DNA from: Thermothelomyces thermophilus ATCC 42464
Lineage: Eukaryota > Ascomycota > Sordariomycetes > Sordariales > Chaetomiaceae
Assembly: GCF_000226095.1 (NCBI RefSeq)
Contig: NC_016477.1
Coordinates: forward strand, 3,596,001-3,660,000
Reading direction: 5' to 3'
Length of the DNA stretch: 64,000 bases
Shown: positions 1-64,000 of the stretch, piece by piece
How positions within the stretch are numbered: the first letter of the stretch is position 1
Layout: every line of letters starts with the position of its first letter
Translations under genes and position numbers: made by a program
The notes under the pieces: generated by a model
What the model was told of the DNA's origin: nothing
Database searches by the model: none
Seen by the model: only the letters and a program-made list of their open reading frames with translations

Positions 1-1667
1 GCAGGTATCGTAAACGTTTGTATATCCTTATAGAATATATTTACTATATATAGTAGAAGGTCCTAGATGTAAGCGTTACCTACCATAAGAGAGGATACTA
101 AGGATCTTTAGTACTTAAGAGCTAGCTACCTTGGACTAGAAGCGTTAAAAGCGCTTATTAATAACGCTAGAAACGTCTATATCAAGGGGATAGTATATAT
201 TAAATATAAGAGCTATACTTATACTTATATAAGTAAGGTTATCTCCAGGAAAACACTACCTAAGTGGAAGTTAGCACGCCCGTTCTAGCAAGTAGCCTAG
301 GATCTGTTCGACTATCCTAAAGCGATTAATAGATTACGATAGCTGCTTATAATTATTAACAAGTATAATAGGAAGCTCTTCCCTTTCCTCCTAATAACGA
401 AGTCGCTAGACCAGATTATAGGAGTCATCTAGAATTTCGAGAGCTAGGTAAGACGCTAATATAGGCTCGCTATCTATAAGATTAAATAGGATAACGATAC
501 TATGACGATTAGTTTAGTAAGGCGCGTACTAATATACTACTAGACTTAGGCTATAGAAAGTGGTATTGATCTTAAACTCTTACCTTTGTATACCTATAAG
601 CCTAACAGACTAATAGAACAAGTAGGGTAAGAACTAATCTTACACTTAATTAAGATACTTAATAGCACGAATCTACCTATAAAGCTCTAGTTAGAAAGTA
701 TATAAGTAGTGGTATACTCATACGTAATAAGCCTAAGCTATACTTACTCGTTTAAAACTCCTAATAAGGTACTCTATAGCTAGTTTAAATAGTATTTTCG
801 CCAGTATAAACCTAGCTTAACAATTATATTAATTAGTAACTTATACCTAGACTAGAGTAGTATCTTTATATATAAATACTAGGTATATATTCTCTATAAG
901 AATAGGGAAGCTAAGTAGTATATAAAGGACTTTAAGGTACTACTATATAGGCTAATAAGGTATCTTATAGGATATCGCGCTTCTAATATCTATTATATTT
1001 AGATACCTAAGCTTAACAAGGTCATTATAACTTATAATGTTCGCTTTAATAAGAAGACTTTCTACCGTCTAGGTAAAGAGTAGCTAATAGAGTTACTACT
1101 AGTGGTAGCAAGCTAGGAAGTCAATTAGTTTAATCTTAGCAAAGATTCCTAGGATAGCAATTTTCTCTAGGAAGCGTTATAATAGACCTAATAACTAGTA
1201 GAAGACTCTATTATAATAGCTTAGCTACCTTTATTATAAAAGAGTTTAATAGTAGATTAACCTTTCTAATAGGGTCAAGACTTAGAGGTAAGGGAGCTCT
1301 CTAATATATAGCCTATAAGTAAGGAATTAGTTCTAAAGACTCTTATAGCAGAAATATAAGTAATAGACAAATTTACTAAATAGATAAAGAGCTTTAGAGG
1401 ACTCTTAACCCCTAAATATATACCTAAGCCCTTGGTAACTTGCCTTATACTAGCTAGTAAAGGGGATATCTACTAGGAAGTAGGAGGGTTTAAATTAGGG
1501 CCTTCCTAGTTACTAGCTAGCTAACTAGATGCTAGGGAGAGTAGAGGAGCTGCTAAATCTAGCAGAGGAATACCTTCTATAGAAGAATCTAGTACATACG
1601 ACGAGTAGACAGAAGAGCTAGGAGCTAAAGATGGTACTACCGATATATCGTACCTAGCTAGGCTAGA
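1..1667 (+). mobile_element. Ty1/copia retrotransposon, first fragment (integrase region), RIP-decayed
   Basis: One plus-strand frame, interrupted only by TAG/TAA stops explainable as CAG, TGG or CAA changed by RIP, reads as a copia integrase core and its C-terminal connector. At about 280-560 it reads as an F-D-Y-P-K-A block, then L-L-I-I-I-x-K-Y, then N-D-N-D-T. At about 590-660 comes the Y-x-P-N-x-L-I-E stretch around the catalytic Glu, and at about 860-980 an R-A-Y-like and G-Y-R-A-S stretch typical of the copia connector. The 5' part (LTR, gag, protease) lies outside the window. The element is cut at 1667 by gypsy element A and resumes after 9159. Family assignment is by eye and fairly secure; no functional product is possible. 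Confidence 0.75.
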
Positions 1668-2086
1668 TATCACGGAAATATACATGCAGATGCCGCCTAA
1701 GCCACTAGCACAAATAGGCCAATCAAGTCAAAGGAACGAAAGGACCAATTACAGCATAGGAAGCATAGTGATCACTACGCTCACCAGTGATCAAGGTAAT
1801 CACCACCATACGATCACTCATAATCACCATAATCAGGAATAATCACTAGGATTATATATATATATAGATAGTCACTCGTTATAATAGACTCTAGGAGTTT
1901 ACCAGTAATAACAATCATAATCACAGTACTTATACCAAGTATTGCTAATTACTATAAGAGACAACTCTAAGTATTGTTATAAACCCTTTAGCTTTACCAA
2001 ATCCCTTAGACGACCTGCCTACTTGTCCCGCTTTACCTACCTCCATCTAGACCCTTTTAGAAGCAGTCTAAGTTAGGTTCGTTACA
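1668..2086 (+). repeat. 5' LTR of gypsy element A
   Basis: 419 bp, mutated terminus TATCACGG (TGTCACGG in B) to GTTCGTTACA. The U3 part carries several GATCAC/GTGATC words, a TATATATA run near 1850-1862 and the putative self-primer segment at 1904-1914. It matches 8741-9159 in length. Confidence 0.93.
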
Positions 2087-2113
2087 CGTTATTACTACTC
2101 CCTTTGTTCTATT

Positions 2114-5100
2114 ATAGTTCAGAACGGAAGAGACTTTGACCTCGACATCGATATAGCTACTAATATCATAGCCGAACAGCTGCTTACTTAGCTTGGTCAA
2201 CTCTAGTAACGGATTTAGGAGTTAGACCAGAGAGACAAGGCTACTTAAGCTCGAATCAAGGAACTCGAGAACCGCGAAAAGTACTCGTAGAAGCTAGTTA
2301 ATAAGGCCTATACTAAAATCAAGGCACTCGAGGGCGCCAAAGCGAAGCGCATCAAGATCGAACTACCTAGCAAATACAGAGGAACTAAGGAAGATCTTAT
2401 AGGATTCCTAATAAACCTCTAATCCTACTTCTAGCTTAATAATAATAAGTTTCTAGACGATAAAGCCAAAGTCCTCTATATAGCTACAAGACTAGAGGGC
2501 AAGGCACTTAGATAGTTCGAGCCTATATAGAATGACTACCTTACTAAGGAAGACAAAGACGACCAAGATACATTTATATAGGCAGTTTTCCGATCTTACG
2601 ACCGTTTCGAAGAAGAGCTTTAGAAGGTTTTTAGCGATAAGGACAAGAAGATTCATATATAAGAAAGACTCGCTAATCTCTGACAGATCAAGTTAGTAGC
2701 CTCTTATACTATATAGTTTAGACAAGACATACTTAAGTCTTAGCTTAACGACAAGGTATTAATATAATTATTCTATAATAGCTTAAAGGAAAAGGTTAAG
2801 GACAAGCTATATAAGTACAATCGGCCTAAGACTCTAGATGAATACATCGTATAGGCTATTAGGATCGATAATTAACTCTATATACGAGAGCAGTAGAAAT
2901 AAGGTCGAATGAATAGAACTATAGTTAAGGCTAATAACAAGAAAAAGCGAGCGTATATTAGTACCTTATATAAGATGTATCCTAGAGCTATAGATATAGA
3001 TATAACGTAGAAACAGGACTAGAAGAAGACGACCAAAGACAAGTCTAATGTTACCTACTATAACTATAGAAAGAAAGGGCACTACAAGCAAGAATGTTAA
3101 AGCCTAAAGAAAGAGTAGAAGATAATCCCTAGAAAGGAAATTATAACTATCAACGAAACTACTAAGGACGTCATCAAAGTAGTAGCTATAAGTTACAAAG
3201 ACAAGGATAGTAATATAGATAGTCTTGGACATGATAATAATGGTAAAGATGAACAAGCACTATACTCCGAACTAGTCACTATAGACCTAGAGATAGGTCT
3301 TACCAAATAGGACATGGCAGGAGAGTATACACCACTAGTTTCGGTTCTCCTAGCCTTAAGGCAGTAAGGTTTTATAGTTATATAGAGGCAGGATAGATCG
3401 TAGACAACTAATACCTAAGGAATCGAAAGACCTAGACCTAATATTCTATTCCTCTAGGAACAAATCGAATAGTATTGTAACGAAGTTTTTCGGCTCAATA
3501 TAGAACTACGCAAATGGGATAGACGCTTGATTCGACTCGCCTATTAGAGCGATAGAATGAGGGACAAAATAAGGGAACTCCGACATATCGTGGAAACTAT
3601 CAAAGGAGAACAGCCTATAATATATGATAGGCCTGATAGCTATACCAAGTATCTTAATAGCTAGCAACTTAGCAATGACATGCAGAACCTAGAATACTAG
3701 TTTATATACACGAACCGTAGAAAAGACGAGCGTATATAGGAAAGCTACTAGAAGAAATACTCCTATATTAGCATTAGAGTACCTATAGTCTACATACAAT
3801 AGGAAGGATTTGGGAAAGAATTCTAATACCTCCTAGGCAATGCCATATGACTGCACCCTCGACACAAGGTACATATACAAGTGCCCTGGTTCTAGTATAT
3901 GGTATACGAATGCTGATACTACTTCCACGACAAATTCGAAAACAACTACTGGCCGACCCGATAGGGGAATGAGGACAGAAGCTTACGCCCCGTAGAATAG
4001 GTCTATAATGTAGGAAACAGAGCGGCCGAATTACTCTAGAAGATCGAAGCCTACGATCTAGAAAGCGTTACAATAGTTCTAAGACGAGCCTGGCCTAGGT
4101 ACTGTAGAATAGGACGAGACATGTAGGACTCGTGTTAGAGTAACGATTACCTCTATTATATAGATAAAAAGAAATCGCGAATTCGGGAGCTTTAGACAAA
4201 GCTATAATACATACGATAGAAAGTAGAACGGACCTAATAGTAGGAAGCTATAAGTACTCAATGGCTTATAGAAATGAGTATAATTGACAAAGCTGCTATT
4301 AGCTAAATAACCGAAGAGGTTAGTACTAACCTAGGAAACGGGTCAGGGCCCTTCGAGGGGCCTAGAAACTATTAACGCCTGTATAGCGGCGAGCGGTAGC
4401 ATAGTATAGGAGGGATTAGCATAAGAAACCACTATATCGAGACCTCCTAGCAGAAATATAGGAAATTGCTACAATCTTTAGACGACGGTAGCAAGATAAG
4501 TGATTATAGATAATAGTATAGTAGAAATAGCACGAAATACTCGTACTAGTGGATAGTAGAGTAGAGATAAATCTAATTTCGCCGACACTTGTAAATTAGC
4601 TATAGATACTCTAGAGAATGAAGCAGAAGTATAGCATAGTCAAAGGGCTATTTCCGACATAATAGGTATATAGGGAGACCGAACCAATTAATATTACTAT
4701 AGTAGGGAAGACTATAGTAATTATATTTAGCATTATAGATATAGATAATAACAAAGATATAATATTAGGGTTACTATAGCATGAAGACTACAACCCGGAC
4801 ATTAGCTAGAAGAATGGTAGCTACCTACGACCCCGAATAGAGTTATATTCGACTAGCAAGATAGGGAGCGTGTAAGGATCGCAAGCAGACGATGCTCAAG
4901 GGAAGGCATATCCTATAGATCTACTATAAGAGATAGATAGTAGTAAGCAGACCACTACAGACTCTAGAAGAGGCGGTATAATGATATCGATATCACGATA
5001 GGAGGAACGAGCTAAATCGCCGATAGCTATTCTCTCCGTTAACGAATATAGAGCACTATAATTAGAGTAGTAGGTTAAGACAGGAGAAATTGCTAGCATC

Positions 5101-8060
5101 GCCATAGACAGAACCAAGTTCGTATACTACTAGAAAACCGAGAGACAAGACAAGACTAGGGAAGTACCGAAGGAATATAAAGGATACCTAGCATTTAAAC
5201 CGAAACATCTAGAAGGACTATTAGAACACGGCCTATAGGATTACGAGATCAAGCTTAAGGAAGGAACACGACTAAAGTTCTTCAAGATCTACTATACGAG
5301 CCAGATATAGAACGAAGAACTTAAGCGATATTTAAAGGAAAACCTTTAAAGAGGATATATCTGCCTGTTAACATCGCTAGTAGGCTACCTAATCCTGTTT
5401 GTGCCTAAGAAAGATAGAAAGCTATAGTTATATGTTGACTATCGGCAACTTAATAAATAGACTATGAAAAACCGATACCCGTTACTACTAATCTTACGGC
5501 TCCGAGATCAGTTAGCAGGAGCCTAATATTTTATATATCTTGACTTGCCATCGGCCTATAACTATATATAGATCAAAGAAGGCGACGAGTAGAAAACGGC
5601 CTTTAGGATACCCTATAGCTACTACGAGTACCTCGTTATGCCATTCGGACTTATAAATGCGCCAGCAATGTTTTAAGCCCTGATCGATCAAGCTATCCGA
5701 CCCTTTCTTAACAAATTCGTAGTATGTTATCTCGACGATATACTTATCTTCTCTAAGACGATAGACAAACACTAGAAGTATGTAAAAGTAGTACTAGACG
5801 TACTATATATGTATAAGTTATTAGTTAATAAGGAAAAGAGCGAATTCTATATTAGAAAGATAGTCTTTTTAGGATACAAAATATTCCTAGGATAAATCTA
5901 GATAGAACCTTTAAAGATTAAAGCTATTAAGAATTAGCTACGACCAACGTTAGTTACAGAAGTACAAAGCTTCATCAGATTTACAAACTTCTACCAGATA
6001 TTTATTAGGAACTTTGGAGCGATCATATGACCTTTATATAAACTTACTAGGAAGAACGCTAAATTCCAATAGGAAGAGTAATATAAGCAAGCATTTATAT
6101 AGATCTATAATACCATTACTAAAGATCTAGTACTAGTACTGCCGGACCCTAAGAAGCCATTTAAGGTAGAAATAGACGCTTTAGACTACACTATTGGAGG
6201 ACAATTAGGATAACGAGACAGACAAGGAAAGCTATATCCTATAGCCTTCTTTTTAAAGAAGCTCGATAGACTATGTCTTAATTATCTGATCTATAACAAG
6301 GAACTACTTACAATTATTAAAGCTTTTAAGGAATAGCGACTATACCTTAGTAGCACAATTAAACCAGTATAAGTATATATAGATTATAAGAATTTATAAT
6401 ACTTTACGACGACAAAGGAGCTTAATAGACGACAAATATAATAGGCAGAATTCCTCGCGGAATTTAACTTTAAGATCTGCTACAAGAAGGGCAAAGAGAA
6501 CGTACAAGCGGATATCTTAAGTCAACGAACGGATCATATGGAAGGACAAATAGGAACGATACTACCATTGTTTAAGGAACAGACAGACAGAACGCTATAT
6601 TACGAAATACAGACACCTATAGAAGATAATCTACTCGACTTGTTCCTAGAATACTATATAATCTTTCGAGAAGAAAGGATTAACAAGGCATAGTATCAAG
6701 CAGCACCTAGACTACTAGTACCTAATAGAGTGGAAGAAAGAGATAGAAAACTCTAGTACCGAGGCAAAGCGTAGCTCTATAATAAAGATCAATAGCTGTG
6801 AATGATCTGAGAACTCTACGAGTCAAAACTCGGAGGATACAAAGGAGTTACAAAGACTATCGTATAAGTTAAGAAATATTATGACTTTCTATAGTTAATG
6901 GCACAGGTTAAGGAAGTCGTATAGAACTATGACATCTGTAATCGAAGCAAAATGGTATGATATAAGCTATATAGGCTACTTTAGCCACTACTAACAGTTA
7001 ACAAACTATAGAGTTTAGTTACGATAGACTTTATTATAAAGTTATTAGAATCTAAGGACATAGCTATAAGAGTGACCTACGATAGTATTCTTACTATAGT
7101 AGATTGCCTAACCAAGTAAGCATACTTCTTTCCCTATAAGGAGTCCTAGATAGCAGAACAGTTAGCAAATATAATCTATCGGCAAGTTACATTAGTATAT
7201 GCTTAGCCGTAAGAATAGATTACCGACAGAGACACCAAGTTCGTATCGAAGTTTTAGCAAGCGTTAATACAACGATTAGGCATCAATAGCAAGCTGTTAA
7301 CGGCATATTACCTACAGACTAATAGACAAACGGAGCGATTAAACTAAGTTATTAAGCAGTACCTCTGCTCTTACGTCAACTACTAGCAAAACGACTAGGT
7401 TATACTATTGCTAATAGCATAACTTGCTTATAATACGACGCCAACGGAAACGACCAAAGTCACACCGTTCTTCACGAACTATAGATATAAAGCAGACCTT
7501 AGGCAAGGACCAGAGGTCATAGTGCCAAGAGCAGTAGTCAAAGCAGAACAGATGTACACGCTATATAAGAAGCTTAAAAAGGAACTCGAGTTTGTCAGAA
7601 CTAGAATGAAGAACTACTACGACAAATATAGGCTTGAGGGACCTTGCCTAGAGAGGGGAGACAAAGTCTACCTAATTATACGAAACCTACAAACCAAACG
7701 ACTAAGTATAAAGCTAGACTTTAAAAAGGTTAGACCCTTTATTATCAAAGAAAGAATTTCGACATCTAACTACTAACTATCGTTACTATCATCTATACGA
7801 CTATAGATAGATGTTTTTCATATTTCACTTCTCGAACCAGCACCAAAGAACGCTAAGGTTACTACGTATATCGAAGCAGAGGACAAAGAGGAAGAATAGG
7901 ACGTTAAAGAAATTCTAGATTTATATATCATTAATAGGGAACTATAGTACCTAGTCAAATAGCTTAATTTCGGACTAGAAGACAACTTATAAGAACCTAT
8001 TAAGAATTTAAACTGCCCTAAGAAACTAGAATAGTTCTATCGGCAGAACCCGGATCAGCC
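2114..8060 (+). pseudogene. gag-pol of gypsy A, RIP-degraded
   Basis: Aligned with the better preserved B copy, this region carries a coiled gag N-terminus, a gag core, a zinc knuckle near 3050-3100 whose cysteine codons are TAC/TAT, a long extra segment, protease, RT with the intact Y-L-D-D box at 5728-5739, RNase H around 6150-6530, integrase around 6790-7500 and a chromodomain at about 7870-8050. The presumed start codon at 2114 is ATA rather than ATG, a RIP change. An 84-codon open piece remains at 7522-7776 (integrase C-terminus) but is not a gene. No active product is expected. Confidence 0.85.
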
Positions 8061-8089
8061 AAAGGCAAATCTAGGACAGAACCGAAAAT

Positions 8090-8640
8090 AGCACCCTAGT
8101 TAATAATATCGACGCTACCATTAAGCTATATAACGGCCCCCGATTCCTGCTATTCTACTGCCTCTAATTCGTCTAGACTCGACAAACCCTATATAACTAT
8201 ATCTACCCCCTTCTCTATTAGGAACTCTCGTTACTTACGGACCTAAGTTAGACAGGCTAACGCCTTGGAAGCTTTACATTAATATTCTCATAGCAAGGCT
8301 TTGGCCTCTTTCTCTTCAGCCTTTAAATAACGTTACTTACGTATAATATGATCTACTACATTATAATTAGAGATATGCTCTTATAAGGAAATAGGAACTT
8401 ACAAGAAGAAACTAGAACGCTAGAACCATCGTAAGCACGACCCCGACGTATATAAGCCTCGTAGTAACGAGATTTTTCAATCATCTTATATACTCGGTTA
8501 TACTCTATACAATGAGAACATACTATTACTACGAACCCGTAATCGGAAATAAACTAAGCTAAACGCTTATAACGAATAGATACTAGGGATCTATACACGT
8601 TAGATAGTATAACTGATAGTATGAAGGGTAATAAGAGGCT
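8090..8640 (-). pseudogene. antisense accessory frame of gypsy A (coiled coil), decayed
   Basis: Between the chromodomain and the 3' LTR, the strand opposite to the element carries the same decayed frame seen better in B, C and D: a Cys-containing N-terminal part, then a charged coiled coil ending in an L-D-K-L-E-A-V-E-like stretch. Stops are RIP-type. Limits are approximate. Confidence 0.5.
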
Positions 8641-8740
8641 AAAGGAGAAGAATACGTATAAGGAACGCAAGGGATATTGGCACTATTTAAGACAGCCTAA
8701 AGAGGGCTTTCGGGTCGAAAGCCTTAGAGGGAGGGCATCG

Positions 8741-9159
8741 TATCATAGAAATATACATATAGATGCTGCCTAAGCCACTAGTACAAATAGGCTAATCAAG
8801 TCGAAGGAACGAAAGGACCAATTATAGCATAGGAAGCATAGTGATCACTACGCTCACCAGTAATCAGGGTGATCACCACCATGCGATCACTCACGATCAC
8901 TATAATTAGGAATAATCACTAGGATTATATATACATATAGATAGTCACTCGTTATAGTAGACTCTGGGAGTTCACCAGTAGTAACAATCACAATTATAGT
9001 ACTTATACCAAGTATTGCTGATTACTATGAGAGATAACTCTAAGTGTTGTTGTGAACCCTTTGGCTTCACCGAATCCCTCAGACGACCTGCCTGCTTGTC
9101 CTGCTTCACCTACCTCTGTCTGGACCCTTTTAGAAGCAGTCTGAGTTAGGTTCGTCACA
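8741..9159 (+). repeat. 3' LTR of gypsy element A
   Basis: 419 bp, preceded by the purine-rich GAGGGAGGGCAT tract (polypurine tract) and ending TTCGTCACA. The next five bases, CTAGA, repeat those before the 5' LTR. Confidence 0.93.
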
Positions 9160-10016
9160 CTAGAGGAGTAGAGCGTTAAGCAAAGTCCGGATTAGCTAAC
9201 GTATCCTCTAGAAGATAGAAGCAAAGAAGAAGCTATTTAGTAACCTCTTATAAGGAGAGGCAGAGGTAAGAGGAGGGCTTATAAGCCTAGGGACCCTATT
9301 TGGTTAAGTAAAAGGCTATAAAATAAAGAGAGGGTTAATTATTACTACTCCTTCATCTATATAACTAAGGAACTCTAGCGATAGTTCTATAAGACTTACC
9401 TACCTAATTAATAGGAGGCTTACTTAGAGAACTAGAGTATATAAACGGTATATATAGTATTTGTTACCACTATATAATAGAAAGATACTATATACCTTAG
9501 AGTAGCTCTAAATAAGCTATATTAGTATATTAACAATCTTACTTACGTTTTTACTAATTAGCGAGACCTATATAATCACCTATTGGAATAATAGTTTAAA
9601 GATATAGCTTATAAGGAGATATATAACTTAGAGAGTAAGGGAATATAGAGAATTATACTATATAAGCGGGTAAAAGCGTGACCTATCCTATTAAAATAGG
9701 TCTTCGTATATAAGTTCAATAAGGACGGTTTCTTAGAGAAGTATAAGGCAAGGATCTATATATAAGGAGATCTATAAGATATTAGCTTAATAGAAAGTAT
9801 ATATATAGCTACTCTAGTAGTGTAGTTATTCTATATAATGATAGCGATCGCTATATACTTTGACTTAGAAGTTAAGTAGTTCGATATAGTATAAGCGTTC
9901 CTTAACGCTAAACGACCGGAAGACGATTCTATCGTCTACGAATTACTAGAAGGATTTAAGTAGCTAAGGAAATATATAGAGTTACGAAGAGCTCTATATA
10001 GCTTAAGAGACTTGCT
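9160..10016 (+). mobile_element. Ty1/copia retrotransposon, second fragment (RT N-terminal half)
   Basis: This continues the copia frame after gypsy A. It reads as the start of a copia RT: V-F-V-Y-K-F-N-K-D-G then Y-K-A-R-I-Y near 9700-9750, F-D-L-E-V-K near 9860, and the R-R-A-L-Y-S-L-R block near 9985-10010 that normally leads to Y-G-L-K-Q. It is cut at 10016 by gypsy D and resumes at 25103 with the next residues of the same domain. The matching halves confirm the insertion. RIP stops throughout. Confidence 0.8.
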
Positions 10017-10462
10017 TGTGAAAAACCCAACTCAGACTTTTTCTAAAAGGGTTTAGACAAAGGTAGATTGAGTAGGACAAGCAGGCAGGTCGTCTAAGGG
10101 ATTCGGTAAAGCCAAAGGGTTTACAACAACACTAGAGTTGTCTCTCATAGTAATCAGCAATGCTTAGTATAAGTACTATAATTGTAATTGTTACCACTAG
10201 TAAACTCTTAGAGTTTACCTAACGAGTGACTAGCTAGCTATATATATATAATTGTCTATCCCTCTTTAATAGTTATTACTAGTACTATTTCTCCTTTCAC
10301 TCTGTAATTCTGCGTTGTTGACAGTGACATGTTATTATTAATAGTGAAGACCTTAGTCTTGGCGGTGATAATCTTCTAATTAGTCTATCAAGTGATTGGC
10401 TATCGGAATATCCCACATCTTGGCTATAGCCTGCTAGGCTATCTATATGCTTATCTATAATA
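10017..10462 (-). repeat. 3' LTR of gypsy element D
   Basis: 446 bp, the same length as 24657-25102. The U5-side half (starting TGTGAAAAACCC on the plus strand) is shared with the A, B and C LTRs. The U3 half is unrelated to theirs, so D is a distinct LTR subfamily. Confidence 0.92.
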
Positions 10463-10588
10463 TAATACCCCTCCTTTAAGGCTTTCGACCTAAAAGCCCT
10501 CTTAGGCTGTTTCAAATAGTGCTAATATCCTTTGCTTATAAGTACTATATTCTTCCTATTTCTGCGTTATAGTCGCTATATTAATAAA

Positions 10589-11210
10589 ATGCCGATAGAG
10601 AAATGGAAGTCGCTTTCTATACGTTACTATACTTCCCTTGCTTAGAATATCGCTAAGAATGGTTTTGTCGTTATACCTTGCTCTTAGTACGCGTTACAAG
10701 GCCTTGTCTGTAAAATGATCGTGTATATAAAGCGTTATAAGGCCTATATTTGTCGAGGTCGTTCTTATAATGGCTCTAGCATCCCGCTTTCTTCCTATAA
10801 GCTTATCTCCCTTTTTTTTTTTAAGTATAATTCCTAATATTTATTCTAGTAGATCGTATTCTCTGGGAGCAACGTCATATTAAAGATGCTAAACGTTATA
10901 CTAAACTTAAGTTAGATAAATCCTAACGCCGTCTAGAAGAAGCCTAGCGTAAGTTATCTAAAAAGCTTATACGGCTCTAGCGTCTTCGTTAGCAGAAGGA
11001 GTTTTTAGTGAAGAAAGGTACCGATATAGTAACGCGTAGTTCATCGACCTTAGACAAGTTAGAGGCAGTTAAGCGGTAAGAGTGGCAAGAGGCGCCTACT
11101 ATGCCCTCGTTAGGGATTAATGATACTATCGATGCTATCGACTAGGGCGTCGTCTTTAGTTCTATCCTAGGTTTTCCTTTAGTCGATCCAGGTTCTGCTA
11201 GTAGAACTGT
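10589..11210 (+). pseudogene. antisense accessory frame of gypsy D (Cys motif plus coiled coil)
   Basis: On the strand opposite to element D an ATG at 10589 opens a frame with only RIP-type interruptions. The first about 65 codons contain spaced Cys (or Tyr from TGC to TAC) in a C-x2-Y/C, K-x-Y-K-A-Y, R-G-R-S-Y pattern resembling a short zinc-cluster-like module. A poly-T run near 10809-10820 disturbs the frame. Then a charged helix with L-x2-L-R-x-Q-K-E-F-L leads to a D-K-L-E-A-V-like motif and an acidic tail. The 3' end overlaps the pol end tail to tail. Function unknown. Confidence 0.55.
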
Positions 11211-12952
11211 TCTAATTTCTTACGGCAGTTTAGGTTCTTGATAGGTTCCTATAAGTTATCTTCTAGTCTAAAATCAAGCTATTTAACTAGATACTATAGT
11301 TCCCTATTAATAGTATATAAATCTAGAATTTCTTTGATATCCTATTCTTTCTCTTTGTCCTTTACTTCAATATATATAGCAACCTTAGCATTCTTTGGTA
11401 CTAGTTCGAGAAGTGAAATATGAAAAACATCTATCTATAGTTATATAGATAACGGTAACGATAGTTAGTAGTTAGATGTCAAAATTCGTTCTTTAATAAC
11501 GAAAGATCCGACCTTTTTAAAGTCTAGCTTTATATTTGGTCGTTTGGTTTATAAGTTTTATACGATTAGATAGACTTTGTCTCCTTTCTCTAGGTAAGGT
11601 CCCTCGAGCCTATATTTATTATAGTAGTTCTTTATTCTAGTCTTGACAAACTCAAGTTCCTTTTTAAGCTTTTTATATAATATGTATATTTGTTCCGCTT
11701 TGACTGCTGCTTTCGGTATTATAACCTCTAGTTCTTACCTAAGGTTTACTTTATATCTATAGTTCGCGAAGAACGGTATAACTTTAGTCGTTTCCGTTGG
11801 CGTCGTATTATAAGCGAGTTATACTATTAGTAACAGCATGACCTAGTCGTTTTACTAGTAGTTGACATAAAAGCAGAGGTACTACTTAACAACTTAGTTT
11901 AGTCGCTCTGTTTGTCTATTAGTCTGTAGGTAATATGCCGTTAACAGCTTGCTATTAACGCCTAATCGTTACATTAATGCTTACCAGAACTTCGACGCGA
12001 ACTTGGTGTCTCTGTCGGTGATCTATTCTCGCGGCCAAGCATATACTAATGTAACTTGCTAATAGATTATATCTACTAACTGTTTAGCTATCTAGGACTC
12101 CTTATAGGGAAAGAAGTATACCTATTTAGTTAGGCAATCTACTATAGTAAGAATACTATCATAGATTACTCCTATAGCCATATCCTTAGATTCTAGTAGC
12201 TTTGTAATAAAGTATATTATAACGAAACTCTATAGTTTATTAGCTATTAGCAGTAGCTAAAGTAGCCTATATAGCTTATATCGTACCATTTTACTTTAAT
12301 TACAAATGTCATAGTTTCGTACAACTTCCTTAACTCGTGCCGTTAACTATAGAAAGTCGTAGTGTTTCCTAACTTATATAATAGTCTTCGTAACTCCTTT
12401 ATATCCTCCGAGTTTTGACTTATAGAGTTCTCGAATCATTTATAGCTATTGATCCCTATTATAGATATATACTTTGCCTTAGTACTAGAGTTTTCTATCT
12501 CTTTCTTCTACTCCGTTAGGTACTACTAGTCTAGGTACTACTTGATACTATGTCTTATTAATCCTTTCTTCTCGAAAGATTATATAATATTCTAGGAACG
12601 AGTTAAGTAGATTATCTTCTACGGGTGTCTGTGTTTTATAATATAGCGTTCCGTCTGTTCGTTCCTTAAATAATAGTAATGTTGTTTCCGTTTGTCCTTC
12701 TGTATAATCTGTTTATCGGCTTAAGATATCTGCTCGTATATTCTCTTTGCCCTTCTTATAGCAGATCTTAAAGTTAAATTCCACAAGGAAATCTGCCTAT
12801 CGTATTTGTTATCCGTTAAGCTCCTTTATTATTATAAAATATTATAAGTTCTTACAGTCCATATATACTTATACCGGTTTAATTGTACTACTAAGGTATA
12901 ATCACTATTCTTTAAAAGCTTCGACAATTGTAAGTAGTTCCTTGTCGTAGAT
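11187..12952 (-). pseudogene. gypsy D pol C-terminal part (chromodomain, integrase), decayed
   Basis: Reverse strand. A chromodomain lies near 11,215-11,420, then the integrase core and the zinc-binding H2C2 region up to about 12,600, then the end of RNase H. RIP-type stops throughout. The frame continues in the arm at 20444. Confidence 0.8.
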
Positions 12953-13371
12953 TATAATAAACCCAACTCAGACTTCTTCTAAAAGGGTCCAGACAGAGGT
13001 AAGTAAAGCAAGACAAGTAAGCAGGTCGTCTAAGGGATTCGGTAAAGCCAAAGGGTTCATAACAACACTTAGAGTTGTCTCTTATAGTAATTAGCAATAC
13101 TTGGTATAAGTACTATGATTGTGATTATTACTACTGGTAAACTCCTAGAGTCCACTATAACGAGTGACTATCTACATATATATATAATCCTAGTGATCAT
13201 TCCTAATCACGGTGATCGTAAGTAATCGTATAGTAGTAATCACCCTAATCACTAGTGAGCGTAATGATCACTGTGCTTCCTATACTATAATTGGTCCTTT
13301 CGTTCCTTCGACTTGATTAGCCTATTCGTGCTAATGGCTCAGGCGGCATCTGTATATATATTTCCGTGACA
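12953..13371 (-). repeat. 3' LTR of gypsy element C
   Basis: 419 bp, starting TATAATAAACCC (RIP form of TGTAACGAACCC) and ending TTTCCGTGACA on the plus strand. It is followed by the inverted polypurine tract ATGCCCTCC. Confidence 0.93.
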
Positions 13372-13439
13372 CGATGCCCTCCTTCCGAGGCTTTCGACCC
13401 GAAAGCCCTCTTTAGGCCGTCTCAAATAGCGCCAACATC

Positions 13440-14100
13440 CCTTATATTCCTTATATGTGTTTTTCTCCTTAGCCTCTTATTGCCCTTCGTACTATCAGTT
13501 ATACCGTCTAACACGCGCAGATCCCTAGCATCTATTCATTATAAGCGTTTAGCTTAGTTTATTTCTGATCACAGGTTTATAGTAATAGCGTATTCTCATT
13601 ATATAGAGTATAACCAAGTGTGCAAGATAATTGAAAAATCTCGTTGCTACAAGGCTTATATACGTTAGGGTTGTGCTTACGATGGTTCTAGCGTTTTAGT
13701 TTCTTCTTATAAGTTCCCGTTTCCTTATAAGAGTATATCTCTGATTATAATATAGTAGATCGTATTATATATAAGCAACGTCATTTAAAAGCTAAAGAGA
13801 AAGAGGCTAAAGCCTTGCTATAAGAATATTAATATAAAGCTTCCAAGGCATTAGCCTATCTAACTTAGGTCCGTAAACAACGAGAGTTCCTAGTAGAGAA
13901 GGGGGTAAATATAGTTATATAGGGTTTGTCGAATCTAGACAAATTAGAGGCGGTAGAATAGCAGGAATCGGGGGCCGTTATATAGCTTAACGGTAGCGTC
14001 GATGTTATTAACTAGGGTGCTATTTTTGGTTCTGTCCTAGATTTGCCTTTAGCCGATCCGGGTTCTACTAGTGGAACTATTCTAGTTTCTTAGGGTAGTT
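13440..14100 (+). pseudogene. antisense accessory frame of gypsy C
   Basis: Opposite to element C. Around 13,606-13,700 the frame reads Y-N-Q-V-C then R-C-Y-K-A-Y and G-C-A-Y-D-G-S, the same Cys/Tyr spacing as in B and D. After about 13,760 a Lys/Glu-rich coiled coil ends with L-R/V-R-K-Q-R-E-F-L-V-E-K-G and L-D-K-L-E-A-V-E, then an acidic tail overlapping the pol end. Stops are RIP-type. No start codon is certain. Confidence 0.5.
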
Positions 14101-17100
14101 TAAATTCTTAACGGGTTTTTATAAGTTATCTTCTAGTCTAAAATCAAGCTATTTGACTAGGTACTATAGTTCTCTATTAATAATATATAAATCTAGAATT
14201 TCTTTAACGTCCTATTCTTCCTCTTTATCCTCTGCTTCGATATATATAGTAACCTTAACGTTCTTTAGTACTAGTTTAAGAAGTAAAATATGAAAAACAT
14301 CCGTCTATAGTCATATAGATGACGGTAATGATAGTTAGTAATTAGATGTCGAAATTCGTTCTTTAATAACAAAGGGTCCGACCTTCTTAAAGTCTAGCTT
14401 CATGCTTAGTCATTTAGTTTATAAGTTTCATACGATTAGGTAGACTTTGTCTCCCCTCTCTAGGCAAGGTCCCTTAAGCCTATATTTATCGTAGTAGTTC
14501 TTTATTCTAGTCTTGACAAACTCGAGTTCCTTTTTAAGCTTTTTATATAGTACGTACATTTGTTCTACTTTGACTGCTGCTCTCGGCACTATGACCTCTA
14601 GTCCTTGCCTAAGGTCTGCTTTATATCCGTAGTTTGCGAAGAACGGTGTAACTTTAGTCGTTTCCGTTAGCGTCGTATTATAAGCGAGTTATACTATTAG
14701 CAACAGCATAACCTAGTCGTTTTACTAGTAGTTAACATAAAAGCAGAGGTACTACTTAACAACTTAGTTTAGTCGCTCTGTTTGTCTATTAGTCTGTAGG
14801 TAATATGCCGTTAACAGCTTGCTATTAACGCCTAATCGTTACATTAATGCTTACTAGAACTTCGACGCGAACTTGGTGTCTCTATCGGTGATCTATTCTC
14901 GCGGCCAAGCATATACTAATATAACTTGCCAATAGATCACGTCTGCTAACTGTTCTACTATCTAGGACTCCTTATAGGGAAAGAAGTATACCCACTTAGT
15001 CAGGCAATTTACTATAGTAAGAATACTATCATAGGTCACTCCTATAGCTATATCCTTAGATTCTAGTAGCTTCGTAATAAAGTCTATCGTAACTAAACTC
15101 TATAGTTTATTAGCTATTAGTAGTAGCTAAAGTAGCCCGTACGGCTTATATCGTGCCGTTTTGCTTCAATTACAAATATTATAGTTCTATACGACTTCCT
15201 TAACTCGTGCCGTTAACTATAGAAAGTCGTAGTGTTTCTTGACTTGTACGACAGTCTTTATAACCCCTTTATATCCTCTAAGTTTCGACTTATAGAATTC
15301 TCGAATCATTTACAGCTATTGATCTTTATTATAGATATACGCTTTACCTCGGTACCAGAGTTTTCCATCTCTTTCTTCTACTCCGTTAGGTACCAATAGT
15401 CCGGGTGCTACTTAATACTATGCCTCGTTAATCCTTTCTTCTCGAAAGATTACGTAGCATTCTAGGAACGAGTCGAGTAGATCATCTTCCACAGGTGTCT
15501 ACGTTTCGTAATATAGCATTCTATCTGTCTGTTCCTTAAACAATAGTAGTATCGTTCCTGTTTGTCCTTCTATATAATCCGTTTATCGACTTAAGATATC
15601 TACTTATACGTTCTCTTTGCCTTTCTTGTAATAGATCTCAAAGTTAAATTCCGCAAGGAATTCTACCTATCGTATTTATCGTCTGTTAAGCTCCTTTGTC
15701 GTTATAAAGTATCGTAAATTCTTATAATCTGTATATACTTATACTAGTTTAATCGTGCTACTAAGGTATAGTCACTATTCCTTAAAAGCTTTAACAATCA
15801 CAAGTAGTTCCTTGTCGTAAATTAGATAATTAAGATATAGTCTGTCAAGCTTCTTTAAAAAGAAGGCTATAGGATATAGCTTTCTTTATCTATCTCATTA
15901 TCCTAATTGTCCTCTAATAGCGTAGTCTAAAGCGTCTGTTTCTACCTCAAATGGCTTCTTAGGGTCTGGTAGTACTAGTACTAGATCTTTGGTAATGGCA
16001 TCGCGAATCTATATAAATGCTTACTTATATTGTTCTTCCCATTAGAATTTAGCATTCTTCTTAGTAAGTTCGTATAAAGGTCATACGATCGTTCCAAAGT
16101 TCTTAATGAACATCTAGTAGAAGTTTATAAATCCGATAAAGCTTTATACTTCCGTAACTAACGTCAGTCGTAGCTAATTCTTGATAGCTTTAACCTTTAA
16201 AGGTTCTATCCGAATTTATCCTAGGGATATCTTATATCCTAAAAAGACTGTCTTCCTAATATAGAATTCGCTCTTTTCCTTGTTAACTAATAGCTTATAT
16301 ATATATAGCGTGTCTAGCACTACTTTTATATACTTCTGGTGTTTATCTATTATCTTAGAGAAGATAAGTATATTATCGAGATAATATACTATAAATTTGT
16401 TAAGAAAGGGTTAGATAGCTTGATCAATTAGGGCTTAGAACGTTACTAGCGCGTTTGTAAGTCCGAATAGCATAATAAGGTACTTGTAATGGCTATAAGG
16501 TATCCTAAAGGCCGTTTTCCACTCGTCGCCTTCTTTGATCCGTATATAGTTATAGGCCGATAGCAAGTCAAGACATATAAAATATTAGGCTCCTACTAAC
16601 TAATCTCAGAGCTATAAGATTAGCAGTAACAGGTATCGGTTTTTTACAGTCTATTTATTAAGTTGCCAATAGTTAATATATAACTATAGCTTTCTATCTT
16701 TCTTAGGCATAAACAGGATTAGGTAGCCTACTAGTAATATCAACAGGCAGATATATCCTCTTCGAAGGTTCTCCTCTAAATATCGCTTAAGTTCTTCGTT
16801 CTATATCTAGCTCGTATAATAAATCTTAAAGAACTTTAGTCATACTCCTTCCTTAAGCTTGATCTCGTAATCCTATAGGCCGTGTTCTAGTAGTCCTTCT
16901 AGATATTTCGGTTCGAATGCTAGGTATCCTTTATATTCCTTTGGTACTTCCCTAGTCTTGTCTCATCTCTCGGTTTTCTAATAGTATACGAACTTAGTTC
17001 CGTCTATAGCGATGCTAGCGATTTCTCCTATCTTATCCTACTACTCTAATTGCAGTGCTCCGTATTCGTCAACGGAGAGAATAGCTATCGGCGGTTCAGC

Positions 17101-19997
17101 TCGTTCCTCCTATTACGATATCGATGTCGTTATACCGCCTCTTCTAGAGTTTATAGTAGTCTGCCTACTACTATCTGTCTCTTATGGTAGATCTGTAGAA
17201 TATGCCTTTCCTTGAGCATCGTCTGCTTGTAATCCTTACGTGCTCCCTATCTCGCTAGTCAAATACGACTCTATTCGGGGTTATAGATAGCTACCATTCT
17301 TCTAGCTAATGTCTAGGTTATAATCTTTATACTATAATAACCTTAATATTATATCTTTATTATTACCTATGTCTATAATACTAAATATAATTACTATAGT
17401 CTTCCTTACCATAGTAATATCGATTAGTTTGGTCTCCCTATATATCTATTATATCGGAAATGGCCCTTTAACTATACTATACTTCTACTTTATTCTCTAG
17501 GGTATCTATAGCTAATTTACAAGTGTTAGCGAAATCAGGTTTATCTCTGCTCTACTATCTACTAGTACGAGCATTTCATGCTATTTCCACTATACTATTA
17601 TCTATAATCGCTTGTCTTGTCGCCGTCGTCTAAAGATTACGGCGATTTCCTATATTTCTGCTAGGAGGTCTCGATATAGTGGTCTCTTACGCCAGTCCCT
17701 CCTATACTACGCTACTACCTACCGCTACATAGGCGTTAATGGTTTCCGGGCCCCTCGAAGGGCCCTAACCTATTTCCTAGGTTAGTACTAACCTCTTCGG
17801 TTATTTGGCTAATAGTAGCTTTATCGATCGTGCTCATTTCCGTAAGCCATTAAGTGCTTATAGCTTCCTACCATTAGGTCTATTCTACTTTCCATCGTAC
17901 GTACCATAGCTTCGTCTAAAGCTCCCGAATTCGCAATTTCTTTTTATCCGCGTGATAGAGGCAATCGTTACTCTAGCACGAGTCCTACGTGTCTCGTCTA
18001 GTTCCGTAGTACCTAGGCTAGGCTCGTCTTAGAACTATCGTAATGCCTTCTAGATCGTAGGCTTTGATCTTCTAGAGCAATTCGGCCGCTCTATTTCCTA
18101 TATCGTAGACCTATTCTACAGGGCGTAAGCTTCTATCCTTATTTCTTTGTTAGGTTGGCTAGTGATTGTTTTCGAATTTATCGCGGAAGTAGTATCGGCA
18201 TTTATATACTATATACTAGAACCAAGGCACTTATATATATGCCTTGTATTAAGGGTATAGTCGTATAGCGTTGCCTAGGAGGTATTAGAATTCTTTCCCA
18301 AATCCTTCCTATTATATATAGACCGTAGATACTCTAGTGCTAACATAGGAGTATTTTCTCTAGTAGCTTTCTTATATACGTTCGTCCTTTCCGCGATTCG
18401 TATATATAAACTAGTATTCTAGGTTCTATACGTTATTACTAAGTTATTAGCCGTCAAGATACTTAGTATAGCTATTAGGCCTATTGTATGTCATAGGCTA
18501 TTCTCCTTTAATAGTTTCTACAATACGTTAGAGTTCCCTTATTTCGTCCCTCATTCTATCGCTCTACTAGGCAAGTCAAATCAAGCGCCTATCCTGTTCG
18601 TATAGCTCCGTATTAAGCCAAAAAACTTTATTATAGTACCATTCGATTTGTTCCTAGAGGAATAGAACATTAGGTCTAGGTCTTTCGATTCCTTAGGTAT
18701 CGGTTGTCTATAATCTATCCTACCTCTATATAACCGTAAAACCTTACTGCCTCAAGACTAGGAGAATCGAAACTAGCAGTATATATTCCCCTGCTATATC
18801 CTATTCGGTAAGACCTATCTCTAGGTCTACAGTGACTAGTTCGGAGTACGGTACTTGTTTATCTTCACCGTCGCCGTTGTATCCAAGACTATCTATATCA
18901 CTGTCCTTGTCTTCGTAGCTTATAGCCGCTACTTCGATAACGTCCTTAGTAGTTTCGTCGATAATTATAATTTCCTTTCTAGGGACTATCTTCTACTCTT
19001 TCTTCGGGCTTCGACATTCTCGCTTATAGTGCCCTTTCTTTCTATAGTTATAGTAGGTAACATTAGACTTGTCTTTGGTCGTCTTCTTCTAGTCCTGCTT
19101 CTACGCTACGTCTATATCTATAGCTCTAGGGTACGTCCTATATGAGGTATTAACGTATACTTGCTTTTTCTTGTCGTTAGCCTTAACTATAGTTCTGTTT
19201 ATTTGACCTCGTTTCTACTACTCTTGTATATAGAGTCGATTATCGATTCTAATAGCCTATATAATGTATTTATCTAGGGTCTTAGGCCGATCGTACTTAT
19301 ATAGCTCGTCTTTAACCTTTTCCTTTAAGCTATTATAGAATAGTTATATTAATGCCTCGTCGTTAAGCTAAGACTTAAGTATATCCTATCTAAACTATAT
19401 AGTATAGGAGGCTACTAACTTAGTCTATTAGAGATTGGCAAGTCTTTCTTATATATAAATCTTCTTATCTTTGTTACTAAAAACTTTCCAAAGCTCTTCT
19501 TCGAAACGGTTATAAGATTAGAAGACTACTTATATAAACATATCTCAATCATCTTTATCTTCCTTAGTAAGGTAGTCATTCTATATAGGCTTAAACTATC
19601 TAAGTACCTTACCCTCTAGTCTTATAGCTATATAGAGGACTTTAGCTTTGTCGTCCGGAAACTTGTCGTCATTAAGCCGGAAGTAAGATCAGAGGTTTGT
19701 TAGGAATCCTACGAGATCCTCCTTAGTTCCTCTATATTTACTAGGCAGTTTAATCTTAATGTAACTCGCTTTAGCGGTCTCGAGCGTCTCGATTTTGGCG
19801 TAGGCCTTGTTAACTAACTTCTACAAGTACTTTTCATAGTTCTCGAGTTCCTTGATTCGAGCTTAAGCAGCCTTGTCTCTCTAGTCTAACTCCTAGATCC
19901 GTTACTAGAGTTAACTAAGCTAAGTAAGCAGTTGTTCGGCCATGACGTTAGTAGCCATGTCGATATCGAGGTCGAAGTTACCTCCGTTCTAAACCAT
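14050..19997 (-). pseudogene. gag-pol of gypsy C, RIP-degraded
   Basis: Reverse strand, start ATG at 19997, 28 bases after the 5' LTR as in the other copies. Domain order as in B. The RT catalytic box reads Y-L-D-N (16372-16383) instead of Y-L-D-D. The chromodomain is at about 14,100-14,300. TAG/TAA stops are dense. Confidence 0.85.
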
Positions 19998-20024
19998 AAT
20001 AGAACAAAGGGAGTAGTAATAACG

Positions 20025-20443
20025 TATGACAAACCTAACTTAGACTTCTTCTAAAAGGGTCTAGACAGAGGTAGGTAAAGCGGGACAAGTAGGTAGGTCG
20101 TCTAAGGGATTTGGTAAAGCCAAAGGGTTTATAATAACACTTAGAGTTATCTCTTATAGTAATTAGCAATACTTGGTATAAGTATTGTAATTGTAATTGT
20201 TACTACTGGTGAACTCCTAGAGTCCATTATAACGAGTGACTATTTATATGTATATATAATCCTAGTGATCATTCCTGATCATGGTGATCGTAAGTGATTG
20301 TATGGTGGTGATTACCCTGATCACTGGTGAGCGTAGTGATCACTGTGCTTCCTATGCTATAATTGGTCCTTTCGTTCCTTTGACTTGATTGGCCCATTTG
20401 TGCTAGTGGCTTAGGCAGCATCTGTATGTATATTTCTATGACA
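20025..20443 (-). repeat. 5' LTR of gypsy element C
   Basis: 419 bp, from TATGACAAACC to TTTCTATGACA. The putative self-primer segment is at 20197-20207. The PBS-like tract GGGAGTAGTAATAACG lies just outside at 20009-20024. Confidence 0.93.
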
Positions 20444-23400
20444 TAGATCGGATAATTAAAATATAATCTATTAAGCTTCTTTAAAAAGAAGGCTATAGGA
20501 TATAGCTTTCCTTGTTTATCTCGTTATCCTAATTGTCCTCTAATAGTATAGTCTAAAGCGTCCGTTTCTACCTCGAATGGCTTCTTAAGATTTGGTAATA
20601 CTAGTACTAGATCTTTAGTAATAGCGTCATAGATCTATATAAATACTTACTTGTGCTATTCTTTCTATTAGAATTTAGCGTTCTTCTTTATAAGTTTATA
20701 CAAAGGTCATACAATTGCTCTAAAGTTCCTAATGAACATTTGGTAGAAGTTTATAAATCTGATAAAGCTTTATACTTCTATAACTAATGTCGGTTATAGC
20801 TAATTCTTAATAACTTTAACCTTTAAAGGTTTTATCCGAATTTGTCCTAGGGATATTTCGTATCTTGAAAACACTGTTTCCCTAATATAGAATTTGCTCT
20901 TTTCTTTATTAACTAATAGTTTATACGCGTATAGCGCGTCTAGCACTACTTTTATATACTTCTGGTATTTGTCTATCGTTTTAGAGAAAATAAGTATATT
21001 GTCGAGATAATATACCGTAAATTTATTAAGAAAGGGTCGGATAGCTTGATTAATTAGGGCTTAGAACGTTGCTAGCGTGTTTATAAGTCCGAATAGTATA
21101 ATAAGGTACTTATAGTAGCTATAGGGTATCTTAAAGGCCGTTTTCTACTTGTCGCCTTCTTTGATCTATATATAGTTATAGGCTGATAGCAGGTTAAGAT
21201 ACGTGAAATATTAGGCCCTTGTTAACTAATCTCGGAGCTATAAGATTAGTAGTAACGGGTATCGGTTTTTTATAGTCTATTCGTTAAGTTACTAATAGTC
21301 GACATATAACTATAGCTTTCTATCTTTCTTTCTATCTTTCTTAGGTATAAATAAGACTAGGTAGCCTACTAGCGATGTCGACAGGTAGATATATCCTTTT
21401 CAAAGGTTCTCCTCTAAATATTGCTTAAGTTCTTTATTCTAAGTCTGGCTTATATAATAGATCTTAAAGAACTTTAATCGTGCTCCTTCCTTAAGCTTGA
21501 TCTCGTAATCCTATAGGCTATATTCTAGTAGTCCTTCTAGATGTTTCGGTTCAAATGCTAGGTATCCTTCGTATTCCTTTAGTACTTCCCTAGTCTTGTC
21601 TTGTCTCTTGGTTTTCTAATAGTATACAAACTTGGTTCCGTCTATAGCGATACTAGCGATTTCTCCTATCTTAACCTACTACTCTAATTATAGTACTCCG
21701 TATTCGTCAACGGAGAGAACAGCTATTGGCAGTTTAGCTCGTTCTTTCTATTATAACGTCGGTATTATTATACCGCTTCTTCTAGAGTCTATAGTAGTTT
21801 GCCTACCACTGTCTATCTCTTATAGTAGATCTATAGGATATATCTTCCCTTAAGCATTGTCTGCTTGCGATCCTTATACGCTCCCTATCTTACTAGTTAA
21901 ATACGACTCTGTTTAGGGTTATAGATAGCTACTATTCTTCTAGCTAATGTCTAGGTTATAGTCTTTATACTATAGTAACCTTAATATTATATCTTTGTCG
22001 TTACCTATATCTACGATATTAAATATAACTGCTATAGTCTTTCCTACTATAATAATGTCAATCGGTTCGGTCTCTCTATATACCTATTACGTTAGAAATA
22101 GCCCTTTGACTATACTATACTTCCGCTTTATTCTCTAGGGTATCTATAGCTAATTTATAAGTGTCGGCGAAATTAGGTTTATCTCTACTCTATTATCTAC
22201 TAGTACAAGCATTTTATACTATTTCTATTATACTATTATCTATAGTTACTTGTCTTATTACCGTTATCTAAAGATTACGGCAATTTCCTATATTTCTGCT
22301 AGGAGGTCTCGATATAGTAGTCTCTTATACTAGTTCCTCCTATACTACGCTACTACCTACTGCTATATAGGCGTTAATAGTTTCTAGGCCCCTCGAAGGG
22401 CCCTGACCCGTTTCCTAGGTCAGTGCTAACCTCTTTGGTTGTTTGGCTAATAGCGGCTTCGTCGATCGTACTTATTTCCGTAAGCCATTAAGTGCTTACG
22501 GCTTTCTACCATTAAGTCTGTTCTACTTCTCGTTATATATGCTATAGCTTCATCTAAAGCTCCCGAATTCGCGATTTCTTTTCGTCTATATAATAGAGGC
22601 AATTATTACTCTAGTACAAGTCTCATATGTCTCGTCCTATTCTATAGTACCTAGGCTAGGCTTATCTTAGAACTATTGTAATACCTTCTAGATTATAGGC
22701 TTCAATCTTCTAGAGCAATTCGACTGCTTTGTTTCCTATATCGTAGACCTATTCTATAGGGCGTAAGCTTCTGTCTTCATTTCCTTGTTAGGTTAGCTAG
22801 TGATTATTTTCGAATTTGTTATAGAAGTGGTATTAGCATCTATATACTATATACTAGAACTAGGGCACTTATATATATGCCTTATGTCGAGGATATAGTT
22901 ATATAGCGTTGCCTAGGAGGTATTAGAATTCTTTCCTAAATCCTTCCCATTATATATAGACTATAGGTACTCTAATGCTATAGTAGGAGTGTTTCTTCTA
23001 GTAGCTTCCCTATATATGCTCGTCTTTTCCATGGTTCGCGTATATAAACTAGTATTCTAAGTTCTATATATCGTTACTAAGTTACTAATCATTAAGGTAC
23101 TTAGCGTAGCTATTAGGCCTATTATATATTATAGGCTATCCTCCTTTAATAGTTTCTATAATATATTAGAGTTCCTTCGTTTTATCCCTTATCTTATCGC
23201 TCTACTAGGCAAGTCAAATCAAGCATCTATCCCGTTCGCGTGGTTCTATATTAAGTCGGAAAACTTTATTATAGTACTATTCGATTTATTCCTAGAGGAA
23301 TAGAACATTAGGTCTAGGTCTTTCAATTCCTTAAGTATCGGTTATCTACGATCCATCCTACCTCTGTATAACCGTAAAACCCTACTGCCTTAAGGCTAGG

Positions 23401-24629
23401 AGAATCGAAATTAGCGGTATATACTCTCCTACCGTGTCCTATTCAGCAAGACCTATCTCTAGGTCTATAGTGACCAGTTCGGAGTACGGTGCTTATTCGT
23501 CTTTACCATTGCTATTGTATCCGAGACTGTCTATATTACTACCCTTATCTTTATAGCCTATAGCTACTACTTTGATAACGTCCTTAGTAGTTTCGTTAAT
23601 AATCGTAATTTCCTTTCCAGGGACTATCTTCTACTCTTTCTTTAGGCTTTAATATTCTTAGTGCCCTTTTTTTCTATAGTTATAGTAAGTAATATTAGAC
23701 TTATCTTTAGTTGTCTTCTTCTAGTCTTGCTTCTATACTATATCTATATCTACAGCTCCAAGGTATATCCTATATAAGGTACTAACGTATGCTCGCTTTT
23801 TCTTATCGTTAGCCTTAACTATAGTTCTATTTATTCGACCTCATTTCTATTACTCCTATATATAGAGTTAATTATCAATTCTAATAGCCTATATAATATA
23901 TTTATCTAGAGTCTTAAGCTAATCATACTTATATAGCTTATCTTTGACCTTTTCTTTTAAGCTATTATAGAATAGTTATATTAATACTTTATTATTAAAC
24001 TAAGACTTAAATATGTCCTATCTAAACTATATGGCATAGGAGGTTACTAACTTAGTCTATTAAAGATTAGCAAGTCTTTCTTATATATAAATCTTCTTAT
24101 CTTTATCACTAAAAACCTTCTAAAGCTCTTCTTCGAAATAGTCATAGGATCGAAAGACTGCCTATATAAACGCGTCTCAGTCGTCTTCGTCTTCCTTAAT
24201 AAGATAGTTATTCTATATAGGCTTAAACTATCTAAGTACCTTGCCCTCTAATCTCGTAGCTATATAGAGGACTTTAGCTTTATTATCTAGAAACTTGTTA
24301 TCATTAAGCTAAAAGTAAGATCGGAGATTTATTAGGAATCCTACAAGGTCCTCCTTGGTTCCTCTGTATTTACTAGGTAGTTCGATCTTAATACGGCTTG
24401 CTTTGGCGCTCTCGAGTGCCTTGATTTTGGTATAGGCCTTGTTAACTAATTTCTACGAGTGCTTTTTACCGTTCTCGAGTTCCTTGATTTGAGCTTAAGT
24501 AGCCTTATCTCTCTAGTCTAACTCCTAGATTCACTAATGGAGTTAACCAAGCTAGGTAAGCAGCTATTTGGCTATAACGTTAGTAGCTATGTCGATATCA
24601 AGGTCAAAGTTACCTCCATTCTAAACTAT
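20444..24629 (-). pseudogene. gypsy D gag and pol N-terminal part, decayed
   Basis: Reverse strand. Gag begins near 24,629, the zinc knuckle lies near 23,650-23,700, protease near 22,170, and RT with Y-L-D-N in place of Y-L-D-D at 20998-21009. A short tandem duplication (TCTTTCTATCTTTCTA-like, near 21,319-21,340) is private to this copy. RIP stops throughout. Confidence 0.8.
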
Positions 24630-24656
24630 GATAAAATAAAGGGAGTAGTAATAACG

Positions 24657-25102
24657 TGTAACGAACCTAACTTAGACTTCTTCTAAAAGGGTTTAGACGA
24701 AGGTAGATTAAGTAGGACAAGTAGGCAGGTTGTCTAAGGGATTTGGTAAAGCTAAAGGGTTTATAATAATACTAGAGTTATCTCTTATAGTAATTAGTAA
24801 TGCTTGGTATAAGTACTATAATTATGATTATTACTATTAGTAAACTCTTAGAGTCTACCTAACGAGTGACTAGCTAGCGATATATATATAATTGTCTGTC
24901 CCTCTTTAATAGTTATCATTAGTACTATTTCTCCTTTTACTCTGTGATTCCGTGTTATTGACGGTGATATGTTATTATTATTAGTGAAGACCTTAGTCTT
25001 AGTGGTGATAATTTTCTGATTGGTCCGTCAAGTGATTGGCTGTTGGAATGTCCTACGTCCTAGTTATAGCCTGCTAGGCCGTCTATATGCTTATCTGTGA
25101 CA
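24657..25102 (-). repeat. 5' LTR of gypsy element D
   Basis: 446 bp, TGTAACGAACC to TTATCTGTGACA. It is followed by TTGCT, the same five bases that precede 10017. Confidence 0.93.
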
Positions 25103-26240
25103 TTGCTACTCTTATAGTATAAGGAGTTCTATAAAATGCTATTAGATCTAGGTATGGAACTATTAGGTAAAGAGAAGTGCCTCTTCCTAAGCTATAATAA
25201 ACGAGTTATCCTAATCTTCTATATTAATGACTTCTTAGTCTTCTTTTATGAAAGTAACGCTATAGTGGCTAAGTAGGTAATAGAAGGAATTAAAGCTTAA
25301 TACGACATCTATAAGTAAGGTAATGTTAGTTAGTTCCTTGGTATTAAGGTAATTTGAGACCGACCTATATATAAGATATAGTTAGTCTATAACTAATATA
25401 TTAGAAAGGTAGTAAGAAGATATAGGCTAGATATGCCTAGTATATATAAGCTAACTCCCTTAAGCTATAAAGAACTTAAGAAGTTCGAAGGGAGTACTAC
25501 TAGTACGTAGATTAAAGAGTATTAGGAGCTCGTTAGATTAATCCTATATTATATAGTTATACTATATCTAGATATTATATATATCTGTTTAATACTCTCT
25601 CGATACCTAACTAACCTAGGACTAGACTACTTATTATAGGTATAGCAAGTAGTAAGATATCTATTTAGGAGCTCTTGTCTATTAATCTAATATAGAGGTA
25701 AGCAAGCGCTAGAAAGTCTAACGCTTATAATTACTAGGGACACTTTATATATAGATAATCTAGATATATAGTATTTATTATAGGGATATATCTTCTTCTT
25801 ATTTAGAGGTCCTATTATATAGAAGGCATTATACTAGGATATTATCATAATGTTAAGCACTGAAGTAGAACTTCTAACGCTTTTCCTTATAGTAAGAGAA
25901 GCTATAGCACTTAAAAGGCTATTTATGGATATCGATCTTAAGCTCGGAGAACTCTAGAATATCTATTACAATAATTAGTAAACTATTTGACTAGTAATAG
26001 CTAAGAACAAACGTATTAACACTTGCCTATAGTATATAGATATCTATAATATATAGTTATACCAGGAAACGGCGAAAGAAACGTTTAAAGCTATATATCT
26101 ACTAATTAGTTAGATATTAGTAGATAGGCTTACTAAATGACTTAGCCGATAAGCCTTCAAGCGCTAAAAGGCTCTCCTTAATCTTTAAGATATTAGTTAT
26201 AGGCTTATATAACTAAGGGGTAGAAGATAAATCAAATTTA
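25103..26240 (+). mobile_element. Ty1/copia retrotransposon, third fragment (RT C-terminal half, RNase H)
   Basis: Resumes the copia RT interrupted at 10016. It reads L-L-W-Y-K-E-F, then the catalytic region as F-Y-I-N-D-F (copia Y-V-D-D with the second position changed) near 25,220, Q-F-L-G-I-K near 25,330, and an RNase H with S-T-E-V-E and a D-R-L-T-K end near 26,130. The frame ends near 26,235. No copia 3' LTR could be recognised because the 5' LTR is outside the window for comparison. Confidence 0.8.
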
Positions 26241-26646
26241 TTAAATAAAATACCGCCTAATACTCCCTATTTACTACTATTAGCTATTACTAGGATTAAT
26301 AGCCTTGCCCTTACCTTTATCCTAGCCAGGTAATAACGTAATATCTAATACGTCATTAGACATGTTAATATAAGCATTATAAGCCTCCTTAATCTTACCT
26401 AACTAGTAGAAGATATTATATATGGAGTAGGCGATCTTTATAAAACGCGTGAGTTTAGCCTTATCAAGCTTATACTCCTTTATATCGTCCATACTAGCAC
26501 ATTTTAGGTCACTCCGAAGAACTATATATAACTTCCTAAGATCCTATATATAACTATTAGTAATTTACCTATATATTAGAGGTAGAGGTTTAGGATCTAG
26601 GGACTTATAAAAGCCTTAGCTCTATCTAATAGAGCCTTTATTAAAT
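26241..26646. other. AT-rich stretch after copia pol, unassigned
   Basis: 406 bp between the copia frame and gypsy E. The minus strand has a frame open but for RIP-type stops (about 26,600 to 26,290, with an ATG near 26,490). I do not recognise its product. It may be copia 3' sequence or another element. E inserted here with duplication TAAAT. Confidence 0.4.
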
Positions 26647-27099
26647 TGTAACGAACCTAACTCAGACTTCTTCTAAAAGGGTTTAGACGAAGGTAGATTG
26701 AGCGGGACAAGCAGGCAGGTCGTCTAAGGGATTCGGTAAAGCTAAAGGGTTTATAACAACACTAGAGTTGTCTCTCACAATAGTCAGCGATACTTGGTAT
26801 AAGTACTATGATTATAGGTTGCTATTACTAGTAAACTCCTAGAGTTTACTATAACGAGTGACTATTTATATGTATATATACTTCTGTCGGTCGCTTATAG
26901 TCCCCTTCTATCCTGTCCTTAGATCGCCTTCGGTAGCTAGCTATCCTCCGCTATCTTTCCCTTTTTGGCAATTGTTCGCCCGTAGTAGCCTACGCTCCCT
27001 AGCGATCCTATGTTAGCCTCGCTTTGTGCCCTTCTTGATTGGTGGCTCATTTAGCCTGCTATACCCTACTAGGTCGCGGTATATAGTTAGCTTGTAACA
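26647..27099 (-). repeat. 3' LTR of gypsy element E
   Basis: 453 bp, TGTAACGAACC to CTTGTAACA on the plus strand, the same length as 41320-41772. U3 differs from A-D. A perfect inverted repeat GTAAACTC-CTA-GAGTTTAC sits beside the putative self-primer complement at 26818-26829. Confidence 0.93.
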
Positions 27100-27179
27100 C
27101 AATGCCCCCTTTTTAGGGCTTTTGACCCGAAAGCTTCTTATGACTTGTTTTAAGTACTACTAATACCCCCTTTTCCTAG

Positions 27180-27890
27180 TAGGTAATGTCCTTCTTCTAC
27201 TAACTTCCTTTTGCTATAGCTAATCGTATTCCTAGGAATTGTTACAATCTTAAACGTAAATGACATACTATTGTAATTAAGATTAAGTAAGAGGGTTATA
27301 AAGTTACTATACCTTATAAGCGTTATTAGAATATAAAGCTATGAAAGTGTTATATAATAATAGAAGGTTTAAACAAGTATTAAAATTATATTTATATAGG
27401 TAAGAAATATAATAGTCTAAACGTTATAGATACCTATAGGTTCCTTGTTATTTTCCTTTATAATCTTAGGTTACTAACTATCTTAGTTCTTTCGAATTTG
27501 TTAGAGTAAGAGAAGGTTTCAAGGGAGATTACTAAGACCGAGGCATTACTTGCTTAGACGTTAAGCCGTTTAAGTCAATTACGTCGTTTATAGCAATCCC
27601 TACACGATCGTAGTACTAAAGTTTTTCGTCGTGGCGTAGCTTGTCTAGAGGAGGAGGAAGAGCTAGATACTCCTTTGCCGATGTCAGAGACGTAGACCCT
27701 CGTAGGTCAGGCTTAGGCGTTAGGTACTTTTGATATACTTAATTAGAAGTCGATTAGGTTAGATCCTAGTCCTAATTCTAGTAGGTTCCCCTCTTTTTCT
27801 ATTGGAGAATAGGCTTTAGAGCTGGTTTTTATAGCTAGTTAGGATTCTACTAGTAGAACTACTTTAGTTTCTTAAGGCAATTTAGGTTCT
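27180..27890 (+). pseudogene. antisense accessory frame of gypsy E
   Basis: Opposite to element E. The coiled-coil half is readable from about 27,480 to 27,690: L-S-R-L-S-Q-L-R-R-L, then V-F-R-R-G-V and a Glu run, then a D-I-L-N-like acidic tail near 27,735. The N-terminal half is too degraded to read. Same position and architecture as in B, C and D but diverged in sequence. Confidence 0.5.
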
Positions 27891-30800
27891 TAATAGGTTC
27901 CTATAAGTTGTCTTCTAATCCGAAATCAAGCTATTTAACTAGGTACTATAGTTCTCTATTAATAATATATAAATCTAGAATTTCTTTGACGTTCTATTCT
28001 TCTTCTTTATCTTTTACTTTGATATATATAGTAACCTTAGCATTTTTCGGTGCTAGTTCGAGAAGCGAAATATAAAAAATATCTATCTATAGTTATATAG
28101 GTAATAGTAATGATAATTAGTAGTTAGATGTCGAAATTCGTTCTTTGATAACAAAGGGTCTGACCTTCTTAAAGTCTAGCTTTATATTTAGTCATTTGGT
28201 TTATAAGTTTCGTATAATTAGATAGACTTTGTCTCCCCTCTCTAGGCAAGGTCCCTTGAGCCTATATTTATTGTAGTAGTTCTTTATTCTGGTCTTAACA
28301 AACTCGAGTTCCTTTTTAAGCTTTTTATATAGTGCGTATATTTGTTCTGCTTTGACTACTACTCTTAGTACTATGACCTCTAGTCCTTGCCTAAGGTCTG
28401 CTTTATATCCGTAGTTCGCGAAGAATAGTATGACTTTGGTCGTTTTCGTTAGTGTTATATTGTAAGCGAGTTATGCTATTGGTAATAGTATGACCTAGTT
28501 ATCTTGCTAGTAGTTGATATAAGAGCGGAGGTATTGCTTAATAACTTGGTTTAGTCGCTCTATTTGTCTATTAGTCTACAGGTAATATATTGTTAATAGC
28601 TTACTATTGATACCTAATCATTATATTAACGCTTACTAGAACTTTAATATAAACTTAGTATCCCTATTAGTAATCTATTCTTATAGCTAAGCATATACTA
28701 ATGTAACTTGCCAATAGATTATGTTTACTAACTGTTTTACTATCTAGGACTCCTTATAGGGAAAGAAGTATACCTATTTAGTTAGGCGATCTACTATAGT
28801 GAGAATACTATTGTAGATTACTCCTATAGCTATATCCTTAGATTTTAGTAGCTTTGTAATAAAGTCTATTGTAACTAAACTCTATAGTTTATTAGCTATT
28901 AGCAGTGGCTAAAGTAGCCTATACAGCTTATATTATACTGTTTTGCTTCGATTACAAATGTCATGATTCTATACGACTTCCTTAACTTATACCGTTAACT
29001 ATAGAAAGTCGTAGTGTTTCCTAACTTATGTAATAGTCTTCGTAACTCCTTTATATCCTCTAAGTTTCGACTTATAGAGTTCTCGAATCATCTATAGCTA
29101 TTGATCCTGGTCGTAGATATATGCTTTGCCTTGGTACTAGAGTTTCCCTTCTCTTTCTTCCACTTTGTTAGGTACTAGTGGTCCGGGTGCTACTTAATAC
29201 TATACCTCGTTAATCCTTTCTTCTCGAAAGATTATATAACACTCTAGGAACAAGTCAAGTAGATCATCTTCTACGGGTGTCTATATTTCGTAATATAGCG
29301 TTCTGTTTATTCGTTCCTTAAATAACGGTGGTGTTGTTTCTGTTTATCTTTCTATATAATCCGTTTGTCGGCTTAAGATGTCTGCTTATACGTTCTCTTT
29401 GCCTTTCTTATAGCGGATCTCAAAGTTGAATTCCGTAAGGAATTCTACCTATTGTATTTGTCGTCTGTTAAGTTCTTTTGTCGTTATAAAGTATCGTAGG
29501 TTCTTATAATCTATATATACCTATACTAGTTCAGTTATACTGCTAAGGTATAGTCGCTATTCCTTAAAAGCTTTGACAATTATAAGTAGTTCCTTGTTAT
29601 AGATTAGATAATTAAGACGTGGTCCCTGTCTTGTTATCCTAATTGTCTTCTAATGGTATAGTCTAAAGTGTCTATTTCTACCTTAAATGGCTTCTTAGGG
29701 TCTAGTAGTACTAGTATTAGATCTTTAATAATGGTATTATAGATCTATATAAATGCTTACTTATATTATTTTTCCTATTGGAATTTAGTATTCTTCTTAG
29801 TAAGTTCGTATAAAAGTTATACGATTGCTCTAAAGTTCCTAATAAACATTTAGTAGAAGTTTGTAAATCCGATAAAGCTTTATATTTCTATAACTGACGT
29901 CGGTTATAGCTAATTCTTGATAGCTTTAACCTTTAAAGGTTTTATCCGAATTTGTCCTAGGGATATCTTGTATTCTAAAAACACCGTTTTCCTAACATGG
30001 AATTCGCTCTTTTCCTTGTTAACTAATAGTTTATACGCGTATAGCGTGTCTAGCACTGCGTTTACGTACTTCCGGTGTTTGTCTATTATCTTAGAGAAGA
30101 TAAGTATATTATCAAGATAATATACTATAAATTTGTCAAGAAAGGGGTAGATAGCTTGATCAATTAGGGCTTAGAACGTTGCTAGCGCGTTTGTAAGTCT
30201 AAATAGTATGACGAGGTACTTGTAATAGCCATAGGGTATCCTAAAGGCCGTTTTCTACTTGTCGCCTTCATTGATCTATATATAGTTATAGGCTAATGGC
30301 AAGTTAAGATATATGAAATATTAGGCTCCTGCTAACTGATCTCGGAGCTGTAAGATTAATAGTAATAGGTATCGGTTTTTCATAGTCTATTTATTAAGTT
30401 GCCAATAGTCAATATATAACTATAGCTTTCTATCTTTCTTAGGCATAAATAGAATTAGGTAGCCTGCTAGCGATGTCGATAGACAGATATATCCTCTTCG
30501 AAGGTTTTCCTTTAAATATCGCTTAAGTTCTTTATTTTATATCTAGCTTATATAATAGATCTTAAAGAACTTTAGTTATACTCCTTCCTTAAGCTTAATC
30601 TTATAATCCTATAGGCTGTGTTCTAGTAATCCTTCTAGATGCTTTGGTTCAAACACTAGGTATTCTTTATATTCTTTCGGTACTTCCCTAATCTTGTCTC
30701 GTCTCTTAGTTTTCTAATAGTATACGAACTTGGTTCTGTCTATAGCAATACTAGCAATTTCTCCTATCTCAACCTACTGCTCTAATTACAATGCTCTGTA

Positions 30801-30948
30801 TTTGTTAATAGAGAGAACAGCTATTAGTAGTTTAGCTTGTTCCTCCTATCGCGATATCGATATTATTATACTGCCTCTTCTAGAGTCTATAGTAGTCTGC
30901 CTGCTACTATCTATCTCTTACGGTAAATCTATAGGATATACCTTCCCT
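27870..30948 (-). pseudogene. gypsy E pol C-terminal part, decayed
   Basis: Reverse strand: chromodomain near 27,900-28,080, integrase about 28,400-29,200, RNase H about 29,400-29,750, RT about 30,000-30,550 with Y-L-D-N at the catalytic box near 30,110. Many RIP stops. The frame continues beyond B at 38503. Confidence 0.8.
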
Positions 30949-31376
30949 TGTCACGGAAATATGCATACAGATGCCGCCTGAGCCACTGGCACGAACGGGC
31001 CAATCAAGCCAAAGGAATGATGGACCAATCAGGACGGGATCACGCTTGGCAAGAAATGATCCCAACAGAGGATCACTGGCTCACGATATAAGCCAGGTAA
31101 GCCAGTATAAATGATCACCACGACTACTAGTAATCCTAGGAGTATATATACATGTAAATAGTCACTCGTTATAGTGGACTCTAGGAGTTTACCAGTGGTA
31201 ACAATCACAATCACAGTACTCATACCGAGCATTGTTAATTACTGTAAGAGACAACTCTAAGTGTTGTTGTGAACCCTTTGGCTTCACCGAATCCCTTAGA
31301 CGACCCGCCTGCTTGTCCCGCTCAATCCACCTCCGTCTAGACCCTTTTAGAAGAAGTCTGAGTTGGGTTTGTTATA
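30949..31376 (+). repeat. 5' LTR of gypsy element B
   Basis: 428 bp. By eye it differs from the 3' LTR at about 19 positions, all transitions. TATATATA lies near 31143-31150 and the putative self-primer at 31194-31204. The U5 half is shared with the other subfamilies. Confidence 0.95.
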
Positions 31377-31392
31377 CGTTATTACTACTCCC
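31377..31392 (+). promoter_or_regulatory. primer-binding site of gypsy B, candidate self-priming type
   Basis: CGTTATTACTACTCCC follows the 5' LTR directly. It does not begin with TGG as tRNA-primed sites do. Its reverse complement matches an LTR segment at 31194-31204 apart from RIP-type differences. Confidence 0.5.
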
Positions 31393-31403
31393 TTTGTTCT
31401 GTT

Positions 31404-33660
31404 ATGGTTCAGAACAGAGGAGACTTTGACCTTGACATCGACATGGCTACTGACGTCACGGCCAAATAGCTGCTTACTTAGCTTGGTCAACTCTAGTAGC
31501 GGATCTAGGAGTTGGACTAGAGAGACAAGGCTGCTCAAGCTCGAATCAAGGAACTTAAGAATCGCGAAAAGTACTCGCAGAAGTTGGTTAACGAGGCCTA
31601 CGCCAAAATCGAAGCGCTCGAGACCGCCAAGGCGAGCCACATCAAGATCGAACTACCTGGTAAATACAGAGGAACTAAGGAGGATCTTGTAGGATTCCTA
31701 ACAAACCTCCGATCCTACTTCCGGCTTAATAACGACAAGTTTCCGGATAACAAAGCCAAAGTCCTCTATATAGCCACGAGACTAGAGGGCAAGGCACTCA
31801 GATAGTTCGAGCCTACGTGGAACGACTATCTCACTAAGGAAGACGAAGACGACCGAGACGCATTTATACAGGCAGTCTTCCAATCTTATAACCGTTTCGA
31901 AGAAGAGCTTCGAAAGGTTTTCGGCGATAAAGATAAGAAGATTTATACACAAGAAAGACTCGCTAATCTTCGACAGACCAAGTCAGTAGCCTCCTATACC
32001 GTATAGTTTAGATAGGACATGCTCAAGTCTCAGCTTAATGATGAGGCGCTGATGCAATTGTTCTACAATGGCCTGAAGGAAAAGGTTAAGGACGAGCTAT
32101 ACAAGTACGACCGGCCTAAGACCCTAGACAAATACATCGCACAGGCCATCAGAATCGATAATCAACTCTATACACGAGAGTAGCAGAAATGAGGTCAAAT
32201 GAACAGAACCACGGTTAAGGCCAATAACAAGAAAAAGCGAGCATACGTCAGTACCTCGTACAGGACGCACCCCAGAGCTATAGATATAGACGTAGCGTAG
32301 AAGCAAGATTAGAAGAAGACAACCAAAGACAAGTCTAATGTTACCTACTATAACTACAGAAAGAAAGGGCACTATAAGCGAGAATGCCGGAGCCCGAAGA
32401 AAGAATGGAAACCAACCCCTGGGAAGGAAATTGTGGCTATCGACGAAACCACTAAGGACGTCATCGAAGTAGCGGCCACGAGCTACAAAGACAAGGGCAG
32501 TGACACGGACAGTCTCGGACACGATGGCAACGGTGAAGACGAAGCACCGTACTCCGAACTGGTCACTGTGGATCTAGAGACAGGTCTCGCCGAATAGGAC
32601 ACGGCAGGAGAGTATGCACCGCCAATTTCGATTCTCCTAGCCTTGAGGCAGTGGGGTTTCATAATCACGTAGAGGCGGGATAGATCGTAGACAACCGACA
32701 CCTAAGGAATCGAAAGACCCGGACCTAATGCTCTATTCCTCTAGGAACGAATCGAATGGTACCGTAACGAAGTTTTCCGACTTAACACGGAACTACGCAA
32801 ATAGGATAGGCGCTTGACTTGACTTACCTAGTAGAGCGATGAGATGAAGGACGAAATGAGGGAACTCCGATATATCGTAGAAACCATCAAAGGAGAATAG
32901 CCTGTGACATATGATAGGCCCGATAGCTACACCGAGTATCTTGACGGCTAGCAACTTAGTAACGACGTGCAGAACCTAGAATACTAGTTTATACGAGCGA
33001 ATCGTGGGAAAGACGAACGTATATAGGAAAGTTACTAGAAGAAATACTCCTATCTTAGCACTAGAGTACCTACGGTCTACGTATAATGGGAAGGATTTGG
33101 GAAAGAGTTCTAATACCTTCTAGGCAACGCTATACGACTGTACCTGTGACACGAGGCACATACACAAGTGCCCTAGTTCCAGTGTATGGCATACGAATGC
33201 CGATATCACTTCCACAACAAATTCGAAAACAATCACTAGCCGACCCGACAGGAAAACAGGGACGGAGGCTTGTACCCTGTGGAATGGGTCTACGATGCAG
33301 GAAACAGAGCGGCCGAATTGCTCTAGAAGATCGAAGCCCGCGATCTAGAAAGCATCATAATAGTTCTAAGACGAGCCTGGCCTAGGCACTACGGAACCGG
33401 ACGAGATATATGGGACTCGTGCTAGAGTAACGATTACCTCTATCACGCGGACGAAAAGAAATTGCGAATTCGGGAGCTTTAGACGAAGCTATAGCACGCA
33501 CGATGGAAAGCAGAACAGACCTAATAGTAGGAAGCCACAAGCACCTAATGGCTTACGGAAATGAGTACGATCGACGAAGCCGCTATTAGCCGAACAACCG
33601 AAGAGGTTAGCACTAACCTAGGAAACGGGTCAGGGCCCTTCGAGGGGCCCGAAAACCATT
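31404..33660 (+). pseudogene. gag of gypsy B with long C-terminal extension
   Basis: ATG at 31404 (alternative 31443) opens a frame broken only by stops that RIP can explain. In order: a coiled N-terminus to about residue 90, a retrotransposon-gag core (P-G-K-Y-R-G-T-K, then R-L-E-G-K-A-L-R, F-R-K/R-V-F-G-D), and a zinc knuckle at 32341-32390 reading Y-Y-N-Y-x4-H-Y-x3-C, where the first cysteines are Tyr through TGC to TAC. About 420 more codons in the same frame follow, rich in Arg/Glu helices, with a C-x4-C-x2-H-x-H cluster at 33183-33212. This extension is unusual for Ty3/gypsy gag. Pol starts near 33,690 in the -1 frame. Confidence 0.75.
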
Positions 33661-33689
33661 AACGCCCGCGTAGCGGCGAGTGGTAGCGT

Positions 33690-36600
33690 AGTACAGGAGG
33701 AACTGGCGTAAGAGACCACTATACCGAGACCTCCTAGCAGAAACATAGGAAATCGCCGTAATCTTTGGACGACGGCGGCAAGACAAGCAACTATGGATAA
33801 TAGCACAATAGAAACGGCACGAAATGCTCATACTAGTAGATAGTAGAGCAGAGATGAACCTGATTTCGCCGACACTTGTGAATTAGCTGCGGATACCCTG
33901 GAGAATGAAGCGGAAGTATAGTATAGTCAAAGGGCCATTTCCGACGTAATAGGTACGTAGAGAGACTAAACCGATCGACATCACTATGGTAGGGAAGACT
34001 ATAGCAGTCGTATTTAGCATCGTAGACATAGGTAACAATAAAGATATAATATTAGGGTTACTATAGTATGAAGATTACGACCCGGACATTAGCTAGAAGA
34101 ATGGTAGCTACCTACGACCCCGAACGGAGTCGTATTCGACCAGCGAGATGGGGAGCGTACAAGGATCGCGAGAGGACGATGCTCAAGGAAAGGCATGTCC
34201 CACGGATCCACCGCAAGAGACAGACAATGGTAGGCAGACCACTACAGACTCTGGAAGAGGCGGTATAACGACATCGATATCGCGACAGGAGGAACAAGCT
34301 GAATCGCCGATAGCTATTCTCTCTATTGACGAATGCGGAGCACTGTAATAGGAGTAGTAGGTTAAGACAGGAGAAATCGCTAGTATCGCCATAGACAGAA
34401 CTAAGTTCGTATACTACTAGAAAACTGAGAGACGAGACAAGACTAGGGAAGTACCAAAGGAATACGAAGGACACCTAGCATTCGAACCGAAATATCTAGA
34501 AGGACTACTAGAACACGGCCCATGGGATCACGAGATCAAGCTTAAGGAAGGAGCACGACTAAAGTTCTTTAAGATTTACTATACGAGCCAGACATAGAAC
34601 GAAGAACTTAAGCGATATTTAGAGGAGAACCTTCGAAGAGGACATATCCGCCCGTCGACATCGTTAGTAGGCTACCTAATCCTGTTTGTGCCTAAGAAAG
34701 ACGGAAAGCTACGGTTATACGTTGACTATCGGTAACTCAACGAACAGACCGTGAAAAACCAATACCCGTTACCGCTGATCTCACGGCTCCAAGATCAGTT
34801 GGCAGGAGCCTAATATTTCACGCATCTTGACTTGCCATCGGCCTACAACTATATACGGATCAAAGAAGGCGACGAGTGGAAAACGGCCTTTAGGACACCC
34901 TATGGCCACTATGAGTACCTCGTCATGCCATTCGGACTTACGAACACGCCGGCAACGTTCTAAGCCCTGATTGATCAAGCTATCCGACCCTTTCTCGACA
35001 AATTTACGGTATGTTATCTTGACGATATACTCATCTTCTCCAAGACGATGGACGAACACCGGAAGCACGTGAAAGCAGTGCTAGACGCGCTATATGCGTA
35101 CAAGCTATCAGTCAACAAGGAAAAGAACAAATTCCACGTCAGGAAAACGGTATTTCTAGGATACGAGATATCCCTAGGATAAATCCAGATAGAACCTTCA
35201 AAGGTTAAAGCTATCAAGAATTGGCCACGACCGACGTCAGTCATAGAAGTACAAAGCTTCATCGGATTTGCAAACTTCTACCGGATGTTCATTAGGAACT
35301 TTGGAGCGATCGCACAACCTTTATACGAACTCACCAAGAAGAATGCTAAATTCCAATGGGAAGAACAACACGAGCAAGCATTCATGTAGATCCGGAACGC
35401 CATTACCAAAGACCTAATACTAGTACTACCAGACCCCAAGAAGCCATTCGAGGTGGAAACGGACGCTTCAGACTACGCCATCGGAGGACAATTAGGACAA
35501 CGAGACAAACAAGGGAAGCTACATCCTATAGCCTTCTTTTCAAAGAAGCTTAACAGACCACGTCTTAATTATCCGATTTATAACAAGGAACTACTTGCGA
35601 TTGTCAAAGCCTTTAAGGAATAGTAACTATACCTCAGTGGCATAATTAAACCGGTATAAGTGTATATAGATCATAAGAACCTACGATACTTTATGACGAC
35701 GAAGGAACTTAATAGATGACAAATACAATGGGCAGAATTCCTTACAGAATTCAACTTTGAGATCCGCTATAAGAAGGGCAAAGAGAACGTACAAGCGGAC
35801 ATCTTAAGCCGACGAACAGATCACACGAAAGGACGAACGGGAACAATACCACCGTTGTTTAAGGAACAAACAGACGGAACGCTACATCACGAAACGCAGA
35901 CACCTATAGAAGATGATCCACTTAACTCGTTCCTAGAATGCTACGTAATCTTTCGAGAGGAAAGGATCAACGAGGTATAGTATCAAGTAGCACCCGGACC
36001 AGTGGTACCTGACGGAGTAGAAGAAAAAGATGGGAAACTCTGGTACCGAGGCAAAGCGTACATCCACGACAAAGATCAACAGCTGCGGATGATTCGAGAA
36101 CTCTACGAGTCGAAACTCGGAGGATACAAAGGAGTCACGAAGACTGTCGCACAAGTCAAGAAACACTACGACTTTCCACAGTTAACGACACGAGTCAAGG
36201 AAGTCGTACGGAACTACGACATCTGCAATCGGAGCAAAATGGCACGATACAAGCCGTATAGGCTACTTTAGCCACTACCAACAGCTGACAAACCATAGAG
36301 TTTAGTTACAATAGACTTCGTTACAAAGCTGTTAGAATCTAAGGACATAGCTACAGGAGTGACCTACGATAGTATTCTTACTATAGTAGATTGCCTGACT
36401 AAATGGGCATACTTCTTTCCCTACAAGGAGTCCTAGATAGTGGAACAGTTGGCAGACATAATCTATCGGCAAGTTACATCAGTGTATGCTTGGCCGCAAG
36501 AATAGATCACCGACAGAGACACCAAGTTCGCATTAAAGTTCTGGCAAGCGTTAATGTAACGATTGGGCGTCAATAGTAAGCTGTTAACGGCATATCACCC

Positions 36601-37349
36601 ACAGACTGACGGACAAACGGAGTGACTAAACCAAGTTGTCGAGCAGTATCTCTATTCTTACGTTAACTACTAGCAAGATGACTAGGTCATGCTGTTACTA
36701 GTAGTATAACTCGCCTACAACACGACGCCAACAGAAACGACCAAAGTTACACCGTTCTTTGCGAACTACGGATATGAAGCAGACCTTAGGCAAGGACTAG
36801 AGGTTACAGTGCCGAGAGCAGTAGTCAAAGCAGAACAGATGTACGCACTATATAAGAAGCTTAAGAAGGAACTCGGGTTTGTCAAAACCAGAATGAAGAA
36901 CTACTACGACAAACACAGGCTCAAGGGACCTCGCCTAGAGAGGGGAGACAAAGTCTACCTGATCATACGAAACTTACAAACTAAATGACTAAGCACAAAG
37001 CTAGACTTTAAGAAGGTTAGACCCTTCGTTATCAAAGAACGAATTTCGACATCTAACTACCGACTATCGTTACCGTCATCTATACGCCTACAGACAGATG
37101 TTTTTCATATTTCGCTTCTCGAACCAGTACCGAAAAACGCTAAGGTTGCTATATATATCGAAGCAGAAGACGAGGAAGAAGAATAGGACATCGAAGAAAT
37201 TCTAGATTTACGTATTATCAACAGGGAACTGTAGTACCTGGTCAAATGGCTTGATTTTGGACTAGAAGACAACTCATAGGAACCAGTCAAGAATTTGAAC
37301 TACCCTAAGAAACTAGAATAGTTCCACCGGCAGAACCCGGATCGACCGT
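33690..37349 (+). pseudogene. pol of gypsy B: protease, RT, RNase H, integrase, chromodomain
   Basis: Protease at about 33,830-34,090 has L-V-D-S-R-A-E-M (family D-S-G-A; Gly changed to Arg by RIP). RT at about 34,640-35,160 has [13 protein letters not shown] and the intact Y-L-D-D box at 35015-35026. RNase H at about 35,440-35,820 has E-T-D-A-S-D and D-I-L-S-R. Integrase at about 36,060-36,800 has a zinc module with one His and one Cys changed to Tyr, then T-I-D-F, T-D-R-D-T-K-F and the H-P-Q-T-D-G-Q-T-E stretch. The chromodomain at about 37,150-37,345 has E-E-I-L-D, Y-L-V-K-W-L and E-P-V-K-N-L. Stops are TAG/TAA/TGA of RIP type. Chromodomain elements target heterochromatin, which fits insertion into other elements here. 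Confidence 0.88.
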
Positions 37350-37947
37350 AGGCACTGGCTCGGACAAAACGGCCAAGTCGGCCTCCGACAAATCCAGGCC
37401 TAAAGAAGACCAGTCAAACGGGACATCAGCACCCTAGGACCGTATATCACTAATAACGCGTACTTCGGACTCCCGCACCCTCCGTTCTTCTGCCTCTATT
37501 TCCTCTAGAGACTATATACCTCGACGAAACAGCTCGGAACCCCGCTCCTTCAAGAAACGTTTCTGGCGACAAAGGCAAGCTAATCGACTGACAGCCGTCT
37601 GAAGTTGAGTCTGAAGGACAAAAAGGGCCTCTTTAGCATCGGCCTCTTCTTGTTCCACACGCTTTTGTTCGGATATAATCTTCGTTACTATAAAGAATTA
37701 GCTACGAACATTAAGGCAACAAACTAGGTTACGAACAAGCAGACGCTACGTCGGAACCATCGTAAGAACGACCCTAACGTACGTACTCGCTACAACGAGA
37801 AGAGCCTGACGCCATACAACAAGCCAAGTTCTGCTTAAAACACCACAAATACGGTATAACGTCTACACCAGAAGAATCAATAAAAGAAGCAAGCGTAGCG
37901 CGCTGTTAGGATTTCGAAGATCGGCGCTTAGAAACACGATCTGCCAT
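37350..37947 (-). pseudogene. antisense accessory frame of gypsy B (Cys motif plus coiled coil)
   Basis: On the strand opposite to B an ATG at 37947 opens a frame of about 85 codons containing C-x5-L-A-C-C, then S-R-C-S-E-Y-V-R-x-G-R-S-Y-D-G, where the Tyr codons are RIP forms of Cys. After an apparent one-base frame slip near 37,700-37,760 a clear coiled coil follows: E-Q-K-R-V-E-Q-E-E-A, then S-R-L-A-C-L, R-Q-K-R-F-L-K-E-R-G-S-E-L-F-R-R-G, a Glu-rich helix and an acidic tail with F-D-W-S-S-L-G-L-D-L. The end abuts the pol stop. The same frame is at the same place in all five elements. I do not know its function. Confidence 0.65.
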
Positions 37948-38059
37948 CTTGTTAGTCACCAGCAGTACGGGAAAAGGGAAAAAATTACGAGGCATACGTG
38001 GAAAGGATGTTGGCGCTATTTGAAACGGCCTAAAAGAGGGCTTTCGGGTCGAAAGCCTC

Positions 38060-38074
38060 GGAGGGAGGGCATCG
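38060..38074 (+). promoter_or_regulatory. polypurine tract of gypsy B
   Basis: GGAGGGAGGGCATCG sits directly before the 3' LTR. The equivalent tract occurs in A, C and D at the same place. Confidence 0.7.
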
Positions 38075-38502
38075 TGTCACGGAAATATGTATACAGATGC
38101 CGCCTGAGCCACTGGCACGAACGGGCCAATCAAGCCGAAGGAATGATGGACCAATCAGGACGGGATCACGCTTGGCAAGAAATGATCCCAACAGAGGATC
38201 ACTGGCTCACGATATGAGCCAGGTAAGCTAGTATAAATGATCACCACAACTGCTAGTAATCCTAGGAGTATATATGCATGTAAATAGTCACTCGTTATAG
38301 TGGACTCTGGGAGTTCACCAGTGGTAACAATTACAATTACAGTACTTATACCGAGCATTGTTGATTACTGTGAGAGACAACTCTAAGTGTTGTTGTGAAC
38401 CCTTTGGCTTCACCGAATCCCTCAGACGACCCGCCTGCTTGTCCCGCTCAATCTACCTCCGTCTGGACCCTTTTAGAAGAAGTCTGAGTTGGGTTCGTTA
38501 CA
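38075..38502 (+). repeat. 3' LTR of gypsy element B
   Basis: 428 bp, TGTCACGG to GTTCGTTACA, followed by the duplicated TCCCT. Confidence 0.96.
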
Positions 38503-41292
38503 TCCCTTAAGTATTGTCTGCTTATAATCTTTATATACTCCCTATCTTACTAGTTAAATATAACTCCGTTTAGAGTTATAGGTAGCTATTATTCTTCTAG
38601 CTAATGTCCGAGTTATGATCTTTATACTATAGTAACCCTAATATTATATCTTTATCGTTACCTATGTCTACGATGCTAAATATAACTACTATAGTCTTCC
38701 CTACTATAGTAATGTCGATTAGTTTAGTCTTCTTATATACCTATTATATTAGAAATAGCCCTTTGACTATGCTATACTTTCGCTTCATTCTCTAGGGTAT
38801 TTGTAGCTAATTTATAAGCATTGGCAAAATCAAGTTTATCTCTGCTCTACTATTTACTAGTACGAGTATTTCGTGCTGTTTCCATTATGCTATTATCTAT
38901 AGTTGCTTGTCTTACCGCCGTTATCTAAAGATTGCGGCGATTTCCTATGTTTCTGCCAGGAGGTCTTGATATAGTGGTCTCTTACGCCAGTTCCTCCTAT
39001 ACTACGCTACTACTTGCTGCTATATAGGTGTTAATGGTTTCCAGGCCCCTCGAAGGGCCCTAACCTGTTTCCTAGGTTAGTGCTAACCTCTTTAGTTATT
39101 TAGCTAATAGTAGCTTTGTCGATCGTACTTATTTCTATAAGCTATTAAGTACTTATAGCTTCCTATTATTAGGTCTGTTTTGCTTTCTATTGTATATACT
39201 ATAGCTTTATCTAAAGTTCCTAAATTCGCGATTTCTTTCCGTCTATATAATAGAGGTAGTCATTGCTCTAGCACAAGTCCTATATGTCTCGTCCTGTTCC
39301 GTAGTACCTAGGCTAGGCTTGTCTTAGAACTATTATAATGCCTTCTAGATTGCGGGCTTCGATCTTCTAGAGCAATTCGGCTGCTCTGTTTCCTATATTG
39401 TAGACCTATTCTATAGGGTGTAAGCTTCTGTCCTCGTTTTCTTGTCGGGTTAGCTAGTAATTGTTTTCGAATTTGTTATAGAAGTGGTATTAGCATCTAT
39501 ATACTATATATTAGAACTAGGGCACTCATATATATGCCTTGTATTAAGAGTATAGTTATATAGCGTTGCCTAGGAGGTATTAGAATTCTTTCCTAAATCC
39601 TTTCTATTATATATAGACTATAGGTACCCTAATGCTAAGGTAGGAATATTTCTTCTAGTAGCTTTCCTATATATACTCGTCTTTTCTATAGTTTATATAT
39701 ATAAACTAGTATTTTAGGTTCTATACATTATTACTAAGTTACTAGTCATCAAGGTACTTAGCATAGCTATTAGGCCTATTATATATTATAGGCTATTCTC
39801 CTTTAATAGTTTCTATAATATATTAGAGTTCCTTTATTTTGTCCCTTATCTTATTACTTTACTAGGTAAGTCGAGTCAAGCGTCTATCCCGTTTATATAG
39901 TTCTATATTAAGTTAGAAGACTTTATTATAGTACTATTCGATTCGTTCTTAGAAGAATAGAATATTAGGTCTAGGTCTTTCGATTCCTTAGGTATTAGTT
40001 GTCTATAATCTATCTCGCTTCTATATAACTATAAAACCCTACTGCCTTAAGGCTAGGAGAATCGAAACTAGCGGTGCATATTCTCCTACTATGTCCTATT
40101 CGGCAAGACCTATCTCTAGGTCTATAGTAACCAGTTCGGAGTACAGTGCTTGTTTGTCTTTACTATTACTATTATATCCGAGACTATCCGTATTACTACC
40201 CTTGTCTTTATAGCCTATAGCCGCTACTTTAATGACGTCCTTAGTAGTTTTGTCGATAGCCGTAATTTCCTTTCTAGGGACTATCTTCTACTCTTTCTTT
40301 GGGCTTTGACATTCTTGCTTATAGTGCCCTTTCTTTCTGTAGTTATAGTAAGTAATATTAGACTTGTCTTTAGTTATCTTCTTCTGGTCCTACTTCTATA
40401 CTATATCTATATCTATAGCTCTAAGGTACGTCCTATATAAGGTATTGATATACGTTTGCTTTTTCTTGTTATTAGCCTTAACTATAGTTCTATTTATTTA
40501 ACCTTGTTTCCACTACTCCTATATATAGAGTCAATTATTGATTCTAATGGCCTATATAATATATTTATCCAGGGTCTTAGGCCGATTATACTTATATAGC
40601 TTGTTTTTAACCTTTTCCTTTAAGCTATTATAAAATAACTATATTAATGCCCTATTATTAAGCTAAGACTTAAGTATATCCTATCTAAATTATATAGTAT
40701 AAGAGGCTACTAACTTAGCCTATCAGAGATTAGCAAGTCTTTCTTATATATAAATCTTCTTATCTTTATTACTAAAAACCTTCTAAAGCTCTTCTTCGAA
40801 ACGGTTATAAGATTAAAAGACTATTTATATAAATATATCTTAGTTATCTTTATCTTCCTTAGTAAGATAGTTATTCTATATAGGCTTAAACTATCTAAGT
40901 ACCTTACCCTCTAGTCTTATAGCTATATAAAGGACTTTAGCTTTATTATCTAGAAACTTATTATCATTAAGCTAGAAGTAAGATTAGAGGTTTATTAGGA
41001 ATCCTATAAGATCTTCTTTAGTTCTTCTATATTTACTAGGTAGTTCGATCTTAATATAGCTTGCTTTAGCGCCCTCGAATGCCTTAATTTTAGTATAGGC
41101 CTTATTAACCAGTTTCTATAAGTGCTTTTCGCCATTCTCGAGTTCCTTAATTCGAGCTTAAGCAGCCTTATCTCTCTAGTCTAACTTCTAGATTCGCTAA
41201 TAGAGTTAACCAAGCTAGGTAAGTAGCTATTTAACTATAATGTTAGTAGCTATATCAATATCAAGGTCGAAGTTACCTCCGTTCTAAACTAT
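38503..41292 (-). pseudogene. gypsy E gag and protease part, decayed
   Basis: Reverse strand: gag start near 41,292, zinc knuckle near 40,310-40,350, extra segment to about 39,000, protease near 38,820-38,860. Stops are RIP-type. Confidence 0.8.
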
Positions 41293-41303
41293 AATAGAAT
41301 AAA

Positions 41304-41319
41304 GGGAGTAATAGCAACG
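41304..41319 (-). promoter_or_regulatory. primer-binding site of gypsy E, variant form
   Basis: Plus-strand GGGAGTAATAGCAACG beside the 5' LTR. Twelve bases (AGTAATAGCAAC) recur in sense in the E LTR (26818-26829; RIP-altered at 41491-41502). The other subfamilies have AGTAGTAA or AGTGGTAA at both places. Confidence 0.5.
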
Positions 41320-41772
41320 TGTGACAAACCTAACTTAGACTTTTTCTAAAAGGGTTTAGACAAAGGTAGATTAAGTAGGACAAGTAGATAGGTCGTCTAA
41401 GAGATTTGGTAAAGCTAAAGGGTTTATAACAATACTAGAGTTATCTCTTATAGTAGTTAGCAATACTTGATATAAGTACTATAATTATAGGTTACTATTA
41501 CTAGTAAACTCCTAGAGTTTACTATAATAAGTGACTATTTATATATATATATACTTCTGTCGGTTGCTTATAGTCCCCTTCTATCCTGTCCTTAGATCGC
41601 CTTTAGTAGCTAGCTATCCTCTGCTATCTTTCCCTTTTTGGCAATTGTTCGCCTATGGTAGCCCGTGCTCCCTAGCGATCCCGTGTCAGCCTCGCTTCGT
41701 ACCCTTCTTGATTGGTGGTTCATTTAGCCTGCTATACCTAACCGGGTCGCGGTATATGGTTGGCTTGTGATA
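41320..41772 (-). repeat. 5' LTR of gypsy element E
   Basis: 453 bp, TGTGACAAACC to CTTGTGATA, followed by TAAAT. Confidence 0.93.
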
Positions 41773-42330
41773 TAAATCCCTTATTAACCTAATATAAGAA
41801 GTAAGATTACTATTATAGTTAATATAAGTATTATAAAAGCTATTAGACGTATAGGTAATTAGTATATATCTCTTTATACTTATAGGAACTATAGGTATAA
41901 TAGTAATAGTAGGAGCTAATGTTAGAATAATTATAATATTTGCTAAAAGAATATTCTACTAAAGCTAACTATATATATATTCTATAAGATATCTTATAAA
42001 GCTTACTAATAGTAATGTTACTATATTTAGTTAGCTTAAACGATCTTAATATAACTAGTAAAGCGCTAGAAAACTATAAAACTAGTATAAAACTAATTAA
42101 ACAGAGATAATAGGAATACTTATAGTTTAGAAGCTTTAGTATACTTACACTTTCAAGGCATTATAAGAGCAGGAGTCAACCTACTAGTAGTTATAATGTT
42201 CGCGATAGGTATATCTAATAAGTTATTTATTAATTCGAGCATAGGAAGCATTATCCTATTATTATTATCATAATTAAAACTAGTAATACTATCACTACTA
42301 TAGTTATAATAGCTATATTTAATCTATAGC
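41773..42330. other. AT-rich RIP-affected flank, no element recognised
   Basis: Continues the sequence interrupted by E at 26646. Very TA-rich, no frame or motif that I recognise on either strand. Ends where base composition returns to normal. Confidence 0.5.
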
Positions 42331-43547
42331 TTCAAAGGAATCGCTCTACTATACTCGACTCTTTCAGACTTCCGAATACAGAAGGCAGGCCTGCTAAAGG
42401 AGCTATCGAGGTAAGAGCGACAAAAGATATAACACCAAGAATAGTATCACTACAAAGCGTAGTTAAACGACTATCGCCTTTAACTAGGGGGTATGTCAGA
42501 AGCTGTAGAGCTTCCAAACGTATTAGCCACGCGTTTGCCATAGCTATATAATGTTGTTTAACGCATTGGCTAGTCCCTTTGTCTATAAATACCACTCTTT
42601 TTGTCTCCTTTGTAGATAGTTTCAATAAGGCACTCTTTCCTTCGTACAGCTACCTACTACAAACACTGCTTTCAACGCTCCTGGAGCTCCTACTGCGTTC
42701 GGCAATATCCGTGCAGATGAATGAATGCAGGATAAGAAGCAGAGCCCTGTCAAAAGCCATAATAAGTAGATTTGAAACTCGTGCTGCAGCAGAAACTCAA
42801 AAAAAGAAGCTTTTTCCAAAGATAAGGTAGCAATGCCTCAGACTTGGGCGCATCAGTGGTGGCAAGCTAATGTAACCACTTGAGCATCTAATTATCGGGA
42901 GGTAGGCTCATGGACGGAAGGGTTTTTCATTTGGTACCAGCCGGCAACAGCATGGAGTGCTCTCAGCAAGGAGTTACCCAGAATGCTACATTCAAGCCCC
43001 CGAGACGTATGAGCTCCCAGATTGCCGGGACCACTATTAAACAGGCCATGATCTAAAAACTAATCCTCTCCGGCGTAGAATATTCAAGCTGTCGTATGGC
43101 ATTGTACTGCCTAGTTAGGTACTTTAGGTATACTTAGCCATCGAGGAGCTGACAATACAAGAGGAATCTCCTGAGTGGCTGGAATACTGGTGAGCTAAAT
43201 ACCTAAACATGCGTATTGGGAGTCTCGGACAGAATCATGGAAGTGAATCTCGATGTTAAGTCACATTGCGCTCTGTAGTCTGCCACGCCGCCCATGCACG
43301 CTAGGTAAGCTCGATCGCTATGCTATGATAATGAGTATGATAAGCCTATTGCAACGCAATTGTCGCACAGGCTGCTGCACCGCCGCCTTGAATCGGGGTA
43401 TCCTCCAAACAAGTCACCTCTGACCACCGTGCGCCCACCACCACCACCACCATCAACAACAACAAGAAGCACCCGCTTGGATCCAGTCTCACTGTATCAT
43501 CCTCCTCTCTAAACAAGACAAAAAAAAAAAACAACAACCGCGGCCCT
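42331..43547. other. transition zone and 3' flank of the Mcp1-like gene
   Basis: About 1.2 kb of ordinary composition with no supported gene. Open stretches at 42,332-42,830 begin only at TTG codons and show no family motif. Probably holds the 3' UTR of the Mcp1-like gene near its right end. Confidence 0.5.
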
Positions 43548-44674
43548 TCAAAAGCCGGGCACCTTGCTATAGAGTCCGTCATAGAGCGTCCCAACCCAGC
43601 CCAAGGTCGGCCCGCCGCGCGCGACGATGCCGAGGCCGCCGGCGGCCCAGAGCGCGGTGGCGGCGAGGGCGACGGCGTTGATGGCGACCAGCCTCCTCCG
43701 GCGCGCCTTCTTGGCGGCGCGGTCGACGGCCCGGTTCCCCGTCGGGCGGTCGAGCACCCAGCCGGCGCCCTGTGCGAGGCCGACCCACCTGGCCCAGCCC
43801 CAGACCATGTGGCCGCAGCCGGCGCCGAGGAGGAGGGCGTAGGCGAGCCAGGAGACGGCGCCGTGGCGGGCGAAGCCGTGCGCGACGTAGGCGAGGCCGA
43901 TGTTGGCGCTGTCGCCCTCCACCGCGAGCGGCAGGCCCCGGTTCATCCACGCGTGCGCGGCCAGCGCGCCGGCGAAGACGTACCCGGACAGGGAGATGTT
44001 GCTGAGCGGGGGCCAGCCCGAGTACCGCGCCGCGGCGGCGGTGGCGGAAGAAGGGGAAGGCAAAGGCAAAGGCAGCGGCAGCGGCAGCGACGGCGGGGGC
44101 TTGTCGCCGTAGTAGCGGCGGCGGTTCTGGGCGCGGCGGACCAGGCGCAGGGCCACGCCGGAGCCGACGTGGGCCAGCACGGGCAGGAAGACCAGGAGGG
44201 GCTCCGAGAGCGGGGTCTGGTAGATCTCGCGGGCGAGCAGCAGGTACGACTCGGACGCGGGCACGGACCGGGCCGCGAGGGGGATCAGGGAGGTCGTGGC
44301 GAGGTGGAGGGCGCCGAAGAGGCCGAAGGTGTAGGACGAGTAGCGCTGGATGCGGGTCACTAGAGAGCACAGCAGACTTAGAGTTAGTTCCTTTTTGTCT
44401 TTCTTTCTGCTGTTAAATTCGTGGAAGGGGAAACGGGGGAAGGCGTACGGTAGTAGATGGCTCCATGGCCGCTCCCACTTAGGCCGAGAGCGGTGGTGGA
44501 AGGAGAAGAGGACGGGAGAGACGGTGTCGAGCCGGCGGCTGGCCCGTCGGGCTGTTGCGGGAGCGGTGGGAGGTCCTTGTTCGTGTCTGGGGGGTCCATG
44601 GGCGCCGGGTCGAGCTCCATCAGCGACAGAAGGGTGGCCTCCGACGCCTTCGATCGTAATGATTGATTGTCCAT
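43548..44674 (-). CDS. mcp1: Mcp1-like mitochondrial outer-membrane protein (DUF1691 family)
   Basis: Two exons, 44449-44674 and 43548-44359, give 345 residues. The 89-bp intron (GTACGC...CTCTAG, branch ACTAAC) joins Y-Y-L to T-R-I-Q-R-Y-S-S-Y, the conserved start of the Mcp1 membrane domain. The protein has a Ser/Pro-rich N-terminus, then about five hydrophobic helices with conserved His in A-L-H-L-A, L-A-H-V-G-S-G, A-A-H-A-W and C-G-H-M-V-W-G-W, a layout reminiscent of cytochrome b-like four-helix proteins. A Pro-Leu repeat (P-L-P-L-P-L-P) lies in the loop after helix 2. In yeast Mcp1 sits in the mitochondrial outer membrane and recruits Vps13. An upstream ATG at 44728 would add 18 residues; I prefer 44674. 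It shares a 420-bp divergent promoter with the next gene. Confidence 0.8.
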
Positions 44675-45094
44675 GATGGCGGGGAACCGCGGCCCTCGCA
44701 GTCCGCCGGGGTGGAGTGGAGGGTACACTGGCTGGTGTTGCTGGTCTTTCGGGTTGTGCGTTTCACTGCATTTCTGTTGGGCCTGGGGCGGTTGCAGTTT
44801 GGTTGAGCCGGCATCTTGGCAGAGACCCCGAGAGGCGGCAGGGCCAGCCGAACCGCTTACTTACCTTACCCCACAGCGCTTGCACAGGGGCGTCTCTTGG
44901 CACACATCAGCGCTTGACACCGAATCCTTGCAACAGCAGGCAGGCAGTTCGATCAACTTTCAGCCTCGACTCTTCACAAAGTGCCGACTGCATATTTATC
45001 GCAACAATACAGAGCCGTTAACGGGGCTATCGTGCTGCTTCCCACCGCACAAACCAAACAACCATATTCATCACATAGAAGAAGAACCACCAAA
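44675..45094. promoter_or_regulatory. divergent intergenic region, Mcp1-like / C2H2 gene
   Basis: 420 bp containing the two 5' UTRs and promoters. Pyrimidine-rich tracts but no clear TATA box. No other gene seen. Confidence 0.5.
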
Positions 45095-45740
45095 ATGCCA
45101 CCGGTAAGACTACATCTTTCCTTTTTTTTTCCCTCCCTTTCCCATTTCACCCCGCGCCCTCGCTTCTGTGTTTCTTTCGTTCGGTCTCCTAACGGAAGAA
45201 ACTATCTCGCAGCGCCACCAAACTCTCCCCCCGGCGCAGACGTCGTCGGCGCGCGAAGCCATGCAGTCCTTTTACTGCCAGCTCTGCCAGAAGGGCTACT
45301 CGCGCATGAACGAATACGAAGCCCACCTCAGCAGCTACGACCACAGCCACAAGCAGCGGCTCAAGGACATGAAGGCCATGGTGCGCGACCCGACCGCCGC
45401 CGCCCGCGCCCGGCGCCAGGAGCAGAAGGCCGACGGCGTCATCAGCATTAAGCTGGGAGCCGCGGCGGGCGCAGGAGCAGGAGCGGGAGCAGGAGCAGGA
45501 GCGGGAGCCGGCGGCGGGTTCAAGAAGGGCGGGTTCAAAAAGGCCGGGTTCAAGGCCGCCTTTGTGCCCGTCGGAGGAAGCGCAGCTCCGGCGGCGAAGG
45601 AGGAGCAGAAACAGGACGAGCAAGAAGCGAAGCCGAGTTTGCCGGCGGCGGCGGCGGCGGCGGTGAAAAGTGACCTGGTGGAGAGCGACACCGAGGATGA
45701 AGGGTATGAGGTATATGACCCGCGCAAGCCTACAGACTGA
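45095..45740 (+). CDS. GPATCH8/ZNF804-type C2H2 zinc-finger protein
   Basis: The first exon codes for only three residues, M-P-P (45095-45103). A 109-bp intron (GTAAGA...CTCGCAG) leads to exon 2 (45213-45740), 178 residues in all. An alternative acceptor further right would drop eight residues. The N-terminal half holds one C2H2 finger, C-Q-L-C-x12-H-x5-H, followed by K-Q-R-L-K-D-M-K, the signature of the single finger in human GPATCH8 and ZNF804. No G-patch is present here. After it come a Gly-Ala repeat (45,463-45,515), a tandem G-F-K-K/A repeat, and an acidic Ser-Asp-Thr-Glu-Asp tail near the C-terminus suited to CK2 phosphorylation. A nuclear, RNA-processing role is plausible from the family but not shown. 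Convergent with the transcription factor gene, 272 bp apart. Confidence 0.8.
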
Positions 45741-46012
45741 AGGAGGGAGTTAGGCGAGCAGGGAAGAAGCAGAGACGGCCCCAACAGCAACAGGCACCAT
45801 CTCGGATGGGATTTTCGAAGACGGTCCTCGAAGACGAGGAGGCTATCCAGACGATAACACACTCGTCGATGACGAGACCACCACCTTCCGAGGACAGAAT
45901 TCTTTATTACGCCTTCCAGACCGCCACCCCTTTGACAACGCCAAACACCGACAAAAAAACAAGCCAGCCATTCTGCTTATACACACATACACACCCGACC
46001 ACGGGAAACCTT

Positions 46013-47054
46013 TTACTGCCCTCCCATAGCCGTCCACATACGCGGCTCGAACTCGGACAGATCCTCCTCCAGCAGTCCCAGGATGTGGGTATTCCCCGAA
46101 AACCAGTTGCCCAGCTCGCTCGCCTGGGCGGCGACACCGAGACCCGCGGCCGCCATGCCGCCGCCAAACTGTCCAGAGGCCGCCCCGGCCGGGGGGGTGT
46201 TCCCGGCGGCACCACCAGCACCGCCAAACTGGGGCATGAAGCCGAGCTGGCTCAGGTACATGTCGATGTTGTCGCCGACCATGGCCATGTCCTGGTCGCG
46301 CATGTGGGGCTCCTGCTGGCGCTGGGCCTTGGCGCGGATGCAGAGGCTGGCCACGTTGTGCAGCACCTGGCAGATGCGGTGGAACTTGGCGACGGCCTCG
46401 GACGCGTCGCACACGGGCTGCAGCGATTCGACAAAGTCGGCGAGGCGCCGCAGGTCCGCCTCGTCCGACGTCTCGACGATGTGGCAGAAGAGGATGATGA
46501 CGGGCGTGAAGGGGACGTAGATGATGTTCCTGTTTTTTTTTTTTTGGGTGGGGGTTTGTTGTTAGAGAGAAACGGCGACAGGAGACAACCGTGTCGGGTT
46601 GTGCATGATGTGCTGGAGGGAATCATTTCTCAAATAGAAGGGGAGAGGGAAGAAGAGGGAAAGGAATGAAAAAAAAAAATTACCATCGGATACACCCTGC
46701 TCTGACAGCTAGGCTGTCGCCCGCCATCTCCATGTACTCCTGGTGGCACGCAAAGGCCTGGCGCGCCGCGTGGATGCACTCCTGGTTGAAGGTGCTGGGC
46801 GACCCGGGCGGGCTGGGGATGGCGCGGTAGACGAGCGTCAGGGCCGACCAGTGCATCAGCTCGTCGCCCAGGATGGCCATGTCCATGGGGAACGGGCTGT
46901 TGGCGTCGAACTTGACGCCGCGCATCTTCTCCCGCGTGTGTCGCATCAGCGGCTCTTGCTCCTTGGCTAGGTCAACTGCAGCGCCCGAGTTAATTAATTT
47001 ATATTATATTAGGTGAGGAGGCAAAGAATCAAACGAAGAGGGGAGTGTTCGACG

Positions 47055-47094
<40 letters not shown>

Positions 47095-48998
47095 CAACGT
47101 ACGCATCGTCTGGACGAGCTGCCTGGCGCTCTCGGCCCTACTCTCCTGCGGCCGGGCCAGCGCGGCGGGGCTGTAGAGCTGCTCATACGCCCTCCCGAGG
47201 AAGTCGGCGTACGAGATCCACTGGTTCAGGACGACGCGCCAGGACGTGTCGGGCAGGTCGATGCCGTCGCCCAGGCCCCGGCGCACCGTGATGTCGTAGT
47301 CCTGGATGACGGGGGCGCGGCCGGAGCGGATGGACAGCGCCTTGTCGAGCAGGTAGGCCGACCAGAAGAGGACGGCCTTGGCGGCCGTGTCGGCGCCGCC
47401 GCCGCTCATCCGATGGTACCCGAGATTCTGACACAGCGTGGCCGCCTTGGTGTTGAGGTCCCGCGCGAGCGAGAACTTGGAGATCTCGATGGCGTAGATG
47501 GCCTGGCAAGGTCGTCATCATCAGCGGGAAAGCACGATTTTTAGAGTTAGAAAAAAGAAAAAAAGAGAGAGAGACACGCACGCCCAACAACAAAAGTTCG
47601 ATGCTCTCCTTGCGCGCCGGCATCAGCAGCGGCAAGTTGGTCAGGGCGGTCTCGAGGTTGTCGCGGCAGAGGGACTGGTACTCGAGAAGCTGCGTCCGTT
47701 GCGGCCCTTCGGCCAGCGAGGCCTTCTCCTGCAGCAAGAAGTACAGCCCGGCATTGACGACGCCCCACGACATGAGGCTGAAGTCCTCGGTGGCGAAGTA
47801 GACCTTGCTACACCGCTCGGCAAAGTTCTCGGCCGCGACAAAGGTGCAGATAGTCGCGAAGCTTGCGAGGCCGGCGTCTGCGGAAACGTGGGGTGTCAAT
47901 GTCTGCTGGTAATTATGTCTTATAGTACCTTATTTGACCAGGGAAAGGGGAAAGGGGAAAGGGGAAAGGGGGAAAGTAGTGAGGGAGGGGGGTGTGCGGG
48001 TCAACCTTTGGCCTCGCGCAGGGCGGCAACGACGACGTGGGCCGGCGGCATGGGAAGGTCGCGTAGCCCGCCTTTCGGCAGCGGCTTCGCGTTCACGAAG
48101 CGGGACTCGTGGGGGCTAGGCCGGTTCTGCATGCTGACGATCTGCTGGAGCGAGGACAGGGCGGACTGCATGTCGGGCTCGAGATCCGGGGGGAGCGTCC
48201 GGGTCACCGTGTTCTCGAGAAACTCGCTCGCGAAGGCGGTCTGGGCGGTCATGGAGGAGTCCCCTTCGAATGCCGAGACGGCGTCGTCGTCGTTGTCGAT
48301 GCCGTACACAATGTCGGTGCTGTCCGCGGCTGGTGACGCGTTCGAGACGGGGCCGGCGGGTGCGCTGTCGGCGGCCGACACCGACATCGAAGGGCTCCTG
48401 CTGTGGATGGAAACGGTCAACTCGCGGAGCATGTTCTCGATGTTGGTGAGGCGGGACTCGAAATGGTCTATCTTGCGCTCACTGTCGTTACGTGACGAGG
48501 AGGGGAAAGGGGGCATGTTGTTAGTATCGCCATCGACGGAGACAAACAAGACCGCACCCGGGATCTCAGCAGCCTCACTATTGGGTCGAGATCAGCACCC
48601 GCTGGCGGGCTTCCTTGGGTCTCTGCCCGACACCGGTCGAACTACATGTCCGGTTCGCAGTCCTGCAGTTGGAACATGGTGACTCCTTATCGCATCGGAT
48701 CTGAAAACAAAATCAAAACCAGTCTCAGCTTCCGATGTCAAGTGAGCGAGCGTCTCACAACGGGGAACCTGCTGCATCAAGAGACACGAATCGCCGAGCG
48801 ACTCCGTTCGGGAGGGCTATTACTTGCCTTGCGGAGGCGGCATTGATCACACTTCACCGGGCCAGTCGAGTCAGCATCGACCATTGATTAGATTCCTAGC
48901 TAAAGACCGCGGTAGAAAATGAGAGGGGCCACCGCAGCCGAGTGACTTACAGCTCTCTTGGCCGTTGTATCGCCTTCGTTGGTGTCACCCTCCACCAT
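46013..48998 (-). CDS. Zn2Cys6 fungal transcription factor, eight exons
   Basis: Exons 48951-48998, 48828-48851, 48579-48700, 48006-48481, 47582-47877, 47103-47502, 46684-46975 and 46013-46529 join to 724 residues without a stop. The zinc cluster starts at residue 17: C-D-Q-C-R-L-R-K-I-R-C-D, then P-C-S-N-C and R-T-C. It is followed by a basic linker and a coiled coil (Y-E-R-K-I-D-H-F-E...). The fungal_trans domain covers the middle, with F-A-T-E-D-F-S-L, L-A-R-D-L-N-T-K-A-A and A-Y-L-L-D-K-A-L-S-I-R-S-G-R. The C-terminus ends near G-L-L-E-E-D-L-S. The 24-nt second exon and a GC-AG intron inside the zinc cluster are unusual. A start at 48884 would skip exon 1 but gives a less typical sequence before the first Cys. 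It neighbours a copper amine oxidase gene; a regulatory link is only a guess. Confidence 0.85.
47055..47092. repeat. A38/T38 homopolymer in an intron
   Basis: An uninterrupted run of 38 A on the plus strand, lying in the intron 46976-47102 of the transcription factor gene, 9 bases after the donor GT on the transcript strand. Confidence 0.95.
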
Positions 48999-49726
48999 TG
49001 CTTGTAACGTGACTAATTATGCTTTGATTTGCCGACTTTCAACGATAAATCAAACGCCGAACGAGTGGGTGACAGGTGGCCACGCTAACTGGCGTCTGGT
49101 CGATCGAGCAATACAAGACGTCCACAATGAATCTGTCGCTGGCGTCTATAGTGACTTGCACCAATCCCAAGAGGCCTAGACCTACTGCGTAGCAGTAGAC
49201 TGTGAGACGGGGGCGCTAGAGTCGCACGTTCTTGGGATGCGGAGTCCGCGGGCACCGATGAGTAAGATACGAAGAGGAATATGGAGGCTGTGTTCTAGAA
49301 CTGACGTCGCTAGAGAAAAGTAATAGAGTGTAGCAGGGATTAAAGCACCAGGAACAATGGAGGCGAATAATTATAGGTTCGGAGTTGAGCCCGGTAATTT
49401 TTGGTTTCAGTTGGCAACCGGCTTTCTTTGGAACAGCCAAGAGCAGAGAGACGAGGCTAAAAAAAAAAAAATACCTACGGGCTTCCCGAATAAAGCCGTA
49501 TAGCCAGTCAGGGTTAGGGTAAAGATGCCATGTGGTGAGCAGCGAGGTTCCTGAGACGATTAATTAATACAATATCCAGCAAAGGCAGGCTCCACGAGAG
49601 GATGGAATTTTCTTTTTTTCCCTGCTCTTGAGTAGAATGTTCGAGGTCAAGATTCCATGCATACATCTTACACACTTGACCCCTCCCCATTTATACCGAA
49701 CCCCTCTTCTAATACCTCGTTTGCAC
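48999..49726. promoter_or_regulatory. promoter of the Zn2Cys6 gene and 3' flank of the amine oxidase gene
   Basis: 728 bp, ordinary composition, one A12 run near 49,460. No gene supported on either strand. Confidence 0.5.
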
Positions 49727-52007
49727 TTACCGCCCCCTGAATCTCTCGACACAGCACTCCGCCTCTTTCTCTTCCTTCCGTTCCTCTCCAACCCCGCCCC
49801 CAGTTTCAACCAACACGCTCAGGTTCCTCTCCTGTGTCGACGGCGGTACGTCCAGAGCCGGGTTCCGCTCAAAGAAGTTGACCGGCTTCAGCCCGACAAC
49901 CATCTTCTCGGCCGGCATGATCGGCCAGTCCTCGACGCGGGGGTTGTGCGTGGACCCAAAGGTATGCCACACGACAATGTCTGCGTTCCTGACGCACGTA
50001 TCATCCTCTTCCTCCACCACGTTCCCTTCCTTTCCGCCTTTCTTCTCGTTTCCCCTTCCCTCTCGGTTGCTGCTGCTCCCTCCGACCTCTTCTCCTCTCC
50101 TTCGCTCCCTGCGCTTGCGGATCCACGAGGCGATCCCCTCGCCGCCCGCCGACTGCATGGTGAAGCGGCCGGCGGGGAAGGCCTCGTCGTCGGCGTGGCG
50201 CGTGACCCAGACCGCGTGGGCGCCGAACTCGGACCGGCGCGCGTGCAGGCTGTCCGGATGCGCGAGCAGCAGCTGGCTGTAGCAGGGCAGCAGGCGGACG
50301 CCGACGGGGGTGCGCGCGACCGGGTGGTGCCTGCGCTCGTTGACGATCTTGAAGACGCGGTTGGTGGTGTGGTCGAGGTCCAGGCCCGTCTCGTGCTCGA
50401 CGTACGTCTGCCGGGTGACGTAGCCGACCCCGTGCGGGTTGTCGGCCGCCGAGGGCGGCAGCGGGTGCGACTCCTCGACCAACAGCGAGTTGGCCCGGTA
50501 GCCGTCCACGGCCGGGTCGATGCGCAGGCAGAAGAGGTGCTGGTGGAAGGGGGCCAGCACGCCGGGGGCCACCGTCGTGCCGTAGGGGAGCGGGGCCGGG
50601 GACGAGAAGTCGGCGGGCGCCGTGGAGAGGATGCCGGTGGCGCGCACCTCGTAGTGCAGGGACGCGTCCTGACCGAAGTAGAAGCAGAAGACGTACTCGT
50701 AGTTGCTGGCCGTGATGATGGTCTGGAGGACCAGCACGCGGGACCGCGCCACGGCGGCGTTGCCGGTACGCGGGTTGGTGTGCTTCCAGAGGATGCCGTC
50801 GTCGATCTCGTGGCAGCAGATGACGTGGGGCATCTTGAGCGGAGTGCCGTCGCGCGAGACGAGCCAGCCGTCAAAGTACTTGATGTGGCCCAGGCAGTCG
50901 CAGCCCAGCTGGAGGTTGTTGGCGCAGACGCCCGCCCCGTCGTTGCCCAGGTCGAAGGCGGCCTTGCGCGGGTACGGCGTGCGGGGGTCGCCGTAGGGCA
51001 CAAACATCTCGGCCAGGGACAGCCGGTAGTACAGGCTGCGGTCGTCGAAGCGGACGTCGTGCAGAGTCATGCCCTCGCGGTAGTTGAATCCCACCCGCAT
51101 CGTCCACTTCTCCCAGGTGATCTTGTTCCCCTCGATGGAGAAGGACGGGCCCTCGGGCTGGGAGACGTGGTAGGGCTTCGTGGTGGTGCGCTGCTTGGTA
51201 TTGAGGGTCGGGTAGTACTCGCTTCCTTCGTGGATCTTGCGGCGGTCAAACTCCTTCGGGTTGCCTTCGGTCCGCACACGATCATGCTCCCCTGACGGGA
51301 GGTGCAAGATCTTGACCACTTTGAGATCGTCGGACACCTCGACGCATAACTCGAGCGGGTACGCGTAGTAGTTGGCGTCCTTGTCGTCGGAGAGGCGCAT
51401 GTAGAACCAGCACTGCGAAAAGCCTTGTTGTTAGAATATACAGGACTCACGGGCCCGAGAATTCTCCCGTCGCATTCATTCATACCATGGTCATCCGCTT
51501 GGACATGTCGTTCATGCCGTCGGGGCCGTACGTCCACGGCTCGACTACCACTGTGGACCCTTCTGGGAGGTTAAGGGCGGCCACTTGCTCCTTGACGCGG
51601 GGGTCGGCCATGCATGCCAGTTCGACCTTGCGCATGTACTCTCCGTCAATGTGCGCATGCCGGCCGTGGAGAGTCTCCTCGGCGACCACGGCTTGCTGGT
51701 CGAGGTTGACCTTGTACTCGGTGAAAGTGCTGTCGACATATGCCTGCACCCTGGCCATTCGCGCTGGAGTTTTTGCTGTCTCGGAGCCCCCATGCTCCAT
51801 TTCCAGGAAAGGGACCATCTCGGACTTGGGAGGCTCCCAGAGGGTGATGACCCGGAAATGAATGTCCGTGCCAGGGACATAGCGTCGCAGAATATCAGCG
51901 GCCTGCGCCCCTCAGTATCTTGTCCCGTGATTCTTTGCGCGAACATCTCTTACCTGCCGGATCTCGCTCGACGTCAGGGGGTCAAAGGGATGATGCCGCA
52001 GACTCAT
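49727..52007 (-). CDS. copper amine oxidase (topaquinone-dependent primary-amine oxidase)
   Basis: Exons 51954-52007, 51486-51902 and 49727-51412, introns of 51 and 73 bp, 718 residues. Oxidises primary amines to aldehydes with release of ammonia and H2O2. The family's catalytic set is visible: Asp base in A-F-D-L-G-N-D-G-A-G (about D311); the Tyr converted to topaquinone in T-A-S-N-Y-E-Y (about Y395); copper ligands in F-H-Q-H (H447, H449) and the later G-S-T-H; and the D-W-P-I-M-P signature. The start M-S-L-R-H-H-P-F-D-P-L resembles other fungal members. There is no signal peptide, and the C-terminus is not a clear PTS1 (ends R-G-R), so location is open. Two oddities: a Lys/Glu/Gly-rich insert of about 40 residues before the last conserved block, and a charged C-terminal tail. 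Confidence 0.92.
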
Positions 52008-52524
52008 CGTGAAGGCTAGGTTGATCCAGCAGCCCAATGTTTGGCCTTTCTCAATTTTTGAAATTTTGCGAGGGGGGATGCGGAATACCGGATCGAGGAA
52101 CGGGGTGTCTTGCCGGAGAGACTTGCAGCGAAGAGGCGGGAAGAGGTTGACGAATTTATGCATAAGGTACGCAGTCTTTCCTCCGTTTTGGGCGGACCGA
52201 AAGCCGGTGTTGGCCGAGTCGGAGCGGGGGTGATAGCGCTAACGGTATGTGTAGCCGGCCCGAGCGGGATCGGCTCCGGAGCCGGATCCGCTAAGGTTAG
52301 GTTGAGCCGAAGCAGAGGCAAAACCTCGGTCAAAGAACAGGTCAATGTCGACTATCCTGCCACAGTGGCCGCCAACCTGCTGAGAGTCTTGTGCAGCCCC
52401 TTTGCATTGCATGTTGTCGCACTCTTCCATCTCTATCTTCCATTTCCCTGGGACGTGGGAACTCTGGGTTCATCAACCCAACTAGCGGAGATCGTTCCCC
52501 CCGGCCAAGTTTGATAAGGTTTTC
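52008..52524. promoter_or_regulatory. amine oxidase promoter and 3' flank of the SDR gene
   Basis: 517 bp. An open stretch at 52,110-52,514 (plus) shows no family features. Nothing else seen. Confidence 0.5.
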
Positions 52525-53721
52525 TCAAACAGATTTTGCGCCGAGGAAAGCCTTTGCACTATCGACCACACTCTGGCGAAATCCAATCCATTCCCTACCA
52601 AGCAGTGATGCCGCCTTGCTCGAGTCAAATTTCCAGGTCATACGGGGATACCTCTCCCCAGGATTCCCTTCCCCGATCTTCTCTCGCCTCTCCGGAAAGC
52701 TCTCCCGCAGTACGTCGGCGATTTGCTGGGGAGATATCGGTGGCTGTGCAGTTAGCACATACCGGTTACGAGCACCCGGCTGCTCGCCGTGCTGCTCAAA
52801 GACCCTGAGGACCAGCTCGGCCACGTCGCGCACGTCGATGAAGGTGCTTCGGATGGGGGAAAACTCGGGTATGGGGCCCCCCTCGAAGATGTCGTAAACT
52901 TCTTTGATTCGAATGCTAAGACTCGAGATAGGTTCGGGGAGGTACAGCGGCGGCCCAAACACCGGCCTTGGGTTCCGTTCGTACTCGAGATCAGTCTGAG
53001 TTTGTATCAAGGAAGACAAGGGAGAACTCACGCAGGGCATAGGCTCGTCATAGCGAACTCGACCCCGGTCTCCTTCCCATATTTCCAGAACGCTCTCTCA
53101 GCAGCCGTCTTGCTCGCCTGGTGAAAGGTGTACCCGGGCGCGCTTGTTCCCAGCCTGCGGAGTTCCTCCTCAGCGACGTCATTCCAGTCGCTTTCGGTAA
53201 AGACGTGTCCTGCTGGCCTGTTCGGGGAGAATACGGCACTCATGCTAGACATGAACACCACCGACTTAAGCGCGTCTTTCCCAGATCTCTTCCTAGCCTC
53301 GACAAGGGCCGAGGACAAAAGGGAGGTGGTTCCCTGGACAGCGGCCCGCATCATGGGTGCCGGGTCTGTCTCGGTCGTGGATACAGGGCTCGCGATGTGA
53401 GCTATCGCTTGGACGCCTGGATCAACGCACGACAGTCAGCAGCTGGAGTTGTCGATCTATGATGAAAAGAAGGAAAAGAGGAAGCGAACCATCCACGGCG
53501 CGGTCAAAAGCTCCATCGGCGCTGATGTCGGGAATTTCCACCAGCTCCAGTCTGTCTCCATCGTGGTACTCATTGAGCTTGCGGACAAGGTTCTCGACGT
53601 TCGCCGTCCTCGCACGCACAGTGCCCCGAACAGCGTATCCGTCCTTGAAAAGGGCTGCTGCCGTGTGTGCGGCGATGTAACCGTTGATGCCTGTGACGAG
53701 CACGAGACGCTTGCGCGCCAT
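52525..53721 (-). CDS. extended SDR reductase (dihydroflavonol reductase/Gre2-like), catalytic Tyr replaced by His
   Basis: Exons 53490-53721, 53032-53416 and 52525-52966, introns of 73 and 65 bp, 352 residues. The N-terminal Rossmann motif T-G-I-N-G-Y-I-A (residues 10-17) binds NAD(P). I-A-S-P-V and the F-M-S-S-M-S-A-V strand follow, then A-P-V-F-G-P-P, which is built across the second splice junction and supports it. Members of this family reduce ketones or aldehydes using a Y-x3-K pair. Here the pair reads H176-Q-A-S-K180 in the codons CAC...AAG, so the Tyr is missing, although Tyr173 is three residues upstream. Either the substrate class or activity differs, or this is a recent C/T change. 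It is adjacent to the amine oxidase on the same strand, but they are separate genes. Confidence 0.85.
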
Positions 53722-54261
53722 TGTAAATAATAATTAGCGAAGCTTTCTGATTATTATTATTATTAGCACTGCTGATGGGAAACTGTGACAGTGTAGCTGG
53801 GAAATCCCGACCTGGCCGAGCTACTGTGCAACTACAATACGGATGATTGGGTGTGTTAATTCCGAAGTCGCTGCCAAGATGGGCATCGGGTGTGTGGGTG
53901 CATTCGAGGAGAGATGGAAAGATGGGCGCTGCTTGTGCCGCCGATGCCCTTCCGAAGCCTCAGCAGCAGCCTTTACGGAAGCAGCAGCGACACGCACACG
54001 TTCTGTAGGTGCCTAGGCATGTATGAAATCAAACCCGAAACAAACTTCGGGGAGAACTTCCTGCCAAATAGATAATTAATTAAGAGTATTTTGAGATTTG
54101 CACTGTCAACGGAAAGAAGCTGAACACAAATCAATTTTCGTTTTCCTTTCCGCTCCAGGTTATTTATTAATTTAACTCCTAAAATCCGACTCGACACCAG
54201 CGAATTCGCATAATCAACTCTCAGACAAATCTTCTTCCAATGATTTTATTTCATTCATTCT
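53722..54261. promoter_or_regulatory. SDR promoter and 3' flank of the VOC gene
   Basis: 540 bp with a short ATT microsatellite (about 53,748-53,766). No gene supported. Confidence 0.5.
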
Positions 54262-54693
54262 TCAGTACACAACCCATACGCCCCTTGTCATGATCTCGAC
54301 GAGATGCCCCTCGCAGTCTCGGACGTACACCGACTTGCCACCTTTCTCCCACTGCATCCTGCCGGCGATCTCGACGCCCTTTTCCTGAAAATGCCTTTCC
54401 CACTCGCCGAGCTCGTTGGCGTCGGCGCAGGCAAATGCGATGTGCTGACCGAGGCCCGTGTCGGCGCCGTGCTTGGGTATGACGCCGGCCTCGGACACCT
54501 TGTCGTTTGTGGTCGTGGCCCGGTCGAAGAGGAGCAGGATCGTATCGTTTGGCAGCGAGAATCCGACGACGGCGGGAAGCTCGATAAAAGGCACGAGGCC
54601 CAGCACGTCCTTGTACCAGGCTGCGAGCTTGCCCAAATCCGAGGTGTACAGGACGGTCTCGACGATGTGGCCCAGCTTCGGTGGCATTTTCAC
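54262..54693 (-). CDS. VOC/glyoxalase-fold protein
   Basis: A single-exon 143-residue protein (start 54693, or 54687 at a second Met). It has the two beta-alpha-beta-beta-beta halves of the vicinal oxygen chelate fold: H-I-V-E-T-V-L-Y near the start, W-Y-K-D-V-L-G-L, then G-Q-H-I-A-F-A, and V-R-D-C-E-G-H-L-V-E-I-M at the end. These His and Glu residues are where VOC enzymes bind their metal. Possible roles in the family include glyoxalase, dioxygenase and resistance-protein functions; nothing in the sequence or neighbourhood selects one. No signal peptide, so probably cytosolic. Confidence 0.82.
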   Translation of the reverse strand: MKMPPKLGHIVETVLYTSDLGKLAAWYKDVLGLVPFIELPAVVGFSLPNDTILLLFDRATTTNDKVSEAGVIPKHGADTGLGQHIAFACADANELGEWERHFQEKGVEIAGRMQWEKGGKSVYVRDCEGHLVEIMTRGVWVVY

Positions 54694-55847
54694 TTTCCTG
54701 TCAAATTCCGAGTGTTGACGACTGAGATTGGTAACGGGAGTTCACTCTGCCTCTTGCTTTCCTGACCCTTAGCTGAGCCTCTGCAAGTGCGACCTTCTAC
54801 GAGGGAGTGGTTTGGTGGAAGGGAAAAGAGGAAAACTGATGGAATAAATTTATATCGTTTGCTCACAGCTCCGCGCGATCCACTTAATTAGCCTTCCATG
54901 ACGACGACAATAAGGGCGTAATACGACCGGTACTTCGGCATCCGTCGGTTCTCCGCGAGACAGCTCGATGTCGGAGCTGCGTCGGTAGCTACCCACTTGC
55001 CTTGCCTCCATTGCCCATTGAGGTTTGGGTTGCATGTGGGCGCCCACTGAATGGACTTTCCAATCAGCGCTCAACACGCGCATCAAGGTAGCTCAACCTA
55101 GAAGGCGTCCAAAGGCTCCAGATCAAGAAGAGGCTCCCCGGACACATTTTATTCTGGAAGCTCACAACAGCAAGAAACCGTCAAGCATGTGGCTGATTGA
55201 CACGATATTAATGCTGCAGCTCAAGTTCTTCCCGGCAGCGAGGGAGGGTCCGGTACGCAATCCTCTGGCACACCTGGGGAGATGGAGACGCTGTCTTGCA
55301 GAACATGGCCAACATCGCGTTGGTGTCTCTGGAGATTGGATGGAGTAATTAAGCTCTGAGCGACACGCAACATCGAGCACAACGATTTGTGACCTCGGCT
55401 TCGTTCAGGGTCGAGACCTCCCTGATTTAGCTTGAACATTTGGGGGCGCCCGCCGAACGACGACGAGAGATCAGTGCTGAAGTGCTCCAGACACGTCGAT
55501 TACCTTCGGACGGCTCATGTCGGGACAGAAGATGTCTTGGGCTGCAACTAGACAAACAACGAGGATCGAGGATGTGGCGTATCGCTTGCTCGCTCCCGAC
55601 GTGAACTTGCCGCTTCTCCACGGCGAAGGGGAGAGACAGAGATAATTAGGTTTCCGCCGGTTGCTCGGGGTTCTTTTCCGTTTCACTAACACTTCCTTGC
55701 ACTGACTAATAATGGAAAAGGCACGGTGCGACTGAGTTTTGAAACTATTTTTGATATCTCTTCCCCCGGATAACTGCAGATAGATGCTGGCTTGCGACTC
55801 CCCCTTCCCCCTGATGACCCGAAACGAAGAAAAACACAAGGCAAAGC
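54694..55847. other. intergenic region, VOC promoter and 3' flank of the acetylesterase gene
   Basis: 1,154 bp. Open stretches such as 55,025-55,348 lack recognisable motifs, splice support or codon character. I see no RNA gene. Confidence 0.5.
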
Positions 55848-56724
55848 TTAGAACACCTGAGGCACCGGGGTCTTGAGATACTCCTTGAGCGGCGTTGTCC
55901 CGTTGAAATCGAGGCTCACGGCCTGCACGAAGGCCTGAGCGACCAAGTCGGCGCCCTCGGGGCTGGTGTGGGTGTGGTCCTGCGGGTAGAGGCCGTTGGT
56001 GGCCGCGTTGCCGAGGCGCAGGAACATGGCGCCGACGGCCTGGAAGTGGTCGACAAAGCTGGCGCCGGCGCCGACGTTCTTGGCGGCCGTGGCGGCGTAG
56101 CCGACGAAGCGCGAGGGCGCGTTGTTGTAGGTGCCGCCCTCCCACATGTTGTTGGGCGTCTGGCTGCTGATGATGACGCGGGCCCCCTTGGCGATGTAGC
56201 TCCGCGCCGCCGCCTCGACGTAGTGGTTGAAGGTGTAGACGATCTCGCCCGTCTTGCCCGAGTAGCAAATCTCGTCGGCCGTGCCCGGGCAGTCGCTGCG
56301 GCCGTTGTCGTTGGCCGAGTTGGGCGACCCGCCGTCGTTGTGGCCAAACTCGATCACTACAATGTCGTCGGTCCGCACCAGCGACTCGATCTCGGCGAAG
56401 CGCCCTTCGTTGGTGTAGCTGCGGGCCGACCGCCCGGAGATGGCCTTGTTGACTACGGGGAGCGTGATGTAGTTCGGGAGGTACTCGCCCCAGCCTAGGT
56501 AGGGAGAGAGGGTGTGAGCCAGATGCTCCCAATCAACGGGGCGGTTTGCATCCGGCTTCTGTCCAGGCAAAGTACTTACCCATAAGCCCGTTGCCCGTCT
56601 TGGCCATGGTGCTGTCGCCGGCGAGGTAGACCGTTGGCGTCGCCCGCCGAGCGGCCTCGACCGGAGTGGCGTGAGCCCCCGAGGCAGCAAGCCCCGCGGC
56701 GAGGAGAGTCGACCACGGTCGCAT
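55848..56724 (-). CDS. secreted rhamnogalacturonan acetylesterase (CE12, SGNH hydrolase)
   Basis: Exons 56580-56724 and 55848-56494 with an 85-bp intron (GTAAGT...CTACCTAG), 263 residues, close to the usual about 250. An N-terminal signal peptide (M-R-P-W-S-T-L-L-A-A-G-L, cut after A-H-A) indicates secretion. The SGNH blocks are in order: Y-L-A-G-D-S-T-M with the nucleophile S38, G-R-S-A-R-S (Gly block), E-F-G-H-N-D-G-G (Asn block), and D221-H-T-H224 as the Asp/His pair. The enzyme removes acetyl groups from the rhamnogalacturonan I backbone of pectin, opening it to lyases and hydrolases. ATG 56724 is chosen over an upstream in-frame Met because it starts the signal peptide. No other pectin gene lies nearby. 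Confidence 0.92.
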
Positions 56725-58046
56725 GTTGTCAAAAGAACTTTTAGCGGCACTGCTTTGTCTCTTGGCTGGCGAAGCGCCCGATTCGAGCCCAGAGAGAAGA
56801 AGCAAGAATAAGGTAACTAGGTAGGTAGGTAGCTAGGTTGTACGCCGCCGCCCCCTAATATCTACGCTGCTCTAATTATGTGTATGTACATACATACAGG
56901 TGCATATATAATTATATACAAAACATGCCCCTGGGCTTACAAGACGAAGCTAGATCGCACCATAGCCCCCGTTCTCTCTCCTCACTCCCCAGTTCGGTGT
57001 ATCAATACCCCATGACACCGACCTAGTCGATTCCACGTTTCTGGCATGACGGATATTGAATAGTTTTGGCGTGCTGGAGCATGCCAAGCCCGTTTTCACG
57101 GTGGTCCATCATCCGCGCTCACCCAGAGGCTGGCCCCTCCCCCACGAGCCGTAAAACAAACGGCGGCCGCGGCGTTTCATGTTTGGTATTGGAGGAAAAA
57201 ACCGCCGTGTAGTAGCATTCTCGTTTACAACCTCCCCACCGCACAAAACGCAAATGGCCGAGGCACGGGCAAGCGGATGAAGAGCATACCCAACTTCGAC
57301 ACGGAAGTCAAGCGCAGAGTAGTTGACTTTGTAGGCAATCGGTTCATCAGCCGGCAGAGCTGGCTGCGCGTCAGCAAATACGCACCAATCGAGTGCCAGA
57401 ACCAGCTCTTTGAGATTCACTTCGATGCTATCCTACATGGCCCTCATCCGCCGGCATTTACGCGCCATTCCCAGTTCCCACTTATCCCGAAAGACCGTTC
57501 CCCTTCCCCACAAAGCCATTACGAACCGGAGCACGTTTCCCCGGGAAGAGCATAAACCGAGCCTCTTAAGAAACAATCATTCGTCTTGGTTGTACCAACA
57601 ACCAACCCGAGCCCGATACGGTTCCGCCTGCGAGATCATGTTACTTAACCCCCGAGAGAGAGCAGCGAGAGAGCCAAAAAAAGACAGAGCTTCTTGGAAG
57701 GCCCAATGTGTGAGAGAGAGAGAGAGAGAGGGAGGGAGAAAAAGACAAAGGAAGGAGCCAGCCACCAGGGCGAGAGGCGACTTCGTTTCGTGATTCGTTG
57801 CAGAAGATGGCAGCGCACCATCATCGAGGGTCGTTCAACAGTTACACCCTCTCAATAACACCTCGCATCTAGCTCGGTTGTGGCCGAGAAACTCTGTGAG
57901 AGCCCTGTTCGCACTGCAACCGCCCTTCCCGCCCACACCCCTCGTTCTCCTCGATCGCTCTGCAGGTGCTAGTCACGCACGAGAGAAGGAGAAAGAGAGA
58001 GAGAAAGGGAGAGGGCGAGGGAGAGAGGAACAATAACCTCCTTCTC
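56725..58046. other. intergenic region, acetylesterase promoter and 3' flank of the ceramide synthase gene
   Basis: 1,322 bp. Contains a TAGG tetranucleotide repeat (56,817-56,835), TA/CATA-rich stretches near 56,880-56,930 and a GA microsatellite. Small open stretches (57,109-57,555) were judged spurious. Confidence 0.5.
57712..57730. repeat. (GA)n microsatellite
   Basis: A perfect GA dinucleotide run flanked by further purine-rich sequence. A similar impure GA/GGA tract occurs at about 57,980-58,030, just after the ceramide synthase stop. Confidence 0.9.
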
Positions 58047-59698
58047 TCACTCCACCTGCTTCTCACACCCAATCCTCCCCAGGAGCTCCTTGCGATCGCT
58101 GTGCCCCGGCAGGCTGACACCAGTAGTGATCGGGGCCTGCCGCTTCACACCCGTCCTGCGCTCCCAGTTCTTGAGGTCGATCTCCTCGACGCCGACCTCC
58201 TCCTCGAGCGGCCGCGCCTCCTCGTACACATACTCGTCCTCGTCCTCGCCGTCGTCCTCGCCGTCGCCGGCCTCGTCGTCGCTGCGCACGTCCTCGGCGG
58301 GCGCGCCCTTGATCACCTTGACGGCAACGCGGAGGATCATGGAGAACCACATGATGGTCAGGCACTGCAGGAACAAGAGCATCGAGAGGAACGACCACTT
58401 GACCGTCTCGTTGTAGCAGAACATGCCCTCCGAGTCCCACAGCGGCTCCAGGAGGTAGGCGATGCCCTTCTCCGCGGGCGGCTCGAACGGGCCCGTGAGG
58501 TTGCCGCGGGCGCCCTTAAAGCAGCCCGTCGGCATGATGTTGGGCGTGTGCGCCCAGACCGAGTAGCACACGGTCAGGTACAGGAAGTGGCGGGCAATCA
58601 GCCACGAGACCATGAAGATGCCGAACATGATGTCGCAGAGGGTGTGGTAGCCGAGGTATTTGAGGCACTTGGCAATCTGTCGCGGCAGCACAAGGCTTGG
58701 TAAGCAAAACTCGAGTCGAGGGCTTCTTCTCAGGAAGGGGTGCTTGAAATGTCTCCACGTACCCCCAGGGCCAAGTCGGACACGTCCATGAGCACGAGGA
58801 TGAGGTTGCCCACCCGGGTGTGGCCGTACCGGTACGAGGTATAGATGAGCACGCTCGTGACGATGTGGTGGGTGAACATTTGCCAGTGGTCTTTCCTGCG
58901 CTCCTCGATGTTGATGACGACCATCTGCTGCAGCCAGAAGCCCAACTGCGCGAGCATGTAGCCCTTCATGAGCCCGGTCAGCTCGCGGTCCGGCCACCCG
59001 GTCCACAGCTCGTGCAGGTTGAGGTAGGCGGGGGACTGGCAATAAATGTACTGGGGATGCCTGTTAGCGATACCACGGGGAAAGGCAGATGGTCGACAAA
59101 ACGTACCAGTCCCAGCGGCCAAAAAACGGCGTAGTAGATGGACATCCACGCCTGCTCGCTAAACCTGGTGATGTCCTTCCTCTTGGATATGCCCTGGGCC
59201 TTGGCGAACGGCGCAAGTATATACTCCATGGTCGCGGCGCGGAGACCGGTCAGCAGAACGACGCAGAAAAGCACGACGTGGCCATCGGCCCAGCCCAGGC
59301 CGTAGTTCCCGGTGCTTGGGTTATAGTAGGACAGGTTGAAGTATTTAGCCGTGTAGTCTCGTGCGCGAGGCATGCCGTGGGCGAGGAAAAGGAGGGCGAG
59401 CAGGTTGAACGAGAAGCCTTGGTTAAAGTTAGCTTCTCTCGTCGTCTTCGAGGGTCGGCGCGGGACTAAGGAGCCTCGACGCACCAATCTGGTTGTCGAC
59501 AAACCAGCGGGTGAGCTGCTTCATCGGGCTCTCGTTTTTCCTCTTCACTCTCCGCACCAGGACGACGTTGCCGTTCGCCTGTTTGTAGAGCGGCCCGTTC
59601 ATGTGCTCGGGTTTTCCACTCCTCCTCGGCGCCCGAGCTGAGCGTCTTGCTGAACCGTTTCCATTATTGCTTGGTGTCGGGGCGGTCGGGGAGCTCAT
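58047..59698 (-). CDS. lag1: LAG1-type ceramide synthase, TLC domain
   Basis: Exons 59485-59698, 59107-59417, 58763-59050 and 58047-58676, introns of 67, 56 and 86 bp, 480 residues. Acyl-CoA-dependent N-acylation of sphingoid bases in the ER. After a basic N-terminus comes a series of membrane helices. The Lag motif lies in exon 3: M-F-T-H-H-I-V-T-S with H236-H237, then M-D-V-S-D with D264 and D267, the residues required for catalysis in the family. The loop with N-I-M-P-T-G-C-F and the last helix (F-L-Q-C-L-T-I-M-W-F) are present. The C-terminus (residues 403-432) is very acidic with S-D-D-E, like the CK2-phosphorylated tails of yeast Lag1/Lac1. A start at the upstream Met is possible, but 59698 fits the family better. 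Head to head with ist3 across 1.3 kb. Confidence 0.93.
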
Positions 59699-61010
59699 GG
59701 TCGCCGCTCTGATCGACTGGCAGCCCGCCAATTGATCGTGCCGAGGTGTGCGTCGACGGGCCGGGAAGCTTGTCGTCGGGATGCTTTGCGCAACGGCTTG
59801 CCGCTTGAGCTGGGTTTCTCTAAACCGGGGAATTTGCCGGGTCCTCTTAAAAAGCCAAGGTGGTGAACGCACTGCGAACCTCGGCCGTTCGTAGTCTGTA
59901 TGCCTTCTGAAAAAGCAAAACTACGAAAAGAGGATGCGCCTTGAAAGAAAAAAACAGACGAGGGCGCGCGGGACTACAATACCAGGGTTTGCGTCAACGG
60001 CGAGGAGAAACACAGCGACCGGGAACAACGAGCGACAGGAGGTGGACAAGGGCAGCGGGATGTTGCTCCACCCTGGTAGTAGTCTGCCCAGAACAAAATG
60101 TTGATTTCGGAGGCTGCCCCACTGAAGATCGAAGGCGCACAAAGGCGGTGGGCAGGTCACAATGCAGCTTCCGGGGCGTCATTAGGGGTCTGCCTCAATT
60201 GAAACGAACGATTGGACCGCCAGGGACTTCGCGTCCCCAGAGCACCACCCACAAGTCCAGCCACAATCGTCTCCAGCGATACGAAGTACTTTTGCCAAGT
60301 GCCCCCTATATTGACTTTTTCACTCCTTCGCCAAGCAGAGAGTCTGGAGAGGCAACCGTTCAACAGCGTTTGAACTGTTGTTCTGTCTAAGACGACTAAG
60401 GAATGAGGAAAAAAGGACGTTTATATTGCCAGTTATTCGATATGTCAGGAGTTGCGAGCGTCGAATTTCGCCGCCGATTGCAGAATTGGACGAAGCGGTT
60501 TGGTTACCTTGCGCATATCCGGGGTAGTTTGGAGATGCATGAATGCGTCGGGGCGGCCAGAGCAATGTGGTCAATCCCCCGCCTTTCCCCCCTCGGTGTC
60601 CGCGGGGTGCTTGGCCTCTCTCAGGATGTGTCTGCATCTGATCAGCCCCCAAGGATAGGCAACCGAACTTGCAGCTACCAATGAGATGGTCTGGTCAAAA
60701 CATGCTCTTGATCTGGTGATTTTGTGTTGCCGCCTCGGGAAACCTAAAACAGCAATAGCACAACACCTTTCCCAACTTCCCACAAACAAGAGGTACGTCC
60801 GTACATTACCTTATTAACCAACCAGGAGAGGAGACCATGGCGCCTTTTGTCGAGCAACATCTCTGTGCATAACCCTAACCCTTATCTTATCACCACTTCG
60901 AACATCTGGTTCTTGGCAGCCTTGCGCCTTGGCTGACCTGAGAATCTCGCAGCCTTTCTTCCCTCCGCCAGTGAGCCATTGTTGCACACGTGCGTGGCCG
61001 CCATCCAACC
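59699..61010. promoter_or_regulatory. divergent intergenic region, ceramide synthase / ist3
   Basis: 1,312 bp carrying both promoters. Open stretches of 60-150 codons on both strands show no motifs. No tRNA or rRNA recognised. Confidence 0.5.
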
Positions 61011-62054
61011 ATGAACCAAATACGGGCTATACAGGCGCTCAACAAGCGCGAGATTGAGAATGGCGTGTCGCCAGAAGCATCCTGGCACGCAGATTACCGC
61101 GATACGGCCTTCATCTACTTTGGCGGCCTGCCGTACGAGCTCACCGAAGGCGACGTCATCACCATTTTCAGCCAGTTCGGCGAGCCCGTGTTCCTCAAGC
61201 TGGTGCGCGACAAGGAGACGGGAAAGTCCAAGGGCTTTGGATGGCTCAAATACGAGGACCAGCGCAGTACCGACCTGGCCGTCGACAACCTTGGCGGCGC
61301 CGAGATTGGAGGGCGCCTAATCCGCGTCGACCATGCCCGGTACAAGGCGCGAGATGATGAGGATCTGGAACAGTACAAGGTCGGCTGGGAGGATATGTTG
61401 CGGCGAGAGCGGGCCGAGAAGGGGTTGCCGAGCGAGGAGGAAGATGAGACGGACGAGGAGGACGAGCGGCGAGCGAGGCCCATGATCAAGGAGGAGCGGG
61501 AACTGCAACTGTTGATACAGAACCACGACGACGACGATCCGATGAAGGAATTTCTGATTGAAGAGAAGAAGAAAGAAGTGGAAGAAGCACTACGGAGGGA
61601 GAAGAGGCGACTGGAGAAGGAAGACAGAAAACATCGTGACAAGGAGAGGCATCGGCACCGCGCGCACCACTCGCGGAGGCACGACAGCGACGAGGAGGGA
61701 AGAGTGCGGGACCGATACAGAGACAGAGACGACCTCGACGCCGATCGGAAATCCCGGTCTCGGAGGGATGACACTCCGGTCGACGACGAGCGGAGGAAGC
61801 GGCGCCGTGATACACCCGACCCTGACGAGGGTGAAGGCCGCCGGGGAGAAAGAGACCGGGAAAGGAGGGATGACCGTCGCCGCCGAGAAGACCGTGGCGA
61901 TGACAATCATCGTAAACACAGGGATGACCATCGACGGCGGCATCGGGACGAGTCGCGCGACCCTGGTGAGCGTCGACATCGCGATCTGGAGGACAGGAGG
62001 CGACGGGATAGGGAGAGGAGTCGAAGCCGTTCCCCGCGTTCACGTAGAGACTGA
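61011..62054 (+). CDS. ist3: RES-complex splicing factor Ist3/RBMX2-like, RRM protein
   Basis: A single exon of 347 residues starting at CAACCATGAACC; a longer form from 60990 is less likely. The N-terminus M-N-Q-I-R-A-I-Q-x-L-N-K-R-E and D-Y-R-D-T-A-F-I-Y lead directly into one RRM (about 34-112) with RNP2 I-Y-F-G-G-L and RNP1 K-G-F-G-W-L-K-Y, then D-H-A-R-Y-K. This is the diagnostic layout of Ist3/Snu17 and human RBMX2, a subunit of the pre-mRNA retention and splicing complex (with Bud13 and Pml1) in the spliceosome. An acidic segment and a long Arg/Asp/Glu/His-rich tail ending in an R-S-R-S-R-S-P stretch follow; yeast Ist3 lacks this tail. A nuclear splicing role is inferred from family membership. 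Intronless among intron-bearing neighbours. Confidence 0.93.
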   Translation: MNQIRAIQALNKREIENGVSPEASWHADYRDTAFIYFGGLPYELTEGDVITIFSQFGEPVFLKLVRDKETGKSKGFGWLKYEDQRSTDLAVDNLGGAEIGGRLIRVDHARYKARDDEDLEQYKVGWEDMLRRERAEKGLPSEEEDETDEEDERRARPMIKEERELQLLIQNHDDDDPMKEFLIEEKKKEVEEALRREKRRLEKEDRKHRDKERHRHRAHHSRRHDSDEEGRVRDRYRDRDDLDADRKSRSRRDDTPVDDERRKRRRDTPDPDEGEGRRGERDRERRDDRRRREDRGDDNHRKHRDDHRRRHRDESRDPGERRHRDLEDRRRRDRERSRSRSPRSRRD

Positions 62055-62371
62055 ATATGACCCTACTCCAAAAATCTGCCCAAGCTGGGCTTGTTGGCAA
62101 GGTCGATGATACGCCATTGAGCAGTACAATACTGAGATACCCATCGAATTGTAATCGAGATCAATAACAACCCAACCTTTGTACTCTAGCGATTTCGCCT
62201 AGTCTTGCCCAAGTGACTTTACCGGTTCAGTATGGTTCTCTAGTGCCCAAACCCTTCCATTAACTCCGTCTCCTGCATTCTCGCCATAAACGCCATACTT
62301 CGCAGAGAGGAGTTCGTCATTGCACAAAAACAAAACAAAACAAAAAGAAAAGACAGAAAGGAAGACAAGCT
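62055..62371. terminator. convergent 3' region of ist3 and hsv2
   Basis: 317 bp between the stop codons of two converging genes. It must hold both 3' ends; an AACAAAACAAAAC-type A-rich tract is at 62,324-62,360. Confidence 0.5.
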
Positions 62372-63899
62372 TTAGAGACCAGAGAGGTAGCGCTTCCACC
62401 CCTCCCGTACGCAACGCCTTCGCCCGTCCGGGCCCTCCTGCACGACAAACTTCTCCCACCTGGCGTCTCTGCCCGCGCCGACGACGAGCAGCGTGTTCTC
62501 GCCGATCCACCCGATCACGCCCTTGGGCGGCTTGGACGTGCCCAGCGTCGTGCTCTCCGACACGGGCAGGCCGCCCAGCAGGCCGCTGCCGGCGGTGCCG
62601 TCCCCTTCGTCGTCCACCTCGAACGGCGCCGACGCGAACGAGTAGACGTCCGAGAACATGCGCGGCATCATGGGGATCTTGGCCAGGATGCCCCACTTGC
62701 CGCGCCCGTCGCCGCCGTTGCCGCCCCCGTCTGACGCTGGGCCGGCGCCGGCGCCGGCGTTCTGTTGATGTGACTGTTGCTGTTGTTGTTGTTGTTGCAA
62801 GTACTGGCGGGAGGGGCGTTTGGGGTGTGGTATGTCAAAGATGTGCAGCGTGGACTTGTCGGAGGTGCAGGCGAGCATGGTGCCGGACGGGTTGAAGGCG
62901 AGAGAGAAGATGGTTGCCGGGTCGATCCCGCGACGGAGCTCGACTAGCCGGGCACAGTTGCTCGTTGCGAAGACGCGGATCAGGGTTCCCTGGAAGCAAC
63001 CGTCAGCAGCCATGCAGGGACGGGGGGAACAACACCTCGAGCGTCGACTGACCGTCTCGCTCGCTGTAGCCAAGAGTTCGCCGTCCGGGCTCAACTGGAT
63101 CGCCTTCACGGCCGATGTGTGAGCCGGGATGATGCTGACGTTCCCTGTGGCGGTCTCGACCAGCTGCACGTGTCCCGTCGTCCTCCCAGGAAAGGCTATC
63201 CTCTTCGGAGAGAGACAGCACAGCCCCCAGGGGTTGTTGGCCGTCTCGTAGGCCGACAGCAGGTTAGGCGGCTTGGCAAACTTGTAGACACGCACGCTGT
63301 TCTGCAGCACGACCACAATGTGCTCCTTGGACAGCTGGACGCCCCGTACGGGAGTGAGGGCGCTGATCTCAAGGGCCGCCTTGCTCTTGAGGTCGTCCCA
63401 GATGATGAGCTGCAGGTGGTGTTAGTCAATACTTCCTTCTTGACTGGAGATCATCCTCCTGCTCGCCTTGTTTGCGGCAAACTTTGGCTGCCTGCCTCCG
63501 CCGACGAGGCCGACGTAATTAGCTTTGCCCATCATTTGGACAAGGCCTACGCCGGCATTGAAGTCTGTTGATGCGTGTTAATAATCACCATTGGCTCTGT
63601 GAGTGCGACATCAGCTTTGGCTTCGTACCTCTCGTCGTTCGCAAAGTACATGTTTCTGCATGGAAAACTGTCCGCCATTAGCTGTCAAAATACGAGCGAC
63701 GGATGAATGGCCGACAGGCTCGAGGAGCGTTGTCGTATTGCAACCTTCAGGTGGGGTCTGGATTGTGCCCTGTAGTTGCGGGGGACTCACTGCAGAATCC
63801 CGTGTTGAGTCCTACGGCGAAACAACTGCAATCATCATTGAAGGTGATGGAGAGGACGACGGTCGCGCTGGGGTTCTCGAGCGGAGTTCTGGTGTTCAT
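62372..63899 (-). CDS. hsv2: Hsv2-type PROPPIN, beta-propeller phosphoinositide-binding protein
   Basis: Exons 63791-63899, 63629-63667, 63467-63564, 63053-63409 and 62372-62989 give 406 residues. The opening M-N-T-R-T-P then F-N-D-D-C-S-C-F-A-V-G-L-N-T-G-F matches Hsv2/WIPI3-4 rather than Atg18. Later blocks are D-F-N-A-G-V-G-L-V, L-V-G-G-G-R-Q-P-K-F, I-I-W-D-D-L-K and the phosphoinositide-binding V-E-L-R-R-G-I-D ([LF]-R-R-G). PROPPINs bind PI3P and PI(3,5)P2 on endosome, vacuole or phagophore membranes; Hsv2 acts mainly in micronucleophagy and retromer-linked traffic in yeast. The third intron (63410-63466) has to use a GC donor. The membrane-contacting 6CD loop contains a glutamine run and Gly/Ala-rich insert. 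The remaining 101 bases to the window edge are upstream sequence. Confidence 0.9.
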
Positions 63900-64000
63900 C
63901 TTGGCGGCTGGCGTCGATGATCTGCTTTAACGAGTGCGAGTGGATGGTGGCCCGAGATGCGGCAACCTGCGTTCCACGGCGGCGGCGGCAGACAGCAGCC

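What the first reader, a model, noticed from the sequence alone, without database searches (positions are those of the whole stretch)
37350..37947. Antisense accessory gene frame between pol and 3' LTR in all five gypsy elements
Opposite to each element (A 8090-8640, B 37350-37947, C 13440-14100, D 10589-11210, E 27180-27890) lies a frame with a spaced Cys motif, a coiled coil (R-Q-K-R-F-L-K-E-R-G-like) and an acidic tail, ending tail to tail with pol. It persists although LTR subfamilies have diverged, and its cysteines are altered only by RIP-type TGC to TAC changes. Standard Ty3/gypsy elements have no such gene. It could encode an antisense-expressed regulator or give double-stranded RNA over the pol end.
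Basis: partly seen in the sequence, partly recalled or inferred. Interest (0 to 1): 0.8.

Follow-up and report, generated by a model that had tools for sequence, protein, structure and literature searches.

The report
Swappable antisense gene in fungal retrotransposons
A family of jumping genes in a fungus carries, on the strand opposite to its own genes, a real and often spliced extra gene that comes in several very different versions on an otherwise nearly identical element, as if each version came with its own matching control region.

Summary
The antisense frame is a real gene. In all five window elements it starts 120-132 nt from the 3' LTR and runs into the end of pol. Low-RIP copies elsewhere carry a fifth, intronless type (F) with an open 212-codon antisense frame in 15 of 15 copies.

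In the stretches compared, gag and pol of all types are one backbone, differing almost only by RIP-type transitions. The antisense gene differs by 17-31% transversions between types and at most 0.9% within a type. The U3 of the LTR switches with it in 85 of 88 copies. Antisense genes at this place are already known (brtn of Boty; plant Retand, Grande), so the kind is not new. I found no report of the intron or of linked antisense-gene/U3 cassettes in nine paper searches. Best mechanism: a coiled-coil regulator acting on its own U3. That step is inferred, not shown.

The parts
37737..37947 (-). B: antisense gene exon 1 (start ATG at 37947-37945; Cys motif C-x2-C-x6-C-x8-C-x2-C-x6-C); last base is codon position 1 of the split codon
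   Evidence: ATG in 18 of 20 B copies, ATA in 2
37688..37736 (-). B: intron, 49 nt here (50 in 5 of 20 copies), phase 1; donor T|GTTCGT (weak at +3), branch CTRAY, acceptor TAG
   Evidence: GT kept in 15 of 20 copies, TAG in 18 of 20, CTRAY in 20 of 20
37287..37687 (-). B: exon 2, coiled coil and acid-biased tail; the 3' end overlaps the pol tail
   Evidence: (57 aa helix, pLDDT 95.6)
8403..8610 (-). A: exon 1
   Evidence: start column ATG 5, ATA 24 of 29 A/C copies
8356..8402 (-). A: intron, 47 nt, T|GTAAGT ... CTAAT ... TAG
8000..8355 (-). A: exon 2
13501..13708 (+). C: exon 1
   Evidence: mapped through the A/C alignment
13709..13755 (+). C: intron
13756..14111 (+). C: exon 2
10589..10796 (+). 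D: exon 1
   Evidence: ATG 25, ATA 5 of 30 D copies
10797..10849 (+). D: intron, 53 nt here, 52-62 nt among 30 copies
   Evidence: 13 distinct indels in the intron, none in exon 1 or exon 2
10850..11241 (+). D: exon 2
27216..27435 (+). E: exon 1 (start placed from a low-RIP E copy that reads MADRIPRN; reads ATA in the window copy)
27436..27486 (+). E: intron, 51 nt; T|GTAGGT kept in 1 of 13 copies and in low-RIP copy L111; TACTAAC branch; TAG
27487..27893 (+). E: exon 2
37998..38058 (.). B: leader next to the PPT, little changed among A-E types (1-5 transversions in 58-59 nt between types; F differs more, 5-6 in 47), between the two variable blocks
38075..38261 (+). B: U3 of the 3' LTR, type-specific (its first part is shared by A and B), linked to the antisense gene type
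38262..38502 (+). B: R-U5 of the 3' LTR, nearly the same in all types
34964..35620 (+). B: reverse transcriptase and RNase H pieces of pol
   Evidence: PF00078, PF17919, PF17917
30949..31374 (+). B: 5' LTR (95.8% identical to the 3' LTR at 38075-38500)

Best explanation
It is an antisense, protein-coding accessory gene of a chromodomain Ty3/gypsy element, about 187-212 aa: a Cys-rich N-terminal domain, a helical coiled coil and an acid-biased tail. Four of the five types seen keep a phase-1 spliceosomal intron; it can survive because the genomic RNA is the other strand and is not spliced there (inference). Shown here: coding constraint, intron signals, a shared stop site, open frames in low-RIP copies, and discrete gene types linked to U3 types on one gag-pol backbone. 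Inferred: antisense transcription starts in or next to the 3' LTR. The protein dimerises through the coiled coil, enters the nucleus, and acts on the U3 promoter of its own type through repeated short sites (GATCGCA in F, GATCAC in A/C). It thereby tunes or limits transcription of its own family, so that different cassettes behave as separate regulatory (immunity-like) groups. Cassettes probably spread by template switching in reverse transcription: pol end and R are shared, so gene and U3 are swapped together.
For: Gene: intron at the same place and phase in 4 types, with joined lengths divisible by 3 and a shared stop site; 13 distinct indels in the D intron and 1 in the B intron, against 0 in exon 1 of four types and 1 in exon 2; true frame best in 10 of 12; TGA stops 16 of 804; 212-codon open frame in 15 of 15 low-RIP F copies (18 of 20,000 shuffles match it in any frame); F matches B exon 1 at BLASTP E 5e-8, 42% identity, with all six Cys aligned; F is intronless and reads on from the exon-1 homology into the coiled coil. 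Cassette: transversions 0.1-0.4% in 2 kb of gag, 0.2-1.9% at the pol end, 0 in 801 bp of integrase among two F, one E, one D and the B copy, but 17-31% in the antisense gene between types and 0.0-0.9% within types. One edge is sharp at the pol tail, the other about 50 nt upstream of the start codon; U3 varies, R-U5 hardly does. Gene type equals U3 type in 85 of 88 copies. Repeated U3 motifs: F GATCGCA x5 (0 of 500 shuffles), A GATCAC x6 (1 of 500), D GTGATAA x3 (10 of 500), B TGAGCCA x3 (23 of 500).
Confidence: 0.45

Rival explanations
1. The antisense gene is real, but its diversity and linkage to U3 are a by-product of recombination. One successful gag-pol backbone repeatedly picked up old 3' ends by template switching between pol and R, and the protein does something unrelated to U3 (for example nuclear entry of the integration complex).
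For: Edges at the pol tail and at R-U5; a published fungal parallel in crapaud, where LTR subfamilies differ in U3 while R-U5 is conserved and recombination is proposed (PMC10787394 section 8); 3 of 88 copies with mismatched gene and U3.
Against: Does not by itself explain repeated type-specific U3 motifs (strong only in F and A), nor why a little-changed leader lies between the two diverged blocks.
Confidence: 0.35
2. The antisense protein counters a host defence (silencing, RIP, heterochromatin) and its types diverged in an arms race; U3 types are linked by position or by the same race.
For: Very strong divergence between types against a nearly constant backbone; type F is the low-RIP, recently multiplied one: 15 copies with 9 variable columns in about 1,260.
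Against: Codon position 2 has the fewest transversions in 12 of 12 protein-guided comparisons and 9 of 12 DNA-guided ones, which is constraint rather than diversifying change. Copies of every type, F included, were RIPped, so none protected fully. Nothing tests a host target.
Confidence: 0.12
3. The region works as RNA: convergent transcription makes double-stranded RNA over the pol end, and the frame is incidental.
For: The arrangement is convergent; judged by the first sense stop fixed in all copies, the antisense gene overlaps pol by about 125 nt in A and 167 nt in B, and by 194 nt in F.
Against: Frame, stop, intron and Cys columns are kept across types whose DNA is only 44-58% identical over the gene; RNA-only function needs no reading frame.
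Confidence: 0.05
4. Chance or strand-mirrored open frame opposite a sense gene.
For: Antisense frames can mirror constrained sense frames; the last part does overlap pol; in F a sense frame, not that of pol, is open for 175 of the 212 mirrored codons.
Against: All three sense frames have fixed stops in each of the four RIPped groups; in F the sense frames have 2, 4 and 6 stops in the block against 0 in the antisense frame; pol ends within the overlap. The splice signals lie on the antisense strand, in register with this frame.
Confidence: 0.01

Closest known systems
brtn, antisense gene of Boty-like Ty3/gypsy elements (Botrytis cinerea, Sclerotinia; Zhao et al. 2011, not read)
   Same: Antisense, between pol and 3' LTR of a chromodomain gypsy element, in several related elements (passages in PMC8365987, PMC7264820, PMC4227169). 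A Monilinia transcript resembles Pol and BRTN (passage in PMC5987419).
   Different: No intron and no linked U3/gene cassettes are mentioned in the passages I saw. The BRTN sequence was not at hand, so homology is untested.
[quoted passage not shown]
   Same: Same place and orientation; suspected nuclear or DNA-binding role (PMC7264820 section 7; PMC11963269 passages).
   Different: Pfam finds no TRP28 (PF04195) here; the word intron does not occur in the main text of PMC11963269.
crapaud of Podospora anserina
   Same: Gypsy element with chromodomain whose LTR subfamilies differ in U3 with conserved R-U5, proposed to arise by recombination (PMC10787394, passages and section 8).
   Different: Its figure legend names two ORFs and the word antisense does not occur in its main text.
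Ty1 copy-number control by p22 (yeast)
   Same: A retrotransposon-encoded protein limits its own family, with subfamily specificity (abstract starts of PMC4599808, PMC12530519 in a search listing).
   Different: p22 is a sense-strand Gag fragment that acts on particles, not an antisense gene linked to U3.
HTLV HBZ/APH-2 antisense genes
   Same: Antisense gene acting in the nucleus on viral transcription (HBZ and APH-2 named in PMC11963269; the bZIP coiled coil is recalled).
   Different: No sequence relation tested; different host and fold.
Group I introns with antisense homing genes interrupted by spliceosomal introns
   Same: Antisense gene in a mobile element with a spliceosomal intron (PMC9548176, title and abstract start in a listing).
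   Different: Unrelated element and protein.

Membership tests
Antisense accessory genes (aORF-3R; [quoted passage not shown]
   counted among scored hits only
brtn of Boty | Chromodomain Ty3/gypsy host element | tested here: met
   Chromo PF00385 E 6.1e-13 in a low-RIP F copy; RT, RNase H, integrase zinc domain and gag in B
brtn of Boty | Sequence homology to BRTN | not testable with these tools
   Zhao 2011 not held; the papers found to name BRTN gave no sequence in the passages I saw
Zn(II)2Cys6 (Gal4-type) cluster | C-x2-C-x6-C-x(5-12)-C-x2-C-x(6-8)-C spacing (recalled pattern) | tested here: inconclusive
   Fits type B (6 of 6 columns seen as Cys in some copy). In D one and in A/C two of the six columns are never Cys in the copies aligned. 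E and F have x8 and x7 in the first gap.
Zn(II)2Cys6 (Gal4-type) cluster | Pfam PF00172 at its gathering score | tested here: not met
   13.4 bits against cut-off 21 in 1 of 6 pieces; no hit for F
Zn(II)2Cys6 (Gal4-type) cluster | Two-zinc fold | tested here: inconclusive
   AlphaFold pLDDT 55.5; PDB profile search gave 3 weak chains, none a Zn2Cys6 protein
Plant Retand TRP28 antisense protein | PF04195 domain | tested here: not met
Immunity-cassette-like system (works like, not a member) | Trans-acting gene and cis region vary together on a constant backbone | tested here: met
   that the gene acts in trans is itself inferred
Immunity-cassette-like system (works like, not a member) | The protein acts on its cognate cis region only | not testable with these tools
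   needs binding or reporter assays

The most novel reading that the evidence does not exclude
The elements carry interchangeable immunity cassettes. Each antisense gene makes a DNA-binding coiled-coil regulator matched to short repeated operators in the U3 of the same cassette, so copies of one type control each other while a copy with a new cassette escapes. Old cassette types are kept apart by this frequency-dependent advantage while gag-pol sweeps through as one backbone. This would be a retrotransposon counterpart of phage heteroimmunity, made from an antisense, spliced gene.
Probability: 0.3. Interest if true: 0.9.

Novelty: new variant of a known kind. Interest (0 to 1): 0.72.

Why it matters
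The function of antisense genes in LTR retrotransposons is an open question (PMC7264820, PMC11963269). Here one genome holds at least five natural versions of such a gene on a nearly constant element, each with its own U3, and one of them in open, low-RIP copies. That makes the question directly testable: the versions are ready-made swaps. The conserved intron is strong sequence evidence that selection acted on an antisense mRNA and not only on DNA or sense RNA. If the matching of gene and U3 is functional, competition and copy control among retrotransposons would follow the logic of phage immunity groups.

Tried and rejected
Chance open frame: rejected (stop spectrum, frame scores, intron, open F frames). 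A single unspliced frame in the RIPped types: rejected for A, B, C and D; in E frame alone does not decide, the splice signals do. Filing the Cys domain as Zn2Cys6: not done, Pfam cut-off not met. Other weak Pfam hits, all below cut-off, were set aside as chance: DGF-1_N, HAUS1 and EspC; likewise weak PDB hits (PEP3 E 0.036; ferredoxins E 0.24). Relatives in viral contigs: none in three scans. In bacterial/archaeal contigs: one 33% match in a Mesorhizobium contig (L117) whose DNA I looked at and take as chance without further test. I found no way to search other fungi: the prokaryote and viral collections gave no relative and the genome tool says G000 has no relatives, so cross-species tests were not made. 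AlphaFold of exon 1 was too poor to use. Candidate-intron counting as a control was uninformative for D, whose donors read AT in 29 of 30 copies. Paper searches listed no paper that I recognised as describing an intron in such a gene or gene-plus-U3 cassettes; I saw listings and abstract starts for most, and most subscription journals, including Zhao 2011, are not held.

Results against my reading: E-type U3 has no significant repeat, and D and B only at one k-mer length; 3 of 88 copies mismatch; two exon-1 frame tests (B-E, D-E) fail; codon position 2 is not lowest in 3 of 12 DNA-guided comparisons; F against A/C exon 1, F against E (both exons) and D against E exon 1 score like or near shuffles when pieces are compared directly; F has a 175-codon mirror sense frame. 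All copies were top-scoring hits, which biases against indels, and the pol-anchored set was chosen by nearness to B, which favours low-RIP copies.

Full report
SETTING. The window lies in G000:C6:3596001-3660000, a 38,744,216-base genome in 7 contigs. From memory this size and contig number fit Thermothelomyces (Myceliophthora) thermophilus ATCC 42464; no call names it. Bases 1 to about 42,000 hold nested Ty3/gypsy elements: A, C inside D, and B inside E (LTR pairs and interrupted copies). They are RIPped (TpA/ApT 1.33-1.58 against 0.68 in the 44-64 kb flank). Pieces of B hit Pfam gag, reverse transcriptase, RNase H and integrase zinc domains; a low-RIP copy hits Chromo. The element is therefore a chromodomain gypsy element.

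THE ANTISENSE GENE IS REAL. Six-frame reading shows the Cys motif and the coiled coil opposite each element, but in A, B, C and D in two different frames. I fetched copies genome-wide and aligned 92 rows in four groups: A/C 29, B 20, D 30, E 13; one short copy (L030) was dropped. At a homologous place all four groups show a phase-1 intron. A/C: T|GTAAGT, CTRAY, TAG, 47 nt. B: T|GTTCGT, CTRAY, TAG, 49-50 nt. D: T|GTGAGC (one copy) or, in low-RIP L112, T|GTAAGC, CTAAT, TAG, 52-62 nt. E: T|GTAGGT, CTAAC, TAG, 51 nt (L112 itself has lost the AG acceptor). The donor G is kept in 28 of 92 rows (A/C 11, B 15, D 1, E 1) and reads A in the rest; it follows T, so this is the TpG to TpA change of RIP. 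Intron lengths differ modulo 3 between types, yet removal joins the same protein each time, and the joined length is divisible by 3 down to a stop six codons after a conserved LVS(Q) in A, B, D and E.

TESTS OF CODING. Indels: 13 distinct in the D intron and 1 in the B intron; 0 in exon 1 (187 nt, four groups) and 1 in exon 2 (300 nt, four groups); the copies are best hits, so indels are under-counted everywhere. Stops: TGA is 16 of 804 in the antisense frame; the two other antisense frames give 118 of 1157 and 171 of 1191; the sense frames give 48 of 819, 45 of 1175 and 157 of 1104 (summed over exons and groups). With between-type DNA alignments (8 random copy pairs each) the true frame has the best BLOSUM62 mean of six frames in 10 of 12 comparisons; B-E and D-E exon 1 fail. 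Codon position 2 has the fewest transversions in 12 of 12 protein-guided comparisons (biased by the alignment) and 9 of 12 DNA-guided ones. Cys columns: in B all six are Cys or Tyr only.

OPEN COPIES. 15 of the 20 carry a cassette with no blastn match to the antisense genes or U3 of A-E but with the same R-U5; 4 are E type and 1 is D type. In this type F the antisense gene is one open frame of 212 codons, MADRV...NSGS, in 15 of 15 copies; these copies differ at 9 columns in about 1,260, so they count as nearly one sequence. 18 of 20,000 shuffles of the block leave any frame free of stops; the mirror sense frame has 2 stops and an open run of 175 codons. In the whole genome the F protein finds 71 places (150 of 163 candidates scored): 15 full-length without stops, the others with stops except one short partial match. 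F is intronless. Its first 79 residues match B exon 1 at 42% identity, E 5e-8, with the six Cys aligned, and the rest scores above all of 200 shuffles against exon 2 of A/C, B and D, but not of E.

CASSETTES. Between window elements gag (2 kb) differs by 0.1-0.4% transversions and the pol end (1.7-1.8 kb) by 0.2-1.9%, while the antisense gene differs by 16.7-29.8% in all nine pairs of different type and by 0.0% in the tenth, A-C. In 801 bp of integrase, two F copies, one E, one D and B show 0 transversions in all ten pairs. Within a type the antisense gene differs by 0.2% (E) and 0.9% (D) transversions; between sequences of different type, by 16.7-31.0%. The fine map shows zero or near-zero transversions up to B 37,348, a jump over the antisense gene to about 50 nt upstream of its start codon, a little-changed leader at about 37,998-38,058 (in F 5-6 changes in 47), a variable U3 whose first part A and B share, and a nearly constant R-U5. 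Gene type and U3 type agree in 85 of 88 copies with both held; 24 more copies had no U3 in the held DNA; the exceptions are L030, L034 and L053. So at least five discrete cassettes ride on one backbone. Since transitions are inflated by RIP, only transversions are used for this claim.

WHAT IT DOES. The B coiled-coil piece is a single helix at pLDDT 95.6; the Cys domain gave no usable model and no Pfam family at cut-off. The last 70 residues (of the F protein, and of one exon-2 piece per other type) are more acidic than basic in five of five types, by only 7 against 6 in D. U3 repeats: GATCGCA x5 in F (0 of 500 shuffles), GATCAC x6 in A (1 of 500 at k=6, top 7-mer 33 of 500), D and B only at k=7 (10 and 23 of 500; k=6 153 and 127), none in E. 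This anatomy resembles a small DNA-binding regulator linked to its own promoter sites. The step from anatomy to function is inference, and position alone can explain the linkage (see rivals).

COMPARISON. Antisense genes at this place are known: brtn in Boty (passages), and the plant Retand, Grande and RIRE2 aORFs. U3-only diversification on conserved R-U5 is published for crapaud. What I did not find in print (Zhao 2011 not held) is a spliceosomal intron in such a gene, or antisense gene and U3 varying together on one backbone. From memory, proteins like F are common as hypothetical proteins in ascomycete databases; no call tests this.

CHANGES MADE ON CHECKING. 

Noticed in passing
window 1-42000: Nested insertions: C (12953-20443) sits inside D (about 10016-25096) and B (30949-38502) inside E (26647-41768).
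   Followed up: partly
L093-L098, L102-L110: 15 nearly identical, hardly RIPped type F insertions beside many RIPped relatives (about 50 RIPped F matches): a recent burst that escaped RIP, or one after the last sexual cycle.
   Followed up: partly
window 38001-38058: A stem-loop-like inverted repeat (CTTTCG...CGAAAG, seen by eye in F and B) in the leader just upstream of the polypurine tract, in a stretch little changed among otherwise diverged cassettes.
   Followed up: no
L034, L053, L030: Copies whose antisense gene type and U3 type disagree: possible recombinants or nested insertions.
   Followed up: no
   Followed up: no
G000:C7:3759268-3759426: Weak stop-free match (E 5e-4, residues 93-145) to the F coiled coil; perhaps a host gene or chance.
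   Followed up: no
U3 of F, B, D and E copies: CCAATCA boxes beside the type-specific repeats.
   Followed up: no
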